From the IMG/VR virus record IMGVR_UViG_3300045003_000028, positions 1-35,239 of that record: a stretch of DNA of 35,239 nucleotides. One strand, written 5' to 3'. A program made the translations under genes and the position numbers. This stretch comes from a virus. Below are positions 1-35,239 of this stretch, in pieces (the stretch's first letter is position 1; the number at the start of each line of letters is the position of its first letter). Under the pieces are notes generated by a model. The model did no database searches. It saw only the letters and a program-made list of their open reading frames with translations, and had not been told where the DNA came from.

Positions 1-410
1 TCGGACGCGTACCGGGCAATCCACGTCAGCACCTCCAGCCGGTGCGGGTGGCGCGGGTCATTGTGAAGGTCCCCGATGGCGAGGATGCGCTCGCCTTCCT
101 GCGCTGATCGCTCCTCTGGCGGCGCAGCGGCGGCGTGGAGGACCAGCTTGGGCATGGGTTGCTGGTATCGCGCATCGCGGTACAACGTCTCGTCTGGCTT
201 GAGCCCGTAGAACTCCGCCGCCCGCAGTCGGCCCTTAAACGTGCGATCATTATTGACCCAGCCGTCCGCTGCCGCCTGCCTAGCAGCCTCTTCGACCGCC
301 GATCCTGCGTCTCCCCATTGGCCCCTTGGCCTGAATCCCTCCCGGTATTTCTGCTCGACTCTTGCGACCGCCTCTTCGGCGACCTCTCTCGGAAGACGAG
401 GTGTCGGCAT
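1..410 (-). CDS. Metallophosphoesterase, N-terminal part (runs off the left edge)
   Basis: The frame is open from an ATG at 410 to the window edge, giving the first 136 residues. Residues 109-117 read ILAIGDLHN, the first metal-binding motif (D-x-H: Asp114, His116) of calcineurin-like phosphoesterases, which hydrolyse phosphomono- or diesters with two metal ions. The remaining motifs (GNHD and GHxH) would lie beyond the edge. The preceding ~105 residues form a helical, Ala/Glu-rich segment resembling the N-terminal extension, perhaps DNA-binding, seen on some phage phosphoesterases. The gene starts 8 bases after the stop of the small membrane protein at 419-607 and is probably co-transcribed with the lysis-type genes. 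The family call rests on one motif plus its hydrophobic strand. The substrate is unknown. No database search was done. Confidence 0.72.
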   Translation of the reverse strand, partial: MPTPRLPREVAEEAVARVEQKYREGFRPRGQWGDAGSAVEEAARQAAADGWVNNDRTFKGRLRAAEFYGLKPDETLYRDARYQQPMPKLVLHAAAAPPEERSAQEGERILAIGDLHNDPRHPHRLEVLTWIARYAS

Positions 411-418
411 GTGAAACG

Positions 419-607
419 TTACGCCCCCGGCTGTTTCAGCGTGCGGCTCGCCTGCCAGGCGGTTCCACAAAGGACCAGGGTGTCTTTCACCAGATCCTTG
501 ATGTCGTTGGCCTCAAGAGGCCTGACGCAAAAGGCCACGAGCCCTCCGATCACGACGACGGCCGCGCACGCCAGTGGCGCCGCGTTCAGAATCGTATCCT
601 TGTCCAC
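419..607 (-). CDS. Small membrane protein, holin-like
   Basis: This is a 62-residue protein with a GTG start whose last base overlaps the TAG stop of the upstream gene (607-918), so translation is probably coupled. Residues 8-28 are strongly hydrophobic (ending VVVIGGLVAFCV), a single membrane-spanning segment. A short amphipathic tail follows, ending in Arg/Lys residues. Size, topology and position after the structural genes and next to another membrane protein fit a holin, antiholin or small lysis accessory protein that acts in the inner membrane at the end of infection. No family is recognised from sequence alone, so the lysis role is inferred from context. Confidence 0.62.
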   Translation of the reverse strand: MDKDTILNAAPLACAAVVVIGGLVAFCVRPLEANDIKDLVKDTLVLCGTAWQASRTLKQPGA

Positions 608-918
608 TATTCCCCTCCAGTGCGACGACGCGGTCGAGCTGCGCTGTTGATGAAGTCTTTCAGGGTGTCCTTGACCTCCTGCATTTCACGCTGGAGGTTC
701 TCCAAGGCTTGGTTCAGGAGTTTCACGGCGGACCTGTGGTCCTCGCCAGATTTTGCTTCCGTCTCCAGCACCTCGACCCGTTTTGTCAGACTGAGATGTT
801 GTTCGTGGGTCTGGCCGAGCCGCCAGGATACCCGAAGCGCGAAGGCGATGCCGCCCACGATCGCGGCTATCGCGGTGAAGATAAGTCCCGCGACTGGAAC
901 CCAAGCAGGCGCGTTCAA
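607..918 (-). CDS. Membrane-anchored coiled-coil protein, spanin- or holin-like
   Basis: This is a 103-residue protein. The N-terminus (residues 7-27) is a clear transmembrane helix followed by Arg residues. Residues 38-90 form a charged heptad-type coiled coil (LTKRVEVLETEAKS, then ALENLQREMQEVKDTLKDF). This is the usual shape of an inner-membrane spanin subunit or a phage coiled-coil membrane accessory protein. The start is a TTG at 918. It is chosen because GGAGG lies six bases upstream and no ATG or GTG gives the hydrophobic N-terminus. The SD is inside a perfect small hairpin (925-938, listed separately). It is the first gene of a three-gene run (607-918, 419-607, 1-410). A role in lysis is inferred from architecture and context. 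Confidence 0.68.
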   Translation of the reverse strand: MNAPAWVPVAGLIFTAIAAIVGGIAFALRVSWRLGQTHEQHLSLTKRVEVLETEAKSGEDHRSAVKLLNQALENLQREMQEVKDTLKDFINSAARPRRRTGGE

Positions 919-924
919 GGCTCA

Positions 925-938
925 CCTCCACGAGGAGG
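925..938 (-). promoter_or_regulatory. Hairpin that buries the SD of a TTG-start gene
   Basis: On the minus strand CCTCC, a four-base TCGT loop and GGAGG form a perfect five-base-pair hairpin. The GGAGG arm is the Shine-Dalgarno of the gene starting with TTG at 918. Hidden SD plus weak start codon predicts low, possibly regulated translation, as is common for lysis timing genes. The pairing is seen directly. The control role is inference. Confidence 0.4.
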
Positions 939-999
939 CGTGCGGAACGGAAAAGGCGACATGTACGCGCCCCCTATATAAGCTGGTGAGGAAGAGCGC

Positions 1000-2163
1000 T
1001 TATTGAGCCGGAGCTGCCGGATAGGCCGGGTGCGACGCGCGCCAGGCGGCTTCGAAGGCAGCGCCTCCGTCCGTCACCGGCCCAAGCTGGGTGTTGGCCG
1101 CCGGGGTCGCCGCGTTCTTGCCGTTCAGGATGAACTGCTGGAACTGGTTGCCGGTGATGTTCGCCGTGGCCGTGCCGCCGTTGTCGAACCTCAGGTATCC
1201 GTTGAAGTTCGTCGTACCGTAGCCGAAGGGAGCAGCGACATTCGGGCTCGCGACCGGATCAGGACCGGGCCACGTGGCGACGAGATTGCCGGTCATCTGC
1301 ACCGAGCCAGTCGCGCCGTTGAGCATGATGGAGTTCCACTGCTCGCCGATGACCGCGTTGTCAGATATGTTCACGTTGTAGAACGGCAGCGTCTTCGTCT
1401 CGTCCTGCACGAAGATCCCCTGCGCCGGGACGCCGGCCCCACGCGTGATCAGGTTGCCGTGGATGTTGATGTCGTGCGCCGGCGCCGTCTCGCCGAAGGT
1501 GAAGATCTGGATGCCGTCGCCGTGGGTTCCTGACCCCGTCTCGAAATCGGTGATCCAGTTGTCGCCGATGTCGACATAGGACGTCCCGCCGATCTCCATC
1601 GCACCTTTGGCCATCCGCCCGAAGTAGCTGCGCTCGACATGCAGCCCGGTGGACTTCTGGACGTTCAAGCCCGCGTTCAAGTTGACGAAGGCGTCGTCGT
1701 TGAACGCCACGCCCTGACAGCCGCTAGGATAAAAGGCGTTGATCTGAGCGACAGGGGCGAGCGCTGGGTCCCCGTGGATGTAATCGTGGTCAAAGGTGAT
1801 CTGGGCGCAGCCGCCGAGCCTGAAGGCGTAGTATGGATCAACGGGACCCGTCTCGGTGTAGGTCTCCAGCTCAAGCCCGGTGAATGTCACGCCGCTGACG
1901 TTGGCCAGCTTCATCCCCTGGATGACCGCCTTGCAGGTCGGGTCCGCCGAGGTGATCACCAGCGGCGGCGAGAACTTCCGGCTCTGCAGGTTCGGCATCG
2001 CGTACGTTCCGCAGGCCAGCGACAGGACGTCTCCGCTCTGCGCCGTCTTGGCGAACACGGTATTGAGCTGGGCGACCGTTGAGATCGGCGTGGTTGCGGC
2101 GAAAGCCGGAGCCGTAAGGGCGAACGCGACGCAACCGGCGGCGAGTTTCCGCGATAAGCTCAT
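1000..2163 (-). CDS. Secreted-type right-handed beta-helix protein (pectate-lyase-like, candidate depolymerase)
   Basis: This is a 387-residue protein. Residues 1-23 are a Sec signal peptide: Arg/Lys near the start, a hydrophobic core and cleavage at AFA-A. The rest shows the ~22-residue rhythm of right-handed parallel beta-helices, with repeated turns such as ANVSGVTFTGLELET, STGLHVERSYFG and VNISDNAVIG. It also has Asp/His pairs (FDHDYIHGD, THGDGIQIF) of the kind seen in pectate-lyase-like and polysaccharide-degrading tailspikes. The SD AGGGAGAG lies about nine bases before the ATG. It is last of four signal-peptide genes (6585 to 1000) just before the lysis-type genes. It probably binds or cleaves a surface polysaccharide. 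The catalytic residues cannot be fixed from the sequence alone. Confidence 0.75.
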   Translation of the reverse strand: MSLSRKLAAGCVAFALTAPAFAATTPISTVAQLNTVFAKTAQSGDVLSLACGTYAMPNLQSRKFSPPLVITSADPTCKAVIQGMKLANVSGVTFTGLELETYTETGPVDPYYAFRLGGCAQITFDHDYIHGDPALAPVAQINAFYPSGCQGVAFNDDAFVNLNAGLNVQKSTGLHVERSYFGRMAKGAMEIGGTSYVDIGDNWITDFETGSGTHGDGIQIFTFGETAPAHDINIHGNLITRGAGVPAQGIFVQDETKTLPFYNVNISDNAVIGEQWNSIMLNGATGSVQMTGNLVATWPGPDPVASPNVAAPFGYGTTNFNGYLRFDNGGTATANITGNQFQQFILNGKNAATPAANTQLGPVTDGGAAFEAAWRASHPAYPAAPAQ

Positions 2164-2180
2164 GGTCGACTCTCCCTAGG

Positions 2181-4850
2181 TTAGTGACCTGCCGCGCAGG
2201 CGTTGGGCATGAACGCACCGACGCCGGAGGAGAAGCCCCCGCCGCTGTCCGTATTCCAAAGCCCGTTGAAGTTGCCCAGCGCGTCTTCGTAGAACTGATC
2301 TTCGCCGATGGTCGACAAGCTGTTGTAGGTCGGCGAGGTAAGCGGCAGGATCGCTCCCGTCGGCGTGACCGGGCCTGTGCCATTGCCGGCGCCGAGGGGC
2401 GCCCACAGGGCGTTGTTAAGGATGTAGAACGGCCCGCGGACATCGCTGAAAACCGCGTAGCTGATCGCCTGGTCTTTCTTCGCCGACGTGCCGCCGGTAT
2501 AGGGTTGCCACTCCGAACCCTTGTAGCTGGTGAACGCAAACTCCCCGAAACCGCAGCCGTTGATGAATGCGAACGGGTCGATGCGCGACGCGCCGATGTC
2601 CCAAGGCGTACTGATGGGCCACGTTGAGGTCATGGCCTGCGCGGTCGAACAGGTTGCGTTCTGGCTGAGCGTGTAGGTTCCCGCGCCGCCAGCCGTGCCC
2701 GACGAGAAGGTCAGCGTCGTGCCGGCCGGAATGCAGGTGCTCGCTGTAACCAGCTGTCCATTCTGGATCGGCCCGAGGACCGAGCTGGTCGTCAGCGTCG
2801 TGGTCCCGTTCGATGGTGTTCCGGTGAACGTAGCCCCCTGTTCCGGTTGCGTCACCCACCCGGCGAACTTCCAGTGCACGCCATCGCCTACCGGGCTCTG
2901 CCAGAGTACGAAGCCCAGGAAGTTCTGGTTGCTCGGCGGCGTGATCGCGTAGAGCGTCCCGGTAGATGGGCAACCTACCGGCAGGCACACCACGGTCGGG
3001 AGCTGTCCCGTCGTTATATTCGAGTTTGGCGTGACCATCAGGCCAGTCGGCTGGGTCAACGAGACAGACGCAGCAGTCGGCGATCCGTTGTTGCAGAGCT
3101 GGTTCACGCCCCAGACGCAGTAGCCGCTGTCGATCGTATTGCTGTAGGCCAGGAATATGTTGTTCCCGCCGTTGCCATTGGTAGCCGACTGCGCCGAGAA
3201 CAGTAGGCAATACGCGTAGTAGACCCCCCACGCTTGGCAAGCCTTGCCCTTGTTGGCCCCCGTCGTCATCTGCGGGAGCCAAGAGCCGTGCAGGGTGTAA
3301 GAGTTCCAGGGGGCCACGCCCGTGATCGTGCCGTTCGTCGACGTTGTGTAGGAACCGCCGCTAACCACGGTGCCTTCGTTGGCGGAGTTCAACGCCCCGA
3401 CGAGCTGAAACGTCACGGTCGTCGAGGCATTGGCGACGACCTGCCAGGGCGGCGAGGGGCTGCCTGTGATGCCGACGGTTCCGATATTGGTCCCGGTGAC
3501 CGAGGTGTTCGTGATGCCCGCGACCACGACGTCAGTGCCGACCGGAAAGAGAGCCCCGTTCGTGACCGTCGCGGTCATCTGACCATTGGCCGGGTTGTAG
3601 GTCAGGTTGGTGTTGTTCTGGGCGGTCGAGCACGTTGTCGTGCAGGGCGACGTGCCGCCGCATGAGGCTGTCGTACAGGTCGCCAGCGTGTAGCCTGGGA
3701 TCAGGATCTGCGGACTGCCGGGGACGGCCTCCGTGAGGCTGGCCATGTTCTTGCCGCAGTAGAGCACCGAGCCCGGCCAGCCGTTGTGATTGCCGCTGGA
3801 CCCGCTGACCGTCCCGTCCGTCACCGAGGCGAAGCCGCAATATTGGCCAGCATAGGTCCCGCTCGCCTGCAGCGCCGTGGGCGAGCCAATGAACGGGTCT
3901 CCCGTGCCGCCGCGCTCGTAATAGCTGACCCCGGCGTTGTTCAGCGTGTAGCCGTTGCCGCTGTTGGCGGTGATGGCGGTGATCTGCGCGACGCCGTGAT
4001 TGTTATTCAGCGCCGTGATCAGCGGCTTGAACTGGCTGAAGTCGCGGAAAGCGATCGAGGCCGGGCATTGCAGCACGAACGGCTGCGGGTTCGAGATCGC
4101 CGTAGTGGAAGAGTTCGCGACGAAGGGCCAACCTTTGCCGCCCTCGCTATGCCCCTGGGCGAACTGCGGCTCCCAGACGTCGAGCACGCCCGGCGTCGTC
4201 CCCCCGGCCGCGCTCGGCTGATTGACCGTGTCGCGACCGTCGTAGCCGAACCCGATCGTAACCGTGTGGTGCCCGGGAATGACCCAGTTCGCCGGGATGT
4301 AGTTCGCCAGCAGGTGCCACTGGCCATCGGCCGGGATCTTCACCGTGACGTAGTTCTGGCTGTTCGACAGCGTGCCCTGGAACCCCGAGCCCTCGTTCCA
4401 GATCCAGAACGACATGTAGCCCGGAACCGGCTGGGTGACGACCTTGACCCAGGCTTGAGAGGTCCAGTTGTAGTAGCCGGCGAAGGCCGAGCTGCCGACG
4501 CTCTGCGTCAGCGCAGACGCCTGCGTGTTGCTGGAGATCGACCCGAACGTGACCCTCGCCGCCGTGGCTGAGCCATCGGGCGCGGTGTCCGGCGTCCCGC
4601 TGACGGTGGTCGCGCCCCCGCCGCCCACGCCCGCTACAGACCATGGGCTGCTGCCGATCTGCGCTTGGCCGGTCCCCTCAATGTAGTTCACGACCGAGAA
4701 CAGGCCCTGGCAGGACGGCAAGAAGCCCGGGGAGCCGGGTCCCGTAAACGACGGGCTGGAGGAGGCGAGTGGGGCTTGCTGCGCCGCCACCACTGACGAG
4801 AAGCAGCAAGCCGCCAGGGCCGCCGCGGCTAGACGGAATGCCCGCCACAT
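2181..4850 (-). CDS. Large secreted-type surface protein: jelly-roll domain plus glycosidase-like core
   Basis: This is an 889-residue protein. Residues 1-23 are a signal peptide with cleavage around VAA-Q. Residues ~50-235 resemble the carbohydrate-binding jelly-roll found in phage fibre proteins (TAPDGSATAARV, the YNWTSQAWVK strand, closing LDVWEPQFAQG). Residues ~260-400 and 505-889 contain repeated GDPFIG and IDPFAF-type Asp-Pro segments and aromatic strands, suggestive of a five-bladed propeller glycosidase (GH43/GH32-like). That assignment is tentative. Two Thr/Gly-rich inserts (~415-500 and ~672-745) break this core. The second has the GTTLTF...GGAGTYTLSQ pattern of a small beta module common in phage tail proteins. 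It starts two bases after the stop of the upstream gene. Many Cys residues suggest disulphides, consistent with export. Confidence 0.68.
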   Translation of the reverse strand: MWRAFRLAAAALAACCFSSVVAAQQAPLASSSPSFTGPGSPGFLPSCQGLFSVVNYIEGTGQAQIGSSPWSVAGVGGGGATTVSGTPDTAPDGSATAARVTFGSISSNTQASALTQSVGSSAFAGYYNWTSQAWVKVVTQPVPGYMSFWIWNEGSGFQGTLSNSQNYVTVKIPADGQWHLLANYIPANWVIPGHHTVTIGFGYDGRDTVNQPSAAGGTTPGVLDVWEPQFAQGHSEGGKGWPFVANSSTTAISNPQPFVLQCPASIAFRDFSQFKPLITALNNNHGVAQITAITANSGNGYTLNNAGVSYYERGGTGDPFIGSPTALQASGTYAGQYCGFASVTDGTVSGSSGNHNGWPGSVLYCGKNMASLTEAVPGSPQILIPGYTLATCTTASCGGTSPCTTTCSTAQNNTNLTYNPANGQMTATVTNGALFPVGTDVVVAGITNTSVTGTNIGTVGITGSPSPPWQVVANASTTVTFQLVGALNSANEGTVVSGGSYTTSTNGTITGVAPWNSYTLHGSWLPQMTTGANKGKACQAWGVYYAYCLLFSAQSATNGNGGNNIFLAYSNTIDSGYCVWGVNQLCNNGSPTAASVSLTQPTGLMVTPNSNITTGQLPTVVCLPVGCPSTGTLYAITPPSNQNFLGFVLWQSPVGDGVHWKFAGWVTQPEQGATFTGTPSNGTTTLTTSSVLGPIQNGQLVTASTCIPAGTTLTFSSGTAGGAGTYTLSQNATCSTAQAMTSTWPISTPWDIGASRIDPFAFINGCGFGEFAFTSYKGSEWQPYTGGTSAKKDQAISYAVFSDVRGPFYILNNALWAPLGAGNGTGPVTPTGAILPLTSPTYNSLSTIGEDQFYEDALGNFNGLWNTDSGGGFSSGVGAFMPNACAAGH

Positions 4851-4852
4851 GC

Positions 4853-5653
4853 TCAGTAGGTCCCGTTGAGCGTAGCGGTGAGGGTGACGGCCGACGCCGA
4901 GGTCACGCCGCTCCCGGTCGGGGTCATGAAGGTGCCGTAGATCTGAGCGTTGGAGCCGCCGACGTTGATGTCTTTCGGGCCACCGATGGTCGAGCAGTTG
5001 AAGACGACACCGTCAGTTTGCTCACCGTCCGCACTCGTGCAGAGCAATGACGCCAGCCAAAGGGCCGTGCCACTGGAAACCGAGTAGGTGGTACGGTCGC
5101 CGCCGGCCATGGTGATCCCCGATCCTGACCAGACGTCGATCCGGATCTGGGAGTTGGCCGCCCAGGCCGTCGCCGTCGCGTCGGAGATCCTGAGTGTTCC
5201 GCCAGAAAGCGTGATCCGGCCGAGCGGCAGCGTCCAGTAATTGGTGCTGCAGGTCGACGCCGTGGTGCTGGTGCACAGCAGTTGGTTGGCGGTGTAGGCC
5301 GTGCTGACGGCGTTGTTTATCGTATAAGATGAGTTCAGCGAGAGGTTCAGGAAGTTACGGGTGGAACCCGCAACGATGCTCGTCTTGACTGCGTGATTGG
5401 TCGTGTCGCTCATATCGCCGCCACCGGAGTCGACGGGCGAATTCTTGATCGAGTGTGCGGTCGGATTGGTCGCGTCCCCAGCGCCGGAGTCGATCAGCGC
5501 GTTCTTCGGACACGAGACGCTCGTCCCACAGGTCACGCCGCCGAGGTTGCCCCCGCTCCCCGGCGTATAGGGGATGTTCTGGGCATAGGCGGTCGGCGCG
5601 AGGGCGCAGAGCGCCGCCGACGCGACCAGAAGGCCGCGAAGCGAACGGATCAT
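4853..5653 (-). CDS. Secreted-type beta-rich surface protein, unknown
   Basis: This is a 266-residue protein. Residues 1-24 are a signal peptide (two Arg, hydrophobic core, cleavage AYA-Q). The mature part is Ser/Thr/Gly/Asn-rich with short strands and no family I recognise. Residues ~30-75 contain two related segments, KNALIDSGAGDATNPTAHSIK and then KNSPVDSGGGDMSDTTNHAVK, an internal direct repeat of about 20 residues typical of fibre shafts. The C-terminal half looks like a compact beta-sandwich with paired Cys. It is coupled to the 889-residue gene downstream (two-base gap). A fibre, adhesin or polysaccharide-binding role is inferred from its neighbours. Confidence 0.68.
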   Translation of the reverse strand: MIRSLRGLLVASAALCALAPTAYAQNIPYTPGSGGNLGGVTCGTSVSCPKNALIDSGAGDATNPTAHSIKNSPVDSGGGDMSDTTNHAVKTSIVAGSTRNFLNLSLNSSYTINNAVSTAYTANQLLCTSTTASTCSTNYWTLPLGRITLSGGTLRISDATATAWAANSQIRIDVWSGSGITMAGGDRTTYSVSSGTALWLASLLCTSADGEQTDGVVFNCSTIGGPKDINVGGSNAQIYGTFMTPTGSGVTSASAVTLTATLNGTY

Positions 5654-5670
5654 GTCGGGATGTCCTTGGC

Positions 5671-6585
5671 TTAGAAGATGGAGATCAGGCCGGTGACGGC
5701 TGTGGGGGTGCCCAGATCGAGCGTGCCGGGCGAGGATCCGCCATTGCTGATCGCGATCTGGAACGGATTGGCGGCGAGGTTCGCCGTGTGGCTGGCGGAG
5801 TCAGTCACACTCTCGGCCAGGCCAGAGTAAGTTCCAACCGTCGTCGGCGTGCCGGAGATCGTGCCTGTCGAGGTCGAGAAATTTAGCCCTGGCGGCAGCG
5901 TGCCAGTGAGCGCGTAGGTGTAGGGCGCCGTTCCGCCCGTCGTCGTGGGTGTGAAGGTGCTGTAGGCGGTCCCGACCGTGCCGGTGCTGGCAGGCGTTCC
6001 GGTGAGCGTGAAGTTAGAGGCGATCGTCAGGTTGAAATTGGCGATCGAGGCTGAGCCGCCGACGTTATCGACAGCGGTTACGGACAAGCCGTTGAAGGTC
6101 CCGCTGACCGAGGGCGAGCCGCTGACGACGCCGGTCGAGGACGCGATCGAGATACCCGAGGGCCACGCGCCTGACAGCGAATAGGTGTATGGTGTCGCTC
6201 CGCCTGACGGCCCAGTGTACGAGCAGCCAGAATATGCCGCCCCCTGCGTTCCCGACGTCGCACATGTGCCGCTGAAGCTCATCGCGGCATAGATCGTTTC
6301 GCCGGCCGTCGTGACCTGAAGTTTGATGGTGTGGCCGACGTCTCCTGAAACGACCGTGTAGGACGTGCACGAGGTCGAGACCTGGACGGCGTTGCTGAAC
6401 CAGGCGCACGTGCCGCCCGCTGGAATGCCGTTCGCGTTCAGGGTCTTGCCGACCCATTGAACGCCCGTGATCGATATGCCCGTGCCGTTGTGGACGTAAT
6501 CCTTGATCTGGGCGAGCGCGGGGAAACCTGAGAACAGAAGGCACGCGGCAACAGCCGCCCAGGCGCACAAGCGCTTGAGGATCAT
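5671..6585 (-). CDS. Secreted-type protein with two putative Ig (He_PIG-like) domains
   Basis: This is a 304-residue protein. The ATG at 6585 is chosen over an in-frame ATG at 6618 because GAGG lies upstream and the N-terminus then begins directly with a signal peptide (Lys-Arg, hydrophobic core, cleavage ALA-Q near residue 25). Two tandem domains follow at ~115-195 and ~200-280. Each has the pattern TPYTYSLSG...P.GI...STG..SG.P...GT, the signature of putative-Ig (He_PIG, cadherin-like) domains in bacterial and phage surface proteins. The first ~90 mature residues form a separate beta domain with Cys pairs. It is the first gene of the four-gene surface cluster and is separated from the ejection-protein gene by a plus-strand gene. 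The role is probably adhesion or carbohydrate recognition. Confidence 0.74.
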   Translation of the reverse strand: MILKRLCAWAAVAACLLFSGFPALAQIKDYVHNGTGISITGVQWVGKTLNANGIPAGGTCAWFSNAVQVSTSCTSYTVVSGDVGHTIKLQVTTAGETIYAAMSFSGTCATSGTQGAAYSGCSYTGPSGGATPYTYSLSGAWPSGISIASSTGVVSGSPSVSGTFNGLSVTAVDNVGGSASIANFNLTIASNFTLTGTPASTGTVGTAYSTFTPTTTGGTAPYTYALTGTLPPGLNFSTSTGTISGTPTTVGTYSGLAESVTDSASHTANLAANPFQIAISNGGSSPGTLDLGTPTAVTGLISIF

Positions 6586-6606
6586 TGAACGTACCTCTTG
6601 GATAAT

Positions 6607-6648
6607 GGGCCTCGCCAAACGGCGTTAGCGGGCGTAGGATTGCGGCCC
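6607..6648. repeat. Nested inverted repeats between divergent genes
   Basis: GGGCC (6607-6611) pairs with GGCCC (6644-6648). Inside is a perfect CGCC-AAAC-GGCG hairpin (6613-6624). The element lies between the start of the minus-strand surface cluster and the plus-strand small gene at 6668. It has no T-run, so it could be a weak terminator, an operator or simple chance. Only the pairing is seen. Confidence 0.28.
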
Positions 6649-6667
6649 TTCAACCTGAGAAGGCCGA

Positions 6668-6814
6668 ATGTTTCTCTGGAAGCTTCTGAAGCACCCGCAG
6701 TGGGACTGGCTCACCTTTTGGGATCGGGTGGCCTACCTGATCTCGCTGGCGTGCTTCCTGGGTCTGATGTCGCTAGGCGCGCAGGCTCTGTTTCACCACG
6801 GCGTCGGTCACTGA
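6668..6814 (+). CDS. 48-residue membrane protein on the opposite strand
   Basis: The frame starts at an ATG with GAGAAGG five to six bases upstream and ends at TGA 6812-6814. It encodes an N-terminal Trp/Lys-rich amphipathic stretch (about residues 1-20, four Trp) followed by one transmembrane helix (VAYLISLACFLGLMSLGAQAL) and a short His-rich tail. The gene is inverted relative to all neighbours, and its 3' end overlaps the stop of the ejection-protein gene (6808) by seven bases. It could be a small lysis, exclusion or membrane-remodelling protein. No family is recognised. Support comes from the good SD, the topology and the otherwise unexplained 222-base space. Confidence 0.5.
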   Translation: MFLWKLLKHPQWDWLTFWDRVAYLISLACFLGLMSLGAQALFHHGVGH

Positions 6815-9096
6815 GACTGGCCGCCATAGGCTGCAGCTCCTCCCAGGAGACCTGTGGTCGGGGCGATTGCCGGTGCGACAAGAGACGGAACTGGGGGAGC
6901 CTTTGGGGCGCCCGTCAGCATGGACTGGAACGTCTCCGGGTCCGACATCATCATGTTGGCGAAGGAGAGGCGCGCTTCGGGGCTCAGCGGGGCGCCGAAG
7001 CCAGTGACGAGCCCACGGGCGGGGGCGACAGCCAGCTTGCCGAGCGCGCCGAAAGCGCCTTCGAGGTTCGGGCTCTTGGCGAACTCCGCCCAGAAGGGGG
7101 AACCCTTATCCATCTCTTCGTTGGCGGATTTTGCCTCGCCGGTCGTGGAGTTGGTGTTGGGCGAGTACCTCGCCGCTTCCTTGGCGAGGTCCGCGCGCAT
7201 CTGCACTCGGTTCAGGAAGTCGTTCGCCGCATCCGGAGATCCCAGGACCGTCTCCAGCTTCTGCTGATAGAAGGGCGTCATCAGATCCCGGGGGCGCAAG
7301 CTTCCCTTACCGAGCTGGGTCGCCAAGTCGTCAGCATGTCCCATGATGAACGCTTGCCGATCAGCAGGGGAATAGGTGTTCCAGCGCTGATTGAAGATCC
7401 GCGGGTGGACGTCATTGCCCATGAAGTCCTGACCCTCTTCGAACGCCTGCTGCAGGCGAATAGGGTCGCCGCCGGCATCGACCGCCGTCTTGTAATCAGG
7501 ACCCCACGCCGTGTCGGGGTTGGTCAGTTCGTCGAGCAGGCTCTTAGAGGTTCCGACCATTGCTCGCCCCTCGTCGTCAAGTTCCAGCCGCTTGGTGAGA
7601 GGGTTGCGATAGCGCTTGGTCAACACGTCGTTTAGGCCGCGCTTGGCGTAATCCCAGGTCTGCATGGTCGGATTTTCGACCTGCACAGGCACATCTTCGC
7701 TGACGGGAGGAAGCTGGATCTCGCGCGGCCTCATCATCGTTCCGCCGCCAGGCACCGGAACCTGATCCATGACCGTCGCCGTTCCGCCAGGGAACTTCTG
7801 CGTATCCCAGCGGAAGCCGAGTTCGGTCGGATCGCGTCCCTCTTCGGCCGCGATCCGCATGGCCTTCGACATGGCCGCCTGCATCGACGGTCGGCGCAGA
7901 AGATCACGAAGGGTCGGGCTGTCTACGCCGCCGATCGAATAGGCCTGCGTGTAGAGGGGGGCCGCCTTCTGCCGCATCGCGTCGGCTTGCGCCTGCACGT
8001 CGTTATAGGCCGTATCTGGATCAACGCCAGCGACCCTCTGGAAGTCAGAAACGACCCCCCTTGCCGTGCTCCTAAGCTGTTCGCGCGCAACTGGGTCTAG
8101 GATGTCGGGCGCGTCGCCCGGTCCCTTCGCGAGACCGGTCGCTAAGTTCACGCCGCGCTTACCGAGCAGGTTTGCCGCCTTGACCGGAAGACCGGCCTGA
8201 ACGCGCGGATCGGCCGCGATGCTGTCGGGCGTGACGCCTCGGCTCGCCGCGACCTTCTGCAGGAACTTCAGCGCCTGCGCGTCAGAGTCCGGCGTCGGGG
8301 TTCTTTCCGGCTGGGGGATGCCAACGGCCTCCTTGAGTTCGCCTGATGCCTGCTTGAGACCTCGCGCCAGCCTGGGGACGATCTTCGGCGCGTTGGTGGC
8401 GACGGCGGTTGCCGCGGGGAGCCCCAGGCCCAGCCCCGCACCGGATAGACCGCCCCAGAGCGCGCCCTGTCCACGGTCGGCATAATTCTCGCCCGCGCCG
8501 CTCGCAATGCCCGTAAGGCCGCCGACGAAACCGGAACGCGCCGTCGCGCCTGCGAGAGACTTCGCGCCGCCGATGAACTTCCCCGCGCCGAGCCCCTCCA
8601 ATGTCGGAAGGGCACCTGCGATGTTCAGCGCCGTGTTCGCGATCGTGTGCTTCGCGGCCCATGCGTCCTGCGCGTCGTGTTCCTGCTGGATGATCGCGTC
8701 GCGGTAGGCGTCGCCGGAATAGGCTCCGGGTTTGCCGCCCGTGGCGCGCGCCGCAGCGTTCCGGAGGCTCACGACCGCGCCAACCGGGATCGCCGTCGCT
8801 TCTGGCTCCCAGTTCATCATGCCGCCGTTGAACATGGACCGCTGCCACCCCGGCAGCTTGGCCGCGTTCGCCTTCGCGTCCGCCTGCGCTGCGGCCCACT
8901 GCTGCGGGCCGTATTTCAGGATCATCGAGTCGTTGTAGCGGGTCTTCGGGTCGACGATCGGCGTGTCCGGCATCCGCCAGGCCGGATTCGTCGGCTCGAT
9001 GTAGTGCCCAAAGCGGTTCGACGGCTGCCACTGAGGTGCTGGATTGACCGGTGGCGCGGGCTGCGGCAGGGCATATTGCGCGAAACGGTTCGCCAT
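6808..9096 (-). CDS. Large internal virion (DNA-ejection) protein
   Basis: This is a 762-residue protein. Residues 1-60 are Pro/Asn-rich. Residues ~150-240 contain Gly/Ala-rich hydrophobic stretches (for example GLSGAGLGLGLPAATAVA) that could insert into or cross a membrane. The remainder is helical and charged. Size, position after the lysozyme-bearing protein, and a Gly/Ala hydrophobic patch within an otherwise soluble protein fit the internal or ejection proteins of podoviruses, which leave the particle with the DNA and form a channel across the envelope. The start ATG directly follows the TAA of the upstream gene. No enzymatic motif is seen. It lacks a signal peptide, unlike the next genes. 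Confidence 0.68.
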   Translation of the reverse strand: MANRFAQYALPQPAPPVNPAPQWQPSNRFGHYIEPTNPAWRMPDTPIVDPKTRYNDSMILKYGPQQWAAAQADAKANAAKLPGWQRSMFNGGMMNWEPEATAIPVGAVVSLRNAAARATGGKPGAYSGDAYRDAIIQQEHDAQDAWAAKHTIANTALNIAGALPTLEGLGAGKFIGGAKSLAGATARSGFVGGLTGIASGAGENYADRGQGALWGGLSGAGLGLGLPAATAVATNAPKIVPRLARGLKQASGELKEAVGIPQPERTPTPDSDAQALKFLQKVAASRGVTPDSIAADPRVQAGLPVKAANLLGKRGVNLATGLAKGPGDAPDILDPVAREQLRSTARGVVSDFQRVAGVDPDTAYNDVQAQADAMRQKAAPLYTQAYSIGGVDSPTLRDLLRRPSMQAAMSKAMRIAAEEGRDPTELGFRWDTQKFPGGTATVMDQVPVPGGGTMMRPREIQLPPVSEDVPVQVENPTMQTWDYAKRGLNDVLTKRYRNPLTKRLELDDEGRAMVGTSKSLLDELTNPDTAWGPDYKTAVDAGGDPIRLQQAFEEGQDFMGNDVHPRIFNQRWNTYSPADRQAFIMGHADDLATQLGKGSLRPRDLMTPFYQQKLETVLGSPDAANDFLNRVQMRADLAKEAARYSPNTNSTTGEAKSANEEMDKGSPFWAEFAKSPNLEGAFGALGKLAVAPARGLVTGFGAPLSPEARLSFANMMMSDPETFQSMLTGAPKAPPVPSLVAPAIAPTTGLLGGAAAYGGQSQ

Positions 9097-11406
9097 TTAC
9101 GCGCCCCCCAATGCTCGCTTGGCCGAGCCTACACCGAAGACCTGATCGAACTCGGCTTTGGCCTGCGGGGACGGATCGCGCTTCAGATCTGCTATCGCTG
9201 CGGCTGGCGGCGTGCGCTGGGCCTGATTGGGCTGCGGCAACTTCGGGGGCGCCTTCGGCAATGCAGGCGCACGTTTCGGAGGTTGCGGCTGGCCCTGGCC
9301 CGCTTGCGCGTTATGCGCCTGCGCCGTCTTGCTCCAAGCTGCGTCCGCCCCACCATTGGCAGACAATGACCCGTATTTCTGGAGCCAGCCCTCATAAAAC
9401 GCGAGTTGCTTTTCGGTTTGGTTCGCTTCGTCGGTGAGGCGCTGGGCGATGCCGACGTTGGCGGGGCCGCGATTTCTGATGTTCGGAAACGCCTGCTTCC
9501 AATCCCCGGCCTCGTAGCCCTTGATCGCACCAGATCCCTTCTGGCGCATGTCCGCCCACGTGGCGTTCGAGATCGCGTCGAGTTCATCAAGTTGATTTCC
9601 AGGATTTGGAAACCAACCGGCGACGTCCCGGACGGGATTGAACTCGCTATGTGTCAGGGGGATATGGATCCCCTCATATCCAGGGCCGGTCGCCAAGTCG
9701 CCCATCTTGTTGACGAACTCGTTGGCGCGGGTCGCGAGGAACCGCCGGTCGTTCGCCGTGTCGCGGAGCTTTGAGATAGCATCCTGATCGGCTTTTTGGA
9801 TATCCGGCGACACGCCCTGCGCGATGAACGGCTTGTTGGGTGGTGCGGGCTGAGCTGTAGCGCCACCAGGCCCCGTGACGAGCTGCTGAGCGGCGCTGAG
9901 GCGTTGGCCGTAGTGGCTGGCGCCTTGCGGATTCTGCGGGGTGTATCCCGCCGGGCGCTCATAGCCGACAGCCGCCGCTGTCGCGTCGCCTACCGTGCCG
10001 GCGTTTCGGAGCGCGTCGCCGGCCGACTTCTCCCCGTTCTGCAGTTCGTAATGGGAATATTCGAGCTGGGTGTTGGGGTCGGACGGGTCGAGCTTGTTGG
10101 CCTTGGCGAAGGCGAACAGGCCTTGCAGTCGCGGTCCGGTCCATTGCGCCAGGCCGAACGAGCCGTCATCGGCAGTCCTGCCGGCATCCAGACCGCTCTC
10201 GCCGATCAGGTTGCCTACAAGGCCGGCCGCCTGCTCAGGCTTGTAGCCCTTGGCGATATAGAATTGCATTGCCTGCTGCGGGGTGATCGAGCGAGCACCC
10301 CCGGAGGCTTGCGACGCGCCGTTCGGGTTTGCGACAGGCGCTGGGGTGGCCTGCGGCTGCGGCGCGCCGCCACCCTGCAGCGCGGCGAGTTGCGCCTTGG
10401 ACACCGTGAGCGGTCCTTGCGGCGTCTGGATGACTACGGTGTCGTAAGGAGCCTTCGCGGCTTCCTGCGCCCCGGCGACGGCGCCAGCGGCTTCGGCTGC
10501 TGCGCCCGCATAACCCGGGATTGGGATGACACCGCCCTTGCCGTCAGGCATTGTGCCGGCAGCATACTGCGGCACAAATCCCGGCGCGCCTTTGGCGTGG
10601 GGGTTTACGAGTTGACCATTCACATACTCGGAGCGGTCCAGGTAGCCGACAACTTGCCCCGTCTTTTTATTGACCATTCCACCACTGGCGCGGTCGATCT
10701 CGATATCGGGAGCCACGGCCTGCATCACAGCCTGGGCGTTCTTGTCCCCGTTTAAGGACATGAGGCCAAGCGTATTTAGGTCGATCGGGAATCCCGAATC
10801 GGCCGGCGCCTGCGAGGCGGCTGCGCCGGGAACGGCTTGCGACGGCTGAGCGCCACGCGCCGAAGCTGTCTGCACTCCGCCAGGGGGGCTAGACCCTGCA
10901 GGCGCCTGTTGCTGCGGCGAGAGACCTTGGAGCACGCGACCGCGGAGCGCTGCGTTGATCTGCGCTTGCTGGAGATCCGCCGCGATCTTCGCCGGCAGCA
11001 TCCGAGTCTGGATATTCCGCTCGGTCAGATCCGCCTGCGCCGTATTGAAGTCCTGCCCCGTCCCCCACGCATGGAGCAACGTCTGCAGCCGGCTCGGCTT
11101 GTTCTGAGCGATCAATTGGGCGATCGGATCTTGCTGGCCCGGCGGCTGCTGGTCCGCCTGGGGCTGAGCCGTCGCCTGCGGTTGCGCCGGGGCGTCCGCC
11201 GGGCGCGCGCTGTCTCCGAACAGGCCCCCGAGCACAGGTTTCGCCGGAACACGGCCCAGCAAGCCGTGGGGCTGATCTGGGGCTTCCTGCGAAGGTGCGG
11301 GAGCTGCGTTCCACTGGCCGTTGCCGGTCAGGGCGTTCCACAGCGCGCCCTGGTCCTGTGGGCCACCCCAAAGACCGCCGAGGTTGGCATAGGTGGCGTC
11401 CACCAT
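9097..11406 (-). CDS. Internal virion protein with tail-lysozyme domain
   Basis: This is a 769-residue protein. Residues ~1-200 are Pro/Gln/Ala-rich and low in complexity. Residues ~375-505 match the phage tail lysozyme family (Phage_lysozyme2-like): a helix with AMQFYIAKGYKPEQAAGLVG, then NLIGESGLD with the likely catalytic Glu403, then GSFGLAQWTGPRLQGL. This domain cuts peptidoglycan to let the ejection apparatus through the cell wall. The C-terminal ~250 residues are helical and end in a Pro/Gln-rich tail. The gene is packed end to end with 12624-11407 and 9096-6808 (no gaps). It is the only clear peptidoglycan hydrolase in the window. Confidence 0.82.
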   Translation of the reverse strand: MVDATYANLGGLWGGPQDQGALWNALTGNGQWNAAPAPSQEAPDQPHGLLGRVPAKPVLGGLFGDSARPADAPAQPQATAQPQADQQPPGQQDPIAQLIAQNKPSRLQTLLHAWGTGQDFNTAQADLTERNIQTRMLPAKIAADLQQAQINAALRGRVLQGLSPQQQAPAGSSPPGGVQTASARGAQPSQAVPGAAASQAPADSGFPIDLNTLGLMSLNGDKNAQAVMQAVAPDIEIDRASGGMVNKKTGQVVGYLDRSEYVNGQLVNPHAKGAPGFVPQYAAGTMPDGKGGVIPIPGYAGAAAEAAGAVAGAQEAAKAPYDTVVIQTPQGPLTVSKAQLAALQGGGAPQPQATPAPVANPNGASQASGGARSITPQQAMQFYIAKGYKPEQAAGLVGNLIGESGLDAGRTADDGSFGLAQWTGPRLQGLFAFAKANKLDPSDPNTQLEYSHYELQNGEKSAGDALRNAGTVGDATAAAVGYERPAGYTPQNPQGASHYGQRLSAAQQLVTGPGGATAQPAPPNKPFIAQGVSPDIQKADQDAISKLRDTANDRRFLATRANEFVNKMGDLATGPGYEGIHIPLTHSEFNPVRDVAGWFPNPGNQLDELDAISNATWADMRQKGSGAIKGYEAGDWKQAFPNIRNRGPANVGIAQRLTDEANQTEKQLAFYEGWLQKYGSLSANGGADAAWSKTAQAHNAQAGQGQPQPPKRAPALPKAPPKLPQPNQAQRTPPAAAIADLKRDPSPQAKAEFDQVFGVGSAKRALGGA

Positions 11407-12624
11407 TTATGCAGCCTCCGCGAGCTTGGCGTAATCGACCATGAGCAGGCCGAGAATGGGGTGCTCGACGACGGCTTCCGGGTCGGTTTTCTGGACTTCC
11501 TGCGCCATGACACCGATGTGGCGGGTGGGGTCGTTGCGGTAGGAGAACTCCACCCATCTGCGGCCCTTGGCGTCCCGGCCGATGGTGACGACGTTTTCCT
11601 TGGACCGCTCGTCGGACATGCTGGCGAGATAGGACATGAACGGATTGGCCGCGTTCGATACGCCGCCCAGGACGCCGCCGCCGCCGGAGGGGACGCCAAA
11701 CAAACTTCCTGCGATACCCACGCCCTGACCGATACTCGACAGAAGCGACGGGCTGTACGTGGTATTGCTCTGGCCCTGCGAATTGGTGAGCATCGGCGTC
11801 TCGCCGAGCAGACCGAGCTGAGCCGCGAGTTGCTGTTGCGGGTTGATCTGGCCGCGCAGCGCTTCCTGATAGGCCGCCTGGTCCGCCGCCGTTTGCGTTG
11901 CCTGCTGTTCGGCTCCCAGCGAGTTCAGAGAATTGGCGCTGTTCAGGCCGAGCTGCTGTTGCAGGCCCGAGAGGTTCCCGAGCAGCCCGGCCGCTCCCAG
12001 GTTCAGATTGGCGCCCTGCAGCCCCGCCTGCTGGTTCGCGAGCTGGCCTTGCAGATTGTTCGAGATGTCCGACTGCGCCGCCTGCTGGGCGTTGGCGTAA
12101 TTGGCCTGATTGAGGCCCGCGAGCGTCTGGGCGGCGGTGTTGGCGAACAGGTTGTTGGTCTGCGCGTCGGCCACGCCCTGACGAGCGCCACCGAACGCGC
12201 CAGCGCTGGTGAACTGTCCGGCCTCGTTGTTGATCTGCTGTTGGTTCTGCAGGTTCAACGCGTTCATGGTCGCGTTGGTCACGTCCTGGGTGTAGGGGTT
12301 CAGGTACGCAGACAGGTTGGTGCTCGCCAGCGTCTGCGGCGTGACGCTCGACGGCGCATAGCTGGCGCCGGAGGTTGCGCCGGACGCGGCTTGTCCAAGC
12401 AACCCCTGCCCCGCCGTGACGCTGTTCTGGGCCTGCGTCTGCGCCTGCTGCTGCAGCGGCGTCAGGCCCGCGATCAGTTGTCCCGTGTATGGGGTATACG
12501 AGCCGGCATAGTTTCCACCCAGCGTGCTCTGAATGCCGGAGGCCTGATTGGTGTACTGCCCCTGCGACCACGGATTTAGGGTGTTGGTCTGGCTGGTCTT
12601 GGTGCTGCTGCTGGAATCGCCCAT
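11407..12624 (-). CDS. Gln/Asn/Ala-rich virion protein with C-terminal S74 chaperone domain
   Basis: This is a 405-residue protein. Residues 1-~310 are extremely rich in Gln, Asn, Ala, Ser and Leu, with a helical repeat-like pattern (AQTLAGLNQANYANAQQAAQ is typical). A Gly-rich hinge (GVPSGGGGVLGG) follows. Residues ~335-400 are an intramolecular chaperone (peptidase S74) domain: MSDERSKENV contains the Ser-Asp/Lys autocleavage signature, followed by the WVEFSYR, HIGVMAQEVQK and VDYAKL strands. S74 domains normally help fibres or spikes trimerise and then cut themselves off. Here the domain sits on a protein placed with the ejection proteins, so it may shape a long trimeric needle or internal component. 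It is coupled directly to the lysozyme-bearing gene. Confidence 0.76.
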   Translation of the reverse strand: MGDSSSSTKTSQTNTLNPWSQGQYTNQASGIQSTLGGNYAGSYTPYTGQLIAGLTPLQQQAQTQAQNSVTAGQGLLGQAASGATSGASYAPSSVTPQTLASTNLSAYLNPYTQDVTNATMNALNLQNQQQINNEAGQFTSAGAFGGARQGVADAQTNNLFANTAAQTLAGLNQANYANAQQAAQSDISNNLQGQLANQQAGLQGANLNLGAAGLLGNLSGLQQQLGLNSANSLNSLGAEQQATQTAADQAAYQEALRGQINPQQQLAAQLGLLGETPMLTNSQGQSNTTYSPSLLSSIGQGVGIAGSLFGVPSGGGGVLGGVSNAANPFMSYLASMSDERSKENVVTIGRDAKGRRWVEFSYRNDPTRHIGVMAQEVQKTDPEAVVEHPILGLLMVDYAKLAEAA

Positions 12625-12626
12625 GC

Positions 12627-12974
12627 CTATAGATCCTTCACCAACAGCGTCTCAGGTCTGTATCCAATCGGAGCCAGGACACGTTCCCAGCCCTTGCGGC
12701 CCTTGATCGTCACTCTCGATAGTCCGTGGTCGCGCGCCCAGTCTGAGACTGCGCGCTCCATCGCCCACATCTCCTTGCGTTCGCCTCCGAACAGCCAGAG
12801 ATGGAGCCCTCCGGTGATCTCTGAGACGCCAGCGCTCGTATGCCCCGGCCAGAAGTGCGCCCGGCCCTCAAGAACGCGCTGCTTCACTTCGTCCAGGCTG
12901 AACCCCTGCGTTCCGCCCCGGTCGAGCGCCGCCTGAAGCCATGGCACGCACCGCGCCCATTCCTCGTCGATCAC
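12627..12974 (-). CDS. GNAT-fold-like phage protein (T7 gp13-like role possible)
   Basis: This is a 115-residue soluble protein with the layout of small phage acetyltransferase-like proteins. An opening helix contains CVPWLQAAL, a beta sheet includes LHLWLFGG, a helix follows (MERAVSDWARDHGL), and then VTIKGRKGWERVLAPIGY, reminiscent of the C-terminal GR.GW...L...GY seen in GNAT-like virion assembly proteins. It lies between the S74 protein and two very small genes. In T7-like phages a protein of this fold (gp13) is needed for particle assembly. The fold assignment is inference. Acetyl-CoA binding residues are not evident. It overlaps the upstream gene by four bases. Confidence 0.58.
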   Translation of the reverse strand: MIDEEWARCVPWLQAALDRGGTQGFSLDEVKQRVLEGRAHFWPGHTSAGVSEITGGLHLWLFGGERKEMWAMERAVSDWARDHGLSRVTIKGRKGWERVLAPIGYRPETLLVKDL

Positions 12975-13180
12975 GGATTCAGAAGGCCCAACACCAGCAT
13001 CAGCGCCGTCTGCTGGGCTGATCGCTCCGGAAAGAAATTCGCGGCGCCAGCCACAACCTGCGCCGTAGCCGTGCTGGGGGCTTTCGGATCGCCCCAGGTG
13101 AAGGTTGCGATATCCCCGGCCTGGGTCATGGTCACGCTCGCGTTGGCGAGCGCGGTCTGGTCGATGGTCCAGGGCGTCAT
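12971..13180 (-). CDS. Small virion-region protein, unknown
   Basis: This is a 69-residue protein, beta-rich at the start and with a hydrophobic helix at the end (QTALMLVLGLLNP). It overlaps the next gene by four bases (ATGA) and the previous one by four, so the run nozzle, 69, 69 and 115 residues is tightly coupled. No family is recognised. The context suggests a minor tail or internal component. Confidence 0.6.
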   Translation of the reverse strand: MTPWTIDQTALANASVTMTQAGDIATFTWGDPKAPSTATAQVVAGAANFFPERSAQQTALMLVLGLLNP

Positions 13181-13386
13181 AGGGCGGTCAACGTCAAGGC
13201 GCCGCTGGCGACGGTCAGGGCATAGCGATGGCCGGTCACGGTGTCGGTGAGGATCACAGACTTTTTCGCTCCGACCTCGATGTTGCCGGTCTTTTTGTGG
13301 CTCTGGCCGTCCGCCTGTTCGATCGCCGCCCGCATCTGGGCCTGATCGTTCAGGTCGTACTGTTGGGGTGGCGTCCCGAGCTTCAT
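13177..13386 (-). CDS. Small virion-region protein, beta-rich, unknown
   Basis: This is a 69-residue protein. A short acidic N-terminal helix (QAQMRAAIEQADG) precedes strands ending in SVILTDTVTGHRYALTVASG, which look like a small beta-barrel or plug. It overlaps the stop of the nozzle gene by four bases and the next gene by four. Such short genes commonly follow the tail-tube gene in podoviruses. No specific function can be assigned. Confidence 0.62.
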   Translation of the reverse strand: MKLGTPPQQYDLNDQAQMRAAIEQADGQSHKKTGNIEVGAKKSVILTDTVTGHRYALTVASGALTLTAL

Positions 13387-14870
13387 CGCCTGCCCCTCTG
13401 AGCGACCTTCAGGCGGAAATCGCCCGCTCTCGCCGCGTCAGCCCCGATGAACTCCAGCTTGAGTTCGGTCTGCCGTGCCATGAAGCGCAGCGGCGTCACC
13501 GGGCCGGACGGGTTCGAGGGGCCGACCGAAACCGGTCCGGTCGTGGTCTGCGGGCCGTTCGGATAGAACCGCGAGAGGAACGTCATCTGCACGTCCCCTT
13601 GGATCAGTTCGTCGGGCACGACCCCCAGCACATGCATCACGTTCTCGCCGTCCGCGATCTCGATCGGTCCGGACGTGACATAGGGATAAGGGACCGGCGA
13701 CCCCGTATAGCTAAATCCCGTCTCGTGCTCCCAGACGTTTCCTGACGTGTCCACCTTGATAGGTGTCGTAAATACGCCCTGCCCACACGCAGCAGTTCTT
13801 GCAAGCTGGCCCATGGTCCAGTTATTATACCGATATGACCACGTGACGTAACTATCGTTTTCGATCGATGCTGCTGACGGGAAGTGCCACGTCAGCTCAC
13901 CATTGCCGCTATCGTGATACCCGACGACCTTCGACGCCTGCTGATAATTCAGGTTGCCGAAGACCTTGTCCTGCATATCGGAGGGTAGCGCCTGGACGGT
14001 CAGGCCGTTGTAGATCCAGAAGCATTGCCAGCCCATCCAGGCGCACATGGACTCGAAGGTCACGGGAGACTGCTTCGACACCGCGCCGCAGTTTTGCTCC
14101 ACCCGCTGAAAGCTCTGGACGACCGGGAGGCCGACGTACTGCGACAGCCAGACGTCGGTGTCGGTAAAGTGCAGGACCCCCGCCCTGACGTTGCGCCCGC
14201 ATTGGAGGACGCCCGAGGTGTTCAGCGCCACAGACCCGGCCTGATTGGTCGTCGTCGCCGTCCAGGAGGTGATGTTCTGCTGGTCGCACCAGTTCACCGT
14301 CTTGTCCTGGTAGGCATAGACGAAACCGTTGGTGTCGGCGCAGCAGCCCGTCAGGTTGGTCGGGGCGTTGGTGACCACCGCAGCCGGCGTGCCGGTGTTC
14401 AGCGTCCACTGGTAGAGGTGACCATCCTCCGCCGTGCAGCCGATCAGGTACTGGCCGAAGGTGTCGAGGTCCCATTGCGTCGCCGGCAGGATCGCAGAGG
14501 TGTCCGGGAGAGGAACGCCATAGGCGCCCACGCCGTAATTGCCTTCACCGTAACCGACGCCGCTGCTGGCGTCCTGCCTCCCAGCGAGGTAGCCGCTCGG
14601 GGTGATATCGCTCAGCGTCGCCGCTCCGATGGCGTAGAGCTTGGTGTGCGTTCCGATCGCGAGCCATCGGCCGCCGTTGTTGTCACGCCAGGGCAGCGCC
14701 GCTCGCGCCGCGCCGGAGACCGTAGCGCTGATATGCGGCGTCCAGCCGCCAATCGGCTGTAAGGTCGGCCGGAAGCTCACCAGAGAGCCGTCTCGCCAGA
14801 AGCCACGCTCCTGCCGCTCGGTCCCGTTCGCTCGGATGCCGGGCGGGAAGTTCAGCTCAAGGAAGGGCAT
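13383..14870 (-). CDS. Tail nozzle / phage stabilisation protein (P22 gp10 / SU10 nozzle type)
   Basis: This is a 495-residue protein. It begins with the characteristic N-terminus of this family, a proline-containing FPPGI followed by FWRDGSLVSFRP and PIGGW. It then has repeated beta-propeller-like blades, including WRDNNGGRWLAIGTHTKLY, YLIGCTAEDGHLYQW, NGFVYAYQDKTVNWCDQQN and AWMGWQCFWIYNGLTVQAL. These propeller proteins form the hexameric nozzle below the adaptor in short-tailed phages. The ATG at 14870 starts just past an AT-rich 69-base gap from which the methyltransferase runs the other way, so a new promoter for this gene is likely in 14871-14939. Confidence 0.8.
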   Translation of the reverse strand: MPFLELNFPPGIRANGTERQERGFWRDGSLVSFRPTLQPIGGWTPHISATVSGAARAALPWRDNNGGRWLAIGTHTKLYAIGAATLSDITPSGYLAGRQDASSGVGYGEGNYGVGAYGVPLPDTSAILPATQWDLDTFGQYLIGCTAEDGHLYQWTLNTGTPAAVVTNAPTNLTGCCADTNGFVYAYQDKTVNWCDQQNITSWTATTTNQAGSVALNTSGVLQCGRNVRAGVLHFTDTDVWLSQYVGLPVVQSFQRVEQNCGAVSKQSPVTFESMCAWMGWQCFWIYNGLTVQALPSDMQDKVFGNLNYQQASKVVGYHDSGNGELTWHFPSAASIENDSYVTWSYRYNNWTMGQLARTAACGQGVFTTPIKVDTSGNVWEHETGFSYTGSPVPYPYVTSGPIEIADGENVMHVLGVVPDELIQGDVQMTFLSRFYPNGPQTTTGPVSVGPSNPSGPVTPLRFMARQTELKLEFIGADAARAGDFRLKVAQRGRR

Positions 14871-14939
14871 AGCGTATAGCGATCCATCCCACGCTGTGCT
14901 AACCGACAGTTTTTAATTTTAGGGGAGAGTGGGAAGCTG
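14871..14939. promoter_or_regulatory. AT-rich divergent intergenic region
   Basis: These 69 bases lie between divergent starts (the nozzle gene to the left, the methyltransferase to the right). They include a T/A run (TTTTTAATTTT near 14910-14920) unusual for this GC-rich sequence. They must hold the ribosome-binding site of the methyltransferase (AGGGGAG at 14921-14927) and probably promoters in both directions. No consensus -35/-10 pair is convincing. Confidence 0.4.
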
Positions 14940-15752
14940 GTGCTCGAACACGCGCAACTTGCCGACGCTGACCGGAGACGCTGGTTTCCGCTGTCACATG
15001 AACAGGCCTTCGCAGATGGCATTCACACCGCGACGTGTCCGGTCTGCGCCGAACACGCGACGAAGGCGTTCACGAAAAGCGGTCACGACATTGCGAAATG
15101 CCGAACCTGCGGTTTCATGTTCGTGCATCCGTACCCGGATCACGCCACTCTATCGGCCTACTACAACGCCAATTACCGCAAGGCGTCTGCCGACTTCTAC
15201 CCGAAGTCGGCGAGCCGTCGTCAGCGGTGTTTTCAGCGCGCCCTGCTCCTGTGGCCGTATCTACGCGGAAGAACCGTGCTCGAACTCGGGTGCGGTGGCG
15301 GGTTCATGTCCTGGGCCATGTCGTTCTTTGCGAAGTCGACGATGGGTGTTGACATTTCCGAGGGATCGATCGCCTATGCCAAGGCTCACTTCCAAAAGTC
15401 GGTGTTCTGGTGCGCTGATCTTCACGCCGTCGCCACGGAGATGCGCGAGACATTCGATCTCGTGTTCTCGTCCGAGCTGCTGGAACACTTGCCCGGTGTT
15501 GACGAATTTATGGCGGCGATCGTCGCCACGACGCGGCCCGGTTCGCTCGTCTATGTCTCAGCGCCAGACGCCTCACACCGGCACGTCCCCAAGAATATCC
15601 AGACTTGGGGCGACATTTGCCCGCCGGAACACCTGCAGTGGTTCGGCAAGCACAATCTGGCCAGGCTATTCGCCATGCACGGCTTTGAGCCTTACCGCTA
15701 TCTCTACGCGCCGAAGGCGGCGCACAACGTCCTGTTCAAGCGCCGTCAGTAG
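14940..15752 (+). CDS. SAM-dependent methyltransferase with N-terminal zinc site (moron)
   Basis: This is a 270-residue protein with a GTG start (AGGGGAG about 12 bases upstream). Residues 33-57 hold two CxxC pairs (Cys33/36 and Cys54/57), a zinc ribbon. Residues 113-121 (VLELGCGGG) are the SAM-binding glycine loop. Asp138 in MGVDIS is the acidic ribose-binding residue, and FSSELLEHLPG is the post-motif of Methyltransf_23-type enzymes. Zinc-ribbon plus this domain is typical of enzymes that methylate sugars or other small substrates in polysaccharide clusters. It is the only plus-strand gene in the structural block. It overlaps the tail-fibre stop by seven bases, as expected of a moron. Host surface modification or protection is plausible but unproven. 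Confidence 0.82.
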   Translation: MLEHAQLADADRRRWFPLSHEQAFADGIHTATCPVCAEHATKAFTKSGHDIAKCRTCGFMFVHPYPDHATLSAYYNANYRKASADFYPKSASRRQRCFQRALLLWPYLRGRTVLELGCGGGFMSWAMSFFAKSTMGVDISEGSIAYAKAHFQKSVFWCADLHAVATEMRETFDLVFSSELLEHLPGVDEFMAAIVATTRPGSLVYVSAPDASHRHVPKNIQTWGDICPPEHLQWFGKHNLARLFAMHGFEPYRYLYAPKAAHNVLFKRRQ

Positions 15753-16921
15753 CAGTCGGCGGTGACGTAGAAGCCCTCAATCGCGTTGCGGCTTCCGCTT
15801 TGGAATCCGGCCGCCTGCACCGTCACGCTGTTGCCCCCCGGCGCGCTGGTGATCTGAAGGGCATAATAAGGGCTCGCCACACCGCCTTGGTTATCGGTGA
15901 CAGCCGAGTACGAATAGCAGCCATGTGAGGGGCTAAACGGAAAGGTGATCGACTGCGGGCCGCCGCTCCAGAAATTGCCGCCGCTGTCGTAGTGATACCA
16001 CTGATGGACGTAGCCGCCCCCCAGGTTGCAATATCCTGACGTGCTGCTCCCTGAGCAGGACGGCAACGCCAGTGTCGCCGAGCCCTGAGCCGTGATCCTG
16101 CCCTGCGCGTTCGTCGTGAAGGTGCAGGTGGTCGTGGTCGATCCGCACGAGCCCGGCGCCCCATTCACCGCGTCGAGATCGGCGTTGGCCACCGATGCGG
16201 CGGGAAGCGTCAGCGTTCCGCTATTTAGCGTCAGACCGCCCGAAATGTTAGCTCCACCGGTACTGACATTCAGGGTTCCGATGTTAGCGGTGCCCGATAC
16301 GTTCAGGCTTCCTCCGATTCCCACTGTGCCCGCACTGGATATGGTCATGGCCTGGGAATTTGCCGCCCCGAATGCTATCCCTTGTTGAAATCCCGGCGGG
16401 TTGAATTCGATGTAAGCTTGGTTTGTAAAGTCAATCAACTGCTGAATTCGCGTAGACGATGTGGTCCAGTCTGATCCGTTGGCATTGCGAGCGCCATAAA
16501 TTCGAAGTATATTGCTGTTTGTACTCGTATAATTAAATCTTCCGATTTCGACCTGATTGCCCGATGTCGTCCCCAGCGCGCCGCCATTATGTGTGGTAAG
16601 CCCCGAAACGGTCAGGCCTCCATTCAGGGTCGCGCCGCCCGTGACGCCAAGCGTCGAACTGAAGGATGCCATTGTGCCCGTAATGCCGCCTGTGAACGCG
16701 CATCCCGCCTTCGGACAGGCCGCGTTGGCTACACCAGAGACAGAGAACACGGTCGAGTCGATGCCGTCCAGGTCTCCGTTCAGATTGTTGCCCCAGGTGT
16801 TTGCGCTGGCGCCGATCGTGGGCTTCAGCCAGCCGTAATTCGTCGTCGGGACTTGGGCGAACGCGGGAGCGCTCGCCGACGCCAGGAGCGCGGCACTGAG
16901 ACCGACCAGGAGCTTACGCAT
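15746..16921 (-). CDS. Tail fibre protein with an N-terminal signal peptide
   Basis: This is a 391-residue protein starting at the ATG at 16921, chosen over longer in-frame starts because it gives a textbook signal peptide (MRKLL, hydrophobic core, cleavage AFA-Q at about 22-23). The mature N-terminus (TTNYGWLKPTIG, then TWGNNLNGDLDGID) is the standard opening of phage tail fibres. Shaft-like Gly/Ser/Thr repeats follow (GGATLNGGLTVSGL). The end (ITFPFSPSHGCYSYSA...ALQIT) resembles the gp53/gp37-like receptor-binding tip. The middle (~16340-16560) is visibly poorer in GC than its neighbours, suggesting module exchange. A fibre with an export signal is unusual. Confidence 0.8.
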   Translation of the reverse strand: MRKLLVGLSAALLASASAPAFAQVPTTNYGWLKPTIGASANTWGNNLNGDLDGIDSTVFSVSGVANAACPKAGCAFTGGITGTMASFSSTLGVTGGATLNGGLTVSGLTTHNGGALGTTSGNQVEIGRFNYTSTNSNILRIYGARNANGSDWTTSSTRIQQLIDFTNQAYIEFNPPGFQQGIAFGAANSQAMTISSAGTVGIGGSLNVSGTANIGTLNVSTGGANISGGLTLNSGTLTLPAASVANADLDAVNGAPGSCGSTTTTCTFTTNAQGRITAQGSATLALPSCSGSSTSGYCNLGGGYVHQWYHYDSGGNFWSGGPQSITFPFSPSHGCYSYSAVTDNQGGVASPYYALQITSAPGGNSVTVQAAGFQSGSRNAIEGFYVTADCY

Positions 16922-16923
16922 GA

Positions 16924-17241
16924 TCAGCCCTCGCACGCTTCGATGTTGTGGCTCGTGGTGGCCGCGACGACGGACACGGCGTTGATCGGCGGCGGATTGG
17001 GCTCCCATGCCTTGCCGATCCCCAGCTCCCAGGACATGCCGCCGAACGGCGCGGGCGTGCCTCCGCCGACCACGGCAGTCCCGCCCTTGTCGTTGATCCA
17101 GATGCTTTCGGTGGCCGTCGAGGGGTTGGAGATCCGGAGATATCGGCGCCCGCTGTTGAAGGGCGCGATGGTCTGCGCCGTCCCGCCCGCCGTGATCGAG
17201 ATGGACAGGTCGGTATTGTTCGTGCCGCGATTGGCCATCAC
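16924..17241 (-). CDS. Small tail-region protein, beta-rich
   Basis: This is a 105-residue protein without a signal peptide. It has a strand pattern (LSISITAGGTAQTIAPF, YLRISNPSTATESIWI) and a Gly/Pro loop (GGGTPAPFGGMSWELG) that resemble small phage capsid-decoration or fibre-attachment proteins in which tailspike and fibre genes are interleaved with beta-sandwich adaptors. It sits between tailspike and fibre, six bases after the tailspike stop and two bases before the fibre start. Met1 or Met2 are both possible starts. The role is inferred. Confidence 0.62.
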   Translation of the reverse strand: MMANRGTNNTDLSISITAGGTAQTIAPFNSGRRYLRISNPSTATESIWINDKGGTAVVGGGTPAPFGGMSWELGIGKAWEPNPPPINAVSVVAATTSHNIEACEG

Positions 17242-17247
17242 ATTGTC

Positions 17248-18684
17248 CTATTGATAGACCCAGCCGCCGGAGCCGGTGCAGAAGACCTCGTAGACGCCAG
17301 AGCCGCCGCCAACCGGTATGCCGCGCCAAGTGGGAGTTCCGCTCGCGTCGGTGACGTAAGCCGTCCTTCCTTGTGAGGAAGCGCCGCAGGTCGGCAGAGT
17401 CGCAACCGTATAGTTACGCAGACCGAGGGGCGAGTATCCTGGCACGTAGAGCGGGGAAGGCGAATGCGCTCCGGTCAAGTTGAACACGTTGGAATAGGCG
17501 GTGAGGGTCGAGATGCCCCCGCCGATGACAATCGTGTAATCGCTCGTTCCAGTTTCAACAACCGCACTCACTGCTCCAGATGACGCCTCAAATGTCGTGT
17601 TCGTGAAGTTGGTTCCCTGCGAACTGGCGACAGTTGCCCCACTTTGTCCAGAGTTGACCGCCTCGATGTAGTCTCCGTTGAACGTCGTGTTGGCGGCGTT
17701 CTGGATGGAAACTACCGTTCCTTCCGCGTTGTCAAAGGTGTCTCCAATCGACTGAAACCATCCAGTCCCATTCAGAAGAAGCGCGTTAAATTTTAGATTG
17801 TATATGTGATTGCCGGATAGCAACACACCAACAGCCCCAGGATCAGCTATTACGCCATAGTTAGTAGCAAATCCACCTTGCATAATCACGTGTGTTACTT
17901 GAGAGTCTGCCGCCAGCGCCCCGAGATGGATGCCTGCGTACCCCGTACCGACTTGCGAGCCACCCACGTATATCTGTACGTTTTCAAGACAAACGTCGTG
18001 GGTAGGGGTCGATGCTGTGCCGTTGACATAGATGAATGAGAAACCGTTCGGGAGGTTGTTCTCGTATAGGTTCGTGAGCGTCAGGGTGCCCTGCCCCGCC
18101 GTCTGGATGATGTCGTCGGCGCTGTTCGTCCCGTCGAAGCTCAGGTCGCGCACGGTCTGTGCATTCCAGGCCATCTCCCCGGTATTCCACCCAAGAACTG
18201 GAGAAGCGCACCCCGAGGATGCGACGAGGATAGACGCTTTGCCTGACCCGTACAGCACAAGGTTGGCTGTGCTTGGCATGGAGATGCCGCACACCTTATA
18301 AGTGCCCGGCGGCACGTAGACTGCGAGCTTTCCGCTCGTCAGCGCCGAGTTGAAGGCTGTGGTGCTGTTGGCCGCTCCAGTAGGGTCCGCGCCGTAGTCG
18401 ATTACGTTCGCGACCTCGGCGGCCCGCGCCGAGAGGCTGCGCGCCGTCGTGCTTCCGGCCGCCGTCACCAGCCCGTCCATCCCCCCGCTGAACGTTTGCG
18501 CTCCGGTCCAGGTGTTCGCCTGCCCCGTTTGCGGGACAATGCCGTAGAGGTACGAGAAATCCGCGTCTAGTTGGCTGGCCGGGACTTTGCCGGGCTGCGT
18601 GCCGAACGTATACGGCGGCTGCGCGAAGACGGGGCCAACCGACAACCCAAGCGCGACGACGATGGCGATGGCGCGCTTAATCAC
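17248..18684 (-). CDS. Tailspike with pectate-lyase-like beta-helix and signal peptide
   Basis: This is a 478-residue protein. The start taken is a GTG at 18684 that overlaps the preceding gene by eight bases. A longer in-frame ATG start (18783) would add a basic, low-quality extension. The N-terminus from that GTG is a signal peptide with cleavage VFA-Q. Residues ~25-50 (FGTQPGKVPASQLDADFSYLYG) are the usual head-binding opening of phage spikes. Residues ~100-145 (VIDYGADPTGAANSTTAFNSAL, then VYVPPGTY) are the hallmark of the pectate lyase superfamily domain. A right-handed beta-helix follows to ~430. The stretch around 17750-17900 is AT-richer than its surroundings. It probably binds and degrades a surface polysaccharide. 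Confidence 0.8.
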   Translation of the reverse strand: MIKRAIAIVVALGLSVGPVFAQPPYTFGTQPGKVPASQLDADFSYLYGIVPQTGQANTWTGAQTFSGGMDGLVTAAGSTTARSLSARAAEVANVIDYGADPTGAANSTTAFNSALTSGKLAVYVPPGTYKVCGISMPSTANLVLYGSGKASILVASSGCASPVLGWNTGEMAWNAQTVRDLSFDGTNSADDIIQTAGQGTLTLTNLYENNLPNGFSFIYVNGTASTPTHDVCLENVQIYVGGSQVGTGYAGIHLGALAADSQVTHVIMQGGFATNYGVIADPGAVGVLLSGNHIYNLKFNALLLNGTGWFQSIGDTFDNAEGTVVSIQNAANTTFNGDYIEAVNSGQSGATVASSQGTNFTNTTFEASSGAVSAVVETGTSDYTIVIGGGISTLTAYSNVFNLTGAHSPSPLYVPGYSPLGLRNYTVATLPTCGASSQGRTAYVTDASGTPTWRGIPVGGGSGVYEVFCTGSGGWVYQ

Positions 18685-18880
18685 TGACGGGAGTCCATGG
18701 GTTTGAGGGCGCCGACGTCGCCGTGAACTGCACCGCTTGTCCTTCGTTCGTAACGAAATCGACTTCACCGCCGGTCGCCTCAAAGGTCAGGGTCGACGAG
18801 TCGTCCCACCATTCCGGATTGTTAGATACCGGCACCCAAGGCGAGAGCCCCGGAGAAACTGGCGTCCACGGGGTGCTCAT
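18677..18880 (-). CDS. Small protein with three PW-x-PVS repeats
   Basis: This is a 67-residue protein in which PWTPVS, PWVPVS and again PWTPVS occur at the start, near residue 14 and at the C-terminus. The middle is a short beta segment (TLTFEATGGEVDFVTNEGQAVQF). It overlaps the adaptor gene by four bases (ATGA) and the tailspike gene by eight, so it is translated with them. It may be a linker or minor tail component. No family is recognised. Confidence 0.6.
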   Translation of the reverse strand: MSTPWTPVSPGLSPWVPVSNNPEWWDDSSTLTFEATGGEVDFVTNEGQAVQFTATSAPSNPWTPVSD

Positions 18881-19521
18881 GGCGCGAACCTATGAACCTG
18901 GCGCAGCACGTCTCCGGTGCTCTCTTTCAGGTTCGCTTGGTTGATCTCTTCGATGACGCCCTGGTATATCTGCAGCCAGCCCGGCAAGCGATCGTCATCT
19001 GACACGAATGGTATCGCCTGGATCGCCGCTCCATACAGGTATGCATCCGGATATAGGCTCAGGAGCCAGTTGGTCGAGTTGGACACCAGTGACGGGATCT
19101 GCGCCCAGTATTGCAGATCGGCGGTGTATCCTTGATCCGGGACCGATGAGAACCGGAACGAGGTACCCACGATGGAATAGCTATCCGGTTGCTCCGCCAC
19201 GTTGAAGCGGCGGGATGCAAGCTGGTTGGCCTGAGTCGGCGTGACGAACTTCAGCGTTCGCGTCGGGGTCGTCGAGGTGATCGAGAACGCCTGCACGCCC
19301 AGAAAATCCGGCGGTGTCGGCACATATTCGGCCGATATCGTCGCCGTGGCGTGCGTCAGCATCTGCCGATGGCGGATTGTCCGGTTGAACTGCGCTTCGG
19401 CGAGTTGGATCCAGAACGGCGCCTGTCCCGCCAGATCGGGCCGGTTCAGGAGGTCGATCACCGCTGCTTGCAGGTCGGTGTAGTTGGCGACCGTGCCGCC
19501 CGAGCCAACGGTGTAGGTCAT
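18877..19521 (-). CDS. Head-tail adaptor protein (SU10 adaptor-like)
   Basis: This is a 214-residue protein. Helical N-terminal features (DLQAAVIDLLNRPDL, IQLAEAQFNRTIR), the central sheet (YSIVGTSFRFSSVPDQGYTADLQYWAQIP) and the C-terminal helix LYPDAYLYGAAIQA match the adaptor proteins that sit between portal and nozzle in SU10-like and related short-tailed phages. It starts immediately after the stop of the 139-residue gene, within the head-to-tail gene order. The family call is from pattern memory and was not searched. Confidence 0.68.
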   Translation of the reverse strand: MTYTVGSGGTVANYTDLQAAVIDLLNRPDLAGQAPFWIQLAEAQFNRTIRHRQMLTHATATISAEYVPTPPDFLGVQAFSITSTTPTRTLKFVTPTQANQLASRRFNVAEQPDSYSIVGTSFRFSSVPDQGYTADLQYWAQIPSLVSNSTNWLLSLYPDAYLYGAAIQAIPFVSDDDRLPGWLQIYQGVIEEINQANLKESTGDVLRQVHRFAP

Positions 19522-19941
19522 CTAGCGCAAGATTCCGTTGCTCATGCCTACGCGGCCGGGAGCCGTGCGCAGGTAGGCGTATTGGCTATCGTTCAGCTTG
19601 CGCATCAGATAGGCCGCAGCGTGGGGATCGTGGCCAGCGTCGAGGACGTTCACCTTGTCCTCCTCCAACCACTTGTAAATCAGGGCGAACGGGATCGACC
19701 CGACGCGCCGCAGCTCTTTCGACGGAGACCAGCCATCGTTGTGGTTAGCCATCGCCTTGTTCTGTTCGAGGATCGGCGCCACGTCCGTAACGGACTTGAT
19801 CTCAGCCCCGTCCTCCGTATCACGCCAATAATGGCGCGTGCCGCCGGCTGTCCGAATGAGAGGCTGCCAATCGGTCAGCGGGGCGGACTCCGCCGCCTTC
19901 TTCCGGTCGGCGCGCTTCTCGCGGTCGGTCAGCTTGGACAT
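19522..19941 (-). CDS. Conserved-type head-region protein, unknown
   Basis: This is a 139-residue soluble protein. It opens with a strongly charged helix (DREKRADRKKAAES), then WQPLIRTAGGTRHYWRDTEDG and a helical C-terminal half (SPSKELRRVGSIPFALIYKWL). It lies between capsid and adaptor genes in the position often occupied by head-completion or small structural proteins. It starts in a TGATG overlap with the upstream gene, so coupling is likely. No catalytic motif is seen. Confidence 0.62.
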   Translation of the reverse strand: MSKLTDREKRADRKKAAESAPLTDWQPLIRTAGGTRHYWRDTEDGAEIKSVTDVAPILEQNKAMANHNDGWSPSKELRRVGSIPFALIYKWLEEDKVNVLDAGHDPHAAAYLMRKLNDSQYAYLRTAPGRVGMSNGILR

Positions 19942-20147
19942 CAGAGGATCTCGACCCAGCCCTTATCTTCGTGGGCCTCGGCGATGTCCTTGTGCACGGC
20001 GAACTTGTCGCCCTGCTTGAACTTCTCGTCGATGCCGTCGACGGCGTCGCCAGTGTGGATCTTGTCGTGGCCGAGCTTCATGACGCGGACCTCGACGTGG
20101 TCCTTTTCGAGCTTCCTGGCCGGGGCCGGTGCGGTCGGTTCGGGCAT
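19941..20147 (-). CDS. Small acidic/basic head-region protein, unknown
   Basis: This is a 68-residue protein. The ATG at 20147 is preferred over one at 20180 because AGGGA lies ahead of it, while the upstream ATG would lie inside the hairpin at 20169-20195. It is charged and has a compact beta pattern (HVEVRVMKLGHDKIHTGDA, GDKFAVHKDIAEAHEDKGWVEIL) seen in small proteins next to capsid genes. It is followed directly by the 139-residue gene. A minor head or decoration role is possible but not shown. Confidence 0.6.
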   Translation of the reverse strand: MPEPTAPAPARKLEKDHVEVRVMKLGHDKIHTGDAVDGIDEKFKQGDKFAVHKDIAEAHEDKGWVEIL

Positions 20148-20168
20148 TTCATTCCCTGCAAATGACGA

Positions 20169-20195
20169 CGGGCGGCCCATTGCTGGAGCCGCCCG
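20169..20195 (-). terminator. GC-rich hairpin after the capsid gene
   Basis: CGGGCGGC (20169-20176) and GCCGCCCG (20188-20195) pair perfectly with an 11-base loop, just past the capsid stop at 20222. There is no T-run, so it is better viewed as a partial or attenuating terminator, or an RNA-stabilising 3' hairpin, that would raise capsid mRNA over downstream genes. Confidence 0.5.
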
Positions 20196-20221
20196 CCAGG
20201 AGTTACGCGTTACTCAGATGC

Positions 20222-21178
20222 TTATTGGATGTCGGCCACGACCGCAGACGCGCGCTCGTTTCTGGCGACCAACGTGGCTTCGTGGGTCATCATGAACTTT
20301 CTTGAATCACCCGTCTTTGCGAGTTCCTCGACCTTGATGCCGTCGAGGACCGCGATGGCCCACATGTTCGGGTCGGCCAGCAGGCAGTCCCGCGTCAGGC
20401 CGTACGGGTGCGGGATCAGGGCGATAGCCCCGAAGTCAGACACGTAGACCTCGGCGGCGCCGTAGATGGTCGCCTGGTTCTCGCCGTCGACATTGGCGCG
20501 GATGTCTGCGATGCCGGTGAAGGCCGAGAACTCCTGCTTGGAGGTCGGACCCATATAGGCTTGGCGGGGCTGGCCGCCGTTGCCGAACGCGGTCGCCAGG
20601 ACGCCCTTCACCAGCGACTCGGTGAAGTTGCGCTGAGTGCCGTTGGTGGCCGCCGACACGACGCCGCTGGCGAAGCCGCCGGACGAACCGCCGGTCCCGC
20701 GGGAGACGTTGGAAGTCAGCCATGCCAAGGCGCCAGCCGCGTGGCGGGGGGTGGCGCCCGATTCCGCGTTGGAGGCATAGTTGCCGATCACGCGGGCTTC
20801 CAGGTCGCGACGCATCGCGAGGCCCTTCAGTACGCTCTGGCGGTTCAGTTCCGACTGACGACCGGCCTTCTTCACGACCTCTTGGGTACGGGCTACGCCG
20901 TAGGTCTTGCGGAAGATTTGGCAGTAGTTGCCGACCCGAACGGGCGTGTTCGGGGTATCCAACGTGCCGATGTCATCGCCTTCGAGCTGGGCGTTGTTGG
21001 CGTTGACAGCGTCAAGCGCCTCGGTCTCGTGTTCGTGGTAGATCCCGGTGGCTTGGGTCTTACCAATGTTGCTCACGAAAGGCGTAGCTTCTGCGGCCAC
21101 GCGATAGATCACGTCTTCTAGGTCTTCGCGGGCGCCGACCTGATTGGTCGACGTAACGGTATTGGTGGGAGCGGTCAT
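20222..21178 (-). CDS. Major capsid protein, SU10 type (DUF5309)
   Basis: This is a 318-residue protein. Features of the SU10/DUF5309 capsid family include REDLEDVIYRVAAEATPFVSNIGKT near the N-terminus, YCQIFRKTYGVARTQEVVKKAG, MRRDLEARVIGNY and late strands such as AEVYVSDFGAIALIPH. It assembles the icosahedral shell around the scaffold (next gene upstream, 21185-22195) and lies in the usual scaffold-capsid order. A strong GC-rich hairpin follows. The family is high-confidence by pattern. No protease cleavage site is obvious. Confidence 0.85.
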   Translation of the reverse strand: MTAPTNTVTSTNQVGAREDLEDVIYRVAAEATPFVSNIGKTQATGIYHEHETEALDAVNANNAQLEGDDIGTLDTPNTPVRVGNYCQIFRKTYGVARTQEVVKKAGRQSELNRQSVLKGLAMRRDLEARVIGNYASNAESGATPRHAAGALAWLTSNVSRGTGGSSGGFASGVVSAATNGTQRNFTESLVKGVLATAFGNGGQPRQAYMGPTSKQEFSAFTGIADIRANVDGENQATIYGAAEVYVSDFGAIALIPHPYGLTRDCLLADPNMWAIAVLDGIKVEELAKTGDSRKFMMTHEATLVARNERASAVVADIQ

Positions 21179-21184
21179 CTGACC

Positions 21185-22195
21185 TTATCCTCGTGCGTTC
21201 AAGTACGCAACCGCATCCTCTATGCTTCCGGTCTTGTTCAGACGGCCCTTGAGGTCTTGCAGCGCGCGTTGTTTTGGGGGCGTCGGTGTCGACGCGGCGG
21301 GTTTCACCGGCTTGCTCGGAGGAGCGACCGGTTTCGGCTGCGGCTTGACGTTCTTCGCGGCGGCCAGGGCGCGGTCCCGCTCCATCGCCTTTTGGGCGAT
21401 CACGAGTTGCCGGGCGCTGATGCCTTGAAGCTCAGTCGGGCTGAAACCCTGATCCATCAGGTACTTGGCGATGTCGGTCCGTTTCGCCTCATCGGTCGCG
21501 AGATCGGGAGCGAGCCGGGACAGCTCGTCACGCTGCGCCACGAGGTAGGCGTTGAACGTATCGGCCTGCCTGGCGCGATCCGCTTCCTGCTTGGCAGACA
21601 TGATCTGCTGCAGATGCGATTTGCGCAGGTCGACCTGTTCCTTGATCGGTCGGTACGTGTCAGGGTCCTGCCGCAGCAGAGTGATCCATTGGGCGTCCGG
21701 CACTTTCAGCCATTCGCCCCAGCCGTCCGCCTCGTTGGCGGCTTCGGCTTGCGCCAGGATGGTGTCGAGAACCTTCGCCTTGTCGGTAAAGGCCTGCACG
21801 GCCTGGGTCGCCACCTTTTCCTTTTCGGCGGCTTCTTGGAATCGCTTGGAAACGGCCTTCGAGGCTGTCTCCTCGCGTTCCGCCAGCTTTTGCTGGAGTT
21901 CGCGGGGAAGCGCCTTGAACAGGTCCTTTTCGTCAGCGGCCCAGAACAGAGGGGGCTCGATTGCCGGAAGATCCGGTTCGGGCGGTTCCTCTTCAGTCTC
22001 GGCGGGGCTGGCCTCTTCAGGCTCCTCGCCGGTCTCGGCCGCGGGCTCGGCCGGTGTCTCTTCGGGTTCGACTGCGGGCTCCTCGGCCGACGCCGGCGCT
22101 TCGTCCTCGCGCTCCTGCATCTCGCCGAGAAGACCAGCGGCCTGGTCGATCGAAAGCGCGCCCTCAGACGGGGCGTTGTGGGCTTCAGCAGCCAT
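21185..22195 (-). CDS. Scaffold-like capsid assembly protein
   Basis: This is a 336-residue, very acidic protein. Residues ~25-80 are an extreme Glu/Pro/Ala tract (EEPAVEPEETPAEPAAETGE). Residues ~85-240 are helical and charged, and the C-terminus is basic (KPQPKPVAPPSKPVKPAAS, then RALQDLKGRLNKT), a typical capsid-binding end. High charge, low complexity, length and position directly upstream of the capsid gene match phage scaffolds that guide procapsid assembly and are then lost. It begins 29 bases after the stop of the 129-residue gene. Confidence 0.76.
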   Translation of the reverse strand: MAAEAHNAPSEGALSIDQAAGLLGEMQEREDEAPASAEEPAVEPEETPAEPAAETGEEPEEASPAETEEEPPEPDLPAIEPPLFWAADEKDLFKALPRELQQKLAEREETASKAVSKRFQEAAEKEKVATQAVQAFTDKAKVLDTILAQAEAANEADGWGEWLKVPDAQWITLLRQDPDTYRPIKEQVDLRKSHLQQIMSAKQEADRARQADTFNAYLVAQRDELSRLAPDLATDEAKRTDIAKYLMDQGFSPTELQGISARQLVIAQKAMERDRALAAAKNVKPQPKPVAPPSKPVKPAASTPTPPKQRALQDLKGRLNKTGSIEDAVAYLNARG

Positions 22196-22224
22196 TGTTC
22201 ACCTGGGTTGGGCCGATCCGCTGG

Positions 22225-22614
22225 CTAGCGGTTGTCGGCGGGTCGTGCGGCCTTGCGCCGGGCTTCGGCCTGCTCTTCAGCAGCGGCCATTTCGCCGTCA
22301 GAGACGACGGACTGCAGCTCCTTGCGGAGGCTGTGAATCACGTTCACGAGGCGGTAGGCCTCTTCGCGGACGGCAGTCTGATCGGGCGAGGATTCAGACC
22401 ACGCTTTCGAGGCTCTGATCGCCATGCGGTCGAGCGCATACTCGATCTCGTCGCGCTGGATACGGGCTCGGACGCCGCGAGACTTGCGTTCGGACGTGCT
22501 GACGGGATTGCGGGGCTCGAACTCGGGGAGCTTGGGCTCTTCGTCGTCGTGGGCGCGTTCCGGGGCCTCCTGTGGCGCCAGATCGCGACCGTGCAACCAG
22601 TCCCACAGGTTCAC
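22225..22614 (-). CDS. Head-region helical protein, unknown
   Basis: This is a 129-residue protein, hydrophilic and helical after residue 40 (DEIEYALDRMAIRASKAWSE, YRLVNVIHSLRKELQSVV), with an acidic Pro-rich N-terminal third. It overlaps the Ntn-hydrolase gene by four bases (ATGA). It lies between that gene and the scaffold gene, so a co-assembly factor or partner of the hydrolase is possible. No family is recognised. Confidence 0.58.
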   Translation of the reverse strand: MNLWDWLHGRDLAPQEAPERAHDDEEPKLPEFEPRNPVSTSERKSRGVRARIQRDEIEYALDRMAIRASKAWSESSPDQTAVREEAYRLVNVIHSLRKELQSVVSDGEMAAAEEQAEARRKAARPADNR

Positions 22615-23039
22615 GCGCGAAGCTCCTGCACGCGACCGCCACAGCCCGTATCAAACTGCATCGCGATCACGACCGCCTCCCGCGGCGTCGCACCGGCCGC
22701 CATCGCGCCCATGGCGAACTCGAAACCAGAACCAGCGGCCCAGAACGGCGCGTCCAACGTATTTCGGCCTTTGGGCGTGAACGTCAGGATGCGACCGCGG
22801 TGGAAGATGTAGCCGTGAGCGTCGCTCTCCCCTTCGCCAAGGTCCGGACAGTCGCCTTCGAGACCACTCCGCACCCAATCCAGGAAGCGTCGCGACGCCA
22901 TGAACTCTCCGACAGCCGCTCCAAGCACTTCTCCGCGCTTGACGATCTTGACAGTCTCGGCGCGACGTGTGCCGCCTCCATTCGAGGTGACGAGCGTGTC
23001 GGCAGCAAGAACGCCATCGCGGTAAGCCACAACCGTCAC
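22611..23039 (-). CDS. Proteasome/HslV-like Ntn hydrolase of phage type
   Basis: This is a 142-residue protein matching the Ntn-hydrolase (proteasome beta/HslV) plan. Thr2 directly follows the initiator Met and would become the N-terminal nucleophile. The GVLAADTLV turn places an Asp at position 13 after the Thr (Asp17 in HslV). KI at residue ~30 corresponds to the catalytic Lys. The second sheet includes HGYIFHRGRILTF, and the GSGFEFAMGAMAAGA...AV..A helices end in TGCGG. It is somewhat shorter than HslV (~175). It lies four bases into the portal gene's 3' end, directly before a scaffold gene, so it may process virion or scaffold proteins. That substrate idea is inference. Confidence 0.72.
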   Translation of the reverse strand: MTVVAYRDGVLAADTLVTSNGGGTRRAETVKIVKRGEVLGAAVGEFMASRRFLDWVRSGLEGDCPDLGEGESDAHGYIFHRGRILTFTPKGRNTLDAPFWAAGSGFEFAMGAMAAGATPREAVVIAMQFDTGCGGRVQELRA

Positions 23040-25141
23040 GCCGTTGCCCCACCGATCTGTCCGCCCGGTTCCCGCCCGACCTGGCTCATGTCGGCGAATC
23101 CGGCCCGAGCCCCCGCCAGCTTGGCCTGATAGTCCAACTGCATCTCTTCGCGCTTGAGCTGGAGATCGGCCGCCATCTGCTCTCGCTGGAGCTGGGCGTT
23201 CTGCTGAAGCTCGATCATCTTCAGCTCACGGTCCTGCTGGAGCTTCGCGACCGCCATCTGTTGGTCGTTCTGCGCCTTCTGCTGGTCGGCCGCCTGCTGC
23301 GCCTGCAGCTTCTGCTGGTCGATCTGCTGCTGAGCCTGTAGCTTCAGCATCTCCGGATTGGGCGGAGGCGGCGGTTGTGGCCCTTGCTGCGCCGCCTTTG
23401 GGTCGGTCAGGTACCGATCCACGCCCTTGTACAGCAGCCCCTTGGTCAGCGCGCGCTTGGTCAGGTTGTAGATGTTCTCCGGCGTGACCATCTGCGGGCC
23501 GCCCGGCGCCTGCATCACCTTCTCGATCAGGCCAGCCGCAACCTGCGCCATCTGCAGCTCGTGCATGGCGCCGCCAGAGCCGATCCCGACTTCGATGACC
23601 ATGTCGTTGCGCTCGGCCCATTGCGAAGGGTCGATCGGCGTCCAGTTACCGCGGAGCTTGACCACCCGCTGGCTGTTCATATGCTCGCGAAGCAAGGCAT
23701 GGACGCCCAGGAACATCTCCTTGACGCCCGTCTCGGCCCATATGCGGGCCATCATGCGGAGGCGGCGCTGCGAGTTGCCCATCAGGGCCAGAGCGCCGGT
23801 CGCGGTGTCATGCAGGGTGTCGGGGTTCAGACCCTGAGCGTTGCGGACGATGCCGGTGCGCTGCTCGATGACCGTGGAGAGATATTCCAGCGCCGCGGCT
23901 GGGTCGATGTTAAGGCCTCCAGCCGAGATGGCGCGGACCGCTTCTCCGTTCTTCGATCGCACCGGAACGCCCGGCTCGTTCAGCAGCAGATCCTGGATGG
24001 TGAACTCGTTGGAGAACTGATCCGCCACTTCGTAGCGCTGATTCAGCGCGAAATAGATCGAATCCAGCCAGCCACGTAAGACCGCCGTCTTGACCCGCAT
24101 CCCCTCCATAGCCTTATCGGCCAGCGAGAAGCCGTAGAACCGGTGCGGCTGCGGAAACGGGCAGATCGCGGAAAACTGAATCCGCTGGATCTTCTCCTTG
24201 TGCAGGAGAACCCGCTCGTCGTTGCCGGTGACGACGCGCCAGATTTCCCGCTCGCCGTCGTCGTTCACGACCGCGATGTTGTGCTCCAGGATCTCCACGA
24301 TGCGGAGATCGCCCCAGGTGCCGGCGGTGAGCTGGGTCTGCTCTCCGGCCGTGTCGCGGGCTTGCTGGATCGCGTCGACGTAGGACGGTGCGCCGTATGG
24401 CGGCAAGTCGTATACCAGTTCCGGGTCGTAACCCTGCTCGATCAGGTCTTGCGCCCGAGGCCTGGACCGAAAGGCGCAGTAGGTCGTATCCTTCAGCTCG
24501 ACCGTATCACGGGCAACGGAGAAGTCCTCCGGCGGGCAAGCGGCTATCTTCACCCCGCCGCGGTCCACCATCTTGCGCTTGGTGAACTTGACCATCGGCA
24601 CGCCGTCGCCGTCGAACTCCTCGACGTCGACAACCTTGGTCTCGTCATCCTCCAGCAGGTTGGCCTGTTGGAGAGCCTCGAAATCCGCCTGCGAACAGAC
24701 AAAGGTCTCGTCGTTAGGCTGGACGTCGTCTTCCCACCACCACTTGAAGATGCCCCGCTTGACCGTCAGGGCGTCCTTGAACGCGGCATACAGGATCTTG
24801 AAGCCGTCGTTCTCGACCATGACCACGTGATTGACGTAGTCGGTCTCTTGTTCGGCTTGCTCCTCGTCCTGCGGGCCAATCGGCTGGAAGGATGCGACGT
24901 CTTCCCCGCCTGTGAAGATCTCCACGAGGTCGGGCAGCGCCGTTTCGATCACGTCCGCGACGTCGGTAGACACTGCAGACGAACGCCCCTCGTAATTGGG
25001 AACGTCCGGCATCTCGCCCTTGTAGTAATCTAGGGCATAGATGCTAGCACCAGTTAGCACAGCATCATTGTCGAGTCCAACTGAATTCCTGCGCTCTTGA
25101 AAAACAAGATTGATCAGGTCATCGTCGGACAGGTCGGCCAT
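23036..25141 (-). CDS. Portal protein, P22/SU10 podovirus type
   Basis: This is a 701-residue protein. The N-terminal region (residues 1-130) and the segment TDVADVIETALPDLVEIFTGGEDV are typical of podovirus portals, as is the aromatic FKWWWEDD. Residues ~599-678 form a long Gln/Lys/Met coiled coil (QKLQAQQAADQQ and repeats), the barrel or C-terminal extension of P22-like portals. The ring of twelve sits at one capsid vertex and is the passage for packaged DNA. Length fits the P22 portal (725). It lies downstream of the terminase genes and overlaps the Ntn-hydrolase gene by four bases. Confidence 0.86.
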   Translation of the reverse strand: MADLSDDDLINLVFQERRNSVGLDNDAVLTGASIYALDYYKGEMPDVPNYEGRSSAVSTDVADVIETALPDLVEIFTGGEDVASFQPIGPQDEEQAEQETDYVNHVVMVENDGFKILYAAFKDALTVKRGIFKWWWEDDVQPNDETFVCSQADFEALQQANLLEDDETKVVDVEEFDGDGVPMVKFTKRKMVDRGGVKIAACPPEDFSVARDTVELKDTTYCAFRSRPRAQDLIEQGYDPELVYDLPPYGAPSYVDAIQQARDTAGEQTQLTAGTWGDLRIVEILEHNIAVVNDDGEREIWRVVTGNDERVLLHKEKIQRIQFSAICPFPQPHRFYGFSLADKAMEGMRVKTAVLRGWLDSIYFALNQRYEVADQFSNEFTIQDLLLNEPGVPVRSKNGEAVRAISAGGLNIDPAAALEYLSTVIEQRTGIVRNAQGLNPDTLHDTATGALALMGNSQRRLRMMARIWAETGVKEMFLGVHALLREHMNSQRVVKLRGNWTPIDPSQWAERNDMVIEVGIGSGGAMHELQMAQVAAGLIEKVMQAPGGPQMVTPENIYNLTKRALTKGLLYKGVDRYLTDPKAAQQGPQPPPPPNPEMLKLQAQQQIDQQKLQAQQAADQQKAQNDQQMAVAKLQQDRELKMIELQQNAQLQREQMAADLQLKREEMQLDYQAKLAGARAGFADMSQVGREPGGQIGGATA

Positions 25142-25153
25142 AGCGGTCTACAC

Positions 25154-25567
25154 TCAGACCGGCATCGCGTAGCTGACATACAGACTTGCCGCGCCCGTGG
25201 CCGAGGCCGTACCGCTCTGCACGATGCGGGCGGTAAAGGCGGTCGTGAACCCGGTCGAGCCGGTCACGGTGTCCAGGTCGGAGATATTCGTGCCGACCAG
25301 TGTGAAGCTGTAGTCGCCGAGCGCCTTGATGGTCGTCCCGGCGACGTATTCCGCACCGCCCAGCGTCTTGCCGATCTGAAGCTGAGCGTCAGTCGCCGCG
25401 CCGAAGGCCGTGGTGGTCTTCACGCGGAAGGAGACGTTTCGGGCGCCGGCCGGGATGTTGAAGGCGAAATCGGTGTTGGCCGTCGCGGTGACTGTGAGTG
25501 GCACGGCGTCTTCGATGCGAACGAACGCGCCGCCGTGCTGGGCGATGCTCTGAGCAGTGGTCGCCAT
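25154..25567 (-). CDS. Beta-rich head-region protein, unknown
   Basis: This is a 137-residue protein. It has Thr/Ala/Val strands (LTVTATANTDFAFNIPAGARNVSFRVKT) and a repeated thread-like pattern suited to a beta-sandwich decoration or fibre protein. It lies 13 bases upstream of the portal start. Candidates are a head decoration or a portal-associated protein. No family is recognised. Confidence 0.62.
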   Translation of the reverse strand: MATTAQSIAQHGGAFVRIEDAVPLTVTATANTDFAFNIPAGARNVSFRVKTTTAFGAATDAQLQIGKTLGGAEYVAGTTIKALGDYSFTLVGTNISDLDTVTGSTGFTTAFTARIVQSGTASATGAASLYVSYAMPV

Positions 25568-25569
25568 GG

Positions 25570-25776
25570 TCAGCGTCCTTTCTTGAGAACAGCCCGCGCC
25601 GCGCCTTTGATTTTGGCGGCTTCAGGCGCGGAGATGTTGCCGGCGCGCTCGGAACGGGTTGCGCCGCCGATAGCGAGGCGAGCGTGGGTTTTGTTTTCAA
25701 CGGGAAAGGATTTACCCGGTCCCGCGAAGTCCTTCTTGGGAAGGGCTTTTCGTGCTTTGCTTGTTAGTTTCGCCAT
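25570..25776 (-). CDS. Small basic phage protein, unknown
   Basis: This is a 68-residue Lys/Ala-rich protein. The ATG at 25776 is chosen because the protein from there (MAKLTSKARKALPKKDFAGP) has the appearance of a conserved short phage protein. A nearby ATG at 25782 is also possible. It overlaps the 3' end of the endonuclease VII-like gene by about 65 bases. It may bind nucleic acid or act in head assembly, but neither is shown. Confidence 0.6.
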   Translation of the reverse strand: MAKLTSKARKALPKKDFAGPGKSFPVENKTHARLAIGGATRSERAGNISAPEAAKIKGAARAVLKKGR

Positions 25777-26305
25777 GGGCATTCTTGTCCAAATAATCCG
25801 CAAGTTTGCGGAGCAGCGCTGTGTCGTCCTTGACCATGCCTAGCACTTTGTTGCATCGATCACAGATCCACCCGCGCGGCTTGCCGGTAGCGTGGCAGTG
25901 ATCGAAGCACATCCCATTCCTAGGCCTCTTCGCCCTAGCTTGAGGAGTGCATCCGCATATCTCGCACAACTCGGGGCGTGGACGGCCGAGAAGCGCTTCG
26001 CGTTTTTCTAAGTATCTAGACTTAGCTCTTACCTCGATGAGCTGCTGGCGCTCGGGGTAGCGCTTGCGCACCTGTTCGGCTCGGTGCGCATCGCAAATAC
26101 CGAGACCCTTTACCGGCCTTTCGCAGCCATCGATGCTACACAGTTCACCGGCCCATGTCGGGTGGCGACGATGCGGAGACGCCGGGTCTCCATATCTGTA
26201 CCATTTGTGGTAATGAGCCCGGCACAGACCGCGGCTCCGCACAACTAAGGGCTTGCCGCAGCCATCAACGCTGCATATTCCAGGAGAAGCCATCCGAACA
26301 TCCAT
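25712..26305 (-). CDS. Recombination endonuclease VII-like HNH protein with zinc knuckles
   Basis: This is a 197-residue protein. Residues ~11-31 and ~56-74 each hold Cys-x4-Cys and Cys-x2-His pairs, two small zinc-finger-like repeats. Residues 114-152 are the endonuclease VII core: Cys114 and Cys117, the FDHCHATGKPRGWICDRCN box with Asp135-His136, Cys148/Cys151 and Asn152, and then a helical tail. T4 endonuclease VII resolves branched DNA before packaging. Here the gene lies between terminase and portal, the usual place for free-standing HNH genes. Its end overlaps the next gene, so it may be an inserted homing-type gene. Met5 (26293) is an alternative start. Confidence 0.8.
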   Translation of the reverse strand: MDVRMASPGICSVDGCGKPLVVRSRGLCRAHYHKWYRYGDPASPHRRHPTWAGELCSIDGCERPVKGLGICDAHRAEQVRKRYPERQQLIEVRAKSRYLEKREALLGRPRPELCEICGCTPQARAKRPRNGMCFDHCHATGKPRGWICDRCNKVLGMVKDDTALLRKLADYLDKNAHGETNKQSTKSPSQEGLRGTG

Positions 26306-26410
26306 CGTTCGCTTGGTTAGGGTCGGGACGCTGTTGACGCAGCGTTTCCGGCCCGAATGTTCTGCTCCTGTTCCCTCTACTTGTCCAGCTTGCCGCCGAT
26401 GGTCGGCTTC

Positions 26411-26620
26411 TTACCGGCCATACTTCTCGGCCTTGATCGTCGGCGACGGCGTCATGTTGCGATCGGCCTTGCCGCTATTGCGGCCCGAGGTCATGCCCTT
26501 CGGCATCGCAGCCGCTTGGACCTCATCGCCGTTGTTGCCACCCTTGGCGATGTGGGAATCCGACGTGACCTTCTTGGCCATCTTGTCGTAGTGCGAAGAG
26601 TTGCAGGTGGTCACGGCCAT
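26411..26620 (-). CDS. Small Lys/Ser/Asn-rich protein, unknown
   Basis: This is a 69-residue protein starting at the ATG at 26620 with AAGGAA upstream. It is strongly hydrophilic (AKKVTSDSHIAKGGNNGDE) and resembles an intrinsically disordered or small basic protein. A 105-base gap with no evident gene separates it from the HNH protein. It is possibly a late regulatory or head protein, with no evidence beyond reading frame, RBS and location. Confidence 0.42.
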   Translation of the reverse strand: MAVTTCNSSHYDKMAKKVTSDSHIAKGGNNGDEVQAAAMPKGMTSGRNSGKADRNMTPSPTIKAEKYGR

Positions 26621-26649
26621 CTGAACGGTTCCTTATGTGAGGTTGGGAT

Positions 26650-26681
26650 GCTGAGCGGTTGTTGTTGGCGGCACGCTCAGC
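26650..26681. repeat. Perfect 8-base inverted repeat hairpin
   Basis: GCTGAGCG (26650-26657) and CGCTCAGC (26674-26681) form a perfect hairpin with a 16-base loop in the intergenic space upstream of the small gene at 26620. It could be a terminator without T-run, an operator, or part of the leader of that gene. Confidence 0.35.
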
Positions 26682-26758
26682 ACACGCTGCCGCCTCGGAA
26701 TGATTTCGGGCTTCCCAGCCTTTGCCGGCAACCATGAAGCGCCCCTCAGTAGAAGCGC

Positions 26759-26838
26759 CGTCCCGATCCGGCTTTGAACGTCCCGCAGGCTGGGCCTTAC
26801 GCCGTCGCCCGTGGGGCGGCGTTGAAAGTCTCGGGACG
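26759..26838 (-). ncRNA. Candidate structured RNA element in intergenic region
   Basis: An 80-base block is closed by CGTCCCGA (26759-26766) and TCGGGACG (26831-26838), a perfect eight-pair outer stem. Inside, ACGCC...GCCC-GTG-GGGC-GGCGT (26799-26822) forms a strong hairpin with a three-base bulge, leaving room for a further small stem. The shape is that of a multi-branched RNA or a leader. No homologue is known to me, and chance cannot be excluded in such GC-rich DNA. Confidence 0.25.
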
Positions 26839-26861
26839 CAGTACGCTAGAATATCATAAGG

Positions 26862-27071
26862 TCAGTTACATTCCGCAGGTTCGCGCAAGCCGTAGAACAC
26901 GCGTGGGGTAGCCTCTGCGCGCTCATCTCCGTCAGATGAAATCACGACGGTTGGCCGATCTTCTTTAACTATCGGCTCGCAGTTGCACAGGTCTGGGCGC
27001 AAGCCTTTCTCGCCCTTATTCCAGACCGGACAATTTTTGTCGTGCAACTCCAGGCGCGAGACGTGTTGCAT
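26862..27071 (-). CDS. Small Cys-containing protein, unknown
   Basis: This is a 69-residue protein starting six bases after the terminase stop. It has Cys14 and a CNC pair near residue 29, a possible metal site. The second half (VVISSDGDERAEATPRVFYG) is mixed beta. Because it follows terL closely it is probably co-transcribed. The 241-base stretch after it (26621-26861) has no gene but contains the two inverted-repeat elements listed separately. Confidence 0.52.
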   Translation of the reverse strand: MQHVSRLELHDKNCPVWNKGEKGLRPDLCNCEPIVKEDRPTVVISSDGDERAEATPRVFYGLREPAECN

Positions 27072-27077
27072 GTTCCC

Positions 27078-28376
27078 TCACACAGCCCCGAACGGTCGGG
27101 GCCGGATGCTCTCGTTCTTGCGGTTCGGCCTGGGCTCTTCGTAGGCCACGCACATCAAGCCGAATGCGTCGGCGCCATGGCTAGACCAGTCGTGGCACGG
27201 ACCAAGGCCAATCTCACGCTTCTCGTCGATCAATTCGTGATATGCCGCCAGCGCCTCAAGACCGCCTTCGGTCGCGTCCTTGTTCATCCAGACGGACGGG
27301 AACAAGCGCCTGGCCGCCTCGATCCGCTTAGAGGCCGCGCCCTTCCCCTGGTTCGGGACCACGACCGTCTCAAACTCCGCAGCCTGCAGAGCGGACTCGT
27401 ACGAGACGTCGAACACCTTGTCGTTGGCCGCGCCGTCGTGCGGCAGGACGCACAATGCGTTTCCGTAGCCGCTGGAGCGCAACCATTCGACATGCGCGCT
27501 GAGCGGCTGGCCTTTGGCCTCGTAGTAGTTCAGGACGCGGATCTCTCGGCCCACGAACTGCGCCACCCAGATCGCACAGGCGTCGGCCTTAGCCCCGGTA
27601 CCCCCGATATCCCAGAAGGCCCGCAGGCTCATCAGCGGATCAGCCGCGACGCGCCCTAGCCTGCCCTCCGACTTCATCGCCGCGATCTCGCGCGTGAAGT
27701 AGGCGCCCTCGGTAACGGTCTTGAAGTCGCCTTCCCAAACGTGATCGTAGCTGTCCGGGCGCTTGCTCAGGTCCTCAAGCCGTTCGTCGTTCAGAACGTC
27801 GGGGAACCACGGGTTATCCCGCCAATTCATCTCGACGATCTTGGCACCCTCGGGGGCATTGACCCGAAACCGCTTGTGCGTCGCCGAGGTCTTTCGCTCC
27901 GGGTTCCACGTCACCCAGATTTCGGAGTCATGCTCACGAACGGAGGGGACCGCCTTGGCCCACGCGGTCTCTGAGACCGGCTCGGCCTCATCCACCCAGA
28001 GGAGCTTGACGCGAGCCTTCGACTTGATGCTGTCCAGGCTGTGGCGTAGCCCGATGAACTTGTACTCGATCCGGCGGCACTTCGTCCGGATGTAGGTCTC
28101 GCCGACGTCGTAGGCGTCCCGCAGGAACGGCTCGCTCTCGATCGCCGCCTTGATCTCGGCCATGGACGAGTCGTCAAGCGAGTTCATGAACTCCCGGCCG
28201 CCGATGATCACGCCGGGCTCGTTCGCCTCGGCCCACATGAGCCCGCGAACCGCCGTCATCTTGGCAAACGACCGCGTCTTAGCCGATCCTCTGCCCCCGT
28301 AGGCCCCGCGATAGCGAGCCGAGCCCGTGAACACCGGGATCAGCTTCGGCGGCAGTTCAATCGTCGCGACGGTCAT
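27078..28376 (-). CDS. terL: Terminase large subunit
   Basis: This is a 432-residue packaging motor with all expected motifs. Walker A GGRGSAKT is at residues 27-34. Walker B ends in Asp129-Glu130 (KLLWVDE). The coupling motif WVTWNP is at ~154-159. The nuclease domain begins with Asp256 (FWDIGG), with another acidic site near HDGAANDK (Asp314) and a late Asp in HGADAFGLM. It cuts concatemeric DNA and drives it into the prohead through the portal using ATP. It overlaps the small-subunit gene by 20 bases. Similarity is to the PBSX/Terminase_3 type. I did not search. Confidence 0.92.
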   Translation of the reverse strand: MTVATIELPPKLIPVFTGSARYRGAYGGRGSAKTRSFAKMTAVRGLMWAEANEPGVIIGGREFMNSLDDSSMAEIKAAIESEPFLRDAYDVGETYIRTKCRRIEYKFIGLRHSLDSIKSKARVKLLWVDEAEPVSETAWAKAVPSVREHDSEIWVTWNPERKTSATHKRFRVNAPEGAKIVEMNWRDNPWFPDVLNDERLEDLSKRPDSYDHVWEGDFKTVTEGAYFTREIAAMKSEGRLGRVAADPLMSLRAFWDIGGTGAKADACAIWVAQFVGREIRVLNYYEAKGQPLSAHVEWLRSSGYGNALCVLPHDGAANDKVFDVSYESALQAAEFETVVVPNQGKGAASKRIEAARRLFPSVWMNKDATEGGLEALAAYHELIDEKREIGLGPCHDWSSHGADAFGLMCVAYEEPRPNRKNESIRPRPFGAV

Positions 28377-28770
28377 TCAAGCTAGGTGCGACAAGCTGGA
28401 TGACGGTCGGCTTCAGTTCCGACCCGCCAGGTCCGGCGTGCTCGATCCGCTCGCGGTAGGGCTCGGCAGGGAAGCGTCCACTCATGCACTTGCCGTATAG
28501 GCCCGCGTTGAAGCCAGAGCCCATCAACAGCCCGGTTCGGCCAGAGCGCTCCCACCAAGCAAGGCTCGCATCGTTCGCGCGTGTCATGGCGCGCAAAAAC
28601 TCGGGGTGTGCTTGCTCCCAATTGGCCAGGGTGTTGCGGCAGACGCCGAGTTCAAAGGCGATTTCAGCTCGCCCCATACCTTCGGCGCCGAGGCTGACGA
28701 CCCTTTCGCAATGGGCTTCGTCATAGAGGGTCGGTCGCCCTCCAGCGTGCTTCTGGCCCTCCTCGCTCAC
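28357..28770 (-). CDS. terS: Terminase small subunit
   Basis: This is a 137-residue protein with a GTG start. Residues ~12-55 carry the typical N-terminal region with a helix-turn-helix-type DNA-binding part (GRPTLYDEAHCERVVSLGAE, then IAFELGVCRNTLANWEQAHPEF), seen in small subunits that recognise the packaging site. The C-terminal half is mixed and ends basic/acidic. Overlap of 20 bases with terL and the order small-large support the call. Confidence 0.85.
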   Translation of the reverse strand: MSEEGQKHAGGRPTLYDEAHCERVVSLGAEGMGRAEIAFELGVCRNTLANWEQAHPEFLRAMTRANDASLAWWERSGRTGLLMGSGFNAGLYGKCMSGRFPAEPYRERIEHAGPGGSELKPTVIQLVAPSLNDRRDD

Positions 28771-28839
28771 GAGGCTTGCTCCCGCCCTTCCTCCCGATCC
28801 ACTAGGGTTGTCGGGTTGGGATTGGCTGTTAGGGGTTGG

Positions 28840-29043
28840 TCAATACTCGCCGTCGCGAAGCACGATCGCTTTCGGAGACGACGTGTCGAGTTCGGTCAGG
28901 CTGACCGAGTGGTCGTTAAACCCGCGCTCGGTAAGCGCCCGACACAGGAGATCACGAGCGGACGGCTCATCAGGGGCCACGATCACGCTGGCGGTTCCGA
29001 CTGGGTAGTGACCGGCGTAGTCGGAGCAGGTGAATACGCGCAT
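28840..29043 (-). CDS. Small phage protein, unknown
   Basis: This is a 67-residue soluble protein. It starts with RVFTCSDYAGHYPVGTASV and continues as alternating helix and strand (ARDLLCRALTERGFNDHSVSL), suggesting a ferredoxin-like small fold. Its start shares a base with the TGA of the membrane gene upstream (TGATG), so it is coupled to the cluster 29568-29043. Proteins of this appearance occur in other alphaproteobacterial phages from memory. No function is known. Confidence 0.58.
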   Translation of the reverse strand: MRVFTCSDYAGHYPVGTASVIVAPDEPSARDLLCRALTERGFNDHSVSLTELDTSSPKAIVLRDGEY

Positions 29044-29168
29044 CAGTGCGCGCAGCCGATCATGAGCAGGAAGCGCAGAAGGCCAGAGCCGACCGCGACG
29101 CCGCCGAAGAACACAGCAATCAACGCGACCGTCACAGCGCCGCGCTCGAACGACACATGATCTCTCAT
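29043..29168 (-). CDS. 41-residue membrane protein
   Basis: The frame runs from an ATG at 29168 to a TGA at 29043-29045 and encodes one long hydrophobic helix (ALIAVFFGGVAVGSGLLRFL) with a charged N-terminal ten residues. It overlaps its neighbours on both sides (ATGA upstream, TGATG downstream), which supports it being real despite its length. The type of function, perhaps membrane association or exclusion, is unknown. Confidence 0.5.
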   Translation of the reverse strand: MRDHVSFERGAVTVALIAVFFGGVAVGSGLLRFLLMIGCAH

Positions 29169-29323
29169 CGGTGACAGCACCTGTCGAAGCGGCGCTGGAT
29201 GGAGGTCAAGAGCGTGCGCTCCCAGACTTCCTTAGCCCCAGGGTGACCGGCGATAGCGTTGTACTCGATCACCCATCGACGCGTGCGCTCAGCGATCGGA
29301 ACGAAGCTGTCGGCGAAGAACAT
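29165..29323 (-). CDS. 52-residue protein, unknown
   Basis: The ATG at 29323 overlaps the TAA of the 81-residue gene by one base (TAATG), and the TGA at 29165-29167 overlaps the next ATG. The product is basic and helical (RTRRWVIEYNAIAGHPGAKEVWERTLLTSI, split here for reference at Trp18). No family is recognised. Support is coding overlap geometry only. Confidence 0.42.
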   Translation of the reverse strand: MFFADSFVPIAERTRRWVIEYNAIAGHPGAKEVWERTLLTSIQRRFDRCCHR

Positions 29324-29568
29324 TACTCGCCCTTGAGATAGGCTTCGTAGGCGCGGGCGGCTTCAAGTACGAAGTTGAAGTCCTTCCCGATCGGAACAGT
29401 GCGTAGTGCGGCTTCCAGAGCTTGGAGGCGCGACTGTCGATCGGTGTGCGCCTGAGCATATTTCTCTTGCTCAGCCTGCGCGCGCTGGCGGCCAAGATCC
29501 TGACGACGCCAGTACTCGGATACCTCTATCGGCTGACCGATATCAGAGGCAAATTCCATTTCATCCAT
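29323..29568 (-). CDS. Small helical, Gln/Arg-rich protein, unknown
   Basis: This is an 81-residue hydrophilic protein with a strong SD (GAGAGGA) and a central coiled-coil-like helix (RQRAQAEQEKYAQAHTDRQS). It is the first gene of the coupled run 29568, 29323, 29168 and 29043. It may be an early or regulatory protein. It stands just left of the divergent control region. Function is unknown. Confidence 0.6.
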   Translation of the reverse strand: MDEMEFASDIGQPIEVSEYWRRQDLGRQRAQAEQEKYAQAHTDRQSRLQALEAALRTVPIGKDFNFVLEAARAYEAYLKGE

Positions 29569-29873
29569 CTGTCCTCTCCGGTGTGCGGTTCCGAAGGTGA
29601 AGGGTACCGACCGCGTCGGACGCGTCTGCTCGGGGGTATGATCGACGAGTGGTCGTGTCAGAGGCCGAGCGGTCGGGATTGGGATGATCTTTAGTTTGCG
29701 CGCCGTCCCGTGCGCAGGCGCTTAGGGAACCTCTGTTACAAAGCGTGACTGAACGCTGCGATATGACAGCTTGCATATGTCCGCGGTCATGGTAGGTTAG
29801 CTCATCGGCGCCGCAGCGCTGAGCAAGCAGACAGAAGCACAACGCCGCAATCCCGCGGCTTTAGGAGGCCCAC
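29569..29873. promoter_or_regulatory. Divergent control region between minus and plus clusters
   Basis: These 305 bases separate the leftward genes (from 29568) and the rightward cassette (from 29874). No confident gene lies here: an overlapping minus ORF reaching 29842 looks like chance. They contain AGCGT-GACTGA-ACGCT (29742-29757), a perfect 5-6-5 inverted repeat that could be an operator. A hairpin GCCGC-AATCCC-GCGGC (29844-29859) precedes the SD AGGAGG at 29863-29868. A weak TTGCAT...TAGGTT pair (29771-29798) is possible as a plus-strand promoter. All regulatory assignments are tentative. Confidence 0.4.
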
Positions 29874-30071
29874 ATGGCCCATCTTCTCTCCGCTACCGAC
29901 CTCGCCATCGCCCTCGCGATGAAGGGCGGCTCGCTCCGCATCGTTGAGCGCGCCTCGCGCTTCGGCGACACGTTCTTCGCCATCGAGGACGCTTGCGGCG
30001 TCATCGAGGTCCAGATGGACCGCGTTGCGCTCGACGCGCGGATAGCGGCGATCCGGGAGGCGGCGCGATGA
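29874..30071 (+). CDS. Small phage protein with strong RBS, unknown
   Basis: This is a 65-residue protein with an excellent SD (AGGAGG, five bases before ATG). It has a compact alpha/beta pattern (TDLAIALAMKGGSLRIVERA, then DTFFAIEDACGVIEVQMDRV) and a basic end. Its TGA overlaps the next ATG by four bases. It is the first gene of a rightward cassette reaching 31308. No family is recognised. Confidence 0.65.
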   Translation: MAHLLSATDLAIALAMKGGSLRIVERASRFGDTFFAIEDACGVIEVQMDRVALDARIAAIREAAR

Positions 30072-30331
30072 GCGCCGCTGAACCCGAGTTCCCGATCGAC
30101 CTTCCGGAACCGGAAGTCTGGTCGGCCGAGCGCTGGATCGAATGGCTCCGCCGCGGGCCTAAAGATCTGGTCCCGCACTGGAGCGGTCTGTGCGCTTGCG
30201 CAGACGCCCTGGAGGCCGCCCTCCGTGAGGCTCGCGGGTATCCGCGCGCCGTTACAAATCCCGCCTGCGCCCATCCAGAGTGCACGTGCTCTGCGCGCTG
30301 TACCCTATATTTCCAACGAGGATCAAAATGA
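30068..30331 (+). CDS. Small Cys/Trp-rich phage protein, unknown
   Basis: This is an 87-residue protein starting at an ATG that overlaps the previous stop. The first half is acidic (EPEFPIDLPEPEVWSAERWIEW). The second half holds CAC, then CAHPECTCSARC, a dense set of Cys that could bind a metal. It overlaps the next start by four bases. The product is unknown. The Cys cluster suggests a small zinc-binding regulator or inhibitor, which is inference. Confidence 0.62.
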   Translation: MSAAEPEFPIDLPEPEVWSAERWIEWLRRGPKDLVPHWSGLCACADALEAALREARGYPRAVTNPACAHPECTCSARCTLYFQRGSK

Positions 30332-30729
30332 CAACCGAACGCGATCTCATGCGCGCCGGGTACCCACCATCTAGAGTCGGCGTTTACAAAAAAACCGGAA
30401 AGCCTATCACGCAAGACGTTGGAGGTAGGCTTGTTGCAGCGTACGCAGCGCGGGTTCATACAACTGAAGCGCTAGAGAACGGCCGTTACAGCGTCCGCGT
30501 CATATTCTCTACAGAACAAGAGGATGCGGTAGAATTCTCGGAAGCCCTGCAATCATTCGCTGAACTATACGCGAACGATTTCGTCTCAGTCCCGTTGGCG
30601 GCGCTTGCCGAGTTCATTGAATGGTCAATGTGCGCCCGCGACCGCATGGATCACGACGGAAAGCGGAAGTGGCAAGAGGCCCGCGCCGCTCTCTCTGTCC
30701 TAGCGGCGGAGTGCGGAAAGGCGAAATAG
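30328..30729 (+). CDS. 133-residue protein, unusual base composition
   Basis: The ATG at 30328 (ATGA overlap with the previous stop) gives a soluble alpha/beta protein. The N-terminus is basic (RDLMRAGYPPSRVGVYKKTG) and the middle is amphipathic (DAVEFSEALQSFAELYANDF). Codon use and GC are clearly lower than in the flanking genes, with runs such as AAAAAAA near 30390. This suggests recent acquisition from elsewhere. Function is unknown. Confidence 0.58.
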   Translation: MTTERDLMRAGYPPSRVGVYKKTGKPITQDVGGRLVAAYAARVHTTEALENGRYSVRVIFSTEQEDAVEFSEALQSFAELYANDFVSVPLAALAEFIEWSMCARDRMDHDGKRKWQEARAALSVLAAECGKAK

Positions 30730-30730
30730 C

Positions 30731-31114
30731 ATGAGCACCAAGGAAGCCCAGCGCGCCGCCTCAGACGCCTACCGCAAGCGCCAGAAGGAAGCCGGGTTCA
30801 AGCAACTCGGCTTCATGCTGTCGCCCGAGGCTCTGGCCGCACTCGACAGGCTCGCCATCAACGGCAAGTCCAAAGCCAAAGCCGTCAACGAAGCGCTGAT
30901 CATAGCGGTGGAGTGGAAGGAGAGGCGCGCGCTGTTGGGACAGATCGTCGAAGGCGCGATGCCTGTGGGGCCGGACTTCCACGATCGTCCCTCCCCACCC
31001 TCGCAAGGCTTAAAGGGGGACGGCGCGACCCATAAGAAGCCCAGCAAACCCAAGCTGGACCTAAGCGGAGTCTCCGTTCATCCAGATCTAGCCAAGAAAG
31101 GAGGTCGGAAGTGA
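30731..31114 (+). CDS. Basic protein, possible DNA-binding (RHH-like) regulator
   Basis: This is a 127-residue, Lys-rich protein. Residues ~10-50 have a strand-helix-helix pattern (KQLGFMLSPEALAALDRLAINGKSK followed by AVNEALI, not all one motif) resembling ribbon-helix-helix repressors. The C-terminal part is Pro/Lys-rich and disordered. It starts one base after the previous stop. Its likely DNA-binding nature and its position in the cassette suggest a regulatory role. No operator is shown. Confidence 0.55.
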   Translation: MSTKEAQRAASDAYRKRQKEAGFKQLGFMLSPEALAALDRLAINGKSKAKAVNEALIIAVEWKERRALLGQIVEGAMPVGPDFHDRPSPPSQGLKGDGATHKKPSKPKLDLSGVSVHPDLAKKGGRK

Positions 31115-31308
31115 GCGATCCGATCGTTGCTCAGCGAGATTCCGGCGCGTTCCTTTGCCTGCACGGCGAGGAACGCTTGGAATTGAAGGCCGCTAGCCTT
31201 CCCGAGGCTGTCCGAGAGATAATCCGGCTCGGTAAGCCGTGCCCCCACCTCTGGTGGAACAAGCGCGGCCAAGAGATGGAGATCCCGAAGGCCGTACTGC
31301 CACGCTAG
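31111..31308 (+). CDS. Small protein with GTG start, unknown
   Basis: This is a 65-residue protein. A GTG at 31111 overlaps the previous TGA by four bases and is preceded by a strong SD (AAAGGAGG). The pattern is mixed, ending in Trp-Trp and basic residues (CPHLWWNKRGQEMEIPK). It is the last gene before the hairpin at 31315. No family is recognised. Confidence 0.6.
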   Translation: MSDPIVAQRDSGAFLCLHGEERLELKAASLPEAVREIIRLGKPCPHLWWNKRGQEMEIPKAVLPR

Positions 31309-31314
31309 CCTATC

Positions 31315-31350
31315 GACCCCAGCGAGAGCTTTTACGCTGTCGCTGGGGTC
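31315..31350 (+). terminator. Strong inverted-repeat hairpin closing the plus cassette
   Basis: GACCCCAGCGA (31315-31325) and TCGCTGGGGTC (31340-31350) pair over 11 bases, with an additional AGC/GCT inner stem. It lies seven bases after the TAG of the 65-residue gene. The T-run is weak (TAACTGT), so termination may be partial or bidirectional, but the position is right for a cassette end. Confidence 0.6.
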
Positions 31351-31743
31351 TAACTGTCCCGTTCTGTTTGATTGGCAGTGACAGAAGCGGGCTCACTGGG
31401 GGTGAAAAGTGCCGCTGTTGTCCGCGTGTGTTGGCCCGATGCTATGGCAGTCGGCACACGACGGAGGGGCCACCCGCGGCGCTCCCCTCGGTATTCTTGT
31501 TGGCCGCCTACGGCCATATCGGAATGGGGAAGGCTGGGCGCGGCTGGATGGCTGGAAAACATGGGCCATAGCCTTGGCCGCGCTGCCTGCTAGGCGCAAG
31601 AGCGCTAGCTAAGCCTTTTGTACGATTTCAGGGGTGCTGCGGTCAAGCCGTTTCGTCGCGGCGGTTCACCTTTCCTTCGGGAACCTTCTGGTATATACAT
31701 TGTTTATCCGGGACCCGCACACCCGGTAGTAAGGACGGAAAAC
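31351..31743. other. Stretch without a confident gene before mazEF
   Basis: Several small frames exist. The best is 31409-31612 (+), with GGGGGTG before a GTG and a Trp/Ala-rich end of 67 residues, but it shows no family and fits chance coding in GC-rich DNA. A weak hairpin near 31591-31606 followed by CCTTTT could end it. The last ~55 bases hold the mazE leader with possible operator sequences, listed separately. Confidence 0.3.
31691..31726 (+). promoter_or_regulatory. mazEF leader with palindromes
   Basis: GTATATAC (31691-31698) is a perfect eight-base palindrome and lies in an AT-rich patch suited to a -10 region. CCGGG (31708-31712) pairs with CCCGG (31722-31726). MazE-type antitoxins usually bind such palindromes together with MazF to repress their own operon. 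A modest SD (AAGGACGG) is before the ATG at 31744. The operator role is inference. Confidence 0.45.
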
Positions 31744-31980
31744 ATGCAAACGACCGTATCAAAATGGGGAAACAGCTTGGCACTCCGTTTGCCGCGCCAC
31801 ATCGCGGAGAGCGTGCGCCTCAGCGAGGGGCAGACGGTCGACGTCGAAGTGGCTGACGAGGCTATCGTCGTTCGGCCGACGCGCAAGCGATTCAAGCTCG
31901 CCGATCTGCTCGCCGACTATCCGGCGGAGCGCCGAACGGAGGTCGAGTGGGGTAAGCCCGAGGGGGACGAGGCGTGGTGA
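31744..31980 (+). CDS. mazE: MazE-type antitoxin (AbrB/SpoVT fold)
   Basis: This is a 78-residue protein. The N-terminal ~45 residues (VSKWGNSLALRLPRHIAE, then LSEGQTVDVEVADEAIVVRP) are the swapped-hairpin DNA-binding AbrB/MazE domain. The acidic C-terminal end (VEWGKPEGDEAW) is the part that embraces the toxin. Its TGA at 31978-31980 overlaps the start of mazF. It neutralises MazF and autoregulates the pair. It is a phage-borne addiction or defence module, a use known for type II systems in phages. Confidence 0.87.
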   Translation: MQTTVSKWGNSLALRLPRHIAESVRLSEGQTVDVEVADEAIVVRPTRKRFKLADLLADYPAERRTEVEWGKPEGDEAW

Positions 31981-32324
31981 ATCAACCCTATCAGCCAGAT
32001 CGAGGGGACTTCATCTGGCTGAATTTCACCCCGCAAGCTGGAACGGAGCAGGCTGGACACCGGCCTGCTCTGGTTCTCTCTGCGCGAGACTACAACATCG
32101 CAACAGGCCACTGCTTCGTCGTTCCGGTAACAACGGTCGATAAGCCAAGCTCGTTCGACGTGCCCGTTCCACGCGGCGCGAAGCTTACGGGCTTCATCCT
32201 CGCCAATCAGCTGCGCGACCTGGACTGGATCGCCCGCGGCGCATCGTTCCATAGCAAATGCGACGAGAACACCCTTTGCGAGGTGATCGGTCGCATCGAG
32301 GCTATCCTTTCCATCGATTGCTGA
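31974..32324 (+). CDS. mazF: MazF-type mRNA endoribonuclease toxin
   Basis: This is a 116-residue protein with a GTG start at 31974 (31977 is also possible), overlapping mazE. It aligns by eye with MazF throughout: GDFIWLNFTPQAGTEQAGHRP, ALVLSARDYNIATGHCFVVP, the T-T pair after it, ILANQLRDLDWIARGA and the C-terminal helix IGRIEAIL. The catalytic Arg (in GHRP) and Thr of the active site are present. It cleaves mRNA at short sites when the labile antitoxin is lost. It stops eight bases before the convergent minus-strand gene. Confidence 0.88.
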   Translation: MVNQPYQPDRGDFIWLNFTPQAGTEQAGHRPALVLSARDYNIATGHCFVVPVTTVDKPSSFDVPVPRGAKLTGFILANQLRDLDWIARGASFHSKCDENTLCEVIGRIEAILSIDC

Positions 32325-32329
32325 GGTGG

Positions 32330-33088
32330 TCACGCTGCCTGCAGCTCATCCTCGCGAGTCTTGATCAGCCCGTAGTGGAGGGCCAAGAGGCCCAAGGCCT
32401 GCTTAAACATCGGGAATGCCCGCCGACGCTTTCGGGTATCCTGACCAATGGCTTCCCGAAGGCTGAGTTCCTGCCCACAGATCTTGTCGACCAGGGAGAT
32501 CAGGCGCGCGTCGCCGCCGAGCCCAGACGCCACCAATACCCTCCCCGTTCCTCCCTCTGGGATAGAATAGCCTCTGGCCTTATCGAGGTGGTTTAGATCC
32601 GCGATGCGGCCATCGAGTGGATCGAGGTCAGACGCGCCGCCGCCCTGCCCCTTGGGCTTGCCGTACAGCCGCTGGAAGGTCTGCGCGTACCGCGCCCCTC
32701 CCCCAAACTCCTCGTCCGTGATAAGCTTTGCGCGGTGAAGGCGCAGGAGCGGGCTCACCCGCTGGCGGGCGCCGGCGCTGGTCTCGTCGACCGCGTCACC
32801 GCGAATCTGGGCCAAGGCGTCGAACTCCCGCAGAGCCGACGCCGACCAGTTCGCCTCGCGCCTGGCGCTGACACGAGCAGCCAGACTGATTGCCTCTTCG
32901 CCCGCTCGCGCCGCCTTCGCATAGGCCCTCTGCCGCTGCTCTGGCGTGATCGCTACCCGCATGTCGGAGTCGGCTTCCTGCCGGCGATGTTCGATGCGTT
33001 CTAGCGCGCGGATCTCGTCGGCGCTGAGTGGGCAATCGAGCAAAGCCTGCGCTACTCGGCCTATTACGTCTTTGGGCTTGCGGGTCAT
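32330..33088 (-). CDS. Phage protein with DUF6456-like C-terminus
   Basis: This is a 252-residue protein. It starts at the ATG at 33088 (ATGA overlap), which is preferred over a longer frame in the neighbour. The first ~120 residues are helical and charged. Residues ~150-180 include EEFGGGARYAQTFQRLYG, and the end (FPMFKQALGLLALHYGL) resembles the LxxLxxHYGL ending of DUF6456-type proteins, often annotated as phage or cell regulatory proteins in alphaproteobacteria. The match is weak and from memory. It may be a DNA-binding or regulatory protein of the replication cluster. Confidence 0.6.
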   Translation of the reverse strand: MTRKPKDVIGRVAQALLDCPLSADEIRALERIEHRRQEADSDMRVAITPEQRQRAYAKAARAGEEAISLAARVSARREANWSASALREFDALAQIRGDAVDETSAGARQRVSPLLRLHRAKLITDEEFGGGARYAQTFQRLYGKPKGQGGGASDLDPLDGRIADLNHLDKARGYSIPEGGTGRVLVASGLGGDARLISLVDKICGQELSLREAIGQDTRKRRRAFPMFKQALGLLALHYGLIKTREDELQAA

Positions 33089-33846
33089 GTCGCGAGCCTT
33101 TCCGCCACGATCGGGCGCGCGAGGTAGGCGTGTCCGTCGAGCAGATGGCCGCCCTTGTCCGGCGTTCGTCCGCCGACCTGCTTGAAGTTGAAGACGCGGC
33201 CGAGTTCGGCGCTCTGGGCGCGAAGGCTTCTGGCCCATTCGAGGTCCATCGGCCGAGCGTTTCGGCCGCTCTCCCCGCCGACGATGATCCAATCGGGCGC
33301 GTCCTTATCGAGGATCACCGGCCCGAGCAGAGGTTCGAAACTGCCGAAGGTGATCCTAGCACCGAGCGCGCGCGCAGCATCGCGCAGCTTGCGCCGGTCG
33401 CGGTCGTAATCCTCTTGGTCGCCGAACGTGCTGCCGAGCCACGCATTCGGCGGTAGGCCGCCAGCCTCGCGCGCCATGTCCACGGCGTTTCCGATCCGCT
33501 TGGACAGGTAGAGCATGATTAGGTTCGGGCATGCGCGCGCCTCGTCAAAGGCTTCGCGCCGCCATGCTGGAGGCACCTGGTTGTCCCAGATGTCGCCGAG
33601 GCTCAATGAGAAGACGAGGCGGATAACGCCGGCCTCGCTTGCCGCCTTGTTCCACTTGCGTAGGTTCGCCCACGTCGAAGGCGACGTGCGAACGCGCTCA
33701 CCGTGCGGACCCCAGACAACGCGCCCGTAGCGCTTGTCCATCAACTCCTCGGCGTAGCAGAACTCGCATGGCGAGCCGACCTTCGTACATCCGATCCACG
33801 GATTGAAGGTGTGGTCGCACCATTCGATTTTGGTGATCTCGCCCAT
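33085..33846 (-). CDS. Gp37/Gp68-family (DUF5131) protein with Cys cluster
   Basis: This is a 253-residue protein. Its start contains FNPWIGCTKVGSPCEFCYAE, placing Cys20, Cys27 and Cys30 as C-x6-C-x2-C. A similar cluster of three Cys could bind an iron-sulphur cluster, as in radical-SAM-like enzymes, though the classic CxxxCxxC spacing differs. The rest has TIM-barrel-like segments (VRLVFSLSLGDIWDNQVP, ITFGSFEPLLGPV, WIIVGGESG). This family is common in phages and of unknown reaction. Start and stop overlap both neighbours. Confidence 0.8.
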   Translation of the reverse strand: MGEITKIEWCDHTFNPWIGCTKVGSPCEFCYAEELMDKRYGRVVWGPHGERVRTSPSTWANLRKWNKAASEAGVIRLVFSLSLGDIWDNQVPPAWRREAFDEARACPNLIMLYLSKRIGNAVDMAREAGGLPPNAWLGSTFGDQEDYDRDRRKLRDAARALGARITFGSFEPLLGPVILDKDAPDWIIVGGESGRNARPMDLEWARSLRAQSAELGRVFNFKQVGGRTPDKGGHLLDGHAYLARPIVAERLAT

Positions 33847-34076
33847 TACCTCACGCTCTCCCTCAGCCTGTCGGATTCAGCAATTTTCGGCTCGTGGTAC
33901 TCGATCACCCCAAGGTGTCCGAGAATGCGGTAGGCGGTGCGCGTGGCGGAGGCGTCCTCCTCGCGCGATGTCTGGATGATCTGGGCGACGGAGCTGGCGA
34001 GCCGGGCCGTCGCGACGGCTTCGCCGAGGCCTTCCATCACGCGGGCAATCGGTTCCTTGAGGGGGCGGAGGGTCAT
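33846..34076 (-). CDS. Small helical protein, unknown
   Basis: This is a 76-residue protein. The ATG at 34076 shares a base with the TAA of the nuclease gene (TAATG), and its own TAA overlaps the next ATG the same way. The middle (ASSVAQIIQTSREEDASATR) and end (YRILGHLGVIEYHEP) form helices, perhaps winged-helix-like. It could be a DNA-binding partner of the neighbouring replication genes, which is inference. Confidence 0.58.
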   Translation of the reverse strand: MTLRPLKEPIARVMEGLGEAVATARLASSVAQIIQTSREEDASATRTAYRILGHLGVIEYHEPKIAESDRLRESVR

Positions 34077-34783
34077 TAGTCGAACGCGGCCCAACGCGAC
34101 TCTGTCTGTCCGAATTCGAAGCGAGCGCCGCGAGCCTTATCGTAGGCATTGCGCAACACCTCGCCGATCTCGACGTGCTGAACGTTCATGTCCATGAAGC
34201 CATCCTTGACTCCAAGGGCGCGACCTACGGTCTCACAGCAAAACTGCGCCCATTGCCTAAATTCTTCGAACATTTCGTCGCTGAGGTGACTTGATCGGTC
34301 ACCGTTCCTAAGCCGATCAAAATCCGGAGGGGTCTTTTTGAATCCGACCAAACACGGAGCCTGCGTAATTTTACCCGCACCGGTCCACATCATCCGATTG
34401 ATCATCAAGGAAATACTATCACGATTATATTCCGGAAGGTAGGGGTCGAACATATAAATTTGATGCGATGGCTCTGGTGACCTTACGGCCAGAAGTACTA
34501 GCGCGCCCGTGGCGCTGGATAGATCAACGCATTTTTGTCGTTCTTCTGCCGTAGGCTCAGCACCTTTAACCTCAAGCCACACGTCCTGGTGCTCGAAGCC
34601 TCCCGGCATCTTTCTCGGAAATCCCGTCATACGGAAATCAGGTAAATATGGGCCGGACGGGAGGATTACACCCTCCGGCTCATATTCGAACTCTATACCT
34701 TGCGCATCCAAGAACACGGCCCATCTGGCTTCGGTTCGAGACCGGAAACGATACCCCTTCCAAATCGTCTCAATCGGTTTCAT
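34076..34783 (-). CDS. PD-(D/E)XK nuclease-like phage protein
   Basis: This is a 235-residue protein. The N-terminal third shows the nuclease core: Glu18 in SRTEARWAVFLD, Asp49 in YLPDF, and Glu71-x-Lys73 in VWLEVKG, the pattern E...D...ExK of PD-(D/E)XK enzymes, here of a phage type that acts on DNA. The C-terminal two thirds are unique and visibly lower in GC (for example near 34385-34460), suggesting transfer. It overlaps its upstream gene by four bases (ATGA). Whether it resolves junctions or cuts foreign DNA is unknown. Confidence 0.75.
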   Translation of the reverse strand: MKPIETIWKGYRFRSRTEARWAVFLDAQGIEFEYEPEGVILPSGPYLPDFRMTGFPRKMPGGFEHQDVWLEVKGAEPTAEERQKCVDLSSATGALVLLAVRSPEPSHQIYMFDPYLPEYNRDSISLMINRMMWTGAGKITQAPCLVGFKKTPPDFDRLRNGDRSSHLSDEMFEEFRQWAQFCCETVGRALGVKDGFMDMNVQHVEIGEVLRNAYDKARGARFEFGQTESRWAAFD

Positions 34784-35239
34784 GCTGCGCTCTTGGGTCT
34801 AAGATTGAACTCAGAAAGGACGTGATCTGGTACTTGGGTCGATGGATCGTCCGGAGGCGGCCCCATCCTGACGGTCCACTGCGTTCGATCTGCCAGCCAG
34901 TTTCGGACGGCCGCTCGCCAGAAGTCGTCGTCGCGGACGACGGTCGGGATCTGCTTCGGCTTGGCCGGAGCGCCGGCAAGGCGGGCGTCCCGGTTCTGGA
35001 CAGCGATCCTCGCCGCCGTTTCCCAACTCGTCATCGAGCCAGCCCCGCCCTTGTTCCGATGCCAGGCCGCGGCCGAGGTGATCGCTGGCAGGATGTCGGC
35101 GTCCCAGTCGCAGGGCGCGTCGCCTCGCAGCAGCGCGGTCAATCGGGCGATGCTCGCCACACCGGGGCAGACGGCCATGCTCGCGAGTGCATCGCCAGCG
35201 GCCTCCTTGGCTTGGCGGATCTGATCGGGGTCCGGACGC
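34780..35239 (-). CDS. Probable replication-region protein, C-terminal part (5' end beyond the window)
   Basis: The frame is open to the right edge: residues before the first in-window Met continue in frame, beginning RPDPDQIRQAKEAAG. The visible 152 residues include CDWDADILPAITSAAAWHRN and MTSWETAARIAVQNRDARLAG, resembling the C-terminal part of alphaproteobacterial phage replication or DNA-binding proteins (the CDxxxDxLP...SW pattern). The end is Pro-rich and basic. It is a family resemblance from memory and low in detail. Confidence 0.52.
   Translation of the reverse strand, partial: RPDPDQIRQAKEAAGDALASMAVCPGVASIARLTALLRGDAPCDWDADILPAITSAAAWHRNKGGAGSMTSWETAARIAVQNRDARLAGAPAKPKQIPTVVRDDDFWRAAVRNWLADRTQWTVRMGPPPDDPSTQVPDHVLSEFNLRPKSAA

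Follow-up and report, generated by a model that had tools for sequence, protein, structure and literature searches.

Assembly of tailed phages is taught as taking place entirely in the cytoplasm, and tail proteins normally both fold and are put together in that compartment. The signals of SAR endolysins stay uncleaved. SAR endolysins and spanins resemble the proteins described here in being phage products that use host export (PMC3556154, PMC3765740), but they are lysis proteins and not tail parts. Phage lambda encodes a signal-bearing product, Lom, among its tail genes; unlike the fibre described here, Lom is a host outer-membrane protein rather than a virion-anchored tail fibre (PMC12309495). 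Closer in design are the fibres of the Burkholderia phages Bcep781, Bcep43 and Bcep1 (Naesvirus), together with the tail protein gp48 of Burkholderia phage BgManors32, in which a signal stands directly before a phage-type N-terminus (QFAPGQILTAAQLN). The GenBank records of Bcep781, Bcep43 and Bcep1 carry the label 'possible tail fiber; possible signal peptide domain' and state no mechanism. The feature has already been noticed, that is, in the annotation of contractile-tailed phages from another bacterial class, and a literature search found no study developing or analysing signal peptides on tail fibres.

The window analysed here is the whole of a 35,239-base IMG/VR metagenomic contig from an uncultured phage. 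It encodes a podovirus of the P22/LUZ24 type, with terminase, portal, scaffold, capsid, SU10-type adaptor, nozzle and ejection proteins all on the minus strand. The Bcep781-type phages differ from it in their contractile tails, betaproteobacterial hosts and anchor motif, and they have one signal-bearing fibre per phage in the stretches examined, compared with six signal-bearing proteins in the window. The combination of a signal with the QFAPGQ-LTAAQLN anchor that marks the Bcep781 type is absent from the window, so the two are alike in design and belong to different families. LUZ24-like podoviruses share the capsid family and overall gene order of the window, but no gene of LUZ24 itself passes the signal test used below, and none does in Rhizobium RHph_N3_2 or in two Manatee Spring relatives. 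Sinorhizobium phage phiM5 resembles the window in its anchor motif and in the order of the genes for capsid, tail tubular protein A and fibre; its capsid is 39% identical. The record of its fibre homologue, gp19, lists the protein as found in virions (particle proteome). Unlike the window fibre, gp19 has no signal peptide, and its start lies 5 codons ahead of the matched stretch (TTNY...), or 7 ahead of NY.

Predicted signal peptides in the window

The tail block starts with the head-tail adaptor (18877-19521; SU10_adaptor, PF24175), followed by the tailspike (17248-18684; 478 aa, GTG start), a 105 aa protein (16924-17241; phrog_22789), the tail fibre (15746-16921; 391 aa, ATG start) and the tail nozzle protein (13383-14870; phrog_3287), all on the minus strand. 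The adaptor, the 105 aa protein and the nozzle are without signal peptides. A short protein with a start similar to that of the 105 aa protein also lies upstream of the signal-bearing fibre in two related loci, L001 and L303. A gene for a SAM-dependent methyltransferase (phrog_22502; 14940-15752, plus strand) is inserted on the opposite strand between the fibre and the nozzle, and its target might be a surface glycan or a receptor. Two further features were recognised by eye, a cysteine-rich HNH/endonuclease VII-like gene between the terminase and portal genes (25712-26305, minus strand) and a pair of overlapping genes resembling a MazE/AbrB-type antitoxin and a MazF/ChpB-type toxin (31618-32324, plus strand).

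Signal peptides were called with a home-made rule that considers n-region charge, a hydrophobic core, an A-x-A cleavage box and the lack of charge between core and cut. The rule recovered 9/10 known E. coli signal peptides. Six of the 30 minus-strand genes in the window passed, namely the fibre, the spike and the genes at 1000-2163, 2181-4850, 4853-5653 and 5671-6585, compared with none of the 24 other genes checked (Fisher P 1.7e-6). The chance pass rate was 0.2% for composition-shuffled N-termini, and 0/186 other ORFs of the window passed. The first-pass annotation had proposed that the fibre and spike carry clear signal peptides, that all six candidate receptor-binding or surface proteins share this feature and that head, nozzle and ejection proteins lack it; the rule bears out all three statements, and both the fibre and spike ORFs open at the coordinates above. 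The signal peptides of the fibre and spike, predicted to be of the Sec/SPase I type, are confirmed as an observation.

The four further signal-bearing proteins, also on the minus strand, are diverse. The protein at 1000-2163 is a beta-helix protein (PF13229) with the predicted signal peptide MSLSRKLAAGCVAFALTAPAFA before a mature A. Its neighbour at 2181-4850, an 889 aa protein, has MWRAFRLAAAALAACCFSSVVA before A and a mature part that contains 18 cysteines; searches of Pfam, PHROGs, PDB and phages found no match to it. A 266 aa protein (4853-5653; MIRSLRGLLVASAALCALAPTAYA before Q) and a 304 aa Ig-domain protein (He_PIG; 5671-6585; MILKRLCAWAAVAACLLFSGFPALA before Q) have 6 and 4 cysteines in their mature parts, respectively.

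Register of the signal and the virion anchor

The fibre signal is encoded by 22 codons (16856-16921, minus strand). Cleavage is predicted after MRKLLVGLSAALLASASAPAFA, leaving QVPTT-NYGWLKPTIGASANTWG (mature start QVPTTNYGW) and a mature part with 8 cysteines. A search with the fibre N-terminus recovered a family with the anchor motif NYxWxKPxxGAxAxxWGxxLN, and the window fibre has this motif at its mature N-terminus and its gene between adaptor and nozzle, as befits a member of that family. Among 44 distinct anchor-motif proteins the signal is absent in 41 and present in three, those of the window, L001 and L303. Proteins without a signal start exactly 7 residues before NY in 39/41 cases (e.g. 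MADTTTT-NY), which leaves 6 residues after Met removal, compared with 5 after predicted cleavage in all three signal-bearing fibres. The corresponding junctions are MRKLLTGLSAALLASASAPAWA before ATQTT-NY in L001 and MRRPDSILALLAAAAVSALASAACA before GTPTT-NY in L303, where the rule scores an alternative cut 3 residues earlier slightly better. On this comparison, the predicted fibre signal is an addition, in register, before a normal virion-anchoring N-terminus.

An internal start that skips the signal would have offered a simpler account, as the first-pass annotation had pointed out; none was found between the fibre signal and the motif, the next start codon being codon 58, past the anchor motif. 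A Shine-Dalgarno-like stretch, GAGGG, lies upstream of the fibre ATG, and both this stretch and the start are conserved between the window and L001. Across the 22 signal codons the same two fibres show 7 synonymous and 2 non-synonymous differences. Identity among the signal-bearing fibres is 51-62% in the anchor segment compared with 27-38% in the remainder, and this conservation of the anchor argues for continued binding to the particle. Parts of the L303 fibre give matches to proteins annotated as tail fibres in a number of unrelated phages.

The spike is a parallel beta-helix protein (PF12708) whose body matches phage tail spike and pre-neck appendage families (phrog_4775, E 1e-15; phrog_2234, E 3e-8). 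Its predicted cleavage lies between MIKRAIAIVVALGLSVGPVFA and QPPYTFGTQPGK, giving a mature start of QP-PYTFGTQPGKVPASQLDADF and a mature part with 5 cysteines. The mature N-termini of fibre and spike had both been described as phage-type. The anchor family amply demonstrates this for the fibre. For the spike the description depends on a single weak hit, 21 aa long at 52% and with E=3, to the very beginning of MAV-PYTFATATSSIPLSQLD, a protein of a Manatee Spring phage. The register appears to be like that of the fibre, on thinner evidence, with QP-PYTF in the window compared with (M)AV-PYTF in the Manatee Spring phage, which has no signal there. Searches for the spike in viral contigs, and for its anchor as a DNA pattern, found nothing. 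Possible start codons in the spike gene are a TTG inside the signal and then only codons 69 and 73, and a single-sequence structure model was unusable (mean pLDDT 31). The best named homologue of the spike is BgManors32 gp48 (36% over 67% of the query), which begins with MKKIVFTLTAAFALLFSFVPRVAVA followed by QFVPGQVLTAQQLN; this signal was called by eye, its rule score being low due to an Arg near the cut. The N-terminus of gp48 in turn finds the tail fibres of Bcep1 and BcepNY3 (MNMKKILSRVFACAIVLAAFSQFALG before QFAPGQILTAAQLN), and the Bcep781 fibre is alike.

Relatives and cysteine content

Relatives were found and ranked by identity to the major capsid protein (20222-21178, minus strand), with codon-based gene calling for GC-rich contigs. 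The two closest, L001 (79%) and L002 (69%, on the same contig as L303), both have a signal-bearing fibre, whereas those at 65-67% capsid identity (L006/L007, L015/L016 and the Caulobacterales MAG locus L225) have a fibre without a signal at the same place. Other signal-bearing genes, mostly cysteine-rich, lie between adaptor and nozzle in L225, L036, L040 and L045. One of these, at 12649-14199 in the prophage-like locus L225, encodes a tail-block protein with 12 cysteines and a weak resemblance to GDSL hydrolases (E 0.002, below the Pfam cut-off); a GDSL/SGNH hydrolase of phiM5 is recorded as detected in virions. The close relatives L004 (5271-8814), L005 (6227-8591) and L011 (2445-2897) have further small signal-bearing genes in the region of the scaffold gene, upstream of that for the capsid. 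Among 42 prophage loci in genomes, mostly Bradyrhizobium, there was no standout signal-bearing tail-block gene except in L225 and possibly L254. Among 385 sampled genomes from the class to which a Bradyrhizobium genome belongs there was a single match, in which the signal region was not covered, and the plasmids searched gave no matches.

Cysteine makes up 1.79% of the signal-bearing fibres compared with 0.40% of their homologues without signals, a four- to five-fold difference (Fisher P 5e-5), and 1.74% of the six signal-bearing proteins of the window compared with 0.45% of its other structural proteins (P 2e-7). The close cysteine pairs of the window fibre, C69/C74 and C259/C266, recur in L001. 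The nozzle, which has 9 cysteines yet no signal, is a counter-example to any argument from cysteine content. Both the enrichment and the recurring pairs are compatible with folding in an oxidising compartment and do not prove it. Even cysteine parity was considered as proof of disulfides and rejected, since the 13/14 seen alone did not stand up to comparison with controls: 15/18 signal-bearing proteins had an even count, and of the controls without a signal 95 had an even count and 45 an odd one (Fisher P 0.14). The three ejection-type proteins of the window (9097-11406, 6808-9096 and 11407-12624, minus strand) have no cysteines in 1936 residues.

Proposed export and attachment, and rival readings

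On balance, it is probable that the receptor-binding proteins of this phage are exported, cleaved, folded in the periplasm and joined to tails at or after lysis. The fibre and spike would be exported through Sec, and a cut by signal peptidase I would restore an N-terminus of nearly the length found in cytoplasmic homologues. Once across the inner membrane they would fold, probably forming disulfide bonds, and fibres and spikes would stay in the periplasm during the assembly of heads and tails in the cytoplasm. Their attachment to the tails would come with the opening of the inner membrane at lysis or shortly afterwards.

The steps of this route differ in strength. Several independent lines together argue strongly for export of the receptor-binding proteins: the register of the signal relative to homologues without one, the selection seen in the signal codons, the reappearance of the arrangement in relatives as well as in unrelated cultured phages, and the enrichment in cysteine. 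From the same features we infer that the signals of the fibre and spike are cleaved and that disulfide bonds form, and attachment to virions after export would follow with less certainty. The first-pass annotation had suggested assembly or addition beyond the inner membrane, or late attachment after lysis; its export component finds support here, and later addition is a reasonable extension of it. To our knowledge, export of fibres before they join particles is not a known step for tailed phages. Addition of fibres or spikes is often the last step of assembly and P22 spikes bind heads in vitro, making late attachment physically plausible.

The main rival, possible but in our judgement unlikely as a general account, is that the proteins are exported and are not, or not mainly, virion parts: they would be free, secreted proteins that bind receptors or act on polysaccharides and that, once set free at lysis, remove or cover receptors on debris and on nearby cells or digest the matrix. 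The cysteine-rich signal-bearing tail-block proteins of L225, L036, L040 and L045, one of them weakly GDSL-hydrolase-like, fit such a role, and the separate fibre with an anchor and no signal that is retained alongside them in L225, L040 and L045 suggests that at least part of the exported proteins may have no place in the virion. Furthermore, no virion anchor was recognised in the four other signal-bearing proteins of the window with PHROGs or Pfam, and free secretion may well apply to part of this set of six. It is disfavoured in the case of the fibre, given the conserved anchor segment of signal-bearing fibres and the fact that no second anchor fibre, lacking a signal, was seen near the nozzle in the window, L001 or L303; a phage of such a group also needs a receptor-binding protein on its particle.

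A dual fate, in which export is inefficient or timed, so that a never-exported cytoplasmic fraction enters virions and the exported fraction does something else, is improbable. Two roles would keep both anchor and signal under selection, but the fibre has no alternative start codon for a product without the signal, the signals are strong by composition and an uncleaved hydrophobic N-terminus beside the anchor is expected to hinder docking. It is more doubtful still that the N-terminus serves as an uncleaved tether holding fibres at the inner membrane for docking. The hydrophobic core that this demands is present, and export is itself a prediction; against it, a canonical A-x-A box, which a tether would not need, stands at the exact junction in 3/3 signal-bearing fibres, and the polarity would leave the fibre on the outward-facing side of that membrane. 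An assembly chimera, a wrong start codon or chance hydrophobicity might be suspected of a metagenomic contig with signals predicted by a home-made rule, but is barely credible given that independent contigs and cultured phages show the trait again, that shuffled sequences so rarely pass and that the Shine-Dalgarno-like stretch and start are conserved.

Export followed by late attachment remains the preferred reading for the fibre and spike. A broader proposition, which we regard as evenly balanced, is that some tailed phages split morphogenesis across the inner membrane, with heads and tails made in the cytoplasm and with fibres and spikes exported, cut by SPase, oxidised in the periplasm and added only at lysis, the trait having arisen repeatedly by fusion of a signal to an anchor. 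Such a division would yield disulfide-stabilised fibres and would prevent adhesive fibres from accumulating in the cytoplasm.

The signal peptides on these tail proteins are a genuine and surprising feature that has barely been noted before. If fibres are exported first, there would be an undescribed last step of assembly at or after lysis, and a route to disulfide-bonded receptor-binding proteins, for which the cultured Burkholderia phages provide a clear test system. If so, cytoplasmic recombinant expression of such fibres and annotation that is blind to signals would both mislead.
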